Positions 1 through 64,000 of a DNA stretch of 64,000 bases are shown here, piece after piece. This DNA is from Amycolatopsis bartoniae (lineage in GTDB: Bacteria; Actinomycetota; Actinomycetes; Mycobacteriales; Pseudonocardiaceae): contig NZ_JACHWH010000005.1 in assembly GCF_014191255.1 (NCBI RefSeq), forward strand, positions 186,001 through 250,000, in the 5' to 3' direction. The number at the start of each line of letters is the position of its first letter. Within the stretch, counting starts at the first letter, position 1. The position numbers and the translations under genes are program-made. A model generated the notes under the pieces. That model searched no databases and was not told where the DNA came from. It saw only the letters and a program-made list of their open reading frames with translations.

Positions 1-541
1 GCTTCGCCTGCCCACGCGTGGAGTCCAATGTGGTCAGTGGCGTGCGGTGCACGTCCCCGGTGACCACGAACCATCCCGAGGCCGTGTACACGACGAAAAG
101 CTCGGCGACGTCACCGGAGAGCACGAACGGCGCCTGCCCGTCCAGCACCCAGCCGCCGTCGCGCTCGGACGCGGTCACCCCCTCGAAGGCCACCGCGCCG
201 ATCTTCTCACCGGACGCCAGCGCGGGCAGGAACTCGGTGTCCCCCAACGCCATCAGGGCGTCCACGGCCAGCACCGCGGATGCGAAGAACGGCACCGGCG
301 CGAGTGCGCGGCCCAGCTCCTCCAGCACCACGCACCGTTCGACGTGGCCCGCGCCCGCACCGCCCTGCTCCTCCGGCACGACGAGCCCGGTCAGCCCCAG
401 CTCACCGGCCAGGCGTTGCCACAGCGCGCGGTCGTAGCGTTCTCCACCGTCCACAACGGACCGGACGTCGTTGTGATCGGCGAGCAGCTTCCGCACCGTC
501 GACCGCAGTTGCCGCTGTTCGGTGTCGAGCACCAGCTGCAC
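1..541 (-). CDS. Acyl-CoA dehydrogenase, partial (C-terminus beyond window)
   Basis: The first 180 residues of an acyl-CoA dehydrogenase are visible; the rest lies past the left edge. The GTG start at 541 has GAGAGGAGAG just upstream and lies 13 bases after the stop of the neighbouring dehydrogenase. The N-terminal helical domain (LVLDTEQRQLRSTVRKLL) and the GLVVPEEQGGAG segment are typical of the family. Adjacent unequal acyl-CoA dehydrogenase genes are the known arrangement of the actinobacterial alpha2beta2 enzymes acting on steroid side chains, so this is probably one subunit and the next gene the other. The substrate cannot be read from the sequence. Confidence 0.85.
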   Translation of the reverse strand, partial: MQLVLDTEQRQLRSTVRKLLADHNDVRSVVDGGERYDRALWQRLAGELGLTGLVVPEEQGGAGAGHVERCVVLEELGRALAPVPFFASAVLAVDALMALGDTEFLPALASGEKIGAVAFEGVTASERDGGWVLDGQAPFVLSGDVAELFVVYTASGWFVVTGDVHRTPLTTLDSTRGQAK

Positions 542-554
542 GATCCCTCTCCTC

Positions 555-1727
555 TCAGCCACGGCGCTGCGTGCCCACCCGCAGCTCGCGGAAGGGCACG
601 TCGCGGTCGACGACGGGTTCGCGGGGCAGGCCGAGGATCCGGTCCCCGATGATGGTGCGCTGGATCTGGTCGGTGCCCCCGGCGATGCTCGCCGACGGCG
701 TCTGGTTGATCGCCAGCGCCAGCTCGTTCGCGGCCACGTCGCTGGGGTCCCAGGCCGTCGCGTGCGGCCCGGAGATCAACCCCGCCACCGCCACGGCCTG
801 CTGCATCAGCTGCGCACCGGCGAGCTTGGCGACCGACCCCCGCGCGCCCGGCGGCGAGCCGGCCTCGGCCTCCTGGCGCAGCCGCGCGTTGAACAACGCC
901 AGCGCCCGTTCCGCCGCGTACAGCTTCGCCAGCTCGGCGCGCACCACCGGATCGGTGTCGCGGCCGTACTTGCGGGCCAGCTTGGCGAGGTTCTCGTGCG
1001 CCAGCGGGTCGTGGCGCTTGCGGACGAACCCGCCGATCGACACGCGCTCGTGGCCGAGCATGGTGACCGCGGCGAGCCAGCCCTGGCCGACCTGACCGAG
1101 CACGGCGTCGGCGGGCACGCGCAGGTTCTCGAAGTACACCTCGTTGAACGGGGCGCGCCCGGTCATGTCCTTCAGTGGCCGGACGGTGACCGCGGGATCG
1201 TGCATGTCGATGAGGAACATCGTCAGGCCCTGGTGCTTGGGCACGTCCGGGTCGGTGCGGGCGAGCAGCGCGCCGCGGTCGGCGAGGTGCGCGACCGTCG
1301 TCCACACCTTCTGCCCGTTGATGACCCACTCGTCCCCGTCACGCACCGCTTTCGTCTGGAGGCTCGCGACATCGGAACCGGCGCCCGGCTCGGAGAACAG
1401 CTGGCACCAGATCTCGTCCCCGCGCAGCAACGGCCGGAGGTACCGCGCCTTCTGCTCGGGCGTGCCGAGGTCGACGATCGTCGGCCCGCACATGCCCATG
1501 CCGATGCGGAACACCGAGTTCGGCAGGTCGTAGGAGGCCGACTCCTGGTCGAAGACCTGCTGCTCGGCGCCGGAAAGCCCCTGCCCGCCGAACTCCGCGG
1601 GCCAGGTGAGGCCCGCCAGCCCGGCGTCGTACAGCGCGGCCTGGAACCGCTTGGCGGTCTCCAGCTCCTCGCCGTCGGGCACGTTCTCCGCGAGCCACGC
1701 GCGGACCTTCTCGCGGAACTCGCTCAT
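555..1727 (-). CDS. Acyl-CoA dehydrogenase (FadE family)
   Basis: A full-length 390-residue flavoprotein that would oxidise an acyl-CoA to the 2-enoyl-CoA. Family marks in order: GLTWPAEFGGQG near residue 40, the FAD-binding CQLFSEPGAGSD near 110, WVINGQKVWTT near 135, and the C-terminal GGTDQIQRTIIGDRILGLP. The last motif resembles subunits of heteromeric steroid or isoprenoid-type dehydrogenases. The ATG overlaps the stop of a 30-codon frame as ATGA, and the next dehydrogenase gene follows after 13 bases, so all are probably translated from one message starting at the upstream acyl-CoA ligase. Confidence 0.92.
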   Translation of the reverse strand: MSEFREKVRAWLAENVPDGEELETAKRFQAALYDAGLAGLTWPAEFGGQGLSGAEQQVFDQESASYDLPNSVFRIGMGMCGPTIVDLGTPEQKARYLRPLLRGDEIWCQLFSEPGAGSDVASLQTKAVRDGDEWVINGQKVWTTVAHLADRGALLARTDPDVPKHQGLTMFLIDMHDPAVTVRPLKDMTGRAPFNEVYFENLRVPADAVLGQVGQGWLAAVTMLGHERVSIGGFVRKRHDPLAHENLAKLARKYGRDTDPVVRAELAKLYAAERALALFNARLRQEAEAGSPPGARGSVAKLAGAQLMQQAVAVAGLISGPHATAWDPSDVAANELALAINQTPSASIAGGTDQIQRTIIGDRILGLPREPVVDRDVPFRELRVGTQRRG

Positions 1728-1816
1728 GCCGCCTCCTCACCGGACGCGGCAAGCCGCGGCAGTATCACGACGTCGGCGAGCATGGTGCTGGATGGTTCGG
1801 TCGCAAGCTCCCTCAC
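1724..1816 (-). CDS. Possible 30-codon frame inside a repeat element
   Basis: A GTG frame of 30 codons begins in a GTGA overlap with the thiolase stop and ends in an ATGA overlap with the acyl-CoA dehydrogenase start, so it would be coupled on both sides. However, almost the whole frame is a repeat element whose second copy in this window (21171-21241) is shifted by one base and therefore encodes a different peptide. Conservation thus follows DNA or RNA rather than protein. I list it as a frame a reader will meet, not as a convincing gene. Confidence 0.15.
   Translation of the reverse strand: MRELATEPSSTMLADVVILPRLAASGEEAA
1742..1816 (-). repeat. Intergenic repeat element, copy 1
   Basis: About 75 bases between the thiolase stop and the next ribosome binding site are shared with 21171-21241. 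Both copies contain GACGCGGCAAGCCGCGGCAG on the plus strand and then GCATGGTG and TCGCAAGC at matching distances. CGCGGC-AA-GCCGCG is self-complementary. Both copies start at the stop codon of the upstream gene and end just before the next gene, in the same orientation to transcription. A role in mRNA folding or decay inside operons is a reasonable guess. Confidence 0.7.
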
Positions 1817-2946
1817 GAGAGCAGCTCCAGGATCGTCGCGTTGGCCTGCCCGCCGCCTTCGCACATCGTCTGCAGGCCGTAGCGGATCCCGGCGGCGCGC
1901 ATCTGGTGCACGAGCGTGGTCATGATCCGCGCGCCGCTCGCGCCGAGCGGGTGCCCGAGCGCGATGGCGCCGCCGTGCGGGTTCAGGGTCTTGGCGTCGG
2001 CGCCGGTCTCGGCGAGCCACGCCATCGGCACCGGCGCGAACGCCTCGTTGACCTCGAACACGCCGATGTCGGAGATCGACAGGCCGCTGCGCTTGAGCGC
2101 CTTGTGCGTCGCCGGGATGGGCGCGGTCAGCATGATCACCGGGTCGTCGCCCGCGAGCACGGCGGTGTGCACGCGCGCGATCGGCCGCAGGCCCAGCTCG
2201 GCGGCCTTCTCGCTGGTGGTCATCAGCAGCGCGGCGGCGCCGTCGCTGATCTGCGAGCTGTTGCCCGCGGTGATCACGCCGTCCTCGCGGAACGCGGGCT
2301 TGAGCGCGGCCAGCTTCTCCAGCGAGCCGCCGCGGCGCACGCCCTCGTCGGCGGTCACGCCGGCGAGCGGCAGCAGCTGGTCGTCGAACGCGCCCGCGTC
2401 CTGCGCGGCGGCCGCCTTCTCGTGGGAGGCGAGGGAGAACTCGTCGACCTGGGCGCGGGAGAAGCCCCAGCGTTCGACGATCATTTCCGCGCCGATGCCC
2501 TGGTTGGGGCGCACGCCGCCGTAGCGGGCCAGCACCTGCTCGCCCAGCGGGTTCGCGCCCTGCGCGGAGAAGCCCATCGGCACGCGGCTCATCGACTCGA
2601 CACCGCCCGCGACCACCACGTCGTAGTGCCCCGCGACCAGCCCGGCGGCGGCGAAGTGCACGCTCTGCTGCGACGAGCCGCACTGCCGGTCGACGGTCAC
2701 GCCGGTGACGCTCTCCGGCCAGCCCGCCGCGAGCACCGCGGTGCGGCCGATGTCGCCGGTCTGCTCCCCGGCCTGGCTGACACAGCCCCACACGACGTCG
2801 TCGACCTCGGCCGGGTCGATGCCGGTCCGCTCGGCGAGGCCGCGCAGCACGTGCGCCGAGGCGTCCACCGGGTGCACGCCCGACAGGCCGCCGTTGCGCT
2901 TGCCCACGGGCGTCCGCACCGCTTCCACGATCACCGCGTCTCGCAC
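1813..2946 (-). CDS. Thiolase (acetyl-CoA C-acyltransferase)
   Basis: A 377-residue thiolase that would cleave 3-ketoacyl-CoA with CoA. The acylated cysteine is in DRQCGSS (near residue 88), the catalytic His in GGAIALGHPLGASGAR and the second Cys in MCEGGGQANA. I chose the GTG at 2946, giving VRDAVIVEAVRTP, because GAAGGAGGAGCC stands directly before it; the frame is open further upstream but that part lies in a probable repeat. It stands between an acyl-CoA ligase and two acyl-CoA dehydrogenases, completing much of a beta-oxidation set. Confidence 0.93.
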   Translation of the reverse strand: MRDAVIVEAVRTPVGKRNGGLSGVHPVDASAHVLRGLAERTGIDPAEVDDVVWGCVSQAGEQTGDIGRTAVLAAGWPESVTGVTVDRQCGSSQQSVHFAAAGLVAGHYDVVVAGGVESMSRVPMGFSAQGANPLGEQVLARYGGVRPNQGIGAEMIVERWGFSRAQVDEFSLASHEKAAAAQDAGAFDDQLLPLAGVTADEGVRRGGSLEKLAALKPAFREDGVITAGNSSQISDGAAALLMTTSEKAAELGLRPIARVHTAVLAGDDPVIMLTAPIPATHKALKRSGLSISDIGVFEVNEAFAPVPMAWLAETGADAKTLNPHGGAIALGHPLGASGARIMTTLVHQMRAAGIRYGLQTMCEGGGQANATILELLS

Positions 2947-3073
2947 GGCTCCTCCTTCATCCGATTGGCTTTTCGAAGCGGCGGAGCCGCTTGCTCCTGC
3001 GCTGCCCGCTTGCACCGCCGCGGGTTCTCAGCCGTCTTCTCGCGAGGACAGCGCCGACGTGGTGAATTGGCAT
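2947..3073 (-). repeat. Structured intergenic segment, possible dispersed repeat
   Basis: The 127 bases between the ligase stop and the thiolase start have no gene of their own. They contain the hairpin AAGCGGC-GGA-GCCGCTT near 2973-2989 and unusual, non-coding-like sequence. I have the impression of having met similar segments between genes in related genomes, but there is no second copy in this window, so the repeat assignment is inference only. Confidence 0.3.
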
Positions 3074-4699
3074 TCATGAGGAGGCGATCCCGGAGTGAGA
3101 AGGCGGCTGAGGTTCCGCCACCCACACCGTCTCCCCAGTCGTTTCCGAATCGCTTCCCGCCGCGGCGGGGGCCGCGTACCGTTCCTTGAGCCGCCGCTTG
3201 ACCAGCTTGCCGGTGGGGGTGCGGGGCAGTTCGTCCACGAAGTCGATGCTGCGGGGCACCTTGTAGTGCGCGATCCGCTCGCGCAGGTAGGCGAGCAGCT
3301 CCGCCGCCAGCTCGGGGCCTGGGACGGCATCGGGCGCGGGTTGCACGACGGCCTTGACCGACTCCCCCATCTCGGGGTCGGGAATCCCGATCACCGCGAC
3401 GTCGAGCACCGCGGGGTGCAGCGCGAGCGCGTCCTCGATCTCCTGCGGGTAGATGTTCACCCCGCCGGAGATGATCATGAAGGCCCTGCGGTCGGTGAGG
3501 AAGAGAAAGCCGTCCTCGTCGAGGTAGCCGACGTCGCCGATCGTGCACCACGTCGGGTGCTCCGGGTGCTGCGCCTCGCGCGTCTTCTCCGGGTCGCCGT
3601 GGTAGCTGAAGGGCACTTCGTCGCGTTCGAAGTAGACGGTCCCCACCTCGCCCGGCGGCAGGACCCTGCCCTCGTCGTCGCAGATGCGGATGACGCCGAT
3701 CACCGCGCGGCCCACCGTCCCGGGTTTCGCGAGCCACTGGGTGCTGTCGACGAACGTCATCCCGGCGCCCTCGGTGGCGGCGTAGTACTCGTAGAGGACC
3801 GGCCCCCACCAGTCGATCATCGCCCGCTTGACCTCGACCGGGCACGGCGCGGCCGCGTGCACGGCGACGCGGTGGCTGGACAGGTCGTACCGGGCACGGA
3901 CGCCGCCGGGCAGCTTGAGCATCCGCACGAACATCGTCGGCACCCACTGGCTGTGCGTGACCCGATACGTCTCGATCGCGCGCAGCGCCGCCTCGGCGTC
4001 GAAGCGCTCCATCATCACCAGCGTGCCGCCCACCCGGTGCACCGCGGCACCGAAGCGCAGCGGCGCGGCGTGGTAGACCGGCGCCGGGGACAGGTACACC
4101 ATGTCCGGCCCGAACCCGTACATGCCCTGCAGGACGGGGGTGAGCAGGTCGCCCGGCTCGTCCACCCGGTACTCGGGCAGGTCGACCTTGATGCCCTTCG
4201 GGCGGCCCGTGGTCCCCGAGGAGTACAGCAGGTCGGCGCCCGAGGGCTGCTCCGCCGGGCGCTCCGGCGAGCCGGTGGCCAGGAAGGCGTCGTAGTCGGC
4301 GTAGCCGCCGGTTTCCCCGCCGTAGGCCAGTTTGACCGGCACCCCCGGAAGCAGCCCGGCCACCGCTTCCGCCAGCTCACCGAGCGCGGCGGAGACGACG
4401 AGGGCCTTCGCGCCCGAGTCGGTGACGATGTAGGCGACCTCGGCCGGGGACAGGTGGCTGTTCACCGCCGCCAGGTACCGGCCCGACCGCAACGCGGCCC
4501 AGTACACCTCGTAGGCGCGAACGGAGTTGTCGGTCAGCAGCGCGACGACGTCCCCGCGGCGGAGGCCCGCGCCGGTCAGGGCGTCCGCCAGCCGGGTGGA
4601 CCGCTCCTCCAGCTCGCCGTAGGTCAGCCGCTGCCCCGAACCGGCCATGACGACGGCGGGCCTGCCGGGATCGGCGTCCGCGTGGGTACCCGGGTACAT
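3074..4699 (-). CDS. Acyl-CoA synthetase (FadD-type AMP-forming ligase)
   Basis: A 541-residue ANL-superfamily ligase that activates a carboxylic acid to its CoA thioester through an acyl-adenylate. The P-loop LLYSSGTTGRPKG lies near residue 160, the A5 motif is YYAATEGAGM, A8 is the GYLDEDGFLFLTDRR region, and the C-terminal catalytic Lys is in RTPTGKLVKRRL. The ATG at 4699 follows GAGGAGGAGCCGC; the frame continues 14 codons upstream but without a better start. It heads the minus-strand thiolase and dehydrogenase set and faces a TetR gene across a palindromic operator. Confidence 0.93.
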   Translation of the reverse strand: MYPGTHADADPGRPAVVMAGSGQRLTYGELEERSTRLADALTGAGLRRGDVVALLTDNSVRAYEVYWAALRSGRYLAAVNSHLSPAEVAYIVTDSGAKALVVSAALGELAEAVAGLLPGVPVKLAYGGETGGYADYDAFLATGSPERPAEQPSGADLLYSSGTTGRPKGIKVDLPEYRVDEPGDLLTPVLQGMYGFGPDMVYLSPAPVYHAAPLRFGAAVHRVGGTLVMMERFDAEAALRAIETYRVTHSQWVPTMFVRMLKLPGGVRARYDLSSHRVAVHAAAPCPVEVKRAMIDWWGPVLYEYYAATEGAGMTFVDSTQWLAKPGTVGRAVIGVIRICDDEGRVLPPGEVGTVYFERDEVPFSYHGDPEKTREAQHPEHPTWCTIGDVGYLDEDGFLFLTDRRAFMIISGGVNIYPQEIEDALALHPAVLDVAVIGIPDPEMGESVKAVVQPAPDAVPGPELAAELLAYLRERIAHYKVPRSIDFVDELPRTPTGKLVKRRLKERYAAPAAAGSDSETTGETVWVAEPQPPSHSGIASS

Positions 4700-4725
4700 G
4701 CGGCTCCTCCTCGAACCGTGGACTC

Positions 4726-4773
4726 CCTTGCGAGAGTGCAAGGTTCCGGCGGAACAGTCAACACCGACTGTTC
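4726..4773. promoter_or_regulatory. Divergent operator region of the ligase and TetR genes
   Basis: Two inverted repeats lie between the divergent genes. GAACAGTC-N6-GACTGTTC at 4752-4773 has perfect 8-bp arms and is the best TetR operator candidate. CCTTGC-N6-GCAAGG at 4726-4743 has perfect 6-bp arms and lies closer to the ligase start. A related sequence recurs at 5407-5428 before the next ligase gene. Confidence 0.65.
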
Positions 4774-4791
4774 AACGGCTATGGTGGACGC

Positions 4792-5421
4792 GTGGTGACC
4801 GAGACCCGGAACCGGCAGGACCGCGCGGCCGGTAGCCGGACGCTGATCCTCGACGCGGCCGTGGCGTGCCTCGTCGAGCTGGGCTACGCGGGAGCGTCCA
4901 CTTTGGCCATCCAGGCCAAGGCGGGGGTGTCGCGCGGCCGGCTGCTGCACCACTTCCCGTCGCGGGACGAGCTGCTGCTCGCCGCCACCCAGCACCTGAC
5001 GGCCAGCAGGCTGCTGCAGACCGAGGAGCGCGTCGTGGCGCTGCTCGCCGACGTGCCCGAGGGCCGGGGGCGGGTCGAGCGGTGCATCGACCTGCTGTGG
5101 GCGACGTTCCACGAGCCCCCGTTCTGGGCGGCCGTCGAGCTGTGGACCGCGGCCAGGACCGACCCGGCGCTGGCCGCGGCGCTGCGGCCGCAGGAACGCG
5201 CGCTGCGCAACGCGATCCGCAGGGTCGGCGAGCGGATCTGGGGGCCCGCCGTGTGCGCCCACCCGAACTACCCCGAGCTGGGCGAGCTGCTGTTCACCAG
5301 CATGCGGGGCGCGGCGCTGCCGTACATGTTCGAGCACCGGCGGCGCCCGGGCAGCGACCCGCACCTGGCGCTGTGGAAGTCGCTCGCGCACCGGCTGCTC
5401 TTCGCTGACGGTCAGTGTTGA
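4792..5421 (+). CDS. TetR family transcriptional regulator
   Basis: A 209-residue TetR-type repressor. The N-terminal helix-turn-helix covers about residues 18-62, with TLAIQAKAGVSRGRLLHHFPSRDEL matching the usual recognition-helix region, followed by an all-helical ligand domain. The GTG at 4792 is followed by a second GTG codon at 4795 that could also be the start. It lies between two acyl-CoA ligases transcribed in opposite directions, with one palindrome in front of each, so it probably represses both and responds to an acyl-CoA or acid. The second palindrome overlaps its own 3' end. Confidence 0.9.
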   Translation: MVTETRNRQDRAAGSRTLILDAAVACLVELGYAGASTLAIQAKAGVSRGRLLHHFPSRDELLLAATQHLTASRLLQTEERVVALLADVPEGRGRVERCIDLLWATFHEPPFWAAVELWTAARTDPALAAALRPQERALRNAIRRVGERIWGPAVCAHPNYPELGELLFTSMRGAALPYMFEHRRRPGSDPHLALWKSLAHRLLFADGQC

Positions 5422-5428
5422 CTGTTTC
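5407..5428. promoter_or_regulatory. Second candidate operator of the TetR regulator
   Basis: GTGTTGACTGTT here matches the minus-strand reading of the 4752-4773 palindrome, which contains GTGTTGACTGTTC. The flanks (GGTCA, TGACT) preserve an imperfect dyad. It overlaps the last codons of the tetR gene and lies 55 bases before the next ligase gene. Confidence 0.5.
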
Positions 5429-5482
5429 CCCGGCGGCGAGGTAGAAACGGCGTACCTGCCCACCGGATCGCCGAGGTTGCCG

Positions 5483-7075
5483 ATGTCCGGAGTTGCCGAA
5501 GTGCCGCGCCTGCTGGGCCGCGGGATGACGATGGGCGACCAGCTCGCCCGCCACGCGCGCACCCAGGGCGGCGAGCCCGCCTACACCTTCCTCGGCACCA
5601 CCCGCAGCTACCGCGAGTTCGACGAGCGCGTGAGCCGGCTGGCGAACGCGTTGCGCGACCGGGGCGTCGGCTACGGCGACCGGGTGCTCGTGCTCGGCCT
5701 GAACACGCTCGAAGTACTGGAGGCGTACTTCGCGTCGACGCGGCTCGGTGCGATCTGTGTGCCGGTCAACTTCCGGCTCGTGGCCGACGAAATCGCGTAC
5801 GTCCTCGACGACAGCGGCGCCACGGCGAGCGTCGTGCAGGCATCGCTCGCCCCGGCGCTGGCGAAGGCGCGGGAGCAGGTCGCCTCGCCCGGCCCGTGCC
5901 TGGTGTTCGGTGGTGCGGCGGACGGCATGGAGGACTACGAGGAGGCGCTGGCCGCGGCGTCGCCGGAGTTCGCGGAGCTCACCGTGGACGAGCAGGACGC
6001 GGCGTTCATCATGTACACCTCGGGCACCACGGGGCGGCCGAAGGGCGCGGTGCTCACCCACCACAACCTGCTGATGCACGCGTTCAGCAACATGGCGTCG
6101 CTGGAGGCCGGGCCGGGCGACAGGGTGTGGCTCGCCGCGGCGCCGCTGTTCCACATCGCCGGGCTGTCCGGGCTGCTGCCGAACCTCCTGCTCGGCGGGC
6201 GCACGGTGCTGCTGCCGAGCGGGCAGTTCGACCCGGTCGCCGTGGTGGACCTGATCGAGCGCGAGCGGGTGTCGTCGCTGTTCCTGGTGCCCGCGCAGTG
6301 GCAGGCGATCGTGCGCGTGCCGGGCATCGAGTCGCGCGACTTGTCTTGTCTGACAAGGCTTTCCTGGGGTGCGGCGCCCGCGTCCACGACGTTGTTGCGC
6401 ACGCTGATCGACACGTTCCCGCAGGCGGAGGTCACGACGGCGTTCGGGCAGACCGAGTGCAGCCCGGTGACGACGCTGCTGCGGGGCGAGGACTCGATCC
6501 GCAAGATCGGGTCGGTCGGCACGCCGATGCTCAACGTCGAGGTGCGGGTGGTGGACGACGACCTGAACGACGTGCCGCGGGGCGAGGTCGGTGAGATCGT
6601 CTACCGCAGCCCGATGGTGATGAAGGAGTACTGGAACAAGCCGGCCGAGACGGCGGAGGCGTTCCGGGGTGGCTGGTTCCACTCGGGCGACCTGGTGCGC
6701 CAGGACGAGGACGGGTACTACTTCGTCGTGGACCGCAAGAAGGACATGATCATCTCCGGTGGCGAGAACATCTACTGCGCCGAGGTGGAGAACGTCCTGG
6801 CGGCGCACCCGAAGATCGGCGAGGTCGCGCTGATCGGCATGCCGGACGAGAAGTGGGGCGAGACGCCGCTGGCGGTCATCTCGCCCCGCTCGCCGGGTGA
6901 GGCGCCGACGGCGGCCGAGCTCGAGGAGTGGTGCACGGACCGGCTGGCGCGGTACAAGCGGCCGCGGGGCATCGCCGTGGTGCCCGCCCTGCCCCGCAAC
7001 CCGAGCGGGAAGGTGCTCAAGACGCAGCTGAGGGCGGACCGGAAGGCGGGGAAGCTGCCGGTGGAACCGGCCTGA
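5483..7075 (+). CDS. Acyl-CoA synthetase (FadD13-like AMP-forming ligase)
   Basis: A 530-residue ANL ligase. MYTSGTTGRPKGAV near residue 180 is the P-loop, TAFGQTECSPVT the A5 motif, GDLVRQDEDGYYFVVDRKKD the hinge region and RNPSGKVLK carries the adenylation Lys. It is closer to short-form FadD13-like ligases than to the ligase at 3074-4699, so the two probably use different acids. I chose ATG 5483; the Shine-Dalgarno (CGAGGTT) is weak and ATG 5525 is possible. Control by the neighbouring TetR is inferred from the box at 5407-5428. Confidence 0.92.
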   Translation: MSGVAEVPRLLGRGMTMGDQLARHARTQGGEPAYTFLGTTRSYREFDERVSRLANALRDRGVGYGDRVLVLGLNTLEVLEAYFASTRLGAICVPVNFRLVADEIAYVLDDSGATASVVQASLAPALAKAREQVASPGPCLVFGGAADGMEDYEEALAAASPEFAELTVDEQDAAFIMYTSGTTGRPKGAVLTHHNLLMHAFSNMASLEAGPGDRVWLAAAPLFHIAGLSGLLPNLLLGGRTVLLPSGQFDPVAVVDLIERERVSSLFLVPAQWQAIVRVPGIESRDLSCLTRLSWGAAPASTTLLRTLIDTFPQAEVTTAFGQTECSPVTTLLRGEDSIRKIGSVGTPMLNVEVRVVDDDLNDVPRGEVGEIVYRSPMVMKEYWNKPAETAEAFRGGWFHSGDLVRQDEDGYYFVVDRKKDMIISGGENIYCAEVENVLAAHPKIGEVALIGMPDEKWGETPLAVISPRSPGEAPTAAELEEWCTDRLARYKRPRGIAVVPALPRNPSGKVLKTQLRADRKAGKLPVEPA

Positions 7076-7148
7076 GGGTGTTTCGCCCGCCGGACTCCCT
7101 GCCCGTTGCTAGCCTCACGTCGTTGCCGCCGACCGTGAGGAGACCTCC

Positions 7149-7709
7149 GTGCCCGACGAGGCCCAGGGAATCGCCGTGTTCGGTTTCGAGCTGGGCATCC
7201 TCAAGCGGTTGCGCCGCGCCGGCTGGTGGCATGCCGGCGTCCGCGATCCGGAGTCGGTGGCGGAGCACTCCCTGCGGGTCGCCCAGCTGGCCGGACTGCT
7301 CGCCGCCCAGGAGGGAGCCGATCCCGCCCGCGCGGCGTACCTGGCGATCTGGCACGACTCGCAGGAGACCCGGACCGGCGATCTGCCCCACACGGTGCGG
7401 CCGTACCTGACGAAGCCCGACGCCCGCCGGATCACCGCCGACCAGACCGCGGTCCTGCCGTCGGCTGCCGGTGAGTCGGTGCGTGCCGCGGTCGCCGAGT
7501 ACGAGGCGGACGACACCCGGGAAGCCCGGTGCGCCCGGGACGCGGACAAGCTCGAAATGCTGTTGCAGGCTGTCGAATACCGGGAGGTGGGCGTGCGGGG
7601 TGTACAGGGCTGGATCGACAGTGCACTGACGAGCCTCACCACCGACACGGCCAGGCGCGTGGCCGAGACCGCGGTTTCCCTGTCGCCACTCGCCTGGCGC
7701 GAGGGCTGA
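7149..7709 (+). CDS. HD-domain phosphohydrolase (YfbR/HDDC2-like)
   Basis: A 186-residue metal-dependent phosphohydrolase. The order of metal ligands is H in AEHSLRVA (near 39), HD in AIWHDSQETRTGDLP (near 69-70) and D in ARDADKLEML (near 137), as in the YfbR/HDDC2 group, whose characterised members are 5'-deoxynucleotidases. The GTG start at 7149 follows GAGGAGACCTCC. It seems independent of the catabolic genes on both sides. The nucleotide substrate is inferred from the family only. Confidence 0.85.
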   Translation: MPDEAQGIAVFGFELGILKRLRRAGWWHAGVRDPESVAEHSLRVAQLAGLLAAQEGADPARAAYLAIWHDSQETRTGDLPHTVRPYLTKPDARRITADQTAVLPSAAGESVRAAVAEYEADDTREARCARDADKLEMLLQAVEYREVGVRGVQGWIDSALTSLTTDTARRVAETAVSLSPLAWREG

Positions 7710-7807
7710 GACCCCGGGCCGCCCGCGGCCCTGGTCTCCTCGAAGAACTCCGCCAGCTGGTCCACCGCCTCGGTGACGTACGGCTCCGGCGCGTTCGCGA
7801 AGGCGCG

Positions 7808-8980
7808 TCACTCCCCCGTCACCGCGTCGTGGCCCAGGACGGGGCTCAGCGCGTCCAGGCTCATGATCTCCCCGCTCGTCATCGCCGCGTCGCGTTCGCG
7901 CTGCCCGGGGCCGTCCGGGAGGTGGAAGCGGACGTTGTTCGCCCAGGACTGGCGTTGGATGAGGGCCGTGTGGGGCAGGCGCTCCGCCTCGTACGCCGCC
8001 AGGCCCGCGGCACGGTCGCCGGTCAGAGAGCGGGCCAGCACGACCGCGTCCTCGATCGCCTGCGCCGCGCCCTGCGCCAGGAACGGCAGCATCGGGTGGC
8101 ACGCGTCACCCACCAGTGTGGTGCTGGGCGTGGACCAGCGGGACAACGGCTCCCGGTCGTAGAGGCCCCACCGGTACACCGGCTCACGCACCGCGTCGAG
8201 CAGCTCGGTCAACCGCGGCGACCAGCCCTCGAACTGCGCCCGCAACTCGGCCACGCTCCCCGGCGCCGTCCACGACTCCGCGGACCAGCCCGCCGCGGGC
8301 ACCACGCACACGAGGTTCACGTACCGCCCACCGCGACCCACGGGATACGCCACCAGGTGCCGGTTCGGGCCGAGCCACGCGCGGACCACCGGCTCACCGC
8401 GGCTCGGCAGCGCGTCCGCGGGCACCAGCGCCCGGTAGGCGCACATCCGCGAGAACCTCGCCGCCGTCTCCGGCACCGTCGCCTTGCGGACCGCCGAGTG
8501 GATGCCGTCCGCGCCGACCACCACGTCCGCCGTCTCCGCGCTGCCGTCGGCGAACCGCACCACCGGCTCGGTCTCCCACGACTCGACGGCCGTCACCGGA
8601 CGGCCGAAGCCCACCACGCCCGGCGGCAGCGCCCCGGCGAGCGCCGCGATCAGGTCCGGCCGGTACAAGGTGTGGTAGGGCGCCCCGAACCGCTTCTCGA
8701 CGTTCTCCGCCAGCGGCCACTCCGTCAGCACCGCGTCGTCGTCCCAGCGCAGGAACCGGGTGGCCACGGGCACCACCGCGACCGGCTCCAGCGCGTCCGC
8801 GAGGCCGAGGTGCCGCAGCACCCTGGTGGCGTTCGGTCCTGTTTGGACACCCGCGCCAATCTCGCCGAACCCGCCGGCCCGCTCCACGACGCGGACCTCG
8901 TGCCCGGCCCGCAGCAGGGCGAGCGCGGTGGTCAGTCCGCCGATCCCGCCTCCGACGACGACGATGCGCACAACCGGCAT
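7808..8980 (-). CDS. FAD-dependent aromatic monooxygenase (salicylate/3-hydroxybenzoate hydroxylase-like)
   Basis: A 390-residue class A flavoprotein hydroxylase. The N-terminal Rossmann motif VVVGGGIGGLTTALAL binds FAD, the middle DVVVGADGIHSAVR is the DG fingerprint for FAD and NADPH, and TLVGDACHPMLPFLAQGAAQAIEDA is the GD motif. There is no membrane segment. It is the last gene of the minus-strand operon that starts at 18601, 57 bases after the enoyl-CoA hydratase, and could have its own promoter in that gap. It would hydroxylate an aromatic or cyclic acid with NAD(P)H and O2. Confidence 0.9.
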   Translation of the reverse strand: MPVVRIVVVGGGIGGLTTALALLRAGHEVRVVERAGGFGEIGAGVQTGPNATRVLRHLGLADALEPVAVVPVATRFLRWDDDAVLTEWPLAENVEKRFGAPYHTLYRPDLIAALAGALPPGVVGFGRPVTAVESWETEPVVRFADGSAETADVVVGADGIHSAVRKATVPETAARFSRMCAYRALVPADALPSRGEPVVRAWLGPNRHLVAYPVGRGGRYVNLVCVVPAAGWSAESWTAPGSVAELRAQFEGWSPRLTELLDAVREPVYRWGLYDREPLSRWSTPSTTLVGDACHPMLPFLAQGAAQAIEDAVVLARSLTGDRAAGLAAYEAERLPHTALIQRQSWANNVRFHLPDGPGQRERDAAMTSGEIMSLDALSPVLGHDAVTGE

Positions 8981-9037
8981 TATGGCCCGGAAACGGCGAA
9001 AAAGAGGATCACGGCCGGACGCGCGGGGGCAGCCCGG

Positions 9038-9760
9038 TCACGACGCCCGCTTCCCGGCGGACGCCGCCTGCGCCCACGCCTCGAACTCCAGCACGTCCTC
9101 GAACGCCCCGTCCACGGCCAGGCTCACCGACCGCTTGAGGTCCATCGCCAGGCCCCGGTCCAGCGCCGCCCAGTGGGTGGCACGGTCCAGGGCCGCCGCG
9201 AACGGGTCCTCGGTCACGCCCAGCACGAGCCCGGCGGCCTCCGCCTCCTCCGCGGTGAGGGTGGCCCCGTCCAGCAGCGCCGCGAGCGCGCGCTGACGGC
9301 CCAGCGCCCGCACGAGGAAGTGCGTGCAGCCGCCGCCGGGGTGCAGGCCGAGCCGGGTGAAGGTGAGGCCGAACTTCGCCCGCGGACCGGCGATGCGCAC
9401 GTCACACGCCATCGCGAGGTTCACCCCCGCCCCGATCGCCGCGCCGTGCACCGCCGCGATCGTCGGGACCGGCAGGCGGCGCACCCGCAGAAAACTGTCG
9501 TAGGTGGCCCGCAGGAGGTCGCGCGTCACGTGCACGGGCCGGTTCTCGCCGAACGTCTTCGACAGGTCCGCACCGGCGCAGAAAGCGCTTCCCGCACCGG
9601 TGACCACGACCGCGCGAGCATCCTCGTCGGCCGCCACGGCGTCGACCGCCGCACGCAGGTCCGCCTGCAGCTCCGGCGTGATCGCGTTGCGGCGCGGGTG
9701 GTCGTCGAGCCGGATCACCCGTACGCCTTCGGCCGGTTCTTCCAGCTGTACCAACGGCAT
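9038..9760 (-). CDS. Enoyl-CoA hydratase/isomerase (crotonase family)
   Basis: A 240-residue crotonase. GAGSAFCAGADLSKTF near residue 55 and AAVHGAAIGAGVNLAMACD near 103 form the oxyanion hole and CoA site; LTFTRLGLHPGGGCTHFL is the third conserved block. The usual first catalytic Glu is not evident at its standard place, where this protein reads HPGGGC, so it may be an isomerase or a lyase of the superfamily rather than a plain hydratase. The ATG at 9760 lies 1 base from the stop of the preceding fused acyl-CoA dehydrogenase. Confidence 0.88.
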   Translation of the reverse strand: MPLVQLEEPAEGVRVIRLDDHPRRNAITPELQADLRAAVDAVAADEDARAVVVTGAGSAFCAGADLSKTFGENRPVHVTRDLLRATYDSFLRVRRLPVPTIAAVHGAAIGAGVNLAMACDVRIAGPRAKFGLTFTRLGLHPGGGCTHFLVRALGRQRALAALLDGATLTAEEAEAAGLVLGVTEDPFAAALDRATHWAALDRGLAMDLKRSVSLAVDGAFEDVLEFEAWAQAASAGKRAS

Positions 9761-9761
9761 T

Positions 9762-11705
9762 TCAAGCCCCTTCCGGACGGGTGGTCACCGCTGCCCACGG
9801 GTCCGCGCGGGTCAGTTCGTCCACCCGCAGCGCCCAGCGGCGCGCGGGGCCGAGCTGGTCGCGCAGCGCCCACAGCAACGTCGTGTACCGGTGCAGCGGG
9901 CTCTCCCGCGTGATGCCCATCGCGCCGTGCAGCTGGTGGGCCAGCCGTGCGACGGTCGTGGCGACGCGGTCCACCAGCGCGGCCGCCGCCGCGACCCGCG
10001 CCGGTGCCAGTCCGAGCGCCGCCGACGCCGCCACCTCCAGCAGCACCCGCTCGCAGTCCATCTCCGCGAGCCGGTGCGCGACGGCCTGCAACCGCACCAG
10101 CGGCCTGCCGAACTGCTCCCGGGACGTGACGTGCTCCCGCGTCAGCCGGCACGCGCCCTCGACCGCGCCGAGCACCGCGTGCACGCGCAGCACCGTGAGG
10201 CGTGCCAAGGCATCCCCGACGGGAACGACCTCCGCCGGAACCCCGGAGAAGCTCACCCGCGCCCGCGGCCGGCCCGCGAGGTCCTCCCACCGCTCGACCT
10301 TCGCCGCCGTCAGGTCGAGCCGCGCGGCGAACTCGTCGCTCAGCACCCGGACCGACTCTCCCGGCCAGGTCACGTCGGCCGTACCCGAGATCCGTCCATT
10401 CGCGACAGTCAAGTCGCGGGAGACTCCCGCCTCCCCGAGCGGAAGGGGACGCGCGTGCCGGCCGGTGGCGCGGACGAGCGCCGCCAGGTCGGCGAACGTG
10501 CCGCCCGAACCGCCTTCCTCCTCGGGCACGCCCACCCCGGGCCAGCCCAGCTCGCTGATCGTCGCCCAGTCCGGCGTCCCGGACAGCACCTCGTCGGCCA
10601 TCTTCCCGATGTCGCCGGCCGCCGGGGCGGGCGGCTGCCGGGAGACGATGGTCAGCAGCATCTCGTCGGTGCCGCCGCGGATCGAGACCCCCGGCGCCGC
10701 GAGCTGGGCCTGCGCGAGCAGCCCGGCGAAGGAGTCCGCGCCGGGCACCGGTTCCACCTCGCTCACGGTCCGGGCCACGTCCACGACATCGCGCTCGAAC
10801 CACGTGCCGAGGTACTTCAGCACCGCCGCCTCGGCGCTCGGCGCTCGGCCGGCGTCCATCGCCTCCGCGACCCGGCAGGCCAGCTCGCGCAACGTCAGCA
10901 GCCGCGCCACCAGGCCGCCCACGGCGGCGCGGTCCACCTCGCGCTCGCCGAGCGCCGCCAGCAGCGGGTACGTGGACAGCACCCGCTCCATGCCGCCGCG
11001 CTCGAACGACAGCTGCTCGGTGACCTGCCGCCAGCCCCCGCCCTCGGTGCCGATCACGCGGTCGCCGGGCACGAAGACGTCGTCGAACACCACCTCGTTG
11101 AAGTGGTGCTCCCCGGACAGGTCCAGGATCGGGCGCACGCTCACGCCGGGCGCACTCATCTCCACCACGAACTCGGTCAGGCCGTCGTGCTTGTCCTCCC
11201 CGCGCCCGCTGCGCGCCAGGACGTACGCGTGCGTCGCGTGGTGCCCCTGCGTGGTCCAGATCTTGCGGCCGGTGAGCCGCCACCCGTCGCCGTCACGGAC
11301 GGCCCGGGTGCGCACGGAGGCGAGGTCCGAACCGGATTCGGTCTCGCTCATGCCGAGGCAGAACGTGATGTCCCCGGCGGCGATGCCCGGCAGGATCGCG
11401 GCGCGCAGCTCCGGCGAGCCCGAACGCAGGATCGCCGGGCCGATCTGTCGGTCGGCGATCCAGTGCGCGGCGACGGGCGCCCCGGCGCGCAGCAGCTCCT
11501 CGGTGACCACCAGACGCTCCACATTGGACCGTCCCGCGCCGCCGACCGCGGTGGGCCACGTGAGCCCGATCAGGTGCCTGCGGGCGAGCTCGCGGCTGAA
11601 CTCCGGGTCGTACCCCCGCATCCACGCGTCGCACCGCGGCTGGTAGTCCCAGTTTCCGGCCAGCTCACGCACCACTCGCCGCAGCTCGTCCAGTTCCTCA
11701 CTCAC
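9762..11705 (-). CDS. Fused two-domain acyl-CoA dehydrogenase (FadE34-like)
   Basis: A 647-residue protein made of two acyl-CoA dehydrogenase units. Residues 1-380 hold a nearly complete unit (GLTWPTAVGGAG, FCLGMSETESGSDLAS, the C-terminal GGTDEMLLTIVSRQPP). Residues 380-640 hold a second unit with a shortened N-terminal domain (GWPGVGVPEEEGGSGG, TSREQFGRPLVRLQAVAH, HQLHGAMGITRESPLHRY). This is a natural alpha-beta fusion like mycobacterial FadE34, which acts on steroid-type acyl-CoAs. The GTG start overlaps the CoA-transferase stop by 8 bases. Substrate remains unknown. Confidence 0.9.
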   Translation of the reverse strand: MSEELDELRRVVRELAGNWDYQPRCDAWMRGYDPEFSRELARRHLIGLTWPTAVGGAGRSNVERLVVTEELLRAGAPVAAHWIADRQIGPAILRSGSPELRAAILPGIAAGDITFCLGMSETESGSDLASVRTRAVRDGDGWRLTGRKIWTTQGHHATHAYVLARSGRGEDKHDGLTEFVVEMSAPGVSVRPILDLSGEHHFNEVVFDDVFVPGDRVIGTEGGGWRQVTEQLSFERGGMERVLSTYPLLAALGEREVDRAAVGGLVARLLTLRELACRVAEAMDAGRAPSAEAAVLKYLGTWFERDVVDVARTVSEVEPVPGADSFAGLLAQAQLAAPGVSIRGGTDEMLLTIVSRQPPAPAAGDIGKMADEVLSGTPDWATISELGWPGVGVPEEEGGSGGTFADLAALVRATGRHARPLPLGEAGVSRDLTVANGRISGTADVTWPGESVRVLSDEFAARLDLTAAKVERWEDLAGRPRARVSFSGVPAEVVPVGDALARLTVLRVHAVLGAVEGACRLTREHVTSREQFGRPLVRLQAVAHRLAEMDCERVLLEVAASAALGLAPARVAAAAALVDRVATTVARLAHQLHGAMGITRESPLHRYTTLLWALRDQLGPARRWALRVDELTRADPWAAVTTRPEGA

Positions 11706-12420
11706 GCAAGGCCTCCCGCCCCACCACGTAGCCCCGTTCGGCGGCCTCGGCGAGCACCGCCGTGGCCACGGTCCACTCCTCGTCCGACGGCGGCTTCTCC
11801 GCCTCCGCCGCGCCCGTGTCGACGCCCAGCACCTCCAGCCGCCGGGCGAACGCCGCGTCCGCGGTGGCCGTCGTCAGCAACTCGGGTTCCGGGCCCAGTT
11901 CCAGGGTGCCCCACCGGGTGAGCAGCCGGACCCGCCCCCGCGGTGCCGCGGTCACGTGCTCGACGTGCGCGGCGAGCCGCGCCGGATCCGCGCCTCCGTG
12001 CAGCAGGAGCAGCGACCCGGCACCGGCGGCCGCGTCGGCGGCGCCGCCACCGCCGGGCAGGCGCACGCGGGGACGGGCGTACTCCCCGATCGCCGTCGAG
12101 TTGACCCTGCCGTGCAGGTCGACGTTCGCCGCGTCGAGGCACACGAGGCCCACGCGGGACACCAGGCTGCCGAGCACGTCGCCGGTGGTGCCCCGCCAGG
12201 TGATCGCGGAGCCGAAGGCCGCGAAGTCCGTCGTCGAGGTGGGCAGCGTGTCCGCGGGCCCCTCGGTGGCGAACCCGGCCTCGAACAGCTGCCGCAGCGG
12301 CGTCACGCCCAGGCGGGCCGCGACCTCGCCGGCGAGCACCGGCCAGTGGAATCCGGTGAACACCCAGCCGCGGAACTCCCGTGCCGCACGCACGAGGAAG
12401 GCGACGACGTCCTCGTTCAC
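11698..12420 (-). CDS. CoA-transferase family subunit B (IpdB-like)
   Basis: A 240-residue class I CoA-transferase beta-type subunit. It starts with GTG 12420 in a GTGA overlap with the alpha-type subunit. WVFTGFHWPVLAGEVAARLG, LFEAGFATE and LPGGGGAAD fit this fold. Actinobacterial relatives of this type (IpdAB) act as hydrolases on a ring-cleaved cholesterol thioester instead of transferring CoA, and the classical catalytic Glu motif is not obvious here. In the operon it follows thiolase and 3-hydroxyacyl-CoA dehydrogenase genes. Confidence 0.85.
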   Translation of the reverse strand: MNEDVVAFLVRAAREFRGWVFTGFHWPVLAGEVAARLGVTPLRQLFEAGFATEGPADTLPTSTTDFAAFGSAITWRGTTGDVLGSLVSRVGLVCLDAANVDLHGRVNSTAIGEYARPRVRLPGGGGAADAAAGAGSLLLLHGGADPARLAAHVEHVTAAPRGRVRLLTRWGTLELGPEPELLTTATADAAFARRLEVLGVDTGAAEAEKPPSDEEWTVATAVLAEAAERGYVVGREALRE

Positions 12421-13154
12421 GGCCTCCTCCCCGCGTACTCCTGGTAGGCCGCCACGTCGCGGGGATACCTCCCGGCCACCCCGTCGGGCGCGACCGCGCC
12501 GGGCACCTCGACGACGGTGTCGACGAGCAGCCCCGGCAGGTCCACGCCCCGCTCCCGCACCCGCTCCGCCGTCGTCAGCTCCTCGGTCACCACGACCACG
12601 TGCCGCGCGGCCAGCGCCGCGGCGACGGCCTCCCCACCCGGGGCGCCGAACGCGCTGTCGCCGCCCGGTTCCGCGAGGTCCGCGTGCACGAACGCGACAT
12701 CGACCGGCAGGGCGCGGACCACGGTCGTGGTCCCGAACGGCGAGTCCGCCCGCGCGAGCAGGCCACCGGACCACTGCGCGTATCCCGTGTCCGGATGCAC
12801 GGCGACGGGCGCGAACGGCACGCCCTGCCCGGCCGCGGTCAGCGCCGCCGACAACGCGCCCAGGGGCAGCTCGTGCCAGCGGATCGCCGACCCGTCCTGC
12901 CAGGCGCGCCGGAACTCCCGCGCCGGAGCGGGGCCGACGGCGCTCCAGCAGTGCGCGAACGTCACCTCCGCCACCACCCCGGCCTCGACGAGCCGGTCCA
13001 GCAGCAGCCCGCCGGAACCGATCACGACGTGCAGGTCCCGCGCGCGCTGGCGGACCAGCTCGTCGCCGACCGCGAACAGCTGGGCGCCGAAGTTGCCCAG
13101 CCACACCGTCTCCCCGGCGCCGACCCCGGCGACGGCGTCGGCGAGCTCGCTCAC
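12417..13154 (-). CDS. CoA-transferase family subunit A (IpdA-like)
   Basis: A 245-residue class I CoA-transferase alpha-type subunit that begins at GTG 13154 inside a GTGA overlap with the 3-hydroxyacyl-CoA dehydrogenase stop. GETVWLGNFGAQ near residue 15, DLHVVIGSGGLLLDRL near 40 and VPFAPVAVHPDTG near 110 follow the order of IpdA-type proteins. It is coupled to the beta-type subunit, so they should form a heteromer. A longer antisense or upstream frame extends it, but the operon overlap supports this start. Confidence 0.85.
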   Translation of the reverse strand: MSELADAVAGVGAGETVWLGNFGAQLFAVGDELVRQRARDLHVVIGSGGLLLDRLVEAGVVAEVTFAHCWSAVGPAPAREFRRAWQDGSAIRWHELPLGALSAALTAAGQGVPFAPVAVHPDTGYAQWSGGLLARADSPFGTTTVVRALPVDVAFVHADLAEPGGDSAFGAPGGEAVAAALAARHVVVVTEELTTAERVRERGVDLPGLLVDTVVEVPGAVAPDGVAGRYPRDVAAYQEYAGRRP

Positions 13155-14590
13155 CGCCGGCTCCCGGCGGCCCGGCGCACGAGCAGCTGCGCGGGCCGGT
13201 ACCGCGGGTCGCCGAAGCCGGCGAGCATTCCGCGCAGCCCGGCCAGCACGGCGGCGGCGCCGGTGCGGTCGAGGTACTCCAGCGGGCCGGCGGGGTGGTT
13301 CATGCCCAGCCGCAGCGCGAGGTCGACGTCCCCGGCCTCCGCGGTGCCCTCCTCGACGAGCGTGAGCGCCTCGTTGACCACCGTGTGCATCACCCGGTCC
13401 ACGACCAGACCCGGCAGTGCGAGCACCGGCACGGAGACCGCGCCGAGCGCGTCCACCACGTCGTACGCCGGTTCGATGCCCGCGACCTCGTCCGACACCA
13501 CCTCGGCGAACCCGTTCTCGCCAGTGCCGTGCAGCCGCACCCAGCCCGCGCCCGCCGGAAGGTGCTCCACCCACCCGCCCGCCGAAGAGTCGACCACGAC
13601 CCGTCCCCGCCGGGCGAGTTCTCGGACGGCCTCGATGTCCTTCTCAGCACAGGTGTTCGTCCGGTAGACGGTGAGGTCGCCGTCCTCAGTGGACACATCG
13701 GATCCGGCGAAGCGCACCCGCGCCGACGACTCCGACGGCTGCCGCAGCACGGCCGCCTGCGCCTCGCGGGGTTTCCCCTGCGAGTAGTCGTAGTAGCCCC
13801 GCCCGGCGGCGCGGCCCGTGGTCCCGGCGCGCACGAGCTGGCGGGTCAGCGGGATCGGCCGGTAGCGCGGGTCGCCGAACTCCCGCAGCGCGGTCTCCGA
13901 CGAGCCGAGGTGGGTGTGCAGGCCGGTGAAGTCGAGCAGCTCCAGCGGCCCCATCCGGTGCCCGAGCGCGCCCTTGATCGCCGCGTCGACCACCTGCGGC
14001 GCCACGCCCTGTGTGACCAGCAGCTGCGACTCGTAGTACAGCGGGCGGCAGACGCGGTTGACGATGAAGTTCGGCGAGTCCGCGCACAGCACGGCGGTCT
14101 TGCCCAGCGCCGCGACCCACTCTCGCGCCCGGCCGACGACGGCCGCGTCGGTGCGCGCGCCGCGGATGATCTCGACCAGCCGCATCTTCGTGGGCGGGTT
14201 GAAGAAGTGCATCCCCAGCACGCGTGACGGGTCGCCGTAGGCCTTGCCCAGCTCGCCGATGCTCAGCGACGACGTGTTCGACGCGACCACCAGCCCGGCG
14301 TTGCCCGCCGCCCGCACTTGGTCCAAAAGGGACAGTTTGGCCTCGAACCGCTCGACGATGGCCTCGACGAACAGATCCGCGTCACGGGCCGCGTCCGTCA
14401 CCCCCGCCGCAGTGTCCACTTTGATCGGTGGACCTTCTTCCTGTAGCTTCGCCTGTCCCCGCGCGGTGGTCTCCTCGTCGGCGTCGACCACCGTGACGGC
14501 GGCTCCCGCCTCGGCGAACACCCGCGCGATCCCGCGGCCCATCGGGCCAAGCCCGGCCACCGCCACCCGCAGTCCGGCCAGCTCGCTCAT
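13151..14590 (-). CDS. 3-Hydroxyacyl-CoA dehydrogenase with duplicated C-terminal domain
   Basis: A 479-residue NAD-dependent enzyme oxidising 3-hydroxyacyl-CoA to the 3-keto form. Residues 1-180 are the Rossmann domain (VAVAGLGPMGRGIARVFAEAG; VASNTSSLSI; MHFFNPPTKM with the catalytic His region). Two C-terminal 3HCDH helical domains follow, near 185-285 and 390-475, each with a GMNHPAGPLEYLD or GHRMGPLELLD motif. The tandem tail recalls PaaH-type enzymes of phenylacetate degradation. The ATG shares one base with the thiolase stop (TGATG). Confidence 0.93.
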   Translation of the reverse strand: MSELAGLRVAVAGLGPMGRGIARVFAEAGAAVTVVDADEETTARGQAKLQEEGPPIKVDTAAGVTDAARDADLFVEAIVERFEAKLSLLDQVRAAGNAGLVVASNTSSLSIGELGKAYGDPSRVLGMHFFNPPTKMRLVEIIRGARTDAAVVGRAREWVAALGKTAVLCADSPNFIVNRVCRPLYYESQLLVTQGVAPQVVDAAIKGALGHRMGPLELLDFTGLHTHLGSSETALREFGDPRYRPIPLTRQLVRAGTTGRAAGRGYYDYSQGKPREAQAAVLRQPSESSARVRFAGSDVSTEDGDLTVYRTNTCAEKDIEAVRELARRGRVVVDSSAGGWVEHLPAGAGWVRLHGTGENGFAEVVSDEVAGIEPAYDVVDALGAVSVPVLALPGLVVDRVMHTVVNEALTLVEEGTAEAGDVDLALRLGMNHPAGPLEYLDRTGAAAVLAGLRGMLAGFGDPRYRPAQLLVRRAAGSRR

Positions 14591-15768
14591 CACGCCACCC
14601 TCTCGATCACCGCGGCGACACCCTGCCCGCCGCCCACGCACAGGCTCGCCACGCCCAGCGACTGGTCCCGCCGCGCCAGCTCGTGCAGCAGCGACACCAC
14701 GAGACGGCAGCCGCTCTGCCCGGTCGGATGCCCGAGCGCGATCCCGCCGCCGTTGACGTTGACCCGCTCCTCGTCGAGGTCCAGCGCCCGCACGTTGTGC
14801 ACGACCTGCGCCGCGAACGCCTCGTTGATCTCCACCAGGTCCAGGTCCGCCGTCTTGACTCCGGCGGCCTCCAGCGCCCGCGGAATCGCAGACGCCGGGC
14901 CGACGCCCATCACCGCCGGGTCCACGCCGACCGCGCTGAACGAGCGCATCCGGCCCAGCGCCGTCAGCCCGTGCGCGGCGACGACGTCCGCGCTGGCGAG
15001 CACGACGGCGGCCGCACCGTCCGCCATCTGGCTCGCGTTGCCCGCGGTGACCGTGCCGCCCTGGACGAACGACGGCTTCAGGCGGGCGAGGCGTTCCGCC
15101 GTCGTGTCGGTGCGGAAGCCCTCGTCGCGGTCGAGCACGTCGCCGTCTTCGAGCGGCACGTCGACCACCTGCCCGGCGAAGCGGCCCTCGGCCCAGGCCG
15201 TCGCGACGCGCTGGTGCGAGCGCAGTGACCAGGCGTCCTGATCCGCACGGGAGACACCGAAGCGCTCGGCGATGTTCTCGGCGGTCTGGCCCATGTTGAG
15301 CCCGCACACCGGGTCGGTGCCGCCGTCGCGCCAGCCGTCGGCGAGCACGATGTCGCCGCGGCGCACGCCACCCCAGCGCAGCGAAGACGGTGCCAGGTAA
15401 GGCATCGTGCTCATCGACTCCGCCGCCACCGCCACCGCGACGTCGGCCTCCCCGGACAGGATCGACTGCCGCGCGAGCTGCACGGCCTTGAGTCCCGACG
15501 CGCAGGCCATGTTGATCGTCTGCGCCGGTGCCTCCCGCGGGAAACCGGCACGCAGCGAGACCTGGCGGCCGGGGTTGGGACCGTTGCCCGCCTGGCGGCA
15601 GTTCGCCAGCACCACCTCTTCGACCAGCTCGGGGCCGAGGCCGGCGCGCGCGACCGCCTCCCGGGCGGCCAGCACGCCGAGGTCGACGGCACCGGTCTGG
15701 CGCAGCGATCCGCCGTAGCGGCCGTTGGGCGTGCGCACGGCACCGATCAGCAGGACGTCACGGGACAC
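14590..15768 (-). CDS. Thiolase (acetyl-CoA acetyltransferase family)
   Basis: A 392-residue thiolase. NMACASGLKA holds the acyl-accepting Cys near residue 88, NGGGIALGHPTGQSGCR the catalytic His and SLCVGGGQGVAAV the second Cys. The GTG start overlaps the upstream PaaK-type ligase by 11 bases and the stop touches the hydroxyacyl-CoA dehydrogenase start. It would perform the final thiolytic step of the operon's pathway, giving acetyl-CoA or succinyl-CoA type products. Confidence 0.94.
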   Translation of the reverse strand: MSRDVLLIGAVRTPNGRYGGSLRQTGAVDLGVLAAREAVARAGLGPELVEEVVLANCRQAGNGPNPGRQVSLRAGFPREAPAQTINMACASGLKAVQLARQSILSGEADVAVAVAAESMSTMPYLAPSSLRWGGVRRGDIVLADGWRDGGTDPVCGLNMGQTAENIAERFGVSRADQDAWSLRSHQRVATAWAEGRFAGQVVDVPLEDGDVLDRDEGFRTDTTAERLARLKPSFVQGGTVTAGNASQMADGAAAVVLASADVVAAHGLTALGRMRSFSAVGVDPAVMGVGPASAIPRALEAAGVKTADLDLVEINEAFAAQVVHNVRALDLDEERVNVNGGGIALGHPTGQSGCRLVVSLLHELARRDQSLGVASLCVGGGQGVAAVIERVA

Positions 15769-17092
15769 GATGGGACCCCTCTCGCTCGGACTCGGACGCG
15801 CGGACCACCCGCCGCGCCTTGTGCGTCGTGCGGGGCAGCACGCCCGGCTCGACGAGGTCGACGACCGCCCGCACCTGCAGCTCTGCCCGCAGCGCGGCCG
15901 CGAGCCGGGCGGGCAGCTCCCCCGCCTCGGCGGCCTCGACCTGCAGCCGCAACGCCGTCGGGTAGCCGGTCGCGGGGTCGGCCAGCGCCGGATCGAGGAC
16001 CACGCGGAACTCCGCGAGGTCGCCGACCGTGCGGCGGACCACGTTCTCCACCGCGGACGGGAACACGTTCACCCCGCGCACGACGAGCATGTCGTCGGCG
16101 CGGCCGCGCACCCCGCCCGCGAGCCGCGCGTGCGTGCGGCCGCATTCGCAGGGCGTGCGGTCGAGCACCACGACGTCGCCGGTCCACCACCGCACCAGCG
16201 GGCACGCCTGCTTGTCGAGGTGGGTCAGCACGAGCACGCCGGGCTCGCCGTCGGGCACGGGTTCGCGCGTGGCGGGGTCGAGTACCTCGGCGTGGACGAA
16301 GTCCTCGGCCAGGTGCCCGCCCGCCTGGGCGGCGCACTCCCACGCGATCGGCTGGAACTCCAGGCATCCGTAGCCGTCGAAGCAGCGCGCGCCCCATTCG
16401 CGTTCGATCAGCGCGCGCGTGGCGGCGACCGCGCCGCCGGGCTCGCCGCCCACCATCACGTGCCGCACCCCGGACTCCGACAGCGGCGTGCCCAGCTCGC
16501 GGGCGCGGGCGGCCAGGTGCAGCAGGAACGACGGCGTGCCACCGACGGCGGTGGTGCCGTAGCGGAAGATCGTGTCGATCTGCCGTTCGGTGTCGCCCGA
16601 ACCGCCGGGGATCACCGCCGCGCCCAGTTCCGTGTAGCCGAGCGTGCCACCGAGGCCGCCGACGAACCACGCGAAGCCGAACAGGCACTGGTAGACGTCT
16701 CCTGGCCGGACGCCCTGGCTGTAGGCCGCGCGGGCGTACAGCGCGGCCCAGCGGTCGAGGTCGGCCCTCGTCCAGCAGACCGGCGCCGGACGGCCGGTGG
16801 TGCCGGAGGAGAAGTGCACCCGCGCGACGTCTTCCCTTGGTACGGCGAGGAATTCGCCGTACGGCGGTGTCGCGTCGAGCGAACGCTGGTAGGCGGTCTT
16901 GTCGGTGCAGGGCAGCGCGGCGAGGTCGTCGAGCGACTTCAGCTCCGCGGGATGCCAGCCCAGCTCGTCCCACTGCCGCCGGTAGTGCCCGCCGGCCTCG
17001 TACACGCGGGTCAGCTGCGTGCGCAGCAGCTCCAGCCGGCGCTCCCGGAGGCGTTCGGGTGGCGCGGTTTCGCACTCGTGCAGCGTGTCCAT
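15758..17092 (-). CDS. Phenylacetate-CoA ligase-like AMP-forming enzyme (PaaK family)
   Basis: A 444-residue ligase of the PaaK branch, which is shorter than FadD ligases. VHFSSGTTGRPAPV near residue 90 is the P-loop, GYGCLEFQP the adenylate-binding motif, WWTGDVVVLDRTPCECGRTHARL a Cys-containing segment typical of PaaK proteins, and VRGVNVFPSAVENV the C-terminal hinge. PaaK enzymes activate aryl acids, so the operon probably handles an aryl-acetate or aryl-propanoate or a comparable cyclic acid. It stands 1 base after the mini-SDR gene. Confidence 0.9.
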   Translation of the reverse strand: MDTLHECETAPPERLRERRLELLRTQLTRVYEAGGHYRRQWDELGWHPAELKSLDDLAALPCTDKTAYQRSLDATPPYGEFLAVPREDVARVHFSSGTTGRPAPVCWTRADLDRWAALYARAAYSQGVRPGDVYQCLFGFAWFVGGLGGTLGYTELGAAVIPGGSGDTERQIDTIFRYGTTAVGGTPSFLLHLAARARELGTPLSESGVRHVMVGGEPGGAVAATRALIEREWGARCFDGYGCLEFQPIAWECAAQAGGHLAEDFVHAEVLDPATREPVPDGEPGVLVLTHLDKQACPLVRWWTGDVVVLDRTPCECGRTHARLAGGVRGRADDMLVVRGVNVFPSAVENVVRRTVGDLAEFRVVLDPALADPATGYPTALRLQVEAAEAGELPARLAAALRAELQVRAVVDLVEPGVLPRTTHKARRVVRASESEREGSHRVP

Positions 17093-17093
17093 G

Positions 17094-17444
17094 TCAGCAC
17101 GCCGCCAGCACGGCGCCGGTGCACATCACGCTCGCGTCGCTGCCGAGGAACGCCACCAGCCCGGCGACGTCCGCCTCCGGCTTCCCGACGATCGCGTTCA
17201 CCCGGACCCCCCGCGCCGCGGCTTCGCGCGCGAGCGTCCGGCACAGCGACCTGAGCGCCCCGGTGAGCACGCTGTCCCCGTCCGCGGTGCACCGCAGCAG
17301 CACGGCGTCGCCGGAAGTCAGCCGCCCCACCGCATCCCGTGCCTGGCCGAACGCCTCGCCGAGCCGCGTGGCGACCGCACCCGAGGCCGCCGCTGCCAGT
17401 CCGCCGTCGCCGCTGACGTGCACGATCACCTGGGTCACGGTCAC
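17094..17444 (-). CDS. Short SDR-like protein lacking the NAD-binding half
   Basis: A 116-residue protein whose second half looks like the C-terminal part of a short-chain dehydrogenase (LTGALRSLCRTLAREAAARGVRVNAIVG, then GLVAFLGSDASVMCTGAVL). The glycine-rich cofactor motif and the YxxxK pair are absent, so it is not a usual dehydrogenase. It starts in a GTGA overlap with the acyl-CoA dehydrogenase and lies 1 base from the ligase, so it is kept in translational register. It could be a decayed SDR or a small accessory subunit. Confidence 0.7.
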   Translation of the reverse strand: MTVTQVIVHVSGDGGLAAAASGAVATRLGEAFGQARDAVGRLTSGDAVLLRCTADGDSVLTGALRSLCRTLAREAAARGVRVNAIVGKPEADVAGLVAFLGSDASVMCTGAVLAAC

Positions 17445-18601
17445 GCCTCGGCTGCTTCGGCCGCGATCGCGCGGCCCAGCACCAGCCGCTGGATCTCCGA
17501 CGAGCCCTCGTAGATCTCCAGCACGCGCTGGTCGCGGTAGAGCCGCTCGGCCGGGCAGGGCTTGCAGAACCCGTCGCCGCCGAAGACCTGCACGGCGAGG
17601 TCGACCGCCCGGTGCGCCACCTCGCTGGTGTGCAGCTTCGCCATCGCGCCGGGCAGCGACACCGGCTGACCGGCGTCGTAGGCACGCGCGGCCTCGTAGG
17701 TGAGCATCCGCGCCGCGGACAGGTCGACGGCGAGGTCGGCCAGCCGGAAGCCGATGCCCTGGTTCTCGATCAGCGGCTTGCCGAACGGGTGCCGCCGCGT
17801 GGCCTCCGCGGCGGCGAGCCGGTACGCCGCGTATGCGATGCCGAGTCCCTGTGCCGCCACGGAAATCCGGCCGAGGTCGAGCGTCCGCAGGGCGAGCTTG
17901 AGGCCGCGGCCGACCTCGCCGAGCACGGCGTCCGCCTCGACGCGCACGTTGTCCAGCTTCAGGTTGCTGGTGCGCGTGCCGCGGATGCCCATCTTGTCCT
18001 CGACGCGGTCGATGGTCACCCCCGGCGCGTCCGCGGAAACGAGGAACGCGGTGATTCCGCGGGCTCCGGCGGCCGGGTCGGTCTTGGCGAAAACCACGTA
18101 GCGCGTGGAAATGCTGCCGTTGCCGATGTAGATCTTCTCGCCGGACAGGCGGTAGCCGTCGCCGTCGGCCTCCGCGCGGGCCTTGAGCGCCGCCGCGTCG
18201 CTGCCCGCGCCCTCCTCGGTGAGCGCGAAGCTGATCGCCTCGCCGCCGCGCAGCGGGCCGAGCACGTCCCGGCGCTGTGCCTCGGTGCCGGCCAGCCGCA
18301 GCGGGACCGCGCCGAGCGCGTGCGCGGCGAGGATCGCGCCGGTGGACGCGCAGGCCGCCGACACCTCTTCGACCACCGCGCAGATCGCGGTCATCGACAG
18401 CCCGGCGCCGCCGTACTCGGCGGGCACGAGCATCCCCGACAGCCCGGTCTCGACGAACGTCGTGATGTGCTCGGTGGGATAGCGCTGTTCGCGGTCGAGC
18501 TCCTCGGCCAGCGGGGCGAACCGCTCGGTCGCCACCTTGCGGGCGACGTCGCGCCAGCGGGCGGCCTCGGCGTCGAGTGTCGGTTCCCAGAGGACTGTCA
18601 T
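17441..18601 (-). CDS. Acyl-CoA dehydrogenase
   Basis: A 386-residue canonical acyl-CoA dehydrogenase. FALTEEGAGSDAAALKARA, YRLSGEKIYIGNG and the C-terminal QVFGGDGFCKPCPAERLY region are present. YEGSSEIQRLVLGR contains the glutamate used as catalytic base in short-chain enzymes, which separates it from the heteromeric dehydrogenases elsewhere in the window. It is the first gene of the minus-strand operon. The ATG at 18601 has AAGGGAG upstream, and a promoter and palindromic operator lie in 18623-18675. Confidence 0.94.
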   Translation of the reverse strand: MTVLWEPTLDAEAARWRDVARKVATERFAPLAEELDREQRYPTEHITTFVETGLSGMLVPAEYGGAGLSMTAICAVVEEVSAACASTGAILAAHALGAVPLRLAGTEAQRRDVLGPLRGGEAISFALTEEGAGSDAAALKARAEADGDGYRLSGEKIYIGNGSISTRYVVFAKTDPAAGARGITAFLVSADAPGVTIDRVEDKMGIRGTRTSNLKLDNVRVEADAVLGEVGRGLKLALRTLDLGRISVAAQGLGIAYAAYRLAAAEATRRHPFGKPLIENQGIGFRLADLAVDLSAARMLTYEAARAYDAGQPVSLPGAMAKLHTSEVAHRAVDLAVQVFGGDGFCKPCPAERLYRDQRVLEIYEGSSEIQRLVLGRAIAAEAAEA

Positions 18602-18685
18602 AGCCGCGACTCCCTTGCCAAAATCAACGTCGACGTAGATGCTGACAAAGGTACACAGGGGTGCATCGAAGTCAAGGGGCCGCAC
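18602..18685. promoter_or_regulatory. Divergent promoter with palindromic operator
   Basis: Reading the minus strand, TTGACT (plus 18670-18675) and TACCTT (18648-18653) form a sigma-70-type promoter with a 16-base spacer for the acyl-CoA dehydrogenase operon. At the expected transcription start lies ATCAACGT-CG-ACGTAGAT (18623-18640), an 8-2-8 dyad with one mismatch. Its left arm matches the dyad at 30787-30804, which points to one shared TetR-type regulator. Confidence 0.6.
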
Positions 18686-19453
18686 ATGGGAGAGGTCACC
18701 GTCACCAGGCACGACGCGGTCGCGGTCGTGACACTGGACGCACCGGCCACCCGCAACGCACTGTCCACCGGCCTGCTCGTCGCGCTCGCCGGCACGCTGG
18801 AGGAGCTCGACGCCGACGCCGGCGTGCGGGCGATCGTGCTGACCGGCGGGCCGAAGCTGTTCGCGTCCGGCGCGGATGTCCGGCAGCTGCGGGAGATTTC
18901 GCCGGTCGAGTACGCCGCGTCCGAGCGCGGCCGCAGCTGGCGGCGGTTCGGCGCGGTGGAGACCGTGCTCGTCGCGGCGGTCGCGGGCTACGCGCTGGGC
19001 GGTGGATGCGAGCTGGCGCTCGCGGCCGACCTCGTGGTGGCCGCCGACACCGCGGTGTTCGGGCAGCCCGAGGTCAAGCTGGGGCTCGTGCCGGGCGCGG
19101 GCGGCACGCAGCGGTGGGCGCGGGCCGCCGGGCGGTACGCGGCGGCGGGTGTCGTGCTCACCGGCCGGAACGTGGACGCCTTCGAGGCCCGCGACCTCGG
19201 CCTGGTGCACCGGATCGTGCCCGCGGAACGGCTCGTTCCCGCGGCCACCGCTCTGGCCGCGGAGATCGCCGCGCACGGGCCGCTCGCGGTCCGGGCCGCA
19301 CGCGGGGCGGTGCGGCGGGCGGAGGAGCTGCCGCTGGCGGCGGCGCTGGAGTACGAGCGCCAGCAGCTGCTCCTGCTGCTGTCCGGCGAGGACCACGTCG
19401 AAGGCATCACGGCGCTGCTGGACAAGCGCGCGCCGCGGTTCACGGGACGCTAG
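18686..19453 (+). CDS. Enoyl-CoA hydratase/isomerase
   Basis: A 255-residue crotonase. LTGGPKLFASGADVRQLREI near residue 52, AAVAGYALGGGCELALAADL near 100 and FGQPEVKLGLVPGAGGTQR near 125 are canonical; the last block carries a catalytic Glu position (GQPE) and the GGTQR turn. The ATG at 18686 follows AAGGGGC; the frame is open further upstream but that stretch crosses the divergent promoter. It is transcribed away from the acyl-CoA dehydrogenase operon and probably hydrates its enoyl-CoA product. Confidence 0.93.
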   Translation: MGEVTVTRHDAVAVVTLDAPATRNALSTGLLVALAGTLEELDADAGVRAIVLTGGPKLFASGADVRQLREISPVEYAASERGRSWRRFGAVETVLVAAVAGYALGGGCELALAADLVVAADTAVFGQPEVKLGLVPGAGGTQRWARAAGRYAAAGVVLTGRNVDAFEARDLGLVHRIVPAERLVPAATALAAEIAAHGPLAVRAARGAVRRAEELPLAAALEYERQQLLLLLSGEDHVEGITALLDKRAPRFTGR

Positions 19454-19461
19454 GAGGATTC

Positions 19462-19962
19462 GTGCGCACACTGTCCCTTTCGGACTGGAACGCGGACGCG
19501 AAGGAGCTGCGTGGCGCGGACGAGGTGGTGCTGATCGAGGCGAACGGGCTGCGGTACGGAGACGGCGCGACGGGGTTCTTCCGGCGGCTCGACACGCTCA
19601 CCGTGCCCACCGTCACTGTCGTGAGTGGACAGTGCGATGCCAGTGCGCTGGCACTGCTCGCATCGGTGAGCCTCGGTTTCGCCGCCGACGACCTCCGCGT
19701 CGAGGTGGCCGCCGACACCGTGCTCGCGCTGGGCCTGACGTCGCTGCTGTCGGCGCCCCCGCTGCGGTCGCTGCTGTTCACACAGCCGGACGCCGCCGCG
19801 CTGCGGAGGTGTGGTCTGGCGCAGGAAGGCGCCCCGGAAGAGGCCGCCGTCCGGCTGGCCGATCCGTCCGCCGCGCTGCTCGTGCGCTCGCTGCGGGTGG
19901 CCGCCCGGTCGACCCCGGCGCAGGCCCGCGAGTACGACGCCGAACTGCGGCGCCTGGCGTGA
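19462..19962 (+). CDS. Short crotonase-fold protein of unknown activity
   Basis: A 166-residue protein starting at GTG 19462 with AGGAGG in front, 8 bases after the enoyl-CoA hydratase. The pattern VVLIEANGLRYGDGATGFFRRLDTL, then TVPTVTVVSGQCDASALALLASVSL, follows the beta-alpha-beta core of crotonases, but the sequence is about 90 residues shorter and lacks the GGG of the oxyanion hole. It is probably a non-catalytic or highly altered crotonase. Its stop overlaps the GTG of the decayed aldo/keto reductase. Confidence 0.75.
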   Translation: MRTLSLSDWNADAKELRGADEVVLIEANGLRYGDGATGFFRRLDTLTVPTVTVVSGQCDASALALLASVSLGFAADDLRVEVAADTVLALGLTSLLSAPPLRSLLFTQPDAAALRRCGLAQEGAPEEAAVRLADPSAALLVRSLRVAARSTPAQAREYDAELRRLA

Positions 19963-20377
19963 GCCGGCTCGCGTTCGGCTGCGGCCCGCTCGGCGAGGTG
20001 GCGCGGCAGACGGCGCTCGCGACGCTGGAAACCGCGTGGAACGGCGGAATCCGGCACTTCGACACCGTGCTGGTGCACGATCCCGACGACCACCTGACGC
20101 TCGCGGTGCGCGAGACGTTTCCCGCGCTGGAACGCCTGCGTGCCGGGGGCGTAGTGGGAGAAATCGGCGTGGGCACCACGTGCTCGCGGCGGCGCCGTTC
20201 GACTCCGGGCTCCTCGCGTCCGGCAGCACCTACCTCTACCGCCGGGCGCCGCAGGAGGTCCTCGACCTCGTGCATGCGCTCGGCGAGGTGTGCGGCGACC
20301 GCGGGGCAGAACCTGGCGCTGTGCGCGAACCGGTGCCCGAGGAGTTGTGGCCGGCGGTGGAGAAACTACTGCCGTGA
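19959..20377 (+). pseudogene. Decayed aldo/keto reductase (aldose or fucose dehydrogenase-like)
   Basis: The start reads LAFGCGPLGEVAR and ETAWNGGIRHFDT, the N-terminus of a D-threo-aldose/L-fucose dehydrogenase-type reductase, then jumps straight to VLVHDPDDHL, losing about 100 residues. After GVVGEIGVGT, near 20190, the family match moves to another frame (LAAAPFDSGLLASG, YLYRRAPQEVLDLV), and the end (VPEELWPAVEKLLP) follows another gap. Total length is about 420 bases against about 960 for the family. It is thus a gene with internal deletions and a frameshift; its last 12 bases overlap the convergent gene. Confidence 0.7.
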
Positions 20378-21154
20378 CACGAAGTCCTCGAACACCTCGT
20401 CCGCCTTCGGGGAGGACCACATCGCCGAAGGCGGGTAGTAGAACGTGAACTCGTCGATGCCCGCTTCACGGTAACGGCCGGTGAAGTCCGTGGCGGCCTG
20501 CACCGACGACCAGATCGGGGCGGCGGTCACGGCGGGGCTGCCGGCGAGCAGCATCTTCCGCACCGGGCGGATTTCGTCGACGACGGCGATCCTCCGCCGG
20601 GTGCGGGCGAGGTGTGTGGGTTCGTCGAGGCCGAAGCCGCCGTAGGACACCCAGCGGTCGCCGTACCGCGCGGCGGTTTCCAGCGCCCGCCTGCCGTGGG
20701 CGGCGATGGTGAGCGGGATCCGGCCGGCTGGTGCCAGTGGCGGAAACCCGTCGACCACCGGCTCACCCCGGAGTGCCTTGTCGACTGTGGACACCACGGT
20801 GTCGAACTCGGTGGCCTGCCCGGCTGCGAGGTCCGCTTTCGCATAGCCCGAACCGAGCCCGAGTTCCAGCCTGCCACCGGAGATGTGGTCCACTGAGAGC
20901 GCGTGCCGGGCCAGGACGGCGGGCGGGTGCAGGACGCCGTTGGCCACGAGCGGGCCGAGCCGGATCCGCGAGGTCGCGGCCGCCAGCGCGGGCAGCACGC
21001 TCCACGCGCCGAGCCACGACCGGCCGGGGTGCGCCGGGTTCAGCAGGTGGTCGTCCACCCACACGGTGGTCACGCCCAGCTCTTCGAGCCGCCGGGCGTG
21101 GGCGAGCAGCTCGGGCCAGGTGACGTTCGGAATGAGCAGGGCGTGCACACTCAT
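20366..21154 (-). CDS. Luciferase-like (LLM class) oxidoreductase
   Basis: A 262-residue TIM-barrel protein of the bacterial luciferase/F420 oxidoreductase superfamily. TVWVDDHLLNP near residue 30, RIRLGPLVANGVLHPPAVLARHALSVD and RLELGLGSGYAKADL are the conserved segments. Members use reduced FMN or F420; the cofactor cannot be settled from the sequence, but the absence of an evident partner reductase next to it and its short length suit F420. The ATG at 21154 follows AGGGAGAG. It lies downstream of the HMG-CoA-lyase-like gene and a repeat copy. Confidence 0.85.
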   Translation of the reverse strand: MSVHALLIPNVTWPELLAHARRLEELGVTTVWVDDHLLNPAHPGRSWLGAWSVLPALAAATSRIRLGPLVANGVLHPPAVLARHALSVDHISGGRLELGLGSGYAKADLAAGQATEFDTVVSTVDKALRGEPVVDGFPPLAPAGRIPLTIAAHGRRALETAARYGDRWVSYGGFGLDEPTHLARTRRRIAVVDEIRPVRKMLLAGSPAVTAAPIWSSVQAATDFTGRYREAGIDEFTFYYPPSAMWSSPKADEVFEDFVSRQ

Positions 21155-21170
21155 GCGACTCTCCCTTCAA

Positions 21171-21241
21171 GGACGCGGCAAGCCGCGGCAGCGTTGTTGG
21201 CCAGCATGGTGTCCGATGATTCGCTCGCAAGCGTCGCTCAT
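21171..21241 (-). repeat. Intergenic repeat element, copy 2
   Basis: This segment matches 1742-1816 over GACGCGGCAAGCCGCGGCAG, GCATGGTG and TCGCAAGC with a few substitutions and short gaps. As in copy 1, its minus-strand start coincides with the stop codon of the upstream gene (here TGA inside ATGA at 21238-21241) and it ends before the next ribosome binding site. A 24-codon ATG frame lies in it, but in a different register from copy 1, so it is unlikely to encode a peptide. Confidence 0.7.
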
Positions 21242-22125
21242 GTCGGAAACCCACCGACGCGCCCGAGCCGTCCGGACAGCGGCACGCCCAGCTTGCCGGT
21301 CACCCACCTCGCGTGCTCGATCGCCGCACCGAGGTCGAGCCCGGTGTCGAAACCCATGCGGTGCAGGGTGTAGACGAGATCCTCGGTGGCGACGTTGCCC
21401 GACGCGCCGGGCGCGAACGGGCAGCCGCCGATCCCGCCGAGGCTCGCGTCCAGGGCCTGGACCCCGCTGCGCACGGCGGCGACGGCGTTCGCGACGCCGG
21501 TGTTGCGCGTGTCGTGCAGGTGCACCCGCATCGGGACCCCGGGCGCGCACTCCCGCAGGAGGCCGAAGCGCGTCTCGATGTCCGACGGCACGGCGACGCC
21601 GATCGTGTCGGCGAGGCTCACCTCGTCGGCGTCGACGTCGGCGACCGCGGCGGCCACCCCGGCGAAGCGGGACTCGGGCACCTCGCCCTCGAACGGGCAG
21701 CCGAACGACGCCCCGATGGTGATCGCGACCCGCACGCCGTCCTCGCGGCCACGCCGGCGGATCTCGCGCACGACCTCCACCGCCTCGCGGGTGGTCGTGC
21801 CCTGGTTCCGCTCGCTGAACGTGTCGCTGGCGAGGACCAGCGTGGTGACCTCGCGGATGCCCGCCTCGACGGCACGCTGGTACCCACGCACGTTGAGGAC
21901 GAGGGCACTGTAACCGATTCCGTTGTCCGGCAGGGCTTTCGCCACCTCGGCCGCGTCCGCCAGCTGCGGCACACGGTCCGGGCGCACGAACGAGGTGACC
22001 TCGACGCGCCGCACCCCGGTGCGCGCCGCGCGTTCGACGAGCTCCAGCTTGTCCTCAGTGGACAGTGTGCGGTCCTCGTTCTGCAGCCCGTCACGCGGGG
22101 ACACCTCGACGATCTCGACCATCAT
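21238..22125 (-). CDS. Hydroxymethylglutaryl-CoA lyase family aldolase
   Basis: A 295-residue TIM-barrel lyase. VSPRDGLQNE near residue 8 supplies the Arg/Asp/Gln set, MRVHLHDTRNTG near 200 the HxH metal site, and GGIGGCPFAPGASGN near 230 the catalytic Cys loop. It would split HMG-CoA or a related 3-hydroxy-3-methylacyl-CoA into acetyl-CoA and a keto acid, a step expected when branched or isoprenoid carbon is degraded. I chose ATG 22125 because it forms an ATGA overlap with the preceding SDR stop; ATG 22122 is also possible. Confidence 0.92.
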   Translation of the reverse strand: MMVEIVEVSPRDGLQNEDRTLSTEDKLELVERAARTGVRRVEVTSFVRPDRVPQLADAAEVAKALPDNGIGYSALVLNVRGYQRAVEAGIREVTTLVLASDTFSERNQGTTTREAVEVVREIRRRGREDGVRVAITIGASFGCPFEGEVPESRFAGVAAAVADVDADEVSLADTIGVAVPSDIETRFGLLRECAPGVPMRVHLHDTRNTGVANAVAAVRSGVQALDASLGGIGGCPFAPGASGNVATEDLVYTLHRMGFDTGLDLGAAIEHARWVTGKLGVPLSGRLGRVGGFPT

Positions 22126-22908
22126 TCCTCCCGTGCCGCCGCGGCGACCAGCCCCGAGCCACCGTCGATTTCGATCGAAGCCCCGCTCACGGCGTCGGCG
22201 ATCCCGCTGCCGAGTGCCGCGACCCATTCCGCCACCTCGGCGGTCGTCGTGTCCCGGCCCAGTGGCGTCCTGGCCACGACGCGGGCCAGCGCTTCCGCCG
22301 GCATCTCCCCCGCGACGCCCTCGGTCAGGACGGTGCCCGGGGCCAGGCAGAACAGCCGGATCCCCTCGGCGCGCCACTGCCGCGCGAGCGTCCTGGTCAG
22401 CGCGGCGATCCCGGCGCGGGCCGCGGCCGAGTGCCAGACCGGGAATACCGCGTTCCGGCGCCGACAACGACAGGCTCACCACGCGGCCGCCGCGTTCGGC
22501 GAGACCCGCGTGAGCCGCCTGGATCAGCGACGCCGTCGCGGTGAGGTTCAGATCGGCGACGGCGGCGAACCCGCGTGGCGAGATCTTGTCCATGGGGGCG
22601 ATGAACTGCCCGCCCGCGTTGTTCACCAGCAGGTCCAGGCCACCGATCCCGGCCACGAACGCGTTGGCCGCCGCCCGGTCGCGGATGTCCAGCGCCTGGA
22701 ACCGGAACCGGTCGCCGCCCAGCTCGGCGGTCCCCGCGAGCGGCTCCTCCCGCCGCCCGGCACCGACGACGTGCGCGCCCAGTTCCAGCAGCCGCAGGCT
22801 CACCGCCCGGCCGATCCCGGTGCCCGCCCCGGTGACCAGAGCCGTGCGTCCACGCAGACACCCCGAGGGCAGCACGGCACAGGACTCCGGTCGTGGTGCG
22901 GGAGTCAC
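22122..22908 (-). pseudogene. Short-chain dehydrogenase with an internal frameshift
   Basis: The N-terminal half (from GTG 22908, in a GTGA overlap with the previous SDR) has the cofactor motif TGAGTGIGRA and DLLVNNAGGQF. At VVSLSLSAPERGIPG, near 22440, family similarity leaves this frame. It continues in another one as WHSAAARAGIAALTR, then LFCLAPGTV and ASIEIDGGSG to the stop at 22122. A two-base loss or one-base gain explains this. The product would be truncated before the active site is complete unless the shift is a sequencing error. The intact neighbours on both sides make a recent mutation or error likely. Confidence 0.75.
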
Positions 22909-23630
22909 GACAACCCCGGCACTCGCGCCAGCAGGCCGCCGTCCACCGGCAGCAGCACGCCGGTCACGTACGACGCGTTGAGCAACCACCACACCGCCTC
23001 GGCCACCTCCTCCGGTTCCGCCGCGCGGCCCGCCGGATGGGCCGCCTCGAAGTCGTCCAGGTCCCGCACCAGTCCCGTGCGCACCAGTCCCGGCGCGACG
23101 GCGTTCACGCGGATTCCCCGCGAGGCGTACTCCACCGCCGCGGTCCTGGTCAGTCCCGCGATCGCGTGCTTGCTCGCGGCGTACGCGCTCGACCCCGGCA
23201 CCCCGGCCACCGCCGCGCCGGACGCGGCGTTCACGATCGCCCCGCCGCCCGCCAGCATGAGCCGCAGCTCCGCCCGCAGGCACGACAGCACGCCTCCGAC
23301 GTTGACGTACTGCACGCGCCAGAAAACGTCCTCGGGATAGTCGGCGGTTTCGGCCCGGATCCCCGTCACGCCCGCGTTGTTGTAGGCGAACGCCAGCCCG
23401 CCGGCCCATTCGGCGGCGGTCTCGACGGCCTCCGCGGCCCGATCGGCCTTGGCCACGTCCACCTCGATCGCCAGCGCCCGGCCACCCGTGCCGGTGATCT
23501 CCGCGGCGACCGCGGAGGCCGCCGCGCCGTCGCGGTCCAGCACCGCCACCGGCACGCCTTCCGCGGCGATCCGGCGCACCACCGCCGCCCCGATCCCGCG
23601 GCCGCCGCCGGTCACCAGCGCGCCCGTCAC
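22905..23630 (-). CDS. Short-chain dehydrogenase/reductase
   Basis: A 241-residue classical SDR. VTGGGRGIGAAVV near residue 6 is the cofactor motif, YNNAGVTG near 82 the NNAG, and the catalytic Ser (NAASGA), Tyr and Lys (YAASKHA) follow near 140-157. ASYVTGVLLPVDGG is the usual C-terminal motif. It would oxidise or reduce a hydroxyl or keto group on a pathway intermediate. It follows the TetR gene after 16 bases and overlaps the frameshifted SDR, so it belongs to the ribBA-led minus-strand run. Confidence 0.92.
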   Translation of the reverse strand: MTGALVTGGGRGIGAAVVRRIAAEGVPVAVLDRDGAAASAVAAEITGTGGRALAIEVDVAKADRAAEAVETAAEWAGGLAFAYNNAGVTGIRAETADYPEDVFWRVQYVNVGGVLSCLRAELRLMLAGGGAIVNAASGAAVAGVPGSSAYAASKHAIAGLTRTAAVEYASRGIRVNAVAPGLVRTGLVRDLDDFEAAHPAGRAAEPEEVAEAVWWLLNASYVTGVLLPVDGGLLARVPGLS

Positions 23631-23646
23631 GACGCGCCCCCGGAAC

Positions 23647-24315
23647 TCAGTCCGTCAACGCCGAAAGCGCCATCTTGATGAAGTCCTCCCCGAAGTCGGT
23701 GAGGCTCCGCTCGCCCGCCGGGTTGTACCAGCGGTGGATCCAGTTGAACATGCCGATGATGCCCAGCACCGCCACCGACGGGTCGATGTCCGTGCGGAAC
23801 TCCCCCGCCTTCGCGCCCGAGCGGATCACGTCGGCAAGCGCGCGGCCGTAGCGGTCGGCGTTGTCGCGGATGTCGTCGGCCTCCGGGCCCGACATCACCT
23901 GGTGCACGTTCTCGCTCAGGAAGATGAACAGCTCCGGCAGCTCCTCCATCGTGCGCACGTACTCGCGCAGCGCCGCCGCCAGCCGCTCGGTGGCCGAGTC
24001 CGGCTGCGCCGCGACCTCCTCCAGCCGCGTCCGCATCGTCTCGATCGGATCGTGCAGCAGCGCGACGAGCAGCTCCTCCTTGGTGCCCACGTAGTAGTAC
24101 AGCGTCGCCCTGCTGATCCCGACCTCGGCGGCGACGTCCTCGAGCGTCGACTGGGCGTAGCCGAGCCTGCCGAACACCCGGGCCGCCCCGGTCAGGATCT
24201 CCGCCCACCGGGCGTCCGACCGCTGCCGGCCGGCCTGCCTGCGTTCCATGCGCCGCCGGGCGATGTCGCTCTCCGGCGCTGGTGCCGCGGTGCGGCGTCG
24301 GCGTGGCGCGGCCAC
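23647..24315 (-). CDS. TetR family transcriptional regulator
   Basis: A 222-residue TetR-type regulator. The helix-turn-helix is near residues 40-85 (STLEDVAAEVGISRATLYYYVGTKEELLVALL), with a basic N-terminal arm (RRRRTAA, MERRQAGRQR) that may add DNA contacts. The start is GTG 24315; an internal ATG at MERRQ is an alternative. It lies inside a catabolic run between an acyl-CoA ligase and an SDR, so it is the best candidate to bind the related dyads at 18623-18640 and 30787-30804. That link is inference. Confidence 0.9.
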   Translation of the reverse strand: MAAPRRRRTAAPAPESDIARRRMERRQAGRQRSDARWAEILTGAARVFGRLGYAQSTLEDVAAEVGISRATLYYYVGTKEELLVALLHDPIETMRTRLEEVAAQPDSATERLAAALREYVRTMEELPELFIFLSENVHQVMSGPEADDIRDNADRYGRALADVIRSGAKAGEFRTDIDPSVAVLGIIGMFNWIHRWYNPAGERSLTDFGEDFIKMALSALTD

Positions 24316-24380
24316 TGGCGATCGAACCCCCTCGTTGCTGGTGCCGTTCCGGCGGCACCGGAACCGTCCGGGGCCCCACC

Positions 24381-25925
24381 CTATCCCGCCCGCAGTTCAC
24401 GCTTGAGCACCTTCCCGCTGGCGTTGCGCGGGAACTCGGTGTCCACCGAGAACACCGCGGGCACCTTGTACCCGGCGAGGCGGGCCTTGCAGTACGCGCG
24501 CACCTCGTCCTCGGCCAGCGTGGCGCCGTCTTCGAGGATCACGTGCGCCCGCACGATCTCGCCCCAGTGCTCGTCCGGCACGCCGACCACGGCGACCTCG
24601 CGGACCCCGGGATAGGTGCCGAGCACGTCCTCGATCTCCGCGGGGTAGATGTTCTCGCCCCCGCGGATGATCATGTCCTTCTTGCGGCCGTTGAGGTAGA
24701 GGTAGCCCGCCTCGTCCCGCCAGGCCAGGTCGCCGCCGCGGAACCAGCCGTCCACCAGCACCTTCGCGGTCTCCTCCGGTTGCCCGAGGTAGCCCGACAT
24801 CACCGCGTCCGCGCGGGTCACGATCTCGCCGACCTCGCCGTCGGGCACGTCACTGAGCCCCGTGTCGTCGTCGGGGTCGCACAGCCGCAGCGACACGCCC
24901 ATGCCCGCCTTGCCGATCGAGCCGAGCAGGTGCTCCTGCCCGGCCAGCGCGAGGCGGTGGTCCTCCGGCGTGAGCACGGTCTGCAACCCGGCCTCCGTGC
25001 CCGCGCCGAACATGTTCATGAAGTCGCACGAGAACCGGCTCATCGCCCGCCGCAGCAGCGCCGGGGACATCGGCGCGGCGCCGTACCCGATGGACCTGAG
25101 GTTCGAGAAGTCCCCCTGGGCCACGGCCGGCTCGTGCAGCAGCGTGTCGATCATCGTCGGCACCAGGAACACACCGTCGAGCCCGCCGCGCGCCATCCAG
25201 TGCGCGACCGTCGGGGCGTCGAACGCGGGCAGCACCAGCGAGGTGTGCCCGCGTGCCACGCCGGACAGCGTGTAGAGCATGCCGCCGACGTGGAACAGCG
25301 GGGCCGCCGAGTAGTGGAACGACAGGTTGGTCATCCGCCGTTCCACGATGCACTGCATGACCATGTGCTTGGCCATCCGCTGCGAGTGCAGGACGCCCTT
25401 CGGCAGCGCCGTGGTGCCGCTGGTGAACGCGAGGCACACGATGTCCGAGTCGGCCACCGGGACGTCGATCTCCTCGTCCGGGGAGGCGGCGACGAGCCCC
25501 TCGTAGGACTCGTCGCCGGACTCGGAGTCGTAGCTGATCACCGTCTTGAGCCCCGGTACGTCGACCCCGCGCACGAGGCCGGTGTAGCGGTCGCTGTAGA
25601 ACAGCACCTTCGCCTCGGCGGTGCGCAGCAGCGCCTGCAGCTCGGGACGGGCCAGCCGGAAGTTCAGCGGCACGTACAGCGCGCCGAGCTTCATGCAGGC
25701 GAGCAGGGTCTCCACGTACTGCGCGGAGTCGGTGGCGAACAGCGCCACCCGGTCGCCCTGGGAGACCCCCATGCGCCGCAACGCCGAGGCGATGCGGTTG
25801 ACCCGGCTGTTGACCTCACGGAACGTGAAGCTCGCCGTGTCGGTGACGAAGCACGCCCGGTTCGGGACCGTGCTCGCGTTGATGCGGATCCAGTCCGCGA
25901 CGCGCGAGTTCTGCTGGACGGACAT
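24381..25925 (-). CDS. Acyl-CoA synthetase (FadD-type AMP-forming ligase)
   Basis: A 514-residue ANL ligase. FTSGTTALPKGVLHS near residue 168 is the P-loop, MNMFGAGTEAG the A5 motif, GDLAWRDEAGYLYLNGRKKD the hinge region and RNASGKVLKREL the catalytic Lys motif. The ATG at 25925 has GAAGGAG 5 bases before it, better than the GTG two codons upstream. It follows a luciferase-like monooxygenase after 27 bases and probably activates the acid made by the oxygenase steps. Confidence 0.93.
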   Translation of the reverse strand: MSVQQNSRVADWIRINASTVPNRACFVTDTASFTFREVNSRVNRIASALRRMGVSQGDRVALFATDSAQYVETLLACMKLGALYVPLNFRLARPELQALLRTAEAKVLFYSDRYTGLVRGVDVPGLKTVISYDSESGDESYEGLVAASPDEEIDVPVADSDIVCLAFTSGTTALPKGVLHSQRMAKHMVMQCIVERRMTNLSFHYSAAPLFHVGGMLYTLSGVARGHTSLVLPAFDAPTVAHWMARGGLDGVFLVPTMIDTLLHEPAVAQGDFSNLRSIGYGAAPMSPALLRRAMSRFSCDFMNMFGAGTEAGLQTVLTPEDHRLALAGQEHLLGSIGKAGMGVSLRLCDPDDDTGLSDVPDGEVGEIVTRADAVMSGYLGQPEETAKVLVDGWFRGGDLAWRDEAGYLYLNGRKKDMIIRGGENIYPAEIEDVLGTYPGVREVAVVGVPDEHWGEIVRAHVILEDGATLAEDEVRAYCKARLAGYKVPAVFSVDTEFPRNASGKVLKRELRAG

Positions 25926-25952
25926 GCGCACTCCTTCGTGCAGCCATGAGGG

Positions 25953-27038
25953 TCACGACAGCTTCGGCAGCACCTCGGTGCCGATCAGTTCGATCGAACG
26001 CATGACCTTTTCGTGCGGGATGTCGTAGGACTGGACGAGCAGCATCAGCACGTCCACGCCCACCGCCTCGTAGCGGCGGCACATCTGCAGGAAGTGCTCG
26101 GGGTCCCCGCACAGCACGGTCTCGTTCCGCACCAGGTAGTCGAACGTCAGGTCTTCCAGCGACATGCCGCCGAGCAGCTTCCGCGCGTACTCGTAGCTGC
26201 CGAGGTTGGTGCCCTCCTGCCAGGCGCCCAGCTCGGCGATCGTCTTCAGTGACGACTGGATGTACCACGGGAAGGCGGTTTTGGCGTCCTCGTGCGCCTG
26301 CGCGGTGGTCTCGGCGCAGTGCGCCTGGGCGAAGGTCGCGATCCGGTTGTTGACGAACTTCCCGACCGGCCGCACCTGTTCGAGGCCCTCGCGGTAACGG
26401 CCGATGCGCTTGGTCAGCCCCTCCGGCGGGATCGCCACCGAGAACGACAGCAGCCCGAGCCCCTTGCGGCCCACGATCTCGTGACTGTCCGCACTGGACG
26501 TGGCGCCCCAGATCGGCGGGTGCGGCTGCTGGTACGGCTTCGGCACCACGCCACGGGGTGGCAGCTTGAAGTACTTGCCGTGCCAGCTGAACTCCTCCTC
26601 CGTCCAGCTGCCGACGATGACGTCGAGCGCCTCCTCCCACATCGGCCGCGTCTCGGGCGGGCTGATGCCGAAGCCCTCGATCTCGATGCGCGTGCCCGAG
26701 CGGCCGGTGCCGAACTCCAGGCGTCCCTTGGACAGCACGTCCACGGTGGCCGCGGCCTCGGCGGCGCGCACCGGGTGGTTGTACGGGAACGGCAGCAGCC
26801 GGACGCCGTGCCCGATCCGGATGTTCTGCGTGCGGGCGGCGATCGACCCGTAGAACACGCCGGGCGCGGACGAGAACGAGTACTCGTCGAGGAAGTGGTG
26901 CTCCACCGTCCACACGCTGTGGAACCCGAGCCGGTCGGCCAGCTCGATCTCCTGCAGGGTGTTCTCGAAGGCGTGGTAGGCGCTGTCGGGGCCCCACGGC
27001 CGCGGTACCGGCAGCTCGTAGATCAGGGCGAGCTTCAC
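25953..27038 (-). CDS. Luciferase-like flavin-dependent monooxygenase
   Basis: A 361-residue luciferase-family protein. HSVWTVEHHFLDEYSFSSAPG near residue 32 is the WxxEHHF motif of FMNH2-type members, RIGHGVRLLPFPYNHPVRAAEA and RLEFGTGRSGT follow. It starts at GTG 27038 in a GTGA overlap with the lactonase gene and GAGGGAGGACTC upstream. Such proteins insert oxygen using reduced flavin delivered by a separate reductase, which is encoded at 29032-29517. The length and the EHHF motif match the second copy at 27916-29010. Confidence 0.9.
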   Translation of the reverse strand: MKLALIYELPVPRPWGPDSAYHAFENTLQEIELADRLGFHSVWTVEHHFLDEYSFSSAPGVFYGSIAARTQNIRIGHGVRLLPFPYNHPVRAAEAAATVDVLSKGRLEFGTGRSGTRIEIEGFGISPPETRPMWEEALDVIVGSWTEEEFSWHGKYFKLPPRGVVPKPYQQPHPPIWGATSSADSHEIVGRKGLGLLSFSVAIPPEGLTKRIGRYREGLEQVRPVGKFVNNRIATFAQAHCAETTAQAHEDAKTAFPWYIQSSLKTIAELGAWQEGTNLGSYEYARKLLGGMSLEDLTFDYLVRNETVLCGDPEHFLQMCRRYEAVGVDVLMLLVQSYDIPHEKVMRSIELIGTEVLPKLS

Positions 27039-27919
27039 GAGTCCTCCCTCGTGGTGACCGAGCCCGTGTGCGATGCCGCGGGCGTCAGTCCCAGGTCGAA
27101 GGCCACCAGCTGCCCGGCGAGCCCATAGGTCACGTACAGGCGGCCGTCGTCGCCCGCACAACAGTTGGTCGGCTGGGTGCCGTCCCCCGTTTCGATCGTC
27201 TCCGCCAGTTCACCGCCGGAGTAGACGAAGATCGCGTTCCCGATGCTGCCGCACACGTACAGGCGGCCCTCGCCGTCGAAGCAGAGCCCGTCGGGCATGC
27301 CCGAGGGCAGCTTGCAGATCTGCTCCGGCTCGCCGAAGGTGCCGCCGGAGACCTCGAAGGCGAGCACCTTGCGGGTCAGCGACTGGGTCAGGTACAGCCG
27401 CCCGTCGGGTCCGAACGCGACACCGTTGGGCATCGCGGGCACCTCGGCCGAGCCCAGCACGCCGCCGTCGGCGCCGATCGCGACGACGTGGCCGGGGCTG
27501 ATGCCACGCAGGTTCTCCCAGTCGGCGCTGTCGGTGACGTACAGCGTCCCGTCCGGGCCGAAGCACAGGTCGTTCGGCCGGTGCGGCGCCGGGCCGGGGA
27601 ACGCGGGCGGCACCGTGGTGACCGTCCCGCCGGGATCGACGCGCTGCACGCAACCCTCCAGCTGCCGCGGCGCGTGCCAGTAGCCGGTGCCTTCGGCGGA
27701 CAGGCCGCCGTTGTTCGCGACGTACAGCTCGCCGTCCGCGCCGAGCGCGCTGCCGTTCGGGCCGCCACCGCAGTCCCCGAGCGGGGTCACCGTGCCGTCG
27801 GGCGCGACGCGGCTGATCGCCTCGCCCTTCATCTCCACCACCGCGACCGCGCCGTCACCGAGCCACGTGGGCCCTTCGGGGAAGCGCAGCCCTCCGGCGA
27901 CGACTCTCGGGGCCGTCAC
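27035..27919 (-). CDS. SMP-30/gluconolactonase family hydrolase
   Basis: A 294-residue six-bladed beta-propeller lactonase. FPEGPTWLGDGAVAVVEM near residue 12 provides the Glu ligand, NGSALGADGELYVANNGG and HRPNDLCFGPDGTLYVTDS the Asn and Asp metal ligands, and MPDGLCFDGEGRLYVCG the last blade motif. There is no signal peptide. It sits between two luciferase-like monooxygenases and overlaps both genes by 4 bases. A lactonase beside Baeyer-Villiger-capable oxygenases suggests that a cyclic ketone is turned to a lactone and opened. Confidence 0.9.
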   Translation of the reverse strand: MTAPRVVAGGLRFPEGPTWLGDGAVAVVEMKGEAISRVAPDGTVTPLGDCGGGPNGSALGADGELYVANNGGLSAEGTGYWHAPRQLEGCVQRVDPGGTVTTVPPAFPGPAPHRPNDLCFGPDGTLYVTDSADWENLRGISPGHVVAIGADGGVLGSAEVPAMPNGVAFGPDGRLYLTQSLTRKVLAFEVSGGTFGEPEQICKLPSGMPDGLCFDGEGRLYVCGSIGNAIFVYSGGELAETIETGDGTQPTNCCAGDDGRLYVTYGLAGQLVAFDLGLTPAASHTGSVTTREDS

Positions 27920-29010
27920 GAGGCCGCCGCCTCTTCGAACTCGTAGCGGGGCAGCTCCTTGACCCGCGGCATCACCTCCGCCGCGAACAGGCGCATGTTG
28001 GCCTCCGCGGTCTCGTAGCTCATGCCGGAGAACGAGCACACCGCGTTGAACCCGTCGTTGCCCACCTTGGAGCGGATGTCGAGGATGCGCTCGTAGCACT
28101 GGTCGGGCGTGCCGTAGATCTGCAGCTCGATGAAGTTGTCGACGACCTTGCCCGACCCCTTGTGCTGGATGTAGGAGGCCAGCGAGCGGTAGTACTCGTA
28201 GCCCTGCGTGCTGGCGAAGTGCCGGCCGCCGAGCTCGTAGTGCGACATCACCGACTCGTAGTAGCCGCCGATGTACTCCTGCGCCATGTCCTTCGCCTTG
28301 ACCGGGTCGTTGTCGCAGCACACCCAGCCGGTGACCATCGGCGCCGGCGCCTCCACGCCCTTCAGCTCGCGGAACTGCTCGCGGTACTGGGCCATGTCGT
28401 CGGAGACCTCGTCCCAGTCCTTCTGGGGGTTGATCAGGATCCCGGCGCCGACGTCGGCCATGATCCGCACCGACTCGGGCGACACCGCCGCGGCGTAGAG
28501 CCGGTCGCGGAAGGACTTCACCGGCCGGGGCCGCAGGTCGCGCTTCGGGATCTGGTAGTACTTCCCGTCCGCCTCGACCACGCCGGTCTCCAGCGCGCGC
28601 AGCACGATCTCGGCCGACTCGACGAACCGGGCACGCGACTCGCCCATCGGGACGCGCAGGCCCTCGAACTCGATCCGGCCGAGCCCGCGGCCCATGCCGA
28701 AGACGAACCGCCCGCCGGACATCAGGTCCAGCATCGTCACCTGTTCGGCGACCCGCACCGGGTCGTGCCACGGCAGGATCACCGCGCCCGAGCCGAGCAG
28801 GATGTTCCTGGTGCGCCCCGCCATGTAGGACAGGAACTGGATCGGGTCCGGGCACATCGTGTAGGAGGTGAAGTGGTGCTCGACGCCCCACAGCATCTCG
28901 AAGCCCAGCGGTTCGGCCAGGTCGCACAGGCGCAGCTCGTCGGAGTAGACACGCTGGTCGTCCTTCGCGTCGCCGCCGCCCTGGAAAATGCTCGTGTATC
29001 CGACTCGCAT
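27916..29010 (-). CDS. Luciferase-like flavin-dependent monooxygenase
   Basis: A 364-residue paralog of the product of 25953-27038. EMLWGVEHHFTSYTMCPDP near residue 38 holds the EHHF motif; ILLGSGAVILPWHDPVRVAEQ and RFVFGMGRGLGRIEFEG follow. The ATG at 29010 follows AGAAAGAAGG. It lies 21 bases after the flavin reductase, so it should receive reduced flavin. Two EHHF-type copies in one operon could be subunits of one oxygenase or act at two steps. Confidence 0.9.
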   Translation of the reverse strand: MRVGYTSIFQGGGDAKDDQRVYSDELRLCDLAEPLGFEMLWGVEHHFTSYTMCPDPIQFLSYMAGRTRNILLGSGAVILPWHDPVRVAEQVTMLDLMSGGRFVFGMGRGLGRIEFEGLRVPMGESRARFVESAEIVLRALETGVVEADGKYYQIPKRDLRPRPVKSFRDRLYAAAVSPESVRIMADVGAGILINPQKDWDEVSDDMAQYREQFRELKGVEAPAPMVTGWVCCDNDPVKAKDMAQEYIGGYYESVMSHYELGGRHFASTQGYEYYRSLASYIQHKGSGKVVDNFIELQIYGTPDQCYERILDIRSKVGNDGFNAVCSFSGMSYETAEANMRLFAAEVMPRVKELPRYEFEEAAAS

Positions 29011-29031
29011 CGGGAATGACCTTCTTTCTGG

Positions 29032-29517
29032 TTACGAGAGCCGCTGGTAGGTGCCGTGGCAGAAGATGAGGGGACGGCCCGCGGGCCGCACGGAGAGCTC
29101 GTGGACGTCGGCGAGGACGAAGACGTGGTCGCCGGCGTCGGTGACCGAGTGCGTGGTGCAGTCGAACCAGGCGAGCGCGCCGTCGAGCACGGGCGAGCCC
29201 AGCGGCGACGGCTCCCACCGCACGCCGCCGAACTTGTTCCCGCCGGAGACCGCGAACGCCCGCGAGACGTCCTCGCCCTCCTCTCCGAGGACGTTGACGC
29301 AGAACCGGCCGAGCGGCTCGATCCGCGGCCACGTGCTGGAGGTGCGGGCCACGAAGAACCCGACCAGCGGCGGTTCCAGCGACACCGACACGAACGAGCC
29401 GACCGCGAGCCCGAGCGGGCCCTCCGGCGAGGCGGCCGAGACGACGGCCACGCCGGTGGGCACGTGCCGCATGACGTGCCGGAACCGGTCCGGCGTGACT
29501 CCTGCCGCCGTGGTCAT
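29032..29517 (-). CDS. Flavin reductase-like protein
   Basis: A 161-residue protein of the flavin reductase (HpaC-like) FMN-binding split-barrel family. FRHVMRHVPTGVAVVSA near residue 12, AVGSFVSVSLEPPLVGFFV near 38 and FCVNVLGEEGEDVSRAFA near 70 are the standard blocks. It would reduce FMN or FAD with NAD(P)H for the two luciferase-like monooxygenases that follow. The ATG at 29517 overlaps the ribBA stop as ATGA, so precursor supply, flavin reduction and oxygenation are encoded in succession. Confidence 0.92.
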   Translation of the reverse strand: MTTAAGVTPDRFRHVMRHVPTGVAVVSAASPEGPLGLAVGSFVSVSLEPPLVGFFVARTSSTWPRIEPLGRFCVNVLGEEGEDVSRAFAVSGGNKFGGVRWEPSPLGSPVLDGALAWFDCTTHSVTDAGDHVFVLADVHELSVRPAGRPLIFCHGTYQRLS

Positions 29518-30725
29518 CGCGCCTCCCGCAGGTCGGGGTCCAGTGCCAGGTCGTGCCCGAGCCGGGCCTGTTTCGTCCGCAGGTACCGCACGTTCTCCGG
29601 CGCCGGGACCGTCCGAAGTGGACACGCCGTCACCTTCAGCCCTTCCGCGGCCAGTGCGTGCACCTTGTCCGGGTTGTTGGTCAGCAGCGTGACCTCGCTC
29701 AGCCCGAGCCGCAGCAGCACGCGCGCGGCGGCGCGGAAGTCCCGTGCGTCGGCCGGATGCCCGAGCCGCAGGTTCGCGTCGACGGTGTCGGCGCCGCGGT
29801 CCTGCAGCGCGTAGGCGCGGAACTTGTCGGCGAGGCCGATGCCGCGGCCCTCGTGCCCGCGCTCGTAGACCAGGACTCCGCGCCGCGCCTGGGAAATCGT
29901 TTCGAGGCCGGCCCGCAGCTGCTCGCCGCAGTCGCAGCGCAGCGAGCCGAACAGGTCACCGGTCGCGCATTCCGAGTGCACCCGCACGAGGACGGGTTCC
30001 CCGGCCGAGAGGTCCCCGAGCGCGAGCACCAGGTGCTCGGCACCGTCGGGCTCGGTGCGCACCAGCGTCGCGGTGAACTCGCCGTGCGGCGTGGGCAGCG
30101 GGATGCTCGGCGTCTCCTCGGTCGCGCGCCCGCGGACTTCGATGAGGTCCTGGATCCCGATCAGCGGCAGGTCGTAGCGCCGCGCGAACTCCCGCACGTC
30201 CTCGCCGCGCACCATCTCCCCGTCGGGCCGGGACAGCTCGCAGATCACCATCACCGGGTCGATCCCGGCGAGCTCGCCCAGGTCGACCGCGGCCTCGGTG
30301 TGCCCGGCCCGGCCGAGCACGCCCTCGGGGTGCGCCCGCAGCGGGAACATGTGGCCGGGACGGGCGAAGTCCTCGGGGCGGGCGGCCGGATCGGCCAGCT
30401 TCCGCGCGGTGACCGCCCGGTCCGCCGCGCTCACGCCGGTGGTGGTGTGCTCGACCGCGTCCACCGTGACCGTGAAGGCCGTGCGGTGCCGTTCGGTGTT
30501 GTCGGCGACCATCAGCGGCAGGCCGAGCGCGTCGGCGCGGGCGGCGGGCATCGGCACGCACACGATGCCGGTGCAGTGCCGCAGCAGGAAGGCCATCTTC
30601 CCGGGTGTCATGTGCGCGGCGGCGAGGACGAGGTCGGCCTCGTTCTCGCGGTCCGCCGCGTCCGTCACGACGACGAACTCGCCGCGGACCACCGCTTCCA
30701 GCGCGTCGTGCACGGTGTCAGCCAT
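29514..30725 (-). CDS. ribBA: Bifunctional DHBP synthase / GTP cyclohydrolase II
   Basis: A 403-residue fusion. Residues 1-205 are RibB, which makes 3,4-dihydroxy-2-butanone 4-phosphate (DRENEADLVLAA, GHTEAAVDL). Residues 206-403 are RibA, which opens GTP (HSECATGDLFGSLRCDCGEQL with three zinc-binding Cys, and GHEGRGIGLADKFRAYALQ). Key residues are present, so both steps should work. The ATG at 30725 follows AAGGAGCGGGGCG. As the first gene of a monooxygenase operon it is probably an accessory copy that raises flavin supply; I see no FMN riboswitch before it. Confidence 0.95.
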   Translation of the reverse strand: MADTVHDALEAVVRGEFVVVTDAADRENEADLVLAAAHMTPGKMAFLLRHCTGIVCVPMPAARADALGLPLMVADNTERHRTAFTVTVDAVEHTTTGVSAADRAVTARKLADPAARPEDFARPGHMFPLRAHPEGVLGRAGHTEAAVDLGELAGIDPVMVICELSRPDGEMVRGEDVREFARRYDLPLIGIQDLIEVRGRATEETPSIPLPTPHGEFTATLVRTEPDGAEHLVLALGDLSAGEPVLVRVHSECATGDLFGSLRCDCGEQLRAGLETISQARRGVLVYERGHEGRGIGLADKFRAYALQDRGADTVDANLRLGHPADARDFRAAARVLLRLGLSEVTLLTNNPDKVHALAAEGLKVTACPLRTVPAPENVRYLRTKQARLGHDLALDPDLREAR

Positions 30726-30762
30726 CGCCCCGCTCCTTGCGTCATCGCTTGTGTTGACAGGA

Positions 30763-30804
30763 ACGGTAGCCCTTCCGCATTCCTGCGTCAACGTTTACGC
30801 TGAC
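30763..30804. promoter_or_regulatory. Promoter and operator of the ribBA operon
   Basis: On the minus strand TTGACG (plus 30786-30791) and TACCGT (30763-30768) have a 17-base spacer and fit a sigma-70 promoter for ribBA. GTCAACGT-TT-ACGCTGAC at 30787-30804 is an 8-2-8 dyad with one mismatch that covers the -35 box, so a bound regulator would block entry. It resembles the dyad at 18623-18640. The divergent E1 alpha gene starts at 30843 and may respond to the same protein. Confidence 0.6.
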
Positions 30805-30842
30805 AACAACTTCGCTGGTCGACGACGACAGGGGTTCCGGAC

Positions 30843-31856
30843 ATGACCGACGAGACCGCACCCGCCGAGTTCGCCCGCCCGGACGGCCGGGCACTCGCCC
30901 GCGAGATGATGCGGCGGATGCAGCGCGTCCGCCTGTTCGAGGAAGCCACCATCGCGCTGTTCCACGCCGGCGAGCTGCCCGCCATGGTGCACCTGTCCAT
31001 CGGGCAGGAGGCCGCGGTGGTCGGTGCCTGCCTGGCGACGGAGACCTCGGACTACATGACGGGCAACCACCGCTCGCACGGGCACCCGATCGCCAAGGGC
31101 GCCCGGCTCGACGCGCTGATGGCGGAGCTGCTGGGCAAGGCCACGGGCGTGTGCGGCGGCAAGGGCGGCAGCATGCACCTGGCGGACTTCTCGGTCGGCA
31201 GCCTCGGCGAGTCCGGCATCGTGGGGTCGGCGATCCCGGTGGCGACCGGGGCCGGGCTCGCCGCGCAGGTCCGCGGCAGCGGCCAGGTGGCGCTGTGCTT
31301 CTTCGGCGACGGCGCGGCCAGCGAGGGCGTGCTGCACGAGTCGATGAACCTGGCCGGGATCTGGCACCTGCCGGTGATCTACTTCTGCGAGAACAACGGG
31401 TACGCGGTGAGCGTCACGGCCGAGGAGTCGTTGTCGGTGCCCGATGTCGCGATGCGGGCGGCCGGGTACGGGATGCCCGGCACGGTGGTCGACGGGCAGG
31501 ACGTGCTCGCGGTGTACCGGGCCACGCGCGACGCGGTGTCCCGCGCCCGGGCGGGCGAGGGGCCGAGCCTGGTGGAGGCGAAGACGTACCGCTTCCACGA
31601 GCACGCCTACGGGCTGGTGGTGCCGCAGCCGTACCGTGACCAGTCCGTTGTGGACAAGTGGTTCGAAACGGTGGATCCTTTGACGCTGTTCGCCGAACGG
31701 CTGCTGGGCTGGGGCCTGTTCACGGCCGATGAGTTGGCCGCGTTGCGCGACGAGGTTCAGTCCGAAGTAGACGCCGCGGTCGAGTTCGCCCGCGAGTCCC
31801 CGTTCCCGCCGCCGGAAGCGGCGTACACCGATCTCTACTCGGAGGTGACCGCGTGA
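30843..31856 (+). CDS. Thiamine-dependent dehydrogenase E1 component, alpha subunit
   Basis: A 337-residue E1 alpha of the pyruvate/acetoin/branched-chain 2-oxo acid dehydrogenase type. MTGNHRSHGHPIAKG near residue 62, GKGGSMHLAD near 108 and GDGAASEGVLHESMNLA with ENNGYAVS near 157-185 give the TPP and Mg site. The ATG follows GGGGTTCC, a poor ribosome site. It overlaps the beta gene by GTGA. Size and sequence favour the acetoin dehydrogenase-like branch over pyruvate dehydrogenase. It would decarboxylate a 2-oxo acid or cleave a diketone and pass the acyl group to lipoyl. Confidence 0.92.
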   Translation: MTDETAPAEFARPDGRALAREMMRRMQRVRLFEEATIALFHAGELPAMVHLSIGQEAAVVGACLATETSDYMTGNHRSHGHPIAKGARLDALMAELLGKATGVCGGKGGSMHLADFSVGSLGESGIVGSAIPVATGAGLAAQVRGSGQVALCFFGDGAASEGVLHESMNLAGIWHLPVIYFCENNGYAVSVTAEESLSVPDVAMRAAGYGMPGTVVDGQDVLAVYRATRDAVSRARAGEGPSLVEAKTYRFHEHAYGLVVPQPYRDQSVVDKWFETVDPLTLFAERLLGWGLFTADELAALRDEVQSEVDAAVEFARESPFPPPEAAYTDLYSEVTA

Positions 31857-32857
31857 CCGCCGCGACCACCCGGGCGAAACAGCTCGGCTTCCTGCAGGCG
31901 ATCAACCGCGCCCAGCGCGAGGAGATGGCGCGCGACGAGCGCGTGCTCCTGATGGGACAGGACCTGCGCGCCAACGTGTTCGGCGCCGCGGCCGGCGCGC
32001 TGGACGCGTTCGGGCCCTCGCGCGTGCGTGACCTGCCGCTCGCCGAGGCCGGGTCGATCGGCGTCGCGGCCGGTGCCGCGATGGCCGGGCTGCGCCCGAT
32101 CGTCGACCTGACGGTGGCGAGCTTCGTGTTCGGGGCGATGGACCAGTTCGTGTCGCAGCTGGCCAAGGCGCGGTACATGTTCGGCGGCCAGGCCACGCTG
32201 CCGGTCGTCGTGCGGGCGGCGCTCTACTACCACGGCGGGACGGCGGGCCACCACGCCGACCGGCCGTACCCGATGTTCATGAACGTGCCGGGGCTCAAGG
32301 TGATCCTGCCGTCGACGGCGCCGGACCTGCTGGGGCTGCTGAAGTCCGCGATCCGCGACGACAACCCGGTGCTGTGCTTCGAGGACGCGAACCTGTGGGG
32401 CCGCAGGGGCCGCGGGCCGATGGTCCCCGAGGACACCGACCACGTCGTGCCACTCGGGTCGGCCGCGATCCGGCAGCCCGGTACCGACGTGACGATCGTG
32501 GGCATCGGGCTGGGCAGCGTGCTCGCACTGGAGGCCGCGAAGGAGCTGGCGGCGGACGGGATCAGCGCGGAGGTGATCGACCCGCGCACACTGGTGCCGA
32601 TGGACTGGCCGACGATCCTGGAGTCGGTGAGCCGGACGGGCCGGTGTGTCGTGGTGGACCCGGCGAACCGCACGTGCAGCGCGGCGAGCGAGATCGCGGC
32701 GCGGGTGGTGGAGGACTGCTTCGGGGCGCTGCGCGGCCCGGTCGTGCGGGTGACGACCGATGACATCCACGTGCCGTTCAGCCCCGCGCTGGAGAAGCAG
32801 ATCTACCCGACGAAGGACAAGGTGGTGGCCGCCGCGCGCCGCGCGCTGGCCGGCTGA
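31853..32857 (+). CDS. Thiamine-dependent dehydrogenase E1 component, beta subunit
   Basis: A 334-residue E1 beta subunit, coupled to the alpha gene. GFLQAINRAQREEMARDERVLLMGQDL at the N-terminus, LPLAEAGSIGVAAGAAMAGLRPIVDL near 62 with the conserved catalytic Glu, and EVIDPRTLVPMDWPTI in the C-terminal transketolase-type domain are clear. The alpha2beta2 heterotetramer would be cytoplasmic. An 80-residue lipoyl protein follows; genes for a catalytic E2 and for E3 are not next to it. Confidence 0.92.
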   Translation: MTAATTRAKQLGFLQAINRAQREEMARDERVLLMGQDLRANVFGAAAGALDAFGPSRVRDLPLAEAGSIGVAAGAAMAGLRPIVDLTVASFVFGAMDQFVSQLAKARYMFGGQATLPVVVRAALYYHGGTAGHHADRPYPMFMNVPGLKVILPSTAPDLLGLLKSAIRDDNPVLCFEDANLWGRRGRGPMVPEDTDHVVPLGSAAIRQPGTDVTIVGIGLGSVLALEAAKELAADGISAEVIDPRTLVPMDWPTILESVSRTGRCVVVDPANRTCSAASEIAARVVEDCFGALRGPVVRVTTDDIHVPFSPALEKQIYPTKDKVVAAARRALAG

Positions 32858-32874
32858 GTAGCGAGGAGAAACCG

Positions 32875-33117
32875 TTGGCACGTCACGAGGTCCGGCTCCC
32901 CCAGCTGTCGATGGGGATGAGCGACGCGGAGATCATCGACTGGTACGTCGAGGAGGGCGAACAGGTCGCGGCGGACGCGGACCTGGTCGAGATCGAGGCG
33001 GAGAAGGCGAGGCAGATGATCGTCGCCCCGCACGCCGGGGTGGTCCGCGAGCTGCGCGGCGAGAGCGGTGACGTCGTCGAGGTCCGCGACGTGCTCTGCG
33101 TGATCGAGACGGCCTGA
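32875..33117 (+). CDS. Stand-alone lipoyl (biotinyl/lipoyl) domain protein
   Basis: An 80-residue protein that is only a lipoyl domain. LPQLSMGMSDAEIIDWYVEEG is the N-terminal half, EIEAEKARQMI carries the lysine expected to be lipoylated at the hairpin turn, and APHAGVVRELRGESGDVVEV forms the second half. The TTG start has GAGGAGAAACC in front. Normally this domain is fused to the E2 acyltransferase; here no linker or catalytic domain follows, so it would act as a free swinging arm for the adjacent E1, with E2 and E3 from elsewhere. Confidence 0.85.
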   Translation: MARHEVRLPQLSMGMSDAEIIDWYVEEGEQVAADADLVEIEAEKARQMIVAPHAGVVRELRGESGDVVEVRDVLCVIETA

Positions 33118-33122
33118 GCCGG

Positions 33123-33152
33123 GTGCGGCCGTCCCTCTGGGGGCGGCCGCAC
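33123..33152 (+). terminator. Hairpin terminator after the lipoyl gene
   Basis: GTGCGGCCG and CGGCCGCAC form a 9-bp perfect stem six bases after the lipoyl gene, with extra G-C pairs around one mismatch toward the loop. No run of T follows on the plus strand. It lies between the convergent lipoyl and enoyl-CoA hydratase genes and may serve either. Confidence 0.55.
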
Positions 33153-33173
33153 TGTCCACGGTGGCCGGACTCC
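33151..33173. repeat. Short intergenic repeat, copy 1
   Basis: This 23-base stretch agrees with 42686-42708 at 20 positions, including TGTCCAC and GTGGCCGGACT around one variable base. Both copies are intergenic. Function unknown; the core GTCCACNGTGG is nearly palindromic. Confidence 0.4.
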
Positions 33174-33238
33174 AGCCACAGCGCCGGGTAGCTCACGGGC
33201 GGCGAGCCGGAACTGCGCCACCCACGCCGGTCACACCT

Positions 33239-34006
33239 CTACTCCGCAACCCCTCGGCGCCGGGCCAGGACCGCGGCGAACTCCGGGCCCGCCATGGCCT
33301 GTTCCTCCAGTGCCAGGCCGTAGCCGAGCGCGAGGGTCGCCGCCGCTTTGAGGTGGGTGTTCAGCACCGCCTTGGTGCTGCGCAGCGCGAACTGCGGGTA
33401 GCCCGCCCAGCGTTGTGCCAGCTCCCGCGCCGCCGCCACCGGGTCGGGCGTCACCTCGTGCGCGAGTCCCAGCTCCACCGCGCGGGCAGCGGTGAGCAGC
33501 TCGCCTTCCAGCACCAGGTACTTCGCCCGGTTGAGCCCGACGAGCACCGGCCACAGCGCGGCGCTGCCGTTGCCCGCCGTCACCCCGCCCGGCACGTGCC
33601 GGTCGCCGATCCGCGCCGCGGGCGCCACGAACGCCACGTCGGCGAGCGTGGCGAGGATCGCGCCCAGCCCGAGCGCGTCCCCGTTCACCGCGGCGATCAC
33701 CGGTTTTTCCAGCTCCAGCAGGGTTTCCACGATGACCCTGGCCTCCTGCACGGGCGTCAGCCCGGTCAGGGTCTCGAACCTGCGCGACGCGCTGCTGTCC
33801 CCGCCGCGGCAGAAGGTGGCGCCGGCGCCGGTCAGCACGACGACCCGCACCCGCTCGTCCGCCCGCGCGCGGGCGAAGACGGTGGTGAGTTCGGAGTGCA
33901 TCGCGTCGTCGGCGGTGTTGCCGTGCTCCGGCCGGTCGAGGACGAGCGTGGCGACCCCGCCCGCCACCTCCACCCGGATCCGCGTGTAGTCGTCCTGATC
34001 CAGCAT
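33239..34006 (-). CDS. Enoyl-CoA hydratase/isomerase
   Basis: A 255-residue crotonase. LTGAGATFCRGGDSSASRRF near residue 56, AAVNGDALGLGAILATLADV near 98 and IGDRHVPGGVTAGNGSAALW near 128 mark the fold; the usual GGG of the oxyanion loop reads GLG. The ATG is at 34006. A GntR-type box lies just upstream (34015-34026), and the GntR gene is next on the same strand, so this gene is probably co-regulated with the class III CoA-transferase at 34911. Confidence 0.9.
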   Translation of the reverse strand: MLDQDDYTRIRVEVAGGVATLVLDRPEHGNTADDAMHSELTTVFARARADERVRVVVLTGAGATFCRGGDSSASRRFETLTGLTPVQEARVIVETLLELEKPVIAAVNGDALGLGAILATLADVAFVAPAARIGDRHVPGGVTAGNGSAALWPVLVGLNRAKYLVLEGELLTAARAVELGLAHEVTPDPVAAARELAQRWAGYPQFALRSTKAVLNTHLKAAATLALGYGLALEEQAMAGPEFAAVLARRRGVAE

Positions 34007-34014
34007 GAGAGTCG

Positions 34015-34026
34015 ATTGTATGCAAT
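34015..34026. promoter_or_regulatory. GntR box 1
   Basis: ATTGTATGCAAT is an imperfect palindrome 9 bases before the enoyl-CoA hydratase start. It differs by one base from ATTGCATGCAAT at 34864-34875 and fits the TTGTATGCAA-like sites of FCD-type GntR regulators. Confidence 0.75.
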
Positions 34027-34045
34027 GGACCTCCCAGAAGGAAGA

Positions 34046-34765
34046 TCAGCGATCGAGGTCGGCCAGCAGCTGGTCGCGGCCCTGCAGGATGTGCTCGTGC
34101 ATCAGCTGCGCGGCCCGCTGCCCCTCCCCCTTCGCGATCATGTCGCGGATCAGCTGGTGGAACAGGTTCGACCGCTCCAGCTGGCGGTTCGTGAACTCCC
34201 GCAGCGCCTCGAAGACCAGCGGCGCGTCCACCGTGCTGCTCAGCAGGTGCGCGAGCCTGCCGTGCCGGCTCGCCGCGATGATCGCCGCGTGCACGCGCCG
34301 GTTCGCCTCCCCGATCAGCCGCGTCCGCTCCAGGTGCCCGAGCTCCCTGCGCCGCATGGCCTTGGCGAAGTCGCGGATGCCGGCGTCGACGGCGGCCAGG
34401 TCGTCCGCCGTGGCCCGGCCCGCCGCCAGCTCGCACGCATAGGACTCCAGCCGGGCCCGCAGCTCGTAGGTGTCGAGGATGTCCTGGCGCCCCAGCGTGC
34501 GCACGACCGCGCCGCGGTTGCGCGCGGTCACGACCAGCCCGTCCGCCGCGAGCATCCGCACCGCCTCGCGCACCGGCGTGCGCGAGAGGTTCAGCTCGGC
34601 CGCGATCCGCTGCTCGATGAGCCGTTCCCCCGGCCGCAGCCGGCCTTCCACGATCCACGAGCGGATCGAGGTGTAGGCGAACACCGGCCCGGACATGCCC
34701 TCGTCCGGCATCGGCCCGCCGCCGTACGCCACCGCCACGCTGTCGTCCCGCACGTCCTCGCCCAT
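34046..34765 (-). CDS. GntR family regulator (FCD/FadR-type)
   Basis: A 239-residue regulator. The winged helix spans about residues 28-95 (RLIEQRIAAELNLSRTPVREAVRMLAADGLV), followed by an all-helical FCD effector domain in which an Asp (EANRRVHAAIIAAS region) and later His residues (HLLSST, HQLIRD, HEHIL) may bind metal and a carboxylate ligand. The ATG is at 34765. It lies between two matching palindromes, one in front of each neighbouring transcription unit, so it likely controls both and responds to an acid or acyl-CoA of this pathway. Confidence 0.92.
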   Translation of the reverse strand: MGEDVRDDSVAVAYGGGPMPDEGMSGPVFAYTSIRSWIVEGRLRPGERLIEQRIAAELNLSRTPVREAVRMLAADGLVVTARNRGAVVRTLGRQDILDTYELRARLESYACELAAGRATADDLAAVDAGIRDFAKAMRRRELGHLERTRLIGEANRRVHAAIIAASRHGRLAHLLSSTVDAPLVFEALREFTNRQLERSNLFHQLIRDMIAKGEGQRAAQLMHEHILQGRDQLLADLDR

Positions 34766-34863
34766 TCCGCAGAGGGTACCGGGTGTGACCGGTCGTGCTC
34801 ACCACGCGACCTGCGGGAAACGAAATCGACAAAAGTGTTGACGGAGTCTTGTTCCGGGTCCGG

Positions 34864-34875
34864 ATTGCATGCAAT
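34864..34875. promoter_or_regulatory. GntR box 2
   Basis: ATTGCATGCAAT is a perfect 12-base palindrome 35 bases before the CoA-transferase start. A possible -35 box TTGACG lies at 34838-34843, so the palindrome would fall on the -10 region and a bound repressor would block transcription of the transporter operon. Confidence 0.8.
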
Positions 34876-34910
34876 ATGTGTCCACAGTCGAATTCGGAGG
34901 TGGCGCAACG

Positions 34911-36092
34911 GTGGGTCCACTGCACGGAACCAGGGTTCTCGAACTCGGCAGCTTCATCGCCGGTCCGTTCGCCGGGCAGCTGCTCGCCGACTACGGGGCC
35001 GAGGTCGTGAAGATCGAACCACCGGCCACGGGTGACCCGATGCGCCGCTGGGGCATCACCAAGGACGGGGAATCCCTGTGGTGGCCCGCGATCGCGCGCA
35101 ACAAGAAGTCCGTGACCGTCGACCTGCGGGGCGAACGGGGCCAGGAGCTCGTCCGCGAGCTCGCCGCCACCGCCGACGTCGTGCTGGAGAACTTCCGCCC
35201 CGGCACCCTGCGGAAATGGGGCCTGGACTACGAAACCCTCAGCGCGCTCAACCCGGGCATCGTCGTCGTGCACGTCTCCGGCTTCGGCCAGACCGGGCCG
35301 AACTCCGGGCTCGCCGGGTTCGGCAGCGTCGCCGAGGCCGTCGGCGGAATCCGCCACACCACGGGATCCCCGGACGACGCCCCGGCCAGGACGGGCATCA
35401 GCCTCGGTGACTCGCTCGCCGCGCTCTTCGCCGTCATCGGCACGCAGGCCGCCCTGCTCGAACGGGCCCGCAGCGGCCGCGGCCAGGAGGTCGACGTCGC
35501 CATCTACGAGGCCGTGTTCGCGCTGATGGAGTCCACGCTGGCCGACTACCATGCCGGTGGCGTGCTGCGGAAACGCAGTGGCAGCGTGCTTCCCGGGGTC
35601 GCACCGTCCAATGTGTACCCGACTGCGGACGGCGCGGAGGTCGTCATCGCCGCCAACGCCGACACCGTCTTCGCCCGCCTCGCCGAGGCGATGGGGCAGC
35701 CGGAGCTGGCGACCGACGAGCGCTACGCGACGCACCAGGCACGCGGCGCGCGGATGGCGGAGCTCGACGCGCTCGTCTCCGCCTGGACCTCCGCCCGCAA
35801 GAGCGACGAGCTGATCGACGAGCTGAACCGGCACGGCGTGCCGGTCGGCCGGATCAACACGGCGGCCTCGATCCTCACCGACCCCCACTTCGCCGCCCGC
35901 GAGATGATCCAGTGGCGGCGCAACCAGCACGGCACGGAGCTGCCCATGAACGGCGTCGTTCCCAAGTTCTCCCGCACCCCGGGGGAGATCACCCGCACCG
36001 GGCCCGCGCTCGGCGCCGACACCGACGAGGTGCTCGCCGCGGTCGCCGACGGCGAACGGCTCGGCCGGCTCAGAGCGGACGGTGTCGTGTGA
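34911..36092 (+). CDS. Class III CoA-transferase (CaiB/BaiF family)
   Basis: A 393-residue family III CoA-transferase. GTRVLELGSFIAGPFAGQLLADYGAEVVKIE at the N-terminus, NKKSVTVDLRGERGQ near 63 and the GISLGDSLAA segment near 165, holding the catalytic Asp, are canonical. I chose GTG 34911 with CGGAGGTGG in front; an upstream ATG at 34869 lies inside the GntR box and is unlikely. It moves CoA between acids without ATP. Its stop overlaps livG, so CoA activation is coupled to import of the substrate. Confidence 0.92.
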   Translation: MGPLHGTRVLELGSFIAGPFAGQLLADYGAEVVKIEPPATGDPMRRWGITKDGESLWWPAIARNKKSVTVDLRGERGQELVRELAATADVVLENFRPGTLRKWGLDYETLSALNPGIVVVHVSGFGQTGPNSGLAGFGSVAEAVGGIRHTTGSPDDAPARTGISLGDSLAALFAVIGTQAALLERARSGRGQEVDVAIYEAVFALMESTLADYHAGGVLRKRSGSVLPGVAPSNVYPTADGAEVVIAANADTVFARLAEAMGQPELATDERYATHQARGARMAELDALVSAWTSARKSDELIDELNRHGVPVGRINTAASILTDPHFAAREMIQWRRNQHGTELPMNGVVPKFSRTPGEITRTGPALGADTDEVLAAVADGERLGRLRADGVV

Positions 36093-36849
36093 ACGCGCTG
36101 CTGGAGCTCGACGACCTCACCGTCCGCTTCGGCGGGGTCACCGCGCTCGACTCGGTTTCGCTGACCGTCCAAGAAGGACAGATCTGCGCCCTCATCGGAC
36201 CCAACGGTGCGGGCAAGACCACCGCGTTCAACACGATCAGCCGCCTCGTGCGCCCCGCGTCGGGGACGGTTCGCTTCGCCGGGCAGGACCTCCTGCGCCG
36301 GCACGCGGCGGACCTGGCCGGGCTCGGCATCGCCCGCACCTTCCAGAACCTGGCCCTGTGGCCGGGGATGACGGTGCTGGAGAACGTGATGGTCGGCCGG
36401 CACGCCCGCGGCCGCGCCGGTTTCGCCTCGTCGGTGTTCGGCTGGCCCGCCGCGCGCGAGGACCGGGACCTGCGGGCCCGCGCCTATGCCATGCTGGACT
36501 ACTTCGAGATCCCCGACGTCGCGCACCGGGAGTGCACCGGCCTGCCGTTCGGCACCCTCAAGCGGGTCGAGCTGGCACGGGCGCTCGTCGGCGAGCCCCG
36601 GCTGCTCCTGCTGGACGAGCCCGCGGGCGGGCTGACGCACGGCGACGTGCGAGAGCTGGGCGACATCCTGCTGCGGCTGCGCGACGAGCACGGCATCACG
36701 CTGCTGCTCGTCGAGCACCACATGCAGTTCGTGATGGGCATCTCCGACCACGTCGTCGCGCTCGACTTCGGCCGCAACCTCGTGTCGGGGACGCCGGCGG
36801 AGCTGCGGGACTCCCCGCTGCTCGTCGAGGCCTACCTGGGGACGCCGGT

Positions 36850-36853
<4 letters not shown>
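36089..36853 (+). CDS. livG: Liv-type ABC transporter, ATP-binding protein
   Basis: A 254-residue ABC ATPase. Walker A is GPNGAGKTT near residue 38, the Q-loop TFQNL, the Walker B LLLLDEPAGGL near 170 and the H-loop LLVEHH near 207. The usual LSGG signature reads LPFGTLKRVELARAL here, as often in LivG. It begins with GTG in a GTGA overlap with the CoA-transferase. It forms a cytoplasmic heterodimer with the next gene product and powers uptake of a branched-chain amino acid or, more likely here, an aromatic or fatty acid. Confidence 0.93.
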
Positions 36854-37560
<707 letters not shown>

Positions 37561-37589
37561 CGTCCACCAGCCCAAAGGAGGGTTGTCCC

Positions 37590-38636
37590 GTGGCGATCAC
37601 CACCACCGGCAGGCCGGACGCGCCGCCGGGCGGAGCACGCGACGTGCTCGCGCTGCGGCGCCGGCGTTCCGCGGCCAGCGGACTCGGCGTCGTCGTCGCG
37701 CTGCTGGCGGCGTTCTCGGTCTACGCCGTGCTCGACGGCGGGTTCCAGCTGTACCTGCAGCGGGTGGCCGACGGCGTGCTCAACGGTTTCCTCTACGGCA
37801 TGGTCGCGCTCGCGCTCGTGCTGGTGTTCAAGGCGACCGGCGTCATCAACTTCGCCCAGGGCGCGATGGGCATGGTCGGCACGTTCCTCGCCTTCACGTT
37901 CGCGGAGAAGGGGGGCCTGCCGCTCGTCCTCGCGATCGCCTTGGCCATGGTGGTGTCCGCGGGCGCGGCGGCCGGGATCGAGCGCACGCTGATCCGGCCG
38001 TTCGACGCGAACAACCACCTCGCGATCACCATCGTCACGCTCGCGCTGTACCTGGCGCTCAACGCCCTCGCGGCGCTGCTGTGGGGCTTCGACCCGCGCG
38101 GGTTCCCGACGTTGTTCCCGCACGGCCCGGACGACTTCTTCACCCTCGGCGGCGCGCGCGTGTACTACACGAGCCTCGGCACCGCGCTGCTGATCGTCGT
38201 CGTGGTGGTGGTGCTGCAGCTCGCGCTCTCCCGCACCAAGCTCGGGCTCGCGTTCCGGTGCGTGTCCACCAGCGTCGAGTCCTCGCGGCTGCTGGGCGTC
38301 CACATCGGACGGACCGTGCAGAGCAGCTGGGCGATCGCCGCGGCGGTGGGCACGCTCGCGGGCTGTCTCGCCGCGCCGACCACCTACCTCGACCCGACGT
38401 TCATGGACAAGATCCTCATCTACGCGTTCGCCGCCGCCACCCTCGGCGGGCTCGACAGCATCGCGGGCGCGGTCGTCGGCGGGGTGCTGGTCGGGCTCGC
38501 CATCGCGCTGCTGACCGGCTACATCCCCGCGCTCAGCGGGCAATTCGGCCTCGGCTGCGCGTTCTTCGTCATCATCGCGGTGCTCCAGTTCAAGCCCGCC
38601 GGGCTGCTGGGCCGCCGCAGTCAGGAGCGGGTGTGA
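37590..38636 (+). CDS. livH: Liv-type ABC transporter, permease
   Basis: A 348-residue inner-membrane permease with about 8-9 hydrophobic helices, from GLGVVVALLAAFSVYAVL near residue 31 to CAFFVIIAVLQFKPAGLLG at the end. GMVALALVLVFKATGVINFAQG is the LivH signature, and the EAA-like loop lies at VHIGRTVQSSW. The GTG at 37590 follows AAAGGAGGG. The roughly 30-residue N-terminal extension before the first helix is Arg-rich and cytoplasmic. Confidence 0.92.
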   Translation: MAITTTGRPDAPPGGARDVLALRRRRSAASGLGVVVALLAAFSVYAVLDGGFQLYLQRVADGVLNGFLYGMVALALVLVFKATGVINFAQGAMGMVGTFLAFTFAEKGGLPLVLAIALAMVVSAGAAAGIERTLIRPFDANNHLAITIVTLALYLALNALAALLWGFDPRGFPTLFPHGPDDFFTLGGARVYYTSLGTALLIVVVVVVLQLALSRTKLGLAFRCVSTSVESSRLLGVHIGRTVQSSWAIAAAVGTLAGCLAAPTTYLDPTFMDKILIYAFAAATLGGLDSIAGAVVGGVLVGLAIALLTGYIPALSGQFGLGCAFFVIIAVLQFKPAGLLGRRSQERV

Positions 38637-39760
38637 TGGCCGCGTTCACCGTCGAAGAGGGCAGCCGCGCCCACCGCGGCCTCCGCTGGGGCTCGGCGGC
38701 GCTGGCCGCCGTGGTGCTGGTCGTGCTGCCGCTGCTGACCGGTTCGGTCGGCACCATCGAGACGTGCACGCAGATGGTCTGCTACAGCGTCGCGATCCTC
38801 GGCCTCGGCCTGCTGACCGGCCACTGTGGACAGATCTCGCTCGGGCACAGCGCGTTCGTGGGCCTCGGCGGCTACACCACCGTCATCCTCGTCGCCGACC
38901 ACGGCTGGCCCTACCTGGCCACCATCCCGGTCAGCGTGGTGCTGTGCCTGGTCGCCGGAGCGCTGGTCGGCATCCCGGCGCTGCGCATCCGGGGGCTCTA
39001 CCTCGCGACGGTCACCCTCGCCGTCGCCGCGTTGTTCCCCGTGCTCGTCGACAAGTTCCCCAGCTTCACGGGAGGTCCCAACGGCAAGTTCGTGCCCCAG
39101 GAGATGCAGTCCCCGGACTGGTTCTTCGTGGACCCCTACACCGAGACCGGGCCGCCCACGGACCACTACTACGCGGTGCTGGCCGTGGCGGCCCTGATGT
39201 TCCTCATCGCCCGCAACATCGTGCGCAGCCGGACCGGGCGCGCGATGCACGCCGTGCGCGACGCGCCGCTCAGCGCGGCCGCCTCGGGCATCCGCGTGGC
39301 GCGGGTGAAGATCTTCGCGTTCGCGGTGAGCGCCGCGTTCGCGGGCGTCGCCGGGTCGCTGCTGGTCATCCAGGTCCCCGCGGTCAGCGACTCGCGGTTC
39401 GACCTGTACCTGTCGATCTTCCTGCTCGTCGCGCTGATCGCCGGCGGCAGCGCGTCGATCACCGGCGCGGTGCCCGGCGCGGTCGTGTTCGTGCTCCTGC
39501 GGACGCAGATCGCCGACTGGGCGCAGTCGCTGAACCTGCTGTCGGGCCGTCCCGACGGCGGCCAGATCGTGGGCATCGTGTCCGGCGCGCTGCTCATCGC
39601 TTTCGTGTTCCTGTTACCGGGCGGCGTGTCCGACGGGCTCGGGCGGCTGCGCCGCCGCGTGCTCGAGGTCGTCCCCCGCTCCCCCGAGGGCTGGCAGCGG
39701 CACCGGTTCGCCGGGACCGCCGCCGTCCCGCCCGTCCAACCGGCTCTGAGAGAGGGCTGA
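38636..39760 (+). CDS. livM: Liv-type ABC transporter, permease
   Basis: A 374-residue inner-membrane permease with 8-9 hydrophobic helices. GLGLLTGHCGQISLGHSAFVG near residue 55 is the LivM motif, GIPALRIRGLYLATVTLA follows, and GRAMHAVRDAPLSAAASGI with SAAFAGVAGSLLV near 200-245 is the ATPase-coupling loop. ATG shares a base with the livH stop. Together with LivH it forms the channel. Confidence 0.93.
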   Translation: MAAFTVEEGSRAHRGLRWGSAALAAVVLVVLPLLTGSVGTIETCTQMVCYSVAILGLGLLTGHCGQISLGHSAFVGLGGYTTVILVADHGWPYLATIPVSVVLCLVAGALVGIPALRIRGLYLATVTLAVAALFPVLVDKFPSFTGGPNGKFVPQEMQSPDWFFVDPYTETGPPTDHYYAVLAVAALMFLIARNIVRSRTGRAMHAVRDAPLSAAASGIRVARVKIFAFAVSAAFAGVAGSLLVIQVPAVSDSRFDLYLSIFLLVALIAGGSASITGAVPGAVVFVLLRTQIADWAQSLNLLSGRPDGGQIVGIVSGALLIAFVFLLPGGVSDGLGRLRRRVLEVVPRSPEGWQRHRFAGTAAVPPVQPALREG

Positions 39761-39766
39761 ACCCCC

Positions 39767-41251
39767 ATGACGAGTACCTGGCAACGGCGCCTCGCGACAC
39801 TGGTCATCGGACTCGCGGTCGCCGGCACGGTCACCGCCTGTTCGCACGAGCAGAGCAAGCAGGCCGCCGCCACCAAGAAGTGCGGGCCGTCTCCGGCCGT
39901 GACCGCACAGTCCCCCACCCCGAATGACGGCACGATCCCGCTGCCGAGCACCGAGGCCAAGAACTGGGGCCTGAGCGCCGACGGCAGCTGTGTCTACACC
40001 GGACCGGGCGGCTACAGTCTCGACCTGTCCGGCTGTCCGTCCACCTGGGACAACAACGCCGGGATCACGCCGGGCGAGATCCGGTTGTTCACCAGCATGC
40101 CGCACTCCGGCGCGCTGGCCGCCTACGGCCAGATCGGCGATGGCATCAAGACCTACCTCGACTACGTCAACGCGCACGGCGGGATCGCGGGCCGCAAGGT
40201 GACCCTGGACGTCAAGGACGACCAGTACCAGCCCGACCAGACCCGCACGAACTTCGAGCAGGCGGTGCAGAGCGGCGACTACGCCGCCAGCTTCGCCGTG
40301 CTGGGCTCGCCGAACAACCTGAACCTGCGCGACTACGCGAACCAGAACTGCATGGGCCAGCTGGAGGTCGCCGCGTCCGACGACCCGTTCGGCGACCCGC
40401 AGAAGTACCCGTGGACCACCGGGTTCGGGCTCGACTACTACAACGAGAGCGGGATCTGGGCGTCCTGGCTCAAGGAGAAGTTCCCGCAGGGCGCGAAGAT
40501 CGCGACGATCTCGATCGGCAACGCGCTGGGTCAGTCCTATGTGGAGGGCTTCAAGCGGGCGGTCAAGCAGACGCCCGGCCTGAGCATCGTCGACGAGCAG
40601 ACCAACGACGTGTCCGCCCCCAACGTGGACAACGAGGTGACCAGCGCGGCGGCCTCCGGTGCGGACGCGGTGGTGCTCGTCGAGGCGGGCACGTTCTGCA
40701 CGCAGGCCATCGGCGCGATCGAGAAGTCGTCGTGGCAGCCCGTCGTCGTCGCGGCCCAGCCGTGCGCGCAGATCCAGACCACCTACGCGCCGCTGGGCAA
40801 GCAGGGCCTGACCGGCAACGGCACCAACGTCGTGCGCTACTACTACGCGCCGAGCGACCCGGACAACCCGAACACCCAGTTCGCCAAGCTGTACCACGAC
40901 ACCGTGCAGGCCGCGGGCCTCGACCCGGCCAACGCGCAGACCGCCAACGGCTGGTTCTGGGCCTGGTACATCGTGCAGGTGCTGCAGGACGCCTCGGTCA
41001 TGAAGGGCGGGCTGACCCGGGCGAACATCGCGGTCGCCGCGCACTCCTACGACTCGACGTACCCGTTGATGGTGCAGGGCGTGAAGGGCAAGGTCAGCGG
41101 CGTCGAGGACGCTTACCCGTTCGAGGCGGGCCAGATGTTCACCTACACCGGGGCGACCCCGGCCGCGCCGGGGCACTTCGAGAAGGCCGGGCCGCTCATC
41201 GACAACGAGGGCAAGCTCGGCAACTGGGAGAAGGCCCAGGCGGGCAACTGA
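39767..41251 (+). CDS. Liv-type ABC transporter, substrate-binding lipoprotein
   Basis: A 494-residue periplasmic-type binding protein. LVIGLAVAGTVTAC near residues 12-25 is a lipoprotein signal with the Cys in the lipobox, so it is anchored outside the membrane. PGEIRLFTSMPHSGALAAYG near 100 begins the first lobe of a Peripla_BP_6 domain, and DADAVVLVEAG-like and WAWYIVQVLQDASVM segments mark the second. It is longer than LivK proteins (about 370), with a Thr/Ser/Pro-rich region and extra Cys near the N-terminus. Ligand unknown; the operon suggests a carboxylic acid or amide. Confidence 0.9.
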   Translation: MTSTWQRRLATLVIGLAVAGTVTACSHEQSKQAAATKKCGPSPAVTAQSPTPNDGTIPLPSTEAKNWGLSADGSCVYTGPGGYSLDLSGCPSTWDNNAGITPGEIRLFTSMPHSGALAAYGQIGDGIKTYLDYVNAHGGIAGRKVTLDVKDDQYQPDQTRTNFEQAVQSGDYAASFAVLGSPNNLNLRDYANQNCMGQLEVAASDDPFGDPQKYPWTTGFGLDYYNESGIWASWLKEKFPQGAKIATISIGNALGQSYVEGFKRAVKQTPGLSIVDEQTNDVSAPNVDNEVTSAAASGADAVVLVEAGTFCTQAIGAIEKSSWQPVVVAAQPCAQIQTTYAPLGKQGLTGNGTNVVRYYYAPSDPDNPNTQFAKLYHDTVQAAGLDPANAQTANGWFWAWYIVQVLQDASVMKGGLTRANIAVAAHSYDSTYPLMVQGVKGKVSGVEDAYPFEAGQMFTYTGATPAAPGHFEKAGPLIDNEGKLGNWEKAQAGN

Positions 41252-42591
41252 TGGACCCGGCGACCGCCGGCGCTCGCGAGCTGGCACGGGCTCTCGCTTC
41301 GAGGTCCGTGTCCAGCCGCGAGCTGGTCCGGTACTACCTCTCCCGCATCGAGGGCTCGGAGCTCAACGCGGTGGTCACGCTGGACACCGTGCGGGCGCGC
41401 GCCGCCGCGGCGGCGGCCGACGAGGAGATCGCGCACGGGCGCGGCCGGGGCCCGCTGCACGGCGTCCCGATCACGGTGAAGGACGCGATCGCCACCGCTG
41501 GCCTGCGCACCACGGGCGGCTCGCCGGAGCTGGCCGGTCACCGCCCGGCGGCGGACGCGACCGCGGTGGCCCGGCTGCGGGCGGCCGGCGCGATCGTGCT
41601 GGGCAAGACGAACGTGCCGACGTGGTGCGGCGACATCCAGACCACCAACGACGTGTTCGGGCTGACGCGCAACCCGTGGGACCCCGGGCGGACGCCGGGT
41701 GGTTCGTCGGGCGGCAGCGCGGCGGCGGTCGCGGCCGGGCTGTGCGGGTTCGACCTGGCGTCGGACATCGCGGGCTCGATCCGGATTCCGGCGCACTTCT
41801 GCGGGGTCTACGGGCTCAAGCCGTCGGTGGGGCTGGTGCCCGGCGACGGGTACGTGGACCACGTCGGCGCCGGGCTGGTGCCGCCGGACGGCAACGTGCT
41901 GGGCCCGATCTGCCGCAGCGCCGACGACCTGGCACTGGTGCTGGAGGTGCTGACCGGCACGCCGGTGCCGCCGTGGCGGACCGGGTTCCGCGCGGCGGTG
42001 TGGCTCGACGACCCGTCGTGCCGGGTCGGCAACGCGTCGGCGGAGGTGCTCTCCGCCGCGGTGGACGCGTTCGCCGCCGCCGGGGCATGGGTGGAGGACG
42101 CCGAGCCGTCGGACCGGTTCGACGACCTGTGGCAGCTGCACCTGGACATGGTGCTCGCCGCGGTGGCCTACAACCTGCCCGACGAGGGACTGCCGCCGGC
42201 GACGGCGTCCCACCGCGGCTGGCTGGCCCGCGCCGAGGACCGCGCGCGGGTGCGGGCGCGGTGGGCGCGCTGGTTCGCGGGGTTCGACGTGCTGCTGTGC
42301 CCGGTGACGGCGATGCCCGCGTTCCCGCACGACCTGGACGGCGACATCGGCAGCCGGGTGCTGGAGATCGACGGCGAGTCGCGCCCGCACCTGAGCACGA
42401 TCGGCTGGTGCGGGTTGTTCAGCGTGCTCGGCCTGCCGACGGTGGTCATCCCGGTGGGCCGCACCGCCGCCGGGCTGCCCGTCGGTATGCAGGTGGTAGC
42501 GGCACACGGCCACGACGCGACGGCCATCGCCTTCGCCCGCTGGGCGGCCGACGTCACCGGTGGCTACCACCCGCCGCCGGGGGATTCCTAG
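41251..42591 (+). CDS. Amidase (amidase signature family)
   Basis: A 446-residue amidase. Lys in ITVKDAI near residue 76, Ser in GGSSGGSAAAV near 152 and the acyl-binding Ser in DIAGSIRIPA near 176 form the Ser-cisSer-Lys triad. The start ATG shares a base with the binding-protein stop, so the transporter and amidase are one unit. It probably releases an acid from an imported amide, which the class III CoA-transferase could then convert to a CoA ester. Substrate unproven. Confidence 0.9.
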   Translation: MDPATAGARELARALASRSVSSRELVRYYLSRIEGSELNAVVTLDTVRARAAAAAADEEIAHGRGRGPLHGVPITVKDAIATAGLRTTGGSPELAGHRPAADATAVARLRAAGAIVLGKTNVPTWCGDIQTTNDVFGLTRNPWDPGRTPGGSSGGSAAAVAAGLCGFDLASDIAGSIRIPAHFCGVYGLKPSVGLVPGDGYVDHVGAGLVPPDGNVLGPICRSADDLALVLEVLTGTPVPPWRTGFRAAVWLDDPSCRVGNASAEVLSAAVDAFAAAGAWVEDAEPSDRFDDLWQLHLDMVLAAVAYNLPDEGLPPATASHRGWLARAEDRARVRARWARWFAGFDVLLCPVTAMPAFPHDLDGDIGSRVLEIDGESRPHLSTIGWCGLFSVLGLPTVVIPVGRTAAGLPVGMQVVAAHGHDATAIAFARWAADVTGGYHPPPGDS

Positions 42592-42883
42592 CTCCGGAGC
42601 CCTTCGCCCGCCAGCCGTGGTGAACCAGTCCCGGGACCCACAGCGCCTCGCCGGCCGCGCGACCTCCGGCGACGTCGCCTTCGGCAGTGTCCACAGTGGC
42701 CGGACTGCCTCCGCTCGTGACCGGGCGCGCTCATCAGCGGATCCTGCACGCGCTCACCTGACGGCTGCCTCGTCGTCGGTCACGTCGGCGTCGGCGGCCT
42801 GCCTGCACACGGTACCGACGACGGTGGGGCCGGTCGAGAAAAGTCGACGCTGCGTGCAAAGTTGTCGACGCTACGATGAGCCG
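42592..42883. promoter_or_regulatory. Intergenic region with direct repeats before tetR
   Basis: No gene is evident in these 292 bases. GTCGACGCTGCG (42843-42854) and GTCGACGCTACG (42864-42875) are direct repeats 21 bases apart, two helical turns, and suit two regulator dimers on one DNA face. TACGAT at 42872-42877 lies 6 bases before the tetR ATG and would be a -10 box for a leaderless message. A 23-base intergenic repeat copy lies at 42686-42708. Confidence 0.45.
42686..42708. repeat. Short intergenic repeat, copy 2
   Basis: Agrees with 33151-33173 at 20 of 23 positions (TGTCCAC, then one variable base, then GTGGCCGGACT). It lies after the amidase gene, as copy 1 lies after the lipoyl gene, so both are at operon ends. 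Confidence 0.4.
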
Positions 42884-43495
42884 ATGCCACGGACCAGGGA
42901 GGACGGCAGCAGGCGGCGCGGCACTCCGAGCAAGGGCGACCTGCGGGAGCGCGCCATCCTCGACGCCGCCGAGCAGCAGCTGGCCGGCGGGCCGGAGGGG
43001 ATCACCGTCGAGACGCTCGCGAAGGCGGCCGGCATCAGCCGGGGCGCGTTCTACTTCTACTTCGGCTCCCGCAACGACGTGCTGGCCGCGCTGGTCGAAC
43101 GCACCGTGACGACGTTGCGCGCCGAGGTCGACGCCGCCGACGCGGCGGCCGCTCCCGCCGACGCGCTCCGCGAAGGCGTGAGGCACACGGCGCGGATGTG
43201 GCGCGAGCACGGCCCGGTCATGCGCGTCGCGGTGGAGCTCTCGCCGACGGTGCCGGCCGTCGACGAGGCGTGGCGCTCGGCGGTCGACGCGCTGGCCGCC
43301 ACCACCCGCCGCATCGCCGAACGCGCGGGCGTTCCGGCGGGCACGGGCCCCACCGACGCCGGGGCGCTGACCACCGCACTGGTCTGGATGACCGAGCGGA
43401 CCTTCTACCAGGCGACGGTCACCGGTACTTCCCTCGATGAGGCGACCACGACCCTCGTCCACGTCTGGCTGACCGCGCTGGGCCTACGCGAGTAG
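42884..43495 (+). CDS. TetR family regulator (EthR-like)
   Basis: A 203-residue TetR-type regulator. ITVETLAKAAGISRGAFYFYFGSRNDVLAALVERTVTTLR near residues 40-75 is the DNA-binding region, and the ligand domain with REHGPVMRVAVELS and WMTERTFYQATVTG resembles EthR-type proteins, which control oxygenases. The ATG at 42884 is directly after a -10-like TACGAT, so the message may be leaderless. Direct repeats upstream may be its own operator. Its target is not evident; it may control the FtsX-like gene 9 bases downstream. Confidence 0.9.
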   Translation: MPRTREDGSRRRGTPSKGDLRERAILDAAEQQLAGGPEGITVETLAKAAGISRGAFYFYFGSRNDVLAALVERTVTTLRAEVDAADAAAAPADALREGVRHTARMWREHGPVMRVAVELSPTVPAVDEAWRSAVDALAATTRRIAERAGVPAGTGPTDAGALTTALVWMTERTFYQATVTGTSLDEATTTLVHVWLTALGLRE

Positions 43496-43504
43496 CCTTC
43501 CCGC

Positions 43505-44062
43505 GTGTCCGAATCCTCCCCCGAGTCCCCCGCCGGGAGACCCCGCCGGAGCCTCCTGCCGGTCGCGGTCACCGGCGCCGCCCTCCTCGCCGCCGCGGCG
43601 GTCGCGATCGTCCTCGCCGTGCCCGCCGGCGACCCCGCCACGGCCGCGGGGGCGCCGGTCATCCCGCTCGCCGGGCACCAGGTCTGCGCCGACGAGCTCG
43701 TGGTGGACGTGCTCACCGACGACGAGATGGCCCGGATCGCCGGCGTCGTGCACCTCGACCCCCGCGCCCGCAAGGTCTACACCGAGACCCGAACCGAGGC
43801 GTACCAACGGTTTCAGCAGATCTTCGCCGATCAGCCCGACCTGATCGCGGGAGCCCGCCCCGAAGCGCTGCCCGCCTCGGTGACGATCACCGCCACCGAC
43901 GGGACCGACCTGCACGCCTGGGCCACCGAGCTGACGAAGACGTTCCCCTCCGCGACCTCCGTCCGGCCGCTGATCCGGGCCGAGGTCGAACCTGCCATGG
44001 CCGCGCGCTACGGCACCGAGGGCCTGCGGCCCTGCCCGCCCAGCGGTGAGTGGAACGGGTAG
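43505..44062 (+). CDS. Membrane-anchored protein resembling the FtsX extracellular domain
   Basis: A 185-residue protein with an Arg-rich cytoplasmic start, one hydrophobic helix at about residues 16-39 and an outside domain. The outside part reads VVDVLTDDEMARIAGVVHLDPRARKVYTETRTEAYQRFQQIFADQPDLI, then RPEALPASVTI, which follows the pattern of the first extracellular domain of FtsX (variable start, EAY.RF..F.D.PDL, ..LPAS). The other three helices of FtsX are absent. It could bind a peptidoglycan hydrolase outside the cell. GTG start at 43505; hairpin terminator after the stop. Confidence 0.75.
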   Translation: MSESSPESPAGRPRRSLLPVAVTGAALLAAAAVAIVLAVPAGDPATAAGAPVIPLAGHQVCADELVVDVLTDDEMARIAGVVHLDPRARKVYTETRTEAYQRFQQIFADQPDLIAGARPEALPASVTITATDGTDLHAWATELTKTFPSATSVRPLIRAEVEPAMAARYGTEGLRPCPPSGEWNG

Positions 44063-44064
44063 TT

Positions 44065-44092
44065 CCTGAACGCCGCGAAACGCGCGTTCAGG
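44065..44092 (+). terminator. Hairpin terminator after the FtsX-like gene
   Basis: CCTGAACGC and GCGTTCAGG are perfect 9-bp arms around a 10-base loop, starting 3 bases after the stop codon. No T run follows, as is common for actinobacterial terminators. Confidence 0.65.
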
Positions 44093-44109
44093 GGAGGTTC
44101 ACGCGTTCT

Positions 44110-44282
44110 CCCCAGCGGGCGGCACACCTGGATGCCGTCGATGTCGGGCAGCATCACGTCGAGGATTACGACGTCGAGCGGCCTCGTTGGCGTACTACGG
44201 GGCACGGCGGCCGGAGTCGGCTTCGGTGACGTGGAAGCCCTCGTACCGCAGTGCCGTCGCGACGGCCTCTGTGAACGACCTG
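44110..44282 (-). pseudogene. Remnant of a response-regulator receiver domain
   Basis: On the minus strand, one frame reads SFTEAVATALRYEGFHVTEADSGR and stops; a second frame then reads PLDVVILDVMLPDIDGIQVCR, which is the phosphoacceptor segment of an OmpR-type receiver (the Asp in ILDVMLPD). The two halves of the receiver motif are thus joined by a frameshift and a small deletion, and neither the beginning nor the DNA-binding domain remains. No histidine kinase is nearby. It is a broken gene fragment. Confidence 0.7.
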
Positions 44283-44305
44283 TGACCTGGTGACGGGAAG
44301 GGCTT

Positions 44306-45484
44306 TCAGGCGGTTTCCCGGCGACGGCGGTACTCCGCCGCCCTGGTCTCGTAGTTCCGGTGCTCCTGCGCGTGGTCCGGCGGCAGGTGCGGGGTTTCCG
44401 CGCTCGCGAAGAACTTCCGGAGCGCGGCGTTCGACGCGGCGGCCAGCTCGCCGGACCGGGCGAACATCGCCTCCTCGTACCGCGTGACCGCGTCGTCGAG
44501 GTCCGCCTCCTTCGCGAGGGCGCGGGCGAGCTCGGCGCCGTCGAGCATCGCGAGGTTCGCGCCGTGGCCGCCGAACGGGGCCATGAGGTGGGCCGCGTCG
44601 CCGAGGAGGGTGACGCCGGGCACGTGCTCCCACGTCAGCGGGGCGGGCAGCGCCCAGAACGAGCGCGGGACGTAGCCGCCGTCGTTCTCGGTGATCAGCG
44701 GGAGCATGCCGGCCGACCAGCCGGCGAACTCGCGCAGCAGGTGCGCACAGACGGCGCCGGTGTCAGCGAGGTCCACACCGGCCTGGACGTGCCAGTCCGG
44801 CTCCGCGCGGAACGCCACGTAGCCGCGGACCACGCCACCGGAGTTGCGCTGCACGATCACCGCCCGGCCGTCGCTGTCGTTCGCGAACAGGTGACCGGGG
44901 CCGACGAGCGCGGCGACCTCCGGATGCCGGGTGTCCACGGCGTCGAAGCGGGTGTCGAGGAAGCAGACGCCGAGGTACTCCGGCGCCGCGTCGGTGAGCA
45001 GGGGGCGGACCTTCGACCAGGCCCCGTCGGCGCCGACGACGAGGTCGGCCGTGGCGCTCGTCCCGTCGGCGAACTCCAGGCGCCCGGCTGTGGCGCGGAC
45101 GAGCTTGTGCCCCCAGTGCACCGTGCCCGGGCGCAGGCTCTCGTACAGCATGGTCCGCAGCTGCCCGCGGTCGATCTCCGGCGCCGCTTCGTCGCCGTCG
45201 CCGGGCGTGAACTCGGCGAGGACGGTGCCGTGCTGGTCGCGGCGGGTCTTGGCCTGGCTTTCCGGGCGGGCGAGCGCGTGGAAGGCCTCGACCAGGCCCG
45301 CGTCCTCCAGCGCGATCTGGCCGGAGTCGGCGTGCAGGTCGAGCGTGCCGCCCGGGTCCCGGGAGTCCACGGCGGTGTCGGCGTCGTACACCGTGGCCTC
45401 GATGCCGTGCCGCTGCAGGACCCGGGCGCAGGTCAGGCCGGCAGGACCGGCGCCGACGATGGCGATGTTCGGTGTGGTCGTCAT
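44306..45484 (-). CDS. TetX-like FAD-dependent monooxygenase
   Basis: A 392-residue flavoprotein. IAIVGAGPAGLTCARVLQRHG near residue 7 binds FAD, SRDPGGTLDLHADSGQIALEDAGL near 45 matches TetX-type enzymes, DLVVGADGAWSKVRPLL is the DG motif and VTLLGDAAHLMAPFGGHGANLAMLD the GD motif with the family's G.G.N ending. Members hydroxylate tetracyclines or other polycyclic drugs and metabolites. The ATG is at 45484, and a perfect palindrome (45506-45538) separates it from a divergent TetR gene, the usual layout of a drug-inducible pair. Real substrate unknown. Confidence 0.9.
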   Translation of the reverse strand: MTTTPNIAIVGAGPAGLTCARVLQRHGIEATVYDADTAVDSRDPGGTLDLHADSGQIALEDAGLVEAFHALARPESQAKTRRDQHGTVLAEFTPGDGDEAAPEIDRGQLRTMLYESLRPGTVHWGHKLVRATAGRLEFADGTSATADLVVGADGAWSKVRPLLTDAAPEYLGVCFLDTRFDAVDTRHPEVAALVGPGHLFANDSDGRAVIVQRNSGGVVRGYVAFRAEPDWHVQAGVDLADTGAVCAHLLREFAGWSAGMLPLITENDGGYVPRSFWALPAPLTWEHVPGVTLLGDAAHLMAPFGGHGANLAMLDGAELARALAKEADLDDAVTRYEEAMFARSGELAAASNAALRKFFASAETPHLPPDHAQEHRNYETRAAEYRRRRETA

Positions 45485-45505
45485 GCTTTCCAGAAAAGCA
45501 GACTC

Positions 45506-45538
45506 GTTCAAAAAGTGCAACCGCTCAACTTTTTGAAC
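45506..45538. promoter_or_regulatory. Palindromic TetR operator
   Basis: GTTCAAAAAGT-N11-ACTTTTTGAAC has perfect 11-bp arms between the divergent monooxygenase and TetR genes. AT-rich arms in a 70 percent GC region stand out. The distance between arm centres is 22 bases, two helical turns, so each arm may contact one side of a dimer or each may recruit one dimer. Confidence 0.8.
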
Positions 45539-45566
45539 CGGTGCACTCAGGCGGTACGATGGGGAC

Positions 45567-46154
45567 ATGCCCGACACGGAGCCGCTGGGGCGGCGCGAAC
45601 GGAAGAAGGCGGCGACGCGCCAGGCGCTGGCCGACGCGGCGCTGCGGCTGTTCCTGGAGCGCGGGTACGACGAGGTGGGCATCCGGGAGATCGCCGAGGC
45701 CGCCGACGTGTCGACCACGACGCTGTTCAAGCACTTCCCCGGCAAGGAGGCGCTCGTCTTCGACCAGGAGGACGAGATCAAGGACGCGCTGCTCGCGGCC
45801 GTGCGGGACCGCCCGGCGGGGCAGTCGATCCCGGCGGCGTTGCGGGACCACGTGCTGCGGGCGCGCCTGCCGAAGGACGATCCACAGTGGATCCGGCTGG
45901 CGGAGTTCGTCGCGCGCACCCCGGCGCTGCGCGACTACGCGCGGCGCATGTGGCTGCGGCACGAGGCCGACCTGGCGGCGGTGATCGCCGAGGAGGCGGG
46001 CCTGCCCGCCGACGACGCGTCCTGCCGGGCGCTGGCGCACTTCGCGCTGGAGACCCGCGACCTGGGGCACGGCAGCGCCGACCCCGAGGCCGCGCTCCGC
46101 CGCGCCTTCGACCTGCTGGAACGCGGCTGGGAGGGACTCGCCCACGAGCGCTGA
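45567..46154 (+). CDS. TetR family regulator
   Basis: A 195-residue TetR-type repressor. VGIREIAEAADVSTTTLFKHFPGKEALVFD near residues 37-65 is the DNA-binding region; the TTLFKHFP recognition helix is typical. The rest forms the ligand domain with EFVARTPALRDYARRMWLRHEADL. The ATG at 45567 lies 28 bases from the palindrome. It probably represses itself and the divergent TetX-like monooxygenase until a drug-like ligand binds. Confidence 0.93.
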   Translation: MPDTEPLGRRERKKAATRQALADAALRLFLERGYDEVGIREIAEAADVSTTTLFKHFPGKEALVFDQEDEIKDALLAAVRDRPAGQSIPAALRDHVLRARLPKDDPQWIRLAEFVARTPALRDYARRMWLRHEADLAAVIAEEAGLPADDASCRALAHFALETRDLGHGSADPEAALRRAFDLLERGWEGLAHER

Positions 46155-46157
46155 CAC

Positions 46158-47303
46158 TCACCCCCGGGCGCCGAACACGTCCGCCACCCAGTCGGCGATG
46201 AACGTGCTCACGTGGGGCAGGTGGTCGAGCCCGATATGCTCCGTCGCGCCCTCCTCCCTGGTGAACACGCGCAGTTCGCGCTTCGGCGAGTGCACCGCCT
46301 GGTCGTAGGACCGGTGCGCGTACTCCAGCGGGATCTGCCGGTCGTGCTCACCGTGCGCGACGAGGAACGGCACGGTGATCTTCTCGACCACCCCGTCGAG
46401 GTGCACGCCGTCCGCGAACTCGATGAACTCGTCGAGGTCGTCGTACCCCCACACCCACAGCACGTGCTCCCAGTAGTGCGGCACGGGCCGCTCGCCCTCG
46501 CGCTCCAGGCGGCGGCGCTGCACCGCGCCCCAGTTGTGGTTGGCGCCCCACGCGACGCACAACGCGAACCGCTTCTCGAAGGCCGCCGCGCGGGGGGCGT
46601 AGTAGCCGCCCAGCGACCAGCCGACGATCCCGATCCGCGAGGCGTCGACGTCCGCCCGGCCTTCGAGCCAGTCCACCGCCGCGCCCGCCCAGGCTTCCGC
46701 GTCGATCCGCGCCGTGAGACCCTGCAGGCGCAACGCTTCCCCGGTGCCCGGCTGGTCCAGCATCAGGCAGGAGATCCCCCGCGCGGCCAGCTCCTCCCAG
46801 TGCCCCGAGCTGTACATGTGCTCCTTGGTGGAGTCCAGCCCGTTGACCAGCACCACGACCGGCGCCGACTCCCCCGCCCGGCTGAAGTAGCCCGGCAGCG
46901 TCGTCCCCTCGTAGGGGATCGCCACCCGGGACACGCGCGGATCCCTCAGGGCGAACGACTTCTGCGCCAGCTCCAGCACCCGCCGGTAGGTGGGCAGCCG
47001 GTTCGCGTCCGATCGCGCGAGCATGCGTTCGGCCTGGCACAGGTAGTTCGTGGCGCGGAAGTACAGCTGCCCCGCCGTGCGGGTGTGGCCCGCCTTCTCG
47101 GCGGCCTCGGCCTGCGCGACGAGCTGGTCGGTCAGCGCGGTCCAGGCCCGCAGGAAGTCCGGCGTGCCCGCGTCCTCGCCGCGGGCCGCGGCCTCCTGGA
47201 TGGGGCGGCACGCGCGGTCGACCTCGTCGATCAGGCCGCCGCTGTTGAGCGCCGCGACCACGCCCAGGTTCCACACGTAGTTGCCGGGGAAGTACTCGAA
47301 CAC
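46158..47303 (-). CDS. Alpha/beta hydrolase (2,6-dihydroxypseudooxynicotine hydrolase-like)
   Basis: A 381-residue hydrolase. A helical N-terminal part (residues 1-120) precedes the alpha/beta core, as in C-C hydrolases of the 2,6-dihydroxypseudooxynicotine type. The nucleophile is Ser230 in GIVGWSLGGYY, an acid is in VAHGEHDRQIP near 325, and His is in TEHIGLDHLP near 360. No signal peptide. It is the last gene of the ring-cleavage operon, 12 bases after the SDR, and may cut a C-C bond or an ester in the product. Confidence 0.85.
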   Translation of the reverse strand: MFEYFPGNYVWNLGVVAALNSGGLIDEVDRACRPIQEAAARGEDAGTPDFLRAWTALTDQLVAQAEAAEKAGHTRTAGQLYFRATNYLCQAERMLARSDANRLPTYRRVLELAQKSFALRDPRVSRVAIPYEGTTLPGYFSRAGESAPVVVLVNGLDSTKEHMYSSGHWEELAARGISCLMLDQPGTGEALRLQGLTARIDAEAWAGAAVDWLEGRADVDASRIGIVGWSLGGYYAPRAAAFEKRFALCVAWGANHNWGAVQRRRLEREGERPVPHYWEHVLWVWGYDDLDEFIEFADGVHLDGVVEKITVPFLVAHGEHDRQIPLEYAHRSYDQAVHSPKRELRVFTREEGATEHIGLDHLPHVSTFIADWVADVFGARG

Positions 47304-47315
47304 GGGTTTCCTCTC

Positions 47316-48053
47316 TCAGGGGGTCCGGACGGCGTCGCTGATCGACTTCACCCCGCCGTGCGCGGTCAGGCCACCGTCGACGGGGATCTCGGCGCCCGTG
47401 ATGAACGAGGCGTCGTCGCTGACCAGGAACACCACGAGCGGCGCGACCTCACCGGGCGTGCCGGTGCGGCCGAGCGGGGTCTCGGCGACGTTCGCGGCCC
47501 GGAACGCCGCCGCCGCGGAGGCGGTCATGGGGGTTTCGATGTAGCCGGGGTGCACGGTGTTGACGCGGATGCCGAGCGGGCCGAGCTCCAGGCACGCGGC
47601 CTTCGCCAGCCCGCGCAGCGCCCATTTGCTCGCGGTGTACGCGGCCGGGAAGTGCCCGGTCAGCGCGGCCACCGAGCCGACCACGACGATCGAGCCGCCG
47701 CGGCCCATCAGCGGGGTCACGGCCTGGATGCCCAGCAGCGTCCCGGTCACGTTGACCTCGTGCACCCGCGCGAGGTCGGCGGGCTTCAGGTCGGGAACCC
47801 TCGCGCGCCAGGTGATCCCGGCGTTGGCGACCAGCCCGTCCACCCGCTCCAGGTCGTGCGCCAGCGCGGCCCAGCCCGCGGCGTCGGTGACGTCGAGCTG
47901 CCGGTACCGCACGCCCGGCAGGTCCTCGGCGGGCTCCGGCCGCACGTCGGCGCCGATCACCGTGGCGCCTTCCGCCGCGAGCAGCCGGGCCTCGGCCGCG
48001 CCCTGGCCCTGCGCGGCGCCGGTGACCACGACGATCTTGCCCGCGACCCTCAC
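47316..48053 (-). CDS. Short-chain dehydrogenase/reductase
   Basis: A 245-residue classical SDR. VVTGAAQGQGAAEARLLA near residue 9 is the cofactor motif (GxxxGQG form), LVANAGITW near 75 the NAG, Ser in VVGSVAAL, and YTASKWALRGLA near 145 the YxxxK. VDGGLTAHGG ends the fold. It starts with GTG or ATG frame MRVAGK at 48053 overlapping the FAH gene. It would oxidise or reduce a hydroxyl or keto intermediate of the aromatic pathway. Confidence 0.92.
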   Translation of the reverse strand: MRVAGKIVVVTGAAQGQGAAEARLLAAEGATVIGADVRPEPAEDLPGVRYRQLDVTDAAGWAALAHDLERVDGLVANAGITWRARVPDLKPADLARVHEVNVTGTLLGIQAVTPLMGRGGSIVVVGSVAALTGHFPAAYTASKWALRGLAKAACLELGPLGIRVNTVHPGYIETPMTASAAAAFRAANVAETPLGRTGTPGEVAPLVVFLVSDDASFITGAEIPVDGGLTAHGGVKSISDAVRTP

Positions 48054-48979
48054 GAGCGCTTCCGGGCCGGGCGCACGGGCGGCAGCTCGATGCCTTCGAC
48101 CACCGTGTTGCGGATGGTCCCGATGCCTTCGACGGTCATTTCCACGACGTCACCGGGCTTCAGCGGCGGGATCTCCCGGCCCCGTCCCCACAGCTCGGCG
48201 AGACAGCCGCCGTTGCCACAGGTTCCCGAGCCCAGCACGTCTCCGGCCCGCACGCGCGTGCCGCGCCCGGCGTAGGCGGCGAGCTCCTCGAACGGCCAGC
48301 CCATGTGCGACAACAGGTCCTGGCCGATCTGCGTGCCGTTCACCGAAACCCGCAGGTCCAGCCCGAGGAACCCGGCACTGTCGCGATAGGACTCCAGCTC
48401 GTCGGCCGTGACGAGCCACGGGCCGAGCGTGGTGGCCGAGTCCTTGCCCTTCGCCGGCCCGAGGCCGACCTTCATCTCGCGCCGTTGCAGGTCGCGGGCG
48501 GACCAGTCGTTGAAGACCGTGTAGCCGGCGATGTCCACCTCCTCCGGCGACGGCGAGGCGGCGTCCCGGCCGACCACGGCCGCGACTTCCAGCTCGAAGT
48601 CGAACAGCTGGGATCCCGGCGGAACCGGCACGTCATCGTGTGCGCCGAGCAGCGCGTACGGGTTGGTGAAGTAGAACGTCGGTGCCTCGTACCACTCCGG
48701 CGGCACGCTCCCGCCGTCGCCGGCGACCATGCCCGCCACGTGCTGCTCGAACGCCACGAAGTCCCGCACGGTCGGCGGTTCCAGCGGCGGCAGCAGGCGC
48801 AGCCCGGACAGGGGTACCGCGTCTCCTGCCGCCCGTGCCGCCGCACCCGCGTCGTGCAGCTGCCCGGCGCGGATCAGCTCCAGCACCGTGGTTCCCGCGG
48901 GCAGGCGCAGCAGGTTGTCGCCCTCGACGAGTCCACACCGGACAGTCCCGTCGGGTTCTTCGACAGTCGCGAACTTCAT
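48050..48979 (-). CDS. Fumarylacetoacetate hydrolase family protein
   Basis: A 309-residue FAH-fold enzyme. FDFELEVAAVVG near residue 128 provides metal-binding Glu residues, IAGYTVFNDWSARDLQ near 150 the Asp, and GSGTCGNGGCLAELWGRG the C-terminal substrate loop. FAH-family members hydrolyse or decarboxylate the dienoate from extradiol cleavage. The ATG at 48979 lies 10 bases after the extradiol dioxygenase stop, and the ribosome site GAGGAG overlaps that stop. It is probably the step after ring cleavage. Confidence 0.92.
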   Translation of the reverse strand: MKFATVEEPDGTVRCGLVEGDNLLRLPAGTTVLELIRAGQLHDAGAAARAAGDAVPLSGLRLLPPLEPPTVRDFVAFEQHVAGMVAGDGGSVPPEWYEAPTFYFTNPYALLGAHDDVPVPPGSQLFDFELEVAAVVGRDAASPSPEEVDIAGYTVFNDWSARDLQRREMKVGLGPAKGKDSATTLGPWLVTADELESYRDSAGFLGLDLRVSVNGTQIGQDLLSHMGWPFEELAAYAGRGTRVRAGDVLGSGTCGNGGCLAELWGRGREIPPLKPGDVVEMTVEGIGTIRNTVVEGIELPPVRPARKRS

Positions 48980-48989
48980 GGCAGACTCC

Positions 48990-49928
48990 TCACACCGGCG
49001 GGGCGACGAACAGGCCCTTGTCGGGGTCGTTGAAGGACTTGGCCGCGACGAACTCGTCCATCGCGTTCGCGGTGCCCCACTGGTCGGACACCCCGGGGTC
49101 GCTGAAGTCGTAGAGGTGCGGATGCCACGTGTCCTCGTCGATCAGCTCCAGCTCGGTGGTGTACTCGACGGTGTTGCCGTGCGGGTCGAGGAAGTACGAG
49201 AACGTGTTGTTGCCCGCCAGGTGCCGCCCGGGGCCCCAGATCTTCTCCACGCCCGCCCGCAGCAGCCTGCCGGTGCCGCGCATGTACTCGTCCAGGCCGC
49301 GCATCTCGAACGACGCGTGGTGCAGCGACGGGTGCGGGCCGCGGGCGATGGCCATGCTGTGGTGCCAGGCGTTGATCCGCAGGAACCACATCATCTCCCC
49401 CATCCGCGGGTGCATCAGGGTGTCGGACAGGCGGAAGCCGAGGTGGCGCTCGTAGAACGCCCGGGTGCCCTCCGGGTCGGCGGAGTTGATCACGACGTGC
49501 GAGAGCCGCACCGGGACCGACTCGCCCGCCTCGATCTTCCGGTGCGCCCGCACGGCCACGTCGGCGCTGATCTCGACCGTGCGGCCCTCGTTGTCGAAGA
49601 ACCGGAATCCGTATCCGCCACCAGGGGTGTGCAGGGCACGGGGTTCGTGCACCAGCGTGACCCCGGCGGTGGCCAGCCGGGCGGCGAGCGTGTCCACATC
49701 GGACGGATTCGCGACGCCGAAGGCGATGAGGTCGATGCGCTTGTCGGCCGCCTGGCGCAGCCGCACGACGTACTGTTCCGGGCTGCCCTCGGCGGCGAGG
49801 AAGGCGATGCCCGAGTCGGTGTGCTCGGCGCTCAGGCCCCACGCGCCGGTGTAGAAGTCGCGCTGGCGCGCGAGGTCCGGCACGGCGAGGTCGACGTGGC
49901 GCAGGTGGGTGATCAGTCGTTCGGTCAA
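48990..49928 (-). CDS. Extradiol ring-cleavage dioxygenase (type I, VOC fold)
   Basis: A 312-residue two-domain vicinal-oxygen-chelate protein. The N-terminal domain begins with LRHVDLAVPDL; the C-terminal catalytic domain has His in RLSHVVINS (about 144), His in LHHASFEM (about 204) and Glu in NTVEYTTE (about 255), the 2-His-1-carboxylate iron site. It would cleave a catechol-type ring next to its hydroxyls with O2. I chose TTG 49928 because GGGAGGAAACC precedes it; no ATG or GTG fits the N-terminal domain. Confidence 0.9.
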   Translation of the reverse strand: MTERLITHLRHVDLAVPDLARQRDFYTGAWGLSAEHTDSGIAFLAAEGSPEQYVVRLRQAADKRIDLIAFGVANPSDVDTLAARLATAGVTLVHEPRALHTPGGGYGFRFFDNEGRTVEISADVAVRAHRKIEAGESVPVRLSHVVINSADPEGTRAFYERHLGFRLSDTLMHPRMGEMMWFLRINAWHHSMAIARGPHPSLHHASFEMRGLDEYMRGTGRLLRAGVEKIWGPGRHLAGNNTFSYFLDPHGNTVEYTTELELIDEDTWHPHLYDFSDPGVSDQWGTANAMDEFVAAKSFNDPDKGLFVAPPV

Positions 49929-49942
49929 GGTTTCCTCCCGGA

Positions 49943-51067
49943 TCAGGCGGGTTCGGTGACGAGGGCGGCGACCCGGCCCATGAGCCCGGGCACGTCGCCC
50001 TGCTCGGAGTCGAGCAGCCACTGTCCGAGTTGGACGGATGCCGCCACCACGGCGGCCGCGCGGGCGTACCGGCGGTCGGTGAAGGCTTGCCACAGCGCGT
50101 CGTCGAGGCTGTCGGCGGCGAGCAGCAGTTCGGTGAGCACGGCGGCGTCTTCGAGCGCCTGCGCCCCGCCCTGCGCCAGGGTCGGCGGGCAGGAGTGCGC
50201 GGCGTCGCCGATGAGCACCACGCGACCGCGGTGCCACGGCGCGGGCAGCACGTGGGTCTCGAACCACGTGTAGTGGACCCGCGAGGGGTCGGTGAGCGTG
50301 GCGCGGATGTCGTCCCACGGGCCGTGGTAGGCCGACGCCAGCTCCCGCATGGTCGCCAGCCGCTCCTGCGGCGACAGGCCGCTGCGGTCCCGCGCGTCCT
50401 CGACCACGTAGGCGTAGAGCGAGTTCTCGCCCGTCGGGCAGTAGCCGGCGATGTAGCAGGGGCCGCCGTAGAACAGGTCGGTGCGCGTGACCGAGGCCGG
50501 GCGCGGCCCGAACGCCCGCCAGATGCCCATGCCGGTCGCCCGCGTGTCCAGGTCGATGCCGAGCAGGCGCCGGACCGACGAGCGGATCCCGTCCGCGCCG
50601 ACCACCAGGTCGTACCGGGCCGACGAGCCGTCGGAGAAGGACACCTCGGCACCTTCGGGGTCCAGGCCCGTGACGGTGACACCGAACCGGATTCGGACTC
50701 CGGCCTCGACGGCCCGCTCGTGCAGGATCCGCGCGAGGTCCGGGCGGGGCATCCCGAGCGTCGCGGGCAGGTCCGGACCACCGGTGCGGGCGTCCGGGAA
50801 CTCGGCCAGCAGCGTCCCCTTGCTGTCCGGGGCACGCAGCCCGAGGCTGTCGAAGCCGTAGCCCGCCGCGCGCACCCGCTCCCACACGCCGAGCTTGCGC
50901 AGTTCACGCAAGGCGTTGCCCTGCAAGGTGATTCCCGATCCCAGTGCGGCGATACCGGGATTGATCTCGACCAGGTCGACCGCCACCCCGCCGTCGGCGA
51001 GGGCGATCGCGGTCGCCGCTCCGGCGAGACCGCCGCCGACCACCAGGACGTCGTGCACTGCTGACAT
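49943..51067 (-). CDS. FAD-dependent aromatic hydroxylase
   Basis: A 374-residue class A flavin monooxygenase. VLVVGGGLAGAATAIALADGG near residue 7 binds FAD, YDLVVGADGIRSSVR near 152 is the DG motif and RVVLIGDAAHSCPPTLAQGGAQALEDA near 283 the GD motif. The ATG at 51067 follows GAGGAGGCGTCCC. It lies between the cyclase-family gene and the extradiol dioxygenase and probably adds the hydroxyl that makes the ring-cleavage substrate. Confidence 0.93.
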   Translation of the reverse strand: MSAVHDVLVVGGGLAGAATAIALADGGVAVDLVEINPGIAALGSGITLQGNALRELRKLGVWERVRAAGYGFDSLGLRAPDSKGTLLAEFPDARTGGPDLPATLGMPRPDLARILHERAVEAGVRIRFGVTVTGLDPEGAEVSFSDGSSARYDLVVGADGIRSSVRRLLGIDLDTRATGMGIWRAFGPRPASVTRTDLFYGGPCYIAGYCPTGENSLYAYVVEDARDRSGLSPQERLATMRELASAYHGPWDDIRATLTDPSRVHYTWFETHVLPAPWHRGRVVLIGDAAHSCPPTLAQGGAQALEDAAVLTELLLAADSLDDALWQAFTDRRYARAAAVVAASVQLGQWLLDSEQGDVPGLMGRVAALVTEPA

Positions 51068-51078
51068 GGGACGCCTCC

Positions 51079-52044
51079 TCACTTGACGGCGACGGGGGCG
51101 ACCGGCGCCCCGACCGCACCGGTGACCGGGATCGGGTCCGCGGTGAGCCAGAACTCGTGGACGCCGTCGGCCGCGCAGTCCGCGGCGAGCGCGTCGAGGT
51201 CCCACATCTCACCGAGGAACAGGCCCAGGTGCGGGATCGCGACCTGGTGCAGCGGCTGGAAGGCGTCGTCGAACTCGTTGGGCCGCACCTCGAAACCCCA
51301 CGTGTCCGTGGCGATCGCGGCGATTTCCGTGTCGTGCAGCCAGTCCACGGTGGTGAACGACAGGCCGGGCGCGGGACCACCGGCGTAGTCGCCCCAGCCC
51401 TCGCGGCGCGCCCTGGCGAGCCGTCCGGTGCGCACGAGCAGCAGGTCACCCCGGCCCACGTGGGCGGTACTGCCTTGTGCGGCCATGGTTTCTTCGAGGT
51501 GCTCGGTGGTGATCGCGAACCCGTCCGGCAGCTCGCCGTCGGTGCCGAGCACGCGGCCGACGTCGAGCAGCACCCCGCGCCCGGCGATCCGCCCGGCCGC
51601 GGTCTCGATGCCGGTGACCTGGTCGCCCTCGCTGGTCACGACGTCTCCGGCGCGGCGGCCGTTCCACGCGATCCCGTGGTCGAAGATGTGCCCGAGGCCG
51701 TCCCACTGGGTCGACGCCTGCAGCGGCATGAAGACCACGTCGTCGGCCCCGCCGATCCCGTGCGGGAAGCCCTGCGTGCCGCGCTCGGCGTCCAGTCCGG
51801 TGTCGAGCATCGTGTGCACCGGGTTCGTCCGTCGGCGCCAGCCCTTCTGCGGCCCGTCGGCCTCGAACCGCTGGGAGAGCGGGAAACTGACGCCGCGACG
51901 GATCAGCGCGGCGCCCTCCCGGCGCTTGGCCTCGTCGAGGAAGTTGAGCGTGCCCAGCACGTCGTCGGGACCCCAGCGGCCCCAGTTGGAGCAACGGCGG
52001 GCGGCGGCGGCGATCGCGGCTTCGGGATCGGTGCGGTCGAGCAT
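51079..52044 (-). CDS. Cyclase family (kynurenine formamidase-like) hydrolase
   Basis: A 321-residue metal-dependent hydrolase of the cyclase/formamidase fold. The central STQWDGLGHIFDHG near residue 110 corresponds to the HxGTHxDxPxH metal motif, with TQWDGLGH in its place; ILLDVGR-like GVLLDVGRVLG and LLVRTGRLAR follow. The ATG at 52044 is chosen over an upstream GTG at 52062. It is the first gene of the minus-strand operon and faces LysR across a dyad. It may open a lactone, amide or ring ketone. Confidence 0.85.
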   Translation of the reverse strand: MLDRTDPEAAIAAAARRCSNWGRWGPDDVLGTLNFLDEAKRREGAALIRRGVSFPLSQRFEADGPQKGWRRRTNPVHTMLDTGLDAERGTQGFPHGIGGADDVVFMPLQASTQWDGLGHIFDHGIAWNGRRAGDVVTSEGDQVTGIETAAGRIAGRGVLLDVGRVLGTDGELPDGFAITTEHLEETMAAQGSTAHVGRGDLLLVRTGRLARARREGWGDYAGGPAPGLSFTTVDWLHDTEIAAIATDTWGFEVRPNEFDDAFQPLHQVAIPHLGLFLGEMWDLDALAADCAADGVHEFWLTADPIPVTGAVGAPVAPVAVK

Positions 52045-52098
52045 GGTCCCACCGTCGGCCACCGGAACGGATCAGGGAAGACGAAATCGGTGATGCGC

Positions 52099-52119
52099 GG
52101 TATCACCGTGGTGAATACC
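52099..52119. promoter_or_regulatory. LysR binding site
   Basis: GGTATCAC and GTGAATACC form a near-palindrome around CGTG between the divergent cyclase and lysR genes. It agrees with the T-N11-A pattern of LysR sites and lies 55 bases before the cyclase start and 7 bases before the lysR start, suiting autorepression plus activation of the operon. Confidence 0.65.
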
Positions 52120-52125
52120 CTCGGG

Positions 52126-53040
52126 GTGGTGAACCTGGCGAGCCTGGACCTGAACCTGCTGGTGACGCTCGACGCGCTACTGGAACACCGCAGCGTCAGC
52201 CGGTCGGCCGAGCAGCTGGGGCTGAGCCAGCCCGCGGTGTCCGCCCAGCTCGCCCGGCTGCGCCGGCATTTCGGCGACGAGCTGCTGGCCCGCTTCGGCA
52301 ACCAGTACCGGCTCACGCCGCTGGCCGTGCAGCTGCGCGGCCGCGTCCGCACCGCGGTCACCGGGGTCGAGCGCGTCTTCTCCGCCGAGCCGGACTTCGA
52401 CCCCGCCACCACCTCGCGGGAGTTCTCGCTGCTCACCAGTGACTATGGTGTCGAGGTGTTCGGCCGTGAGCTGGCGGCCACGCTGGAGCGCGAGGCGCCG
52501 GACGCGCGCCTGCGGTTCCTGGCCAACACCCCGGCGGTGGTCGACAACGCGGTCCAGTCGCTGACCGGGATCGACCTGCTCGTGCTGCCGCACGGGTTCA
52601 TCGAGGGGCTGCCGCACCAGGACCTCTACCGCGACGAGTGGGTGTGCCTGGTCGCCGATGGCAACGAGGAGGTCGGGGCCGCGCTCACGGTCGACCAGCT
52701 GCGCACCATGCCGTGGGTCGTGACCTACCACGGCCCGACCGCGTCGACCCCGGCCGCGCGGCAGATGCGGATGCTCGGCATCGAACCGCGCGTGCAGGTG
52801 GTCACCGAGAACTTCCTGACCGTGCCAGGTCTGGTCGCGGGCACGGGCCGGGTGGCGCTGCTGCAGCGGCGCCTCGCCGACCGCGTCCCCGCCGACCTCG
52901 GCGTGCGCGTCCTGCCGTGCCCCTTCGAGGCGGGGCCACTGATGGAAGCGTTCTGGTGGCACCCGATGTACGAGCACGACCCCGAGCACCGCTACCTGCG
53001 CGACCTGCTGGCCCGCGTGGCGGGGAACCCGGCGTCCTGA
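52126..53040 (+). CDS. LysR family regulator
   Basis: A 304-residue LysR-type regulator. The N-terminal winged helix (LDLNLLVTLDALLEHRSVSRSAEQLGLSQPAVSAQLARLR) is near residues 5-45, close to the NodD/LinR group, followed by the two-lobe co-inducer domain. I chose GTG 52126; an earlier in-frame ATG at 52093 would place codons over the LysR dyad. It is divergent from the ring-cleavage operon and presumably activates it when an aromatic inducer binds. Confidence 0.92.
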   Translation: MVNLASLDLNLLVTLDALLEHRSVSRSAEQLGLSQPAVSAQLARLRRHFGDELLARFGNQYRLTPLAVQLRGRVRTAVTGVERVFSAEPDFDPATTSREFSLLTSDYGVEVFGRELAATLEREAPDARLRFLANTPAVVDNAVQSLTGIDLLVLPHGFIEGLPHQDLYRDEWVCLVADGNEEVGAALTVDQLRTMPWVVTYHGPTASTPAARQMRMLGIEPRVQVVTENFLTVPGLVAGTGRVALLQRRLADRVPADLGVRVLPCPFEAGPLMEAFWWHPMYEHDPEHRYLRDLLARVAGNPAS

Positions 53041-53082
53041 CGCGGTGTCCCGCGGGCAGGGCCCCCCGAACACCCCCGCCCC

Positions 53083-54147
53083 TCAAAACGCGATCGCGAA
53101 CAGACCCGCCACGCCGAGGGCGTACAGGATCACCACCACCAGCGAGTCCAGTCCCATCCGCGCCACCCGCCGGCGCGGGCGGAACAGCAAGCCCGCCGCG
53201 TAGACGAGTGTCAGCAGTATCGCCAGTGCGGTCAGGTAGATGTCCGTCTTCTGCGCCTGCGGCAGCACCGCCGTGCCCGAGATCAGCGTCGCCGGCAGGA
53301 ACAGCACCGGCAGGAACGCATTGCCGCCGAAGATGTCGCTCATCGCGAGCTGGTAGTCGCCGTGGCGGACGGACGTCAAACCCGTCGACACCTCCGGCAG
53401 CGAGGTCGCCGCGGCGAGGACCGTGGCGCCGAACAGCACGCCCGACAGTCCGATGTGGTCCGCGATCGCGTCACCACTGCGTTCGAGGAACACACCGGCC
53501 ACCAGGGTCGCCAGCGCCGCGACCCCGAAGATCAGCGCGGACTTCCCCGTGCTCGTCCCCTTGCTCGCCGCCTGCTGCTCCGTGTGGTGCCGCTTGTGCC
53601 CGCGCGGGCGCTCCTGCCCGTCCGGCGCCTCCCCCGACTCGTGCCACGGCAACGACCGGCCCGCCCGCCGCAACAGGAACAGCCCCGCCACCCACAACAC
53701 CGTGATCAGGACCGGCGCCGGCGCCAGCCGCCACGCGATGAGGCTCCCCGGCAACTGGCTGCCCGCCACGACCACCGCCAGCACGGCCACCACCAGCGCC
53801 GCCTCCAGCACCAGCACCAGCGACGCCGCCCGGTACGTCAGCGGCCGCGGCCCCCGCACGCCGGCCGCGTCCAGCACCACCAGCACCACCGTCTGAATGG
53901 CGATCCCGCCCAGGATGTTGCCCACCGCGACACCGACGTTGCCCGACACCGCCGCCGACACGACGATCGCGATCTCCGGCAGGTTCGTCGCCACCGCCAG
54001 CAGGATCAGCCCGCCCAGCGCCGACCCGAGGTGCAGGCGCACCGACAGCACGTCCGTCTGGTTCGACAACTGCACCCCGGCCACCCAGATCGCCGCCGCC
54101 GCCGCGACGAAGACCAGCAACAACCACGGCAGGGACAATCCGGACAC
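53083..54147 (-). CDS. Sodium/calcium exchanger family membrane protein
   Basis: A 354-residue membrane protein with 10-11 hydrophobic helices and two Na_Ca_ex repeats. Repeat 1 has GGLILLAVATNLPEIAI and VGNILGGIAIQT near residues 50-90; repeat 2 has GVLFGATVLAAATSLPEVSTGL and MSDIFGGNAF near 240-285. A His/Lys-rich cytoplasmic loop (PRGHKRHHTEQQ, near 190) joins them. It starts at GTG 54147 with GGAGGTCGC upstream. It exchanges a divalent cation for protons or sodium. Confidence 0.9.
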   Translation of the reverse strand: MSGLSLPWLLLVFVAAAAAIWVAGVQLSNQTDVLSVRLHLGSALGGLILLAVATNLPEIAIVVSAAVSGNVGVAVGNILGGIAIQTVVLVVLDAAGVRGPRPLTYRAASLVLVLEAALVVAVLAVVVAGSQLPGSLIAWRLAPAPVLITVLWVAGLFLLRRAGRSLPWHESGEAPDGQERPRGHKRHHTEQQAASKGTSTGKSALIFGVAALATLVAGVFLERSGDAIADHIGLSGVLFGATVLAAATSLPEVSTGLTSVRHGDYQLAMSDIFGGNAFLPVLFLPATLISGTAVLPQAQKTDIYLTALAILLTLVYAAGLLFRPRRRVARMGLDSLVVVILYALGVAGLFAIAF

Positions 54148-54261
54148 GCGACCTCCAGCACCTCGTACTCGAGGCACGAGTACCCAGGCCGAAACACCCG
54201 GTTCGGTCCGTCCACACACGACGGTGGCCGGGACCCACCGGCCCCGGCCACCGCGCGCTCG

Positions 54262-54666
54262 TCAGCTCACCCGCTGTACGTCCTGCTGCCCGCTACCGCG
54301 GACCGCGATGCCGTCCACCTCGAACCGGGCACCCAGCGGCAGGGCGTCGACCAGCAGGGAGGTGCGGGCGGGCAGGTCGCCGGGGAAGATCTCCTCGTAC
54401 ACCGAGTCGATCACCTTCATGTCGTCGTAGGAGGTGATCCAGAACGACAGGCGCACCACGTCGCTCAGCTGCGCGCCCACCGCGTCGAGGGTGTTCGTCA
54501 GGTTGCGGAACGCCTGGCGCACCTGGTCGGCGACGTCGTCGCTCACCAGCTGGCCCTTGTCGTCGAAACCGAGGTGGCCCGCCAGGAACACCAGGTCGTC
54601 CACGGCTACGCCCGGCGAGTACCGGAACGCGGGCAGCTTGCCCCGGGTGATCACGTACTTCGACAT
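54262..54666 (-). CDS. RidA/YjgF family protein
   Basis: A 134-residue small trimeric protein of the RidA family. LVFLAGHLGFDDKGQLV near residue 25, ADQVRQAFRNLTNTLDAVGAQLSDVV near 47 and DLPARTSLLVDALPLGARFEVDGIAV near 95 match; the Arg in PARTS corresponds to the substrate carboxylate-binding Arg. RidA proteins hydrolyse reactive enamine or imine intermediates. It lies 24 bases from the CapA-like gene, so both belong to the regulator-led minus-strand unit. Confidence 0.92.
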   Translation of the reverse strand: MSKYVITRGKLPAFRYSPGVAVDDLVFLAGHLGFDDKGQLVSDDVADQVRQAFRNLTNTLDAVGAQLSDVVRLSFWITSYDDMKVIDSVYEEIFPGDLPARTSLLVDALPLGARFEVDGIAVRGSGQQDVQRVS

Positions 54667-54690
54667 CGGTCGTACTCCTTTCCTCGAAGC

Positions 54691-55869
54691 TCAGGCGGGC
54701 GCCACGCGCAGCAGCGGCAGGCCCGCCTCGGTCCGGTCCTCGTGCAGGACCGTCTCCAGGTCCTCCTCCGCGCAGGCCCGGCGCAGGTAGCCGGCCACGC
54801 GCTCGAACTCACCGGTCTCCGTCGCCGGGCGCGGCCGGTTGTCCGGCCCCAGCACGCACGGCACGAAGGCCGGCTGCAGCGCCTCGCCGTCGTGACGCAG
54901 CACGGCGACGCCGGTCAGCCTGCCGTCCTCGTGGAACGGCAACAGCGGGTAACCGTCGCGCGGGCCGATCCGGTACGGGCCGAAGCGCCGCTTCCCGGCC
55001 CGCACCGTCGCCTCGTCGCCGCGCCCGAGGTACGCCTCGCGCGCCAGCCGGTTCTCGAAGTCGGGCAGGTCGAACGCGAAGTGCCCGAGCCCGTAGAACA
55101 CCGGCTTGCCGCGGTAGAACTCGATGCCGCGCAACAGGTGGTGGTGATGGCCGAGCACCGCGTCGGCGCCGGAGTCCACGGCGACGCGCGCGACGCGCCG
55201 CTCGTGGTCGGTGAGGGTGAACGGCCTGCTGAAGTCGCCCCAGTGCACGCTGACGAGCACCACGTCGGCCCGCTCCCGGGCGGCCGCGACGTCGGAGCGC
55301 AGCGCCGCCAGGTCGCCCTCGTGCGGCACGGTCGTCACGCGCGGCAGCAGCCCGGGGTTCCACTCGTTCTCCTCCCACGGCGTGTACTGGCTGTACGCGC
55401 GCAGCGGGGCGAGGCCGGGCCAGCCGGGCCGCGCCTCGTACCCGTGCGGGAAGACCGCGCTGTAGGCGAGCACCGCGACGGTGCCGTGCGGCGTCTCCCG
55501 GATCGCCGGACGCCTGGCCGCTTCCTGGTTCTCCCCCGCGCCCGCGACCGCGGCGCCCTGTTCCTCCAGCACCTCACGCGTGCGCAGCAGCGCGGCGAAC
55601 CCGCCGTCCACGCTGTGGTTGTTGGCCAGGGAGAACACGTCGAGCCCGGACTTCGCCAGGTGGCTCGCGAACGCCGGGTCCGCCGTCAGCGGCACGCCCG
55701 CGCTGGGGGCGCGCTCCCAGGACTCGGCGTAGACGCCTTCGAGGTTGGCGAAGGCCAGGTCGGCCTCGTGGAACAGGTCCGCGACGTGGTCGAACGCCGA
55801 CGCGGGCTCTTCACGGTCGAGGAACACGTCCCCCACCGCCGTGATGGTCAGGCCGTTGCGTGCGGCCAT
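54691..55869 (-). CDS. CapA-like metallophosphoesterase
   Basis: A 392-residue protein of the CapA/poly-gamma-glutamate biosynthesis fold. VGDVFLDR near residue 12, AFANLEGV near 40, SLANNHSVDGG near 82, VSVHWGDF near 195 and GHHHHLLRGIEFYRGKPVFYGLGHFAFD near 240 are the metal-site motifs. There is no signal peptide or membrane helix, so it is a soluble relative and not the usual exporter-associated form. It follows a winged-helix regulator by 25 bases. Its substrate is not known. Confidence 0.88.
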   Translation of the reverse strand: MAARNGLTITAVGDVFLDREEPASAFDHVADLFHEADLAFANLEGVYAESWERAPSAGVPLTADPAFASHLAKSGLDVFSLANNHSVDGGFAALLRTREVLEEQGAAVAGAGENQEAARRPAIRETPHGTVAVLAYSAVFPHGYEARPGWPGLAPLRAYSQYTPWEENEWNPGLLPRVTTVPHEGDLAALRSDVAAARERADVVLVSVHWGDFSRPFTLTDHERRVARVAVDSGADAVLGHHHHLLRGIEFYRGKPVFYGLGHFAFDLPDFENRLAREAYLGRGDEATVRAGKRRFGPYRIGPRDGYPLLPFHEDGRLTGVAVLRHDGEALQPAFVPCVLGPDNRPRPATETGEFERVAGYLRRACAEEDLETVLHEDRTEAGLPLLRVAPA

Positions 55870-55894
55870 GGGACCCTCCTTCCGGGTTTGGTGC

Positions 55895-56596
55895 CTACGC
55901 GGCCTGCCGGTGGAGCAGGCCGGGAACGTCGATGCCGAACGCGCGGGCGAAGCCCGCCCGTCCGACGTCCGTCACGACCAGGGCGCGCGGGGCCGCGTCG
56001 TGGCGGCGCACCCAGCCCAGCTCGTGCAGCCGGCGCAGCAACGCCGTGCCCGCCGGCCCGCCGAGGTGGTGGTGCTGGTCCGCCCAGTCGACGCAGGGGC
56101 TGGCGTGCTGGCGGCCCCGGAGCGGGAGGACGACCCCGAAGTCCTCCAGCAACCGCCTGCCCCGTGCGGAAATCGTGTATGCGTCGCCGGTCTTCACCAG
56201 TACACCGCTGCGCTCCAGCGAACGCAGCACGGCGACGCCCAGGTCACCGGCGAGGTGGTCGTAGCAGGTCCTGGCCAGGCGCAGCGAGTACGCCCGGGAA
56301 CCGGCGCCACGCGGGTCGCCCGGGCCCAGCTTCGACAGGATCTCCAGCGCCCGCTCGACGTCGGGCGAGGCGAGCTCGAAGTAGCGCCGCCTGCCCTTGG
56401 GGCGGACCCGCAGCAGTCCTCCTTCGGTCAGCTTCGTCAGGTGCTCACTCGCGGTGGACAACGCGACCCCCGCCTCGCTCGCGAGCCTCGACATCGGCAG
56501 CGCGCGGCCGCCGGTGAGCGCCCGCAGCATCGCCCATCTCGCGGAATGGCCCATCAGTTCGGCCGGCTGCGCGGGATTCGCCACTTCCCTGTCCAT
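55895..56596 (-). CDS. ArsR-like winged-helix regulator with C-terminal sensor region
   Basis: A 233-residue regulator. The ArsR-type winged helix occupies about residues 10-85 (SRLASEAGVALSTASEHLTKLTEGGLLRVRPKGRRRYFELAS). The second half has CYDHLAGDLGVAVLRSL near 108 and CVDWADQHHHLGGPAG near 168, both shared with the divergent paralog at 56773-57609. The conserved Cys and His suggest metal or thiol sensing. The ATG at 56596 follows AGGGAGGG. It leads the CapA-RidA unit. Confidence 0.9.
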   Translation of the reverse strand: MDREVANPAQPAELMGHSARWAMLRALTGGRALPMSRLASEAGVALSTASEHLTKLTEGGLLRVRPKGRRRYFELASPDVERALEILSKLGPGDPRGAGSRAYSLRLARTCYDHLAGDLGVAVLRSLERSGVLVKTGDAYTISARGRRLLEDFGVVLPLRGRQHASPCVDWADQHHHLGGPAGTALLRRLHELGWVRRHDAAPRALVVTDVGRAGFARAFGIDVPGLLHRQAA

Positions 56597-56772
56597 CACG
56601 ACCCTCCCTGTTTCCCATTCGACTCCGTTCGGGACCGACGTTAGCGGCCGTCGTTTTCGCCCGCGGACGAAACGAGTGAACGCCCATAACGGACATTGTT
56701 TGCATTCCTCGGGAACCGCGTCCCGGCACGCTTCGCCTGCCGGCGAAATGTTGCGGCGTTACCCTCGAAACC
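56597..56772. promoter_or_regulatory. Divergent promoter region between the paralogous regulators
   Basis: The 176 bases contain no gene and are less GC-rich than their surroundings. On the minus strand CTAACGTCGG (plus 56635-56644) resembles CTAACGTTCGG at 57653-57663 before the exporter gene; TAACGT could be a shared -10 box or part of a common operator. ATTGTTTGCAT lies near 56697. Confidence 0.4.
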
Positions 56773-57609
56773 ATGAGCACGAGCCGAGAATCGATCGCCG
56801 CCGGAGGGGACATCGACTTCAGCGTGCCCGCCGAGCTGATCGGGCACCCGGCGCGTTCCGCGATGCTGGTGGCCCTGCTGGACAGGCACGCACTGCCGAT
56901 GTCGATGCTCGCGAGCGAGGCCGGGGTCTCGCCGTCCACCGCGAGCGCGCACCTGACGAAACTGGTGGAAGGTGGTTTGCTGCACGTGCGGCAGCAGGGC
57001 AGGCACCGGTACTACGCACTGGCTTCCCGCGATGTGGCCGACGCGCTGGAGGCGCTTGCCCGGGTCTCCCCGATGCGGCCGGTCCGGTCGCTGCGCGCGG
57101 ACACGAGGGCGCGCGCGATGCGGCTGGCCCGCAGCTGTTACGACCACTTGGCGGGTCACCTCGGGGTGGCCGTCATGCGGTCGTTGCTGGAGCGGGGCGC
57201 GGTGCGTGGCGGGGACGGGCTGCACCGCCCGGAACGGGCGCGCCACGACCGGCTTTCCGCGCCCGGCAAGGACATCGACTACGAGCTGACCGACTCGGGG
57301 CACGCGTTGTTCGACGAGCTCGGGGTCCGCCTGCTGACGGCGATCGACTCGCGCAAGCGGCGGCGGCTGGTCGCGTACTGCGTCGACTGGACCGAACAGC
57401 GCCACCACCTCGGCGGAACGGCGGGCGCGGCGTTGCTCAGCCGTTTCGAGGAACTGGAATGGTTACGGCGCAAGACCAAAGGGGCGCCGCGCGCGCTGAC
57501 CATCACCGACGCCGGAAAACGCGGGTTCGCCGAGCATTTCGACATCGACACCGACACCCTCGCGACAACGGAAGCGGCACCGGTCACGCCGCTGCACCCG
57601 AAAAGGTGA
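56773..57609 (+). CDS. ArsR-like winged-helix regulator, paralog
   Basis: A 278-residue paralog of the preceding regulator. The winged helix (SMLASEAGVSPSTASAHLTKLVEGGLLHVRQQGRHRYYALAS) is followed by CYDHLAGHLGVAVMRSL near residue 123 and CVDWTEQRHHLGGTAGAALL near 206, plus a longer insert and tail. It is transcribed toward the DHA2 exporter 105 bases downstream and likely controls it. The divergent paralog pair points to a tandem duplication followed by a split of targets. Confidence 0.9.
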   Translation: MSTSRESIAAGGDIDFSVPAELIGHPARSAMLVALLDRHALPMSMLASEAGVSPSTASAHLTKLVEGGLLHVRQQGRHRYYALASRDVADALEALARVSPMRPVRSLRADTRARAMRLARSCYDHLAGHLGVAVMRSLLERGAVRGGDGLHRPERARHDRLSAPGKDIDYELTDSGHALFDELGVRLLTAIDSRKRRRLVAYCVDWTEQRHHLGGTAGAALLSRFEELEWLRRKTKGAPRALTITDAGKRGFAEHFDIDTDTLATTEAAPVTPLHPKR

Positions 57610-57668
57610 CCCGCGGCGGCCACATTTCGCCGCCACGCGTAAAAAGGCCCGCCTAACGTTCGGAAACA

Positions 57669-57684
57669 GAACCGGAACCGGTTC
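57669..57684. promoter_or_regulatory. Palindromic operator before the exporter
   Basis: GAACCGG-AA-CCGGTTC has perfect 7-bp arms, 31 bases before the exporter start. A CTAACGTTCGG element precedes it (57653-57663). This is a likely binding site for one of the two winged-helix regulators. Confidence 0.6.
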
Positions 57685-57714
57685 GTACCACCAGACGAGA
57701 CGAGGATTTCCACC

Positions 57715-59118
57715 ATGTCTTCCCAGCATGTCGACCAGTCGGCGGCGGAGAAGCCCGATACCGCGCCGCGCACCGGCAGCGCACTGCCCCTGGTGGCCCT
57801 GTGCCTCGGTTTCTTCATGATCATGATGGACGCGACCGTGGTGAACACGGCACTGCCGGTCATCGGCCACGACCTGTCGGCCACCGTCAGCGGCCTGCAG
57901 TGGGTGACCGCCGGGTACACGCTGGTGTTCGCCTGCCTGCTGCTGTCCGCGGGCTCGCTCGGTGACCGGCTGGGCTCGCGCCGGGTGTTCCTGGCGGGCC
58001 TGGTGGTGTTCACGGTGGCCTCGGGGGTGTGCGGCCTCGCGCCGAACCTGCCCGTCCTGGTCGCCGCGCGCATCGTCCAGGGGGCGGGCGCGGCGCTCGC
58101 GCTGCCCACCTCGCTGGCGCTCATCAACGCCTCGTACCCCGACCGCGAGCAGCGCGCCCGCGCGATCGGCGTGTGGGGTGGCCTGGGCGGTGTCGCCGCG
58201 GGCCTGGGGCCGGTGCTCGGCGGGGTGCTGACCAACTGGGTCGGCTGGCCCGCCATCTTCTACATCAACCTGCCGATCGGTGTCGCCGCCCTGGTGCTCA
58301 CCCTGCGTTACGTCGCGGCGCCGTCGGCGAAGTCCGGCACGAAACCGGACCTGCCGGGCCAGGTGCTGAGCGTGGTGGCCGTGGCGGCGCTGGCCTTCGG
58401 CCTGATCCAGGCCCAGCCGCTGGGCTGGACCGCGCCCGCCATCCTGGTCGCGTTCGGCGTCGCGGTGGTGGCCGGTGCCGCGTTCGTGCTGACCGAGCAC
58501 CGGCACTCCTCGCCGATGCTGCCGCTGAAGCTGTTCAAGGAGCGGGAGTTCAGCGGGTCGATCGCCATCGGCGCGGCCATCAACATCGGCTTCTACGGCG
58601 AGCTGTTCCTGCTGGCGCTGTACTTCCAGGACGTGCGGCACTTCTCGCCGCTGCTCACCGGGCTCGCGATGCTGCCGCAGCCGGGGATCGCCTCGCTGGC
58701 GTCGTCGCTGGGCGGGCGGCACACGGCGCGGATCGGCGCGCGGCCGGTGATGCTCATCGGTCTCGTGGTCGGCGCGCTGGGGCTGCTGTCGCTGGTGCTG
58801 GCCGGGGAGCACACGCCGTACTGGATGCTGATCGTGCCGCTGCTGGCGGTGGGTTTCGGGACGGCGTACACGATGCCGGCGGCCACCGCGGCGACGATGG
58901 AGGCCGCGCCGGCGAAGCAGGCGGGCACCGCGTCGGGCGCGCTGAACGCGAGCAGGCAGATCGGCTCCACCCTGGGTGTGGCGATCTTCGGCACGGTGAC
59001 CGCGGGCAGCGCGGCGTTCATGACGGGCTACCACGTGAGCGTCGGAATCGGCGCGGCGGTCTTCGCGGCCGGGGCGCTCGTCGCGTGGATCGCGGTGCCC
59101 CGCCCGAAACCGGCCTGA
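57715..59118 (+). CDS. MFS exporter (DHA2/EmrB-QacA family)
   Basis: A 467-residue membrane protein with about 14 hydrophobic helices. Helix 1 carries FMIMMDATVVNTALP near residue 35, the DHA2 motif D1; GDRLGSRRVFLAG near 84 is the loop 2-3 motif A, and GPVLGGVLTNWVGWPAIFYINLPIG near 168 is motif C. GTASGALNASRQIGSTLG near 405 ends the family pattern. It is a proton-driven drug or metabolite exporter. It lies beside the carbamoyltransferase/ThiF set and ends at a strong terminator, so it may export that set's product. Confidence 0.93.
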   Translation: MSSQHVDQSAAEKPDTAPRTGSALPLVALCLGFFMIMMDATVVNTALPVIGHDLSATVSGLQWVTAGYTLVFACLLLSAGSLGDRLGSRRVFLAGLVVFTVASGVCGLAPNLPVLVAARIVQGAGAALALPTSLALINASYPDREQRARAIGVWGGLGGVAAGLGPVLGGVLTNWVGWPAIFYINLPIGVAALVLTLRYVAAPSAKSGTKPDLPGQVLSVVAVAALAFGLIQAQPLGWTAPAILVAFGVAVVAGAAFVLTEHRHSSPMLPLKLFKEREFSGSIAIGAAINIGFYGELFLLALYFQDVRHFSPLLTGLAMLPQPGIASLASSLGGRHTARIGARPVMLIGLVVGALGLLSLVLAGEHTPYWMLIVPLLAVGFGTAYTMPAATAATMEAAPAKQAGTASGALNASRQIGSTLGVAIFGTVTAGSAAFMTGYHVSVGIGAAVFAAGALVAWIAVPRPKPA

Positions 59119-59123
59119 GGGCA

Positions 59124-59163
59124 CGGAAAAGGCCGCCGGGCGAACACCCGGCGGCCTTTTCCG
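59124..59163. terminator. Bidirectional intrinsic terminator
   Basis: Perfect 17-bp arms (59124-59140 and 59147-59163) surround the loop CGAACA. The arms run from CGGAAAAGG to CCGCCGGG, and the matching arm ends in CCTTTTCCG, so both strands show a GC stem followed by T residues. It separates the convergent exporter and the acetolactate-synthase-like gene. Confidence 0.9.
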
Positions 59164-60654
59164 TCACCTGGTGAGGGCGAAGTCCACCACCACCGGCCGC
59201 TCGGTGATCGCCACCGCGCGGCGGACCGTGTCGTCGACCTCCGCGGGCGATTCGCACCGCAGGCCCGCGCAGCCCAGGGATTCGGCCAGCAGCACGGCGT
59301 CCGGCAGCCCGCCGGAGCCGAGCAGGGCCACCTTCACGGGCAGGCCCTCCAGCGCGCACGTCGCCAGCTCCTGGGCCGCCGCGCCCAGGTCGCCCTCGAT
59401 CGTCCACACGGGACGGTCCGGCAGCCCCGCCTGCGCGCCCATCGCCGCCGGCACGGCGAAACCCGCCGCGCCCTGCCCACCGGAGACGATCCACGACCGC
59501 GGGCGTTCGTGCGGGAGGGATCGCGCCGCCCGCAGCCGGTGCCGACCCTCGCCCGCCACATACACCGCGTCGGGACCGGCCAGCTCGCCGAGCCGCGCGA
59601 GCACACCGTTCGCGGGCGGGCGTCCGGCCCACGTCAGCTCACGCCACCACTCCTCCGGCTCCGGAGTTCCGTCGAGCGCGGCCAGCAGCCCGGCCAGCAC
59701 CTGGCGGCAGTCGCCGACGATGGGCACGTCCCCGGGACGGAGCCCGGAGATCCCGGCCGGGTCGATGTCGACGTGCACGACCTTCGCCCCGGTCTCGCCG
59801 ATCCGGGCGCCCAGCGCCACCACCAGATCCGCACGGCGGAGCACGCCCGTGCCCCCGTGCTGCGGGTGCGAGGCGGGGAACGCGCCGCGTGCCATCAGCG
59901 TGGTCACCACCGGCATTCCGGTGCGCTCGGCCAGCTCCCGCAGTTCGGCGTGCGCCCCGGACCGCACCAGCCCGCCGCCCGCGTACAGCACGGGACGGCG
60001 GGCGGCGCGGATCAGCGACGCGGCCGCGGCGATCTGCTTGCCGCTCGGGCGCCGCACCGGGTGGTAGCCGCGCAGGGACAACCGCGGCGGCCACCGGAAC
60101 GGCACGTGCGCCTGCTGCACGTCCTTCGGGATGTCCACCACCACCGGCCCCGGCCGCCCGGTGCCGGCGAGGTGGAACGCCTCGGCCAGCACGCGCGGGA
60201 TGTCCGCCGGGTCGGTCACCAGGTAGCCGTGCTTGGTCACCGGGGCCGTCAGCGCCACGATGTCGGCCTCCTGGAAGGCGTCCGTGCCCATCAGCGGCCG
60301 CGCCACCTGACCGGTGACGGCGACGACCGGCACCGAGTCCCGGTAGGCGTCCGCCAGCGGCGGAACGAGGTTGGTCGCGCCCGGCCCCGACGTGGCCAGG
60401 CAGACCCCGGTCTCGCCCGTCGCCTGCGCGTACCCGTTCGCGGCGTGCCCGGCGCCCTGCTCGTGCCGGACCAGGACGTGCCGCACCGACGAGGTGAGCA
60501 GCGCGTCGTAGACCGGCATGACGGCGCCGCCGGGGATACCGAACGCGGCCCGGCAACCCAGGTTCTCCAGTGCTCGCACGACGTTGTGCGCACCGGTGTC
60601 CGGTATCTCCCGGCGGGCGGGCACCGCGGACTCCGCCCGGTCCACGGCCGTCAC
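59164..60654 (-). CDS. Degenerate acetolactate-synthase-like thiamine-diphosphate protein
   Basis: A 496-residue relative of the acetolactate synthase large subunit, which is usually about 560-620 residues. The N-terminal domain is intact: [15 protein letters not shown] near 38, Glu65 in [15 protein letters not shown], and TSGPGATN near 88. The C-terminal cofactor domain is altered: the GDG of the Mg/TPP motif reads [13 protein letters not shown] near 419, and the Asn-Asn end reads LLGSGG near 445. The middle domain is also shortened ([15 protein letters not shown] lacks the MHG segment). It may have lost or changed catalysis. It lies 3 bases from the carbamoyltransferase. Confidence 0.85.
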
Positions 60655-60657
60655 GGG

Positions 60658-61665
60658 TCAGCCCTCCAGTTCGTCCACATCGGACACCGGGATGCCGCGG
60701 CCCTCCCACAGGACGTGCATGAGCGCGGCCCGCAGGAACATGCCGCCGCGCACCCCCTCGAAGTACCGGACGTTGGGCAGGCCGTCGACCTCGGCGGGCA
60801 GCTCCTCCCCGCGCGGGCCGGTGTGCAGCACGGTCACGTGCCGCCCCGCGCCCTCCAGCAGCCGCCGCGTCAGGCGGTAGCGGGTGGCGAGGTTGCCCGA
60901 GCGCCGCTCCTGTGCGGTGGCGACGTGGAAGTCGGGCAGCTCGAACGGGATCATGGCGATCACGTCCGTCCGGCGCACGAGCTCCGCCATGCTGTCCACA
61001 GTGGAATGCCGGATGCCCTGCGCGGTCAGGCTCGCGCACTGCTCCGGCGACGGCGGCGCGTCCTCGGGCGTGAGGAACACGATCTCCGCCGGGCCGAACT
61101 TGGCCACCGTCGCCACGTCCGCCCGCAGCGCCCGGCAGCCGGGGTCGCCGACGAACCCGATCCGGGCGCCGGCCAGGTCACCGAGGCTGCGGCGCATCAT
61201 CCACGTGTCGAGCATCCCCTGCGTGGGGTGGTCGCTCTCGCCGCTGCCGGCGTTGACCACCGGTACGCCGGCCACCGCGGCGGCGCGCTGCGCCGCGTCG
61301 TCGTCCACGTGCCGCAGGACCAGGAGGTCCGCGTAACCGCCGACGACGCGCACGGTGTCTTCGAGGGTCTCCTGGAAGAAGTCGCCCGCCCTGGTGGTCG
61401 CGGCGCTGTCGAAGCCGATGTACCGGCCGCCGAGCAGGCAGGTCGCCGCCTGGAAGCTGATCCGCGTGCGCGTGCTGTTCTGGTAGAACAGCAGCCCTAC
61501 GGTGGCGTTCGGCGCGAGCTTCGCCAGGCGGTGGCGCGGCTGGCGCGTCAGCCAGTCGGCCCGGCCGAACAGGCGCAGCAGGTCGTCGCGCTGCCAGTCG
61601 TGCGAGGACGCCGCGTCCGACGGAAAAGCGCCTACTGGAGTCGTGTCGAGCACGTTTCTCGTCAT
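60658..61665 (-). CDS. Aspartate/ornithine carbamoyltransferase-like protein
   Basis: A 335-residue transcarbamoylase. STRTRISFQ at residues 64-72 and HPTQGMLD at 146-153 are the carbamoyl phosphate-binding motifs, HPTQ favouring the aspartate type. The amino-substrate part differs from PyrB: HTGPRGEELPAEVDGLPNVRYFEG near 285 replaces HPGPxNRG-type sequence. A carbamoyl phosphate synthase gene (62995 on) lies close by, but no pyrC or pyrR. It probably carbamoylates an amine other than aspartate. Gap to the ThiF-like gene is 4 bases. Confidence 0.85.
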   Translation of the reverse strand: MTRNVLDTTPVGAFPSDAASSHDWQRDDLLRLFGRADWLTRQPRHRLAKLAPNATVGLLFYQNSTRTRISFQAATCLLGGRYIGFDSAATTRAGDFFQETLEDTVRVVGGYADLLVLRHVDDDAAQRAAAVAGVPVVNAGSGESDHPTQGMLDTWMMRRSLGDLAGARIGFVGDPGCRALRADVATVAKFGPAEIVFLTPEDAPPSPEQCASLTAQGIRHSTVDSMAELVRRTDVIAMIPFELPDFHVATAQERRSGNLATRYRLTRRLLEGAGRHVTVLHTGPRGEELPAEVDGLPNVRYFEGVRGGMFLRAALMHVLWEGRGIPVSDVDELEG

Positions 61666-61669
61666 GGCG

Positions 61670-62548
61670 TCACCACCACTTCCCGTGCACGGCCTTGGCG
61701 ATCCACTTCTGCGTGTCGAGCATCGCGTAGCCCGGCGTCACGGGCAGCTCGAACGAACCCGGCAACTGGTCCAGACCGGTGATGGCCTGCCCGATGCGGG
61801 AGGCCAGCATGCCCTGGGCGAGCGGCGGCGTGCCCGCGAAGATCGGGCACTCCTTGTCCTTGATGAACCACTGCTCCAGCACCTCCCAGGACGGGTAGTC
61901 CGGCATCTCCGGGATGAACCGGCTGATGAGCTGCCGCGTGTTCGCCTCGTCCAGCTCGGCGCCCCGCGGCACGCCGAAGTACTCCTCGGCGGTCATGGAG
62001 TCCTTGGTCCACTTGAAGAAGAAGGTGCGCTGCCCGAACACCGGGGTCAGCATCATGAAGCGGCACCGCGGCGCCCGGCGGAACGCCTCGTGCAGCACGT
62101 AGCGGGCCTCGATCTCGTACAGCTCGATCTTGTCGAGCACGTAGTCGCAGCCTTCGAAGAACTCGTCCACCGAGTTCGCCTCGATGCCCTCGGGGTAGAC
62201 GTCGATGTTGACGTCGTGCGTGGTCTCGTAGACGGCCTCGGCCACCGCTTCGGCCTTGTTCCGGCCGATGTTGCCCACGGTGGCGGCGAACTGGCGGTTG
62301 ATGTTGGACGCCTCGAACTTGTCCGGGTCCGCCAGCTTCAGGTTCTGCACGCCCATCCGCACGAGCCGCTCGGCGGTCGCCCCGCCGATGCCGCCGCAGC
62401 CGGCCACGCCGATCACGGCATCGCGCAGCTTCTGCTGGCGTTCGCGCTGCTCCTGCTCGGTGTTGCCGAGCCAGCCGAGGTTGCGCCGGACCCGCTCCCA
62501 GTAGAAGTCGTCGTCACCCTGCGCCGTGTACATCCTGCGATCGGACAC
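61670..62548 (-). CDS. ThiF/E1-like adenylyltransferase
   Basis: A 292-residue protein with an E1-type fold. VAGCGGIGGATAERLVRMG at residues 49-67 is the nucleotide-binding loop, LADPDKFEASNINRQ at 72-86 has the Asp and the Arg finger, and LDKIELYEIEARYVLHEA follows. The usual CxxC zinc pairs are absent, and the last 120 residues (FFFKWTKDSMTAEEYFG, WFIKDKECPIFAGTPPLAQG) are unlike ThiF or MoeB. The GTG at 62548 follows GAAGGACGGGAG. It should activate a carboxylate or peptide end as adenylate; no sulfur carrier gene is nearby. Confidence 0.88.
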   Translation of the reverse strand: MSDRRMYTAQGDDDFYWERVRRNLGWLGNTEQEQRERQQKLRDAVIGVAGCGGIGGATAERLVRMGVQNLKLADPDKFEASNINRQFAATVGNIGRNKAEAVAEAVYETTHDVNIDVYPEGIEANSVDEFFEGCDYVLDKIELYEIEARYVLHEAFRRAPRCRFMMLTPVFGQRTFFFKWTKDSMTAEEYFGVPRGAELDEANTRQLISRFIPEMPDYPSWEVLEQWFIKDKECPIFAGTPPLAQGMLASRIGQAITGLDQLPGSFELPVTPGYAMLDTQKWIAKAVHGKWW

Positions 62549-62994
62549 GGTTCTCCCGTCCTTCCCGGGCAATTGTCACCCACAATGAAATGAACTTTTC
62601 GAGAAGTGTGCCGGTAGAATAGGCACGTAATCTCCCGAAATGGTCCCGTAATCGGGACGAGAGCGAGCCTAACAGAGGAGATCGGGCGGGCAAGCGGATC
62701 ACGCGGCGCCCGGAACATCACTCGTCCGTCGCAACAAACGGCTTCAAACCTGGTTTGCGCACCAATTGTCTCCGCCATCCGGAGCAACGCCCGAAGATCC
62801 ACTTAACCGCTGTTTCAAACTTCCGTCACCGGCGGGCCGAAAAGGAAGCGCACATCACTTCGCCGGGTTCCGAAGCGTTTTCCGCTCCCTTCGGAACCCG
62901 CCGAATCGTGGCCGCGGTAAAGCGCGGTGAACCACGCACCTCAGGTACGGTCACGACCGGCATCTGATTTCGGAATCGGAAAACCGGGGAGCTG
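62549..62994. promoter_or_regulatory. Divergent AT-richer regulatory region with several dyads
   Basis: These 446 bases between the ThiF-like gene and carA hold no convincing gene and have lower GC. Dyads: GTCCCG-TAAT-CGGGAC near 62643-62658, CAAACC-T-GGTTTG at 62745-62757, GTTTCAAAC at 62812-62820, and CGGGTTCCGAA-N15-TTCGGAACCCG at 62864-62900 with perfect 11-bp arms. The last is a strong hairpin about 95 bases before carA and could be a leader attenuator. Ribosome site GGGGAG precedes carA. Confidence 0.6.
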
Positions 62995-64000
62995 ATGATC
63001 TTGAATGGAACCGGTGCACTCGTGCTGGAGGACGGCAGAGTGTTTGTGGGTAATTCCTACGGCGCGACCGGCGTCGCGCTGGGCGAGGCGGTGTTCTGCA
63101 CCGGCATGACGGGGTACCAGGAGACGCTGACCGACCCGTCGTACCACCGGCAGATCGTGGTGCAGACGGCGCCGCAGATCGGGAACACGGGCTGGAACGA
63201 CGAGGACGACGAGTCCGCGCGCATCTGGGTGTCCGGTTACGTGGTAAGGGATCCCGCGCGGACGCCGTCGAACTGGCGCTCGCGGCGGACGCTGGACGAG
63301 GAGCTGTCGCGGCAGGGCGTGGTCGGGATCTCGGGTGTGGACACCCGCTCGCTGACCCGGCATCTGCGGGAGCGAGGCGCGATGCGCGCCGGCGTCTTCT
63401 CCGGTGACGCGCTCGACGAGAAGTCCACTATGGTGGAGCACGTCCGGTCCAGCCCGCCGATGAAGGGCGCGAACCTCGCCCACGACGTCACCACCCGGCG
63501 GCCCTATGTCGTTCCGGCGCAAGGAAAAACCCGGTTCCGCGTGGCGGCACTCGACCTGGGGATCAAGTCGAACACCCCGCGGCAGATGACGCAGCGCGGC
63601 ATCGAGGTGCACGTGCTGCCGGCGGCGAGCACGATCGACGACCTGCTGGCGGTGGAGCCGGACGGGGTGTTCCTGTCCAACGGCCCCGGCGACCCCCAGA
63701 CCCAGGAATCCGCGGTGGCGCTGACACGGGAAGTGCTGGGCCGGGAAATCCCGTTGTTCGGGATCTGCTTCGGCAACCAGATCCTCGGCCGCGCCCTGGG
63801 CCTGGGTACGTACAAGATGCGTTACGGCCATCGCGGCCTCAACATTCCGGTGATCGACGTCGAGACCGGCAAGGTCGCGATCACCGCGCAGAACCACGGT
63901 TTCGCTCTGGAGGGCGAACCCGGTCAGACCTTCGACTCGCCGTTCGGAACCGCGCGAATCAGTCATTACTGCCCGAATGACGACACCGTCGAAGGCGTGC
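62995..64000 (+). CDS. carA: Carbamoyl-phosphate synthase small subunit, partial
   Basis: The first 335 residues are visible; the end lies past the window. Residues 1-150 form the N-terminal domain (GYQETLTDPSYHRQIVVQT, IGNTGWNDEDDES), and from about 183 the glutaminase domain follows, with the nucleophile Cys258 in FGICFGNQILG and YGHRGLNIPV. It hydrolyses glutamine to ammonia for the large subunit. It starts at ATG 62995 after GGGGAG. It is divergent from the carbamoyltransferase/ThiF set and may be a dedicated copy or the normal one; carB would be next beyond the edge. Confidence 0.93.
   Translation, partial: MILNGTGALVLEDGRVFVGNSYGATGVALGEAVFCTGMTGYQETLTDPSYHRQIVVQTAPQIGNTGWNDEDDESARIWVSGYVVRDPARTPSNWRSRRTLDEELSRQGVVGISGVDTRSLTRHLRERGAMRAGVFSGDALDEKSTMVEHVRSSPPMKGANLAHDVTTRRPYVVPAQGKTRFRVAALDLGIKSNTPRQMTQRGIEVHVLPAASTIDDLLAVEPDGVFLSNGPGDPQTQESAVALTREVLGREIPLFGICFGNQILGRALGLGTYKMRYGHRGLNIPVIDVETGKVAITAQNHGFALEGEPGQTFDSPFGTARISHYCPNDDTVEGV

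Follow-up and report, generated by a model that had tools for sequence, protein, structure and literature searches.

The RibBA operon and the surrounding island

In the 64,000-nucleotide stretch of Amycolatopsis bartoniae DNA that was analysed (the window), a single, tightly packed operon on the minus strand encodes RibBA, a flavin reductase, an SMP-30 lactonase and a pair of LuxA-like proteins. Its first gene is a ribBA paralog (29514-30725, minus strand) whose 403-residue product contains DHBP synthase and GTP cyclohydrolase II domains that both exceed their Pfam cut-offs (PF00926, DHBP_synthase, 265.7 bits; PF00925, GTP_cyclohydro2, 198.8 bits). It is followed on the same strand by a flavin reductase of the HsaB/HpaC type (29032-29517, 161 aa; PF01613, Flavin_Reduct, 140.7 bits, above cut-off), the LuxA-like flavin oxygenase LLM1 (27916-29010, 364 aa), an SMP-30/gluconolactonase-like beta-propeller hydrolase (27035-27919, 294 aa; PF08450, SGL, 107.2 bits against a cut-off of 26.3) and a second LuxA-like flavin oxygenase, LLM2 (25953-27038, 361 aa). 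Both oxygenases contain an EHHF motif, and they match the Pfam Bac_luciferase family (PF00296 in LLM1) above its cut-off, with 218.9 and 186.4 bits. An acyl-CoA ligase (24381-25925, minus strand; PF00501/PF13193, AMP-binding 243.5 bits, above cut-off) and a TetR-family regulator recognized by Pfam (23647-24315, minus strand), a candidate repressor of the operon, lie further downstream. The ribBA and reductase genes share an ATGA overlap, a 21 bp gap separates the reductase from LLM1, the SMP-30 gene is joined to LLM1 and to LLM2 by a GTGA overlap each, and 27 bp lie between LLM2 and the ligase; the genes lie where the first-pass annotation of this DNA placed them. With a flavin reductase and a separate LLM oxygenase in one operon, the locus has the make-up of a two-component reduced-flavin monooxygenase.

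The gene order from ribBA to the TetR gene recurs in a related genome (G066) and in Amycolatopsis acididurans, with protein identities of 79-92%, which argues that the arrangement goes beyond chance. In Nonomuraea the same operon is present without ribBA, and there, as in G066 and A. acididurans, the TetR regulator gene is retained. The operon is located within a catabolic island (9057-41239, no strand assigned) that is colinear with G066 and contains genes for a thiolase, acyl-CoA dehydrogenases, enoyl-CoA hydratases, an HMG-CoA-lyase-like protein and a 2-oxo acid dehydrogenase E1-like pair. Five further names, CaiB, Liv transporter, GntR, CoA transferase and 3-hydroxyacyl-CoA dehydrogenase, were given by visual inspection of the translations.

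The operon RibBA is one of several copies and is putatively bifunctional

The first-pass annotation recommended looking for a second ribBA or rib operon in the genome, reasoning that a sole ribBA would be the housekeeping gene and its link to the oxygenases accidental. The genome (72.4% GC) contains four RibB-domain (DHBP-synthase) ORFs, ruling out the operon gene as its only ribBA, and the housekeeping copy sits elsewhere, in an rpe-ribE-ribBA-ribH operon that also holds the single ribH. The same annotation described the oxygenase operon as carrying its own flavin synthesis. Two entry activities are indeed encoded there, but full synthesis is not, and the wording is too strong because the operon supplies entry enzymes only while the sole ribH lies elsewhere.

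The operon RibBA is 52.7% identical to the housekeeping copy. It also exceeds the TIGR00506 and TIGR00505 cut-offs, and it scores 524.9 on the full-length equivalog PRK09311, under the cut-off of 569. Among the residues that we take to be catalytic, in presumed E. coli numbering, it retains R37, E38, E40, D42, H153 and E174, as well as C54, C65, C67, Y105, D126 and R128, as read from one alignment; the protein was also aligned to the solved RibBA 4i14. Three positions set it apart from the housekeeping copies: 41 (G to A), 89 and 92 in E. coli RibB. The operon RibBA thus retains the principal catalytic residues in each domain and is putatively bifunctional.

The luciferase-like proteins and the SMP-30 hydrolase

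LLM1 and LLM2 are 26.8% identical and both keep the EHHF motif, which disfavors an alpha/beta luciferase pair and makes it likelier, short of proof, that they are two oxygenases. LLM1 resembles LuxAB proteins by domain, fold and motif, and LLM2 by domain and motif, with both scoring below the NCBIfam luciferase alpha cut-off of 600 (134.6 and 65.2 bits, respectively). The solved folds nearest to LLM1 are bacterial luciferases, whereas 3,6-diketocamphane monooxygenase (4uwm) ranks 44th by fold. In a search with the LLM1 profile, LuxA has an E-value of 5.5e-53 and 4uwm one of 4.7e-14; the LLM2 search returned no diketocamphane enzyme at E <= 1e-5. Neither protein therefore has, as its closest solved relative, the diketocamphane-type enzyme that would mark it as a type II Baeyer-Villiger monooxygenase.

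These comparisons bear on the pathway that was first proposed for the operon, in which LLM Baeyer-Villiger oxidation of a cyclic ketone would be followed by lactone opening by the SMP-30 protein and CoA activation by the ligase. The gene order (oxygenase-lactonase-oxygenase-ligase) fits such a sequence, as does the similarity of the SMP-30 protein to solved lactonases, its nearest relatives in the PDB (7ris, 'Beta-propeller lactonase', E-value of 5.8e-26), and the peroxyflavin formed by LuxA-type enzymes suits Baeyer-Villiger chemistry. However, the diketocamphane monooxygenase is a distant match to LLM1, SMP-30 proteins are able to act on other esters, and an SMP-30 relative is found near LLM1 homologues at just 2 of 80 loci (the best 80 of at least 587). 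We consider the pathway a guess that may prove right but is on balance doubtful.

Operator-like sites precede the operon

Upstream of ribBA, an operator-like palindrome (30787-30804, minus strand) that is conserved in three relatives overlaps a -35-like TTGACG, and a second operator-like site (30741-30758, minus strand) lies directly downstream of a -10-like TACCGT, which fits TATAAT at 3 of 6 positions; a strict sigma-70 scan found no promoter. The pair precedes ribBA in three genomes and precedes the reductase gene in Nonomuraea. Because it is found before the Nonomuraea operon even without ribBA, RibBA appears to be an accessory gene under a putative oxygenase promoter. The search pattern derives from the ribBA and Nonomuraea sites, and the palindrome therefore matches it with 0 mismatches by construction. 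The informative hit is the genome's only 1-mismatch match, which falls within this cluster (18616-18647, minus strand) and precedes a neighboring operon's acyl-CoA dehydrogenase gene (start codon ATG at 18601); at up to 3 mismatches the pattern has 77 matches as compared to 21 for a reversed control. A position weight matrix trained on eight sites, including the window's two, gives the 18616-18647 site, which is not among the training sites, a score of 22.0. A weaker site (34824-34845, plus strand) preceding the CaiB-like gene (34869-36092, named by eye) scores 18.4; the corresponding place scores 21.6 in A. acididurans, but in G066 the score near it is only 10.2. The best score in the control, one shuffled window, was 12.5, and an unrelated position of the real window reached 14.4. 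Riboswitch control was rejected, as no Rfam match reached the gathering score in the window, the housekeeping locus L062, or loci L042 and L103.

RibBA paralogs recur beside flavin reductases

The RibBA survey took 132 places from 99 of 100 genomes, with stand-alone RibA left out; since weak or decayed copies are under-counted, this figure is a minimum (at least 132). The 55 places analysed are those of the 22 related genomes with more than one place, the 77 single-place ones being left out. Reductases were called with profiles grown from the window's reductase (E <= 1e-5), and gaps were measured between profile matches, not gene ends. Among the listed places, 26 of the 33 non-housekeeping RibBA genes have a flavin reductase within 7 kb, leaving 7 without one, as compared to 0 of the 22 housekeeping genes. 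The first count becomes 27 of 34 if the C15 locus of the own genome (L096), which was chosen knowingly after its reductase had been seen, is included, and the Fisher and binomial tests were computed on this larger count. The 7.76 Mb genome contains 9 matches to PF01613, two of which abut non-housekeeping RibBA genes (C5 and C15), and about 1.7% of loci would be expected to have such a neighbor by chance. Some of the stretches end at contig ends (e.g. L065, L071, L081 and L090), and several of the 22 genomes are near-copies of each other. Besides the housekeeping group, clustering at 70% identity yields 17 groups of paralogs, 14 of which have a reductase-linked member, while two reductase-less paralogs (L064 and L071) cluster into the housekeeping group. 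In a tree, one group with support of 98/97 unites 29 paralogs, of which 25 are reductase-linked, and the housekeeping side includes five paralog rows. On plasmids, a reductase was detected by profile at 12 of 17 loci other than rib operons, in a set hand-picked for diversity rather than at random (22 of 290 matching records, with flanks of 8 kb or 7 kb).

LLM genes are less informative in this respect: the genome has 70 LLM matches and 2 of the 22 housekeeping ribBA loci have one nearby, so the presence of an LLM alone is weak evidence. Of 17 listed places with an LLM1 homologue (E <= 1e-60) in the 100 genomes, 8 have a RibBA-type gene within 6 kb, the own genome and G066 included. Among 80 LLM1-homologue loci in other bacteria (the best 80 of at least 587 confirmed, with flanks of up to 8 kb that often end at contig ends), a RibBA was nearby in 1 and a reductase in 2. 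This count led to rejection of the idea that RibBA always accompanies LLM1. As most LLM1 homologues have no RibBA nearby and the Nonomuraea operon does without it, RibBA would be dispensable for the chemistry.

The contrast between non-housekeeping and housekeeping RibBA genes, with which the selected plasmid loci agree, argues that the link of RibBA to the oxygenase operon is not accidental. The initial proposal, which couples a flavin-precursor enzyme to flavin-using oxygenases, is supported by this recurrent linkage, the four RibB-domain ORFs with the housekeeping copy elsewhere, and the conserved operator-like pair.

Some reductase-linked RibBA copies are decayed

Although the window RibBA and the majority of linked copies keep the catalytic residues, one alignment shows changed catalytic positions in both domains of the reductase-linked copies L090, L093, L095 and L096 and changed positions in GTP cyclohydrolase II in the reductase-linked L091 and L092. 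The DHBP-synthase change in L093 is E40 to G, and the residues of L096 were also read separately. In L094, which resembles L091, the neighbors within reach are SMP-30 and LLM genes, with no reductase among them. Flavin supply leaves the persistence of the decayed reductase-linked copies unexplained. They could point to a role other than making precursors, such as flavin binding and hand-over or stabilization of the reductase/oxygenase pair, with catalysis being secondary; the ipp cluster discussed below has its 214-residue RibB-type protein encoded between oxygenase and reductase genes (PMC12442392). However, the retention of catalytic residues in the window copy and most others speaks against such a role, and the decay may be neutral loss or, in part, alignment or assembly error, so we judge it improbable for the operon RibBA. 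It is similarly a long shot that the reductase-adjoining paralogs are parts of the oxygenase system that began as on-site suppliers, some of which became pseudoenzymes binding, transferring or regulating flavin. Copies lacking catalytic residues would then keep their place in the operon through flavin binding, hand-over or regulation for the reductase/oxygenase pair, a pseudoenzyme question that the decayed copies make testable.

A model for the operon and its relation to known systems

The explanation that we favor, with a probability of roughly 65%, is a regulated catabolic operon encoding a two-component reduced-flavin monooxygenase and a specialized RibBA paralog that raises flavin supply on induction. 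The flavin reductase would make reduced flavin, probably FMNH2, which the two LuxA-like oxygenases would spend together with O2 on a substrate entering CoA-dependent beta-oxidation. RibBA, encoded by the first gene, would boost the supply of two riboflavin precursors, and since RibH and other late enzymes would convert these to flavin, the free-flavin pool would rise once the oxygenases are induced. RibBA activity, the rise in flavin, the use of FMN rather than F420, TetR as regulator, the substrate and the reaction order are all predictions of this model. The recurrence of a spare RibBA beside flavin-using oxidation genes suggests, at the level of sequence, that cells may make extra cofactor when such pathways are switched on.

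The closest known systems include the lux-rib operon of Photobacterium, in which riboflavin genes are co-transcribed with a LuxA-type oxygenase and luxG (PMC6409340), and the single ribB of V. campbellii, grouped with it. Both place riboflavin-pathway genes alongside a LuxA-type oxygenase; however, ribE-B-H-A follow luxG in lux-rib, whereas here the sole riboflavin gene, a fused ribBA, comes first, the neighbors are catabolic, and the proteins scanned include no lux aldehyde genes. The mel2 locus of Mycobacterium marinum encodes DHBP-synthase and GTP-cyclohydrolase II domains alongside a domain resembling flavin reductase and the LuxA-like MelF, with MelJ being LuxH-like (PMC1793995). The window operon likewise brings together a LuxA-like protein, a flavin-reductase domain and RibBA-type domains, but the LuxG-like MelG and the epoxide hydrolase MelH of mel2 contrast with the SMP-30 lactonase, second LLM and CoA ligase of the operon; a Pfam scan of eight operon-region proteins found neither a MelG-like oxidoreductase nor a MelH epoxide hydrolase.

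The mel2 locus is linked to oxidant defense, with reported protection against reactive oxygen and nitrogen species (PMC1793995), and the similar domain set could mean that the window operon is a mel2/lux-like oxidant-defense or detoxification system rather than one for carbon catabolism. This seems quite improbable, given that the 32 kb island around it, which is colinear, contains ligase, acyl-CoA dehydrogenase, hydratase and thiolase genes and that the best other operator match precedes the beta-oxidation genes of the island. Least probable of all is a redundant or hitch-hiking ribBA in an accidental position, which the Nonomuraea operon and the rarity of RibBA beside LLM1 homologues (best 80 of at least 587) would allow, but which the recurrent linkage with flavin reductases, the ATGA overlap and the conserved operator-like pair make very hard to sustain.

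RibBA for special use within a modular riboflavin pathway is also known from Sinorhizobium meliloti, where, in the part of the report consulted, RibBA is thought to serve the flavin demand of secretion and not internal needs; unlike here, that part describes no oxygenase link (PMC9478397). Precedents for pairing flavin genes with oxygenases are lux-rib, mel2 and ipp. The window operon suggests that a free-flavin oxygenase pathway can bring along its own means of drawing on cofactor supply and that the RibBA-oxygenase pairing recurs on chromosomes and plasmids, in actinobacteria and proteobacteria. Annotation pipelines label these genes as riboflavin genes; using a non-housekeeping RibBA as a marker of reduced-flavin oxygenase clusters would aid pathway finding, and adding a matched RibBA in biotechnological uses of such oxygenases might raise activity.

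In the ipp cluster of Rhodococcus sp. D-6, a RibB-type gene adjoins a two-component flavin monooxygenase in a catabolic setting and is substrate-induced together with its oxygenase (both log2 4.46), although the oxygenase is HsaA-like rather than luciferase-like and the RibB-type protein has 214 residues (PMC12442392). The C15 locus of the A. bartoniae genome is closer to ipp in gene content than is the window operon.

Operon layout and the housekeeping question

The gene order proposed by the first-pass annotation was confirmed, with all genes on the minus strand: ribBA (29514-30725), a flavin reductase, the luciferase-like oxygenase LLM1, an SMP-30 protein, a second such oxygenase, LLM2 (25953-27038), and the adjoining acyl-CoA ligase. 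The ATGA/GTGA overlaps or short gaps said to link them are present (the gaps measure 21 and 27 bp), and all six operon proteins exceed the Pfam cut-offs. If this ribBA were the only one in the genome, it would be the housekeeping gene; PF00926, however, matches four ORFs, and we reject that reading, as the rib operon lies on contig C10 and the window copy on C5. C10 carries an rpe-like ORF, ribE, ribBA and ribH, the last being the single PF00885 match genome-wide, and C6 carries a stand-alone GTP cyclohydrolase II. In the C11 copy, the PF00926 match begins at position 52, the N-terminal DHBP-synthase motif REN was not found in the three frames of its strand, nor was a flavin reductase within 7 kb. 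The window RibBA retains the main catalytic residues in both domains, with G41 changed to alanine. The idea that the operon carries its own flavin synthesis therefore would hold for precursor supply and fails for the whole pathway: because ribH is single copy and located elsewhere, the operon could add precursors only.

The order RibBA-reductase-LLM1-SMP-30-LLM2-ligase-TetR is common to Amycolatopsis acididurans and to G066, a genome of a different genus in the same family, at 79-92% protein identity; G066 is colinear with window positions 9057-41239 at 72-82% DNA identity. The operon has a scattered distribution: when 298 genomes of the order were searched for the SMP-30 protein (E <= 1e-80), two had it, our genome and one of its genus. 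G066 had come from a separate 100-genome family sample.

RibBA paralogs and flavin reductases

To survey linkage, we read up to 7 kb on either side of 55 RibBA places, among the matches listed, from the 22 of 100 family genomes having more than one, using neighbour profiles made from window and own-genome proteins. RibE or RibH is present at 22 of these 55 loci, none of which has a flavin reductase, and a reductase is present at 26 of the remaining 33, 11 of them less than 400 bp away on the same strand as RibBA. Chance would yield approximately 1.7% per locus (nine reductase genes in the 7.76 Mb genome). Knowingly adding the C15 locus of our genome gives 27 of 34, with 12 inside that distance and on that strand. 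In a tree of the listed matches plus C15, one supported group holds 29 paralogs, 25 of them reductase-linked, and five other paralogs fall on the housekeeping side. The 26 linked loci are not independent events; when the listed matches are clustered at 70% identity, 14 of 17 groups contain a linked member. An LLM match lies within 7 kb of six of the seven listed reductase-less paralogs, one match being weak, and among the matches listed in the 100 genomes a RibBA-type gene lies within 6 kb of 8 of 17 LLM1 homologues (E <= 1e-60). Farther afield, in the best 80 of at least 587 LLM1 homologue loci (L103-L182, on named contigs), RibBA is nearby in one, a reductase in two and an ACS-like gene in 30. 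The LLM1-like proteins of L104-L182 (51-73% identity) come from Rokubacteria, SAR202 and other Chloroflexi, Reyranella and others, and their fetched flanks yielded no reductase or RibBA except a reductase at L107.

RibBA relatives (E <= 1e-40) are found in 290 plasmid records. Among 22 hand-picked plasmid loci, profile matches to RibE and RibH mark four as rib operons. A fifth, on the 64 kb mobilizable plasmid pGR1187-1 of Lactiplantibacillus plantarum, has RibBA and a short piece annotated as RibH, amid IS elements, and was likewise set apart. The reductase profiles match at 12 of the 17 loci left in this picked set (from Rhodococcus, Streptomyces, Mycobacterium branderi, Pseudonocardia, Variovorax, Rhizobium and Agrobacterium); counting annotated FMN reductases and LLM proteins as well raises the number to 15 of 17. 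None of these was found at the other two loci, those of Rhodococcus opacus G13 (unannotated) and R. pyridinivorans P23. A Methylocystis iwaonis plasmid offers a comparable arrangement among organosulfur genes: ribBA lies between an acyl-CoA dehydrogenase-like gene and an annotated msuE, with ssuD and sfnG adjoining.

Pairing of rib-type genes with flavin oxygenases is already known: it has been described for the Photobacterium lux-rib linkage (PMC6409340), M. marinum mel2 (PMC1793995) and the Rhodococcus ipp cluster, whose RibB-type gene rises 4.46 log2 on 2-isopropylphenol, equal to its oxygenase (PMC12442392), and a case has been made for a RibBA with a separate duty (PMC9478397). Our comparisons suggest that the pattern looks wider than the single published cases found. 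A search of open-access literature turned up no overview that treats RibBA paralogs as flavin-reductase companions, and the window operon adds one case to a seemingly wider pattern.

Altered RibBA copies

The second RibBA-oxygenase locus of our genome, on C15, comprises an HsaA-like oxygenase (4900-6495), a flavin reductase (6300-7049), RibBA (6926-8050) and an FAH-like gene (8157-9122), and its gene content resembles the ipp cluster of Rhodococcus D-6. Its RibBA has altered catalytic positions in each of the two domains. Among the copies in relatives, three (L091, L092 and L094) have lost positions of GTP cyclohydrolase II, and three more (L090, L093 and L095) show changes in both domains. 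This apparent decay of some reductase-linked copies remains odd. Partly decayed fusions are already known, as a report on Aeromonas salmonicida describes a fused RibBA that kept RibB function and lost RibA function (PMC10012899).

Control region

Nonomuraea harbinensis carries reductase-LLM1-SMP-30-LLM2-ligase-TetR without ribBA and, judged from sequence, is a natural control; its genome has one PF00926 match, in an assembly of unstated completeness. The block preceding ribBA in the window, G066 and A. acididurans (TTGACG, 17 bp, TAnCGT and two GTCA...TGAC sites) also precedes the Nonomuraea reductase, which suggests that ribBA lies within a single control region or was lost from it. A simple sigma-70 scan found no promoter, and no Rfam family matched.

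Operator-like sites lie at 30787-30804 and 30741-30758 before ribBA, at 18616-18647, and at 34824-34845 before a CaiB-like gene. The search pattern was derived from the ribBA and Nonomuraea sites, so the perfect match at ribBA holds by construction. The sole one-mismatch match of this pattern in 7.76 Mb, at 18616-18647, falls approximately 27 bp upstream of the acyl-CoA dehydrogenase start of the neighbouring operon. This site, outside the PWM training set, scores 22.0 in the window and 26.9 in G066; for comparison, the window shuffled once peaks at 12.5, and an unrelated position of the unshuffled window reaches 14.4. The CaiB-like gene is preceded by a weaker site, with a score of only 10.2 near the corresponding place in G066. 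The TetR gene product would be the natural candidate regulator of the operon.

Enzymes and predicted pathway

The operon reductase belongs to the HsaB/HpaC type and scores lower than the cut-offs set for the named equivalogs. EHHF is retained in LLM1 and LLM2; the solved folds closest to the predicted LLM1 structure (pLDDT 85.6) are luciferases and then RslO1, and LLM2 is closest by sequence to RslO1 (7bip). The nearest solved relative of the SMP-30 protein is a beta-propeller lactonase. The surroundings encode a thiolase, acyl-CoA dehydrogenases, enoyl-CoA hydratases, an HMG-CoA-lyase-like protein, a second AMP-binding protein and a 2-oxo acid dehydrogenase E1-like pair below equivalog cut-offs. 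This set is consistent with growth on a compound that would be oxygenated, CoA-activated and beta-oxidised; the oxygenation could possibly be the Baeyer-Villiger step on a cyclic ketone suggested earlier. ORF 21238-23409 matches adh_short only partly and continues into the HMG-CoA-lyase-like gene, and at 22100-22900 (minus strand) an SDR-like gene appears to shift frame midway.
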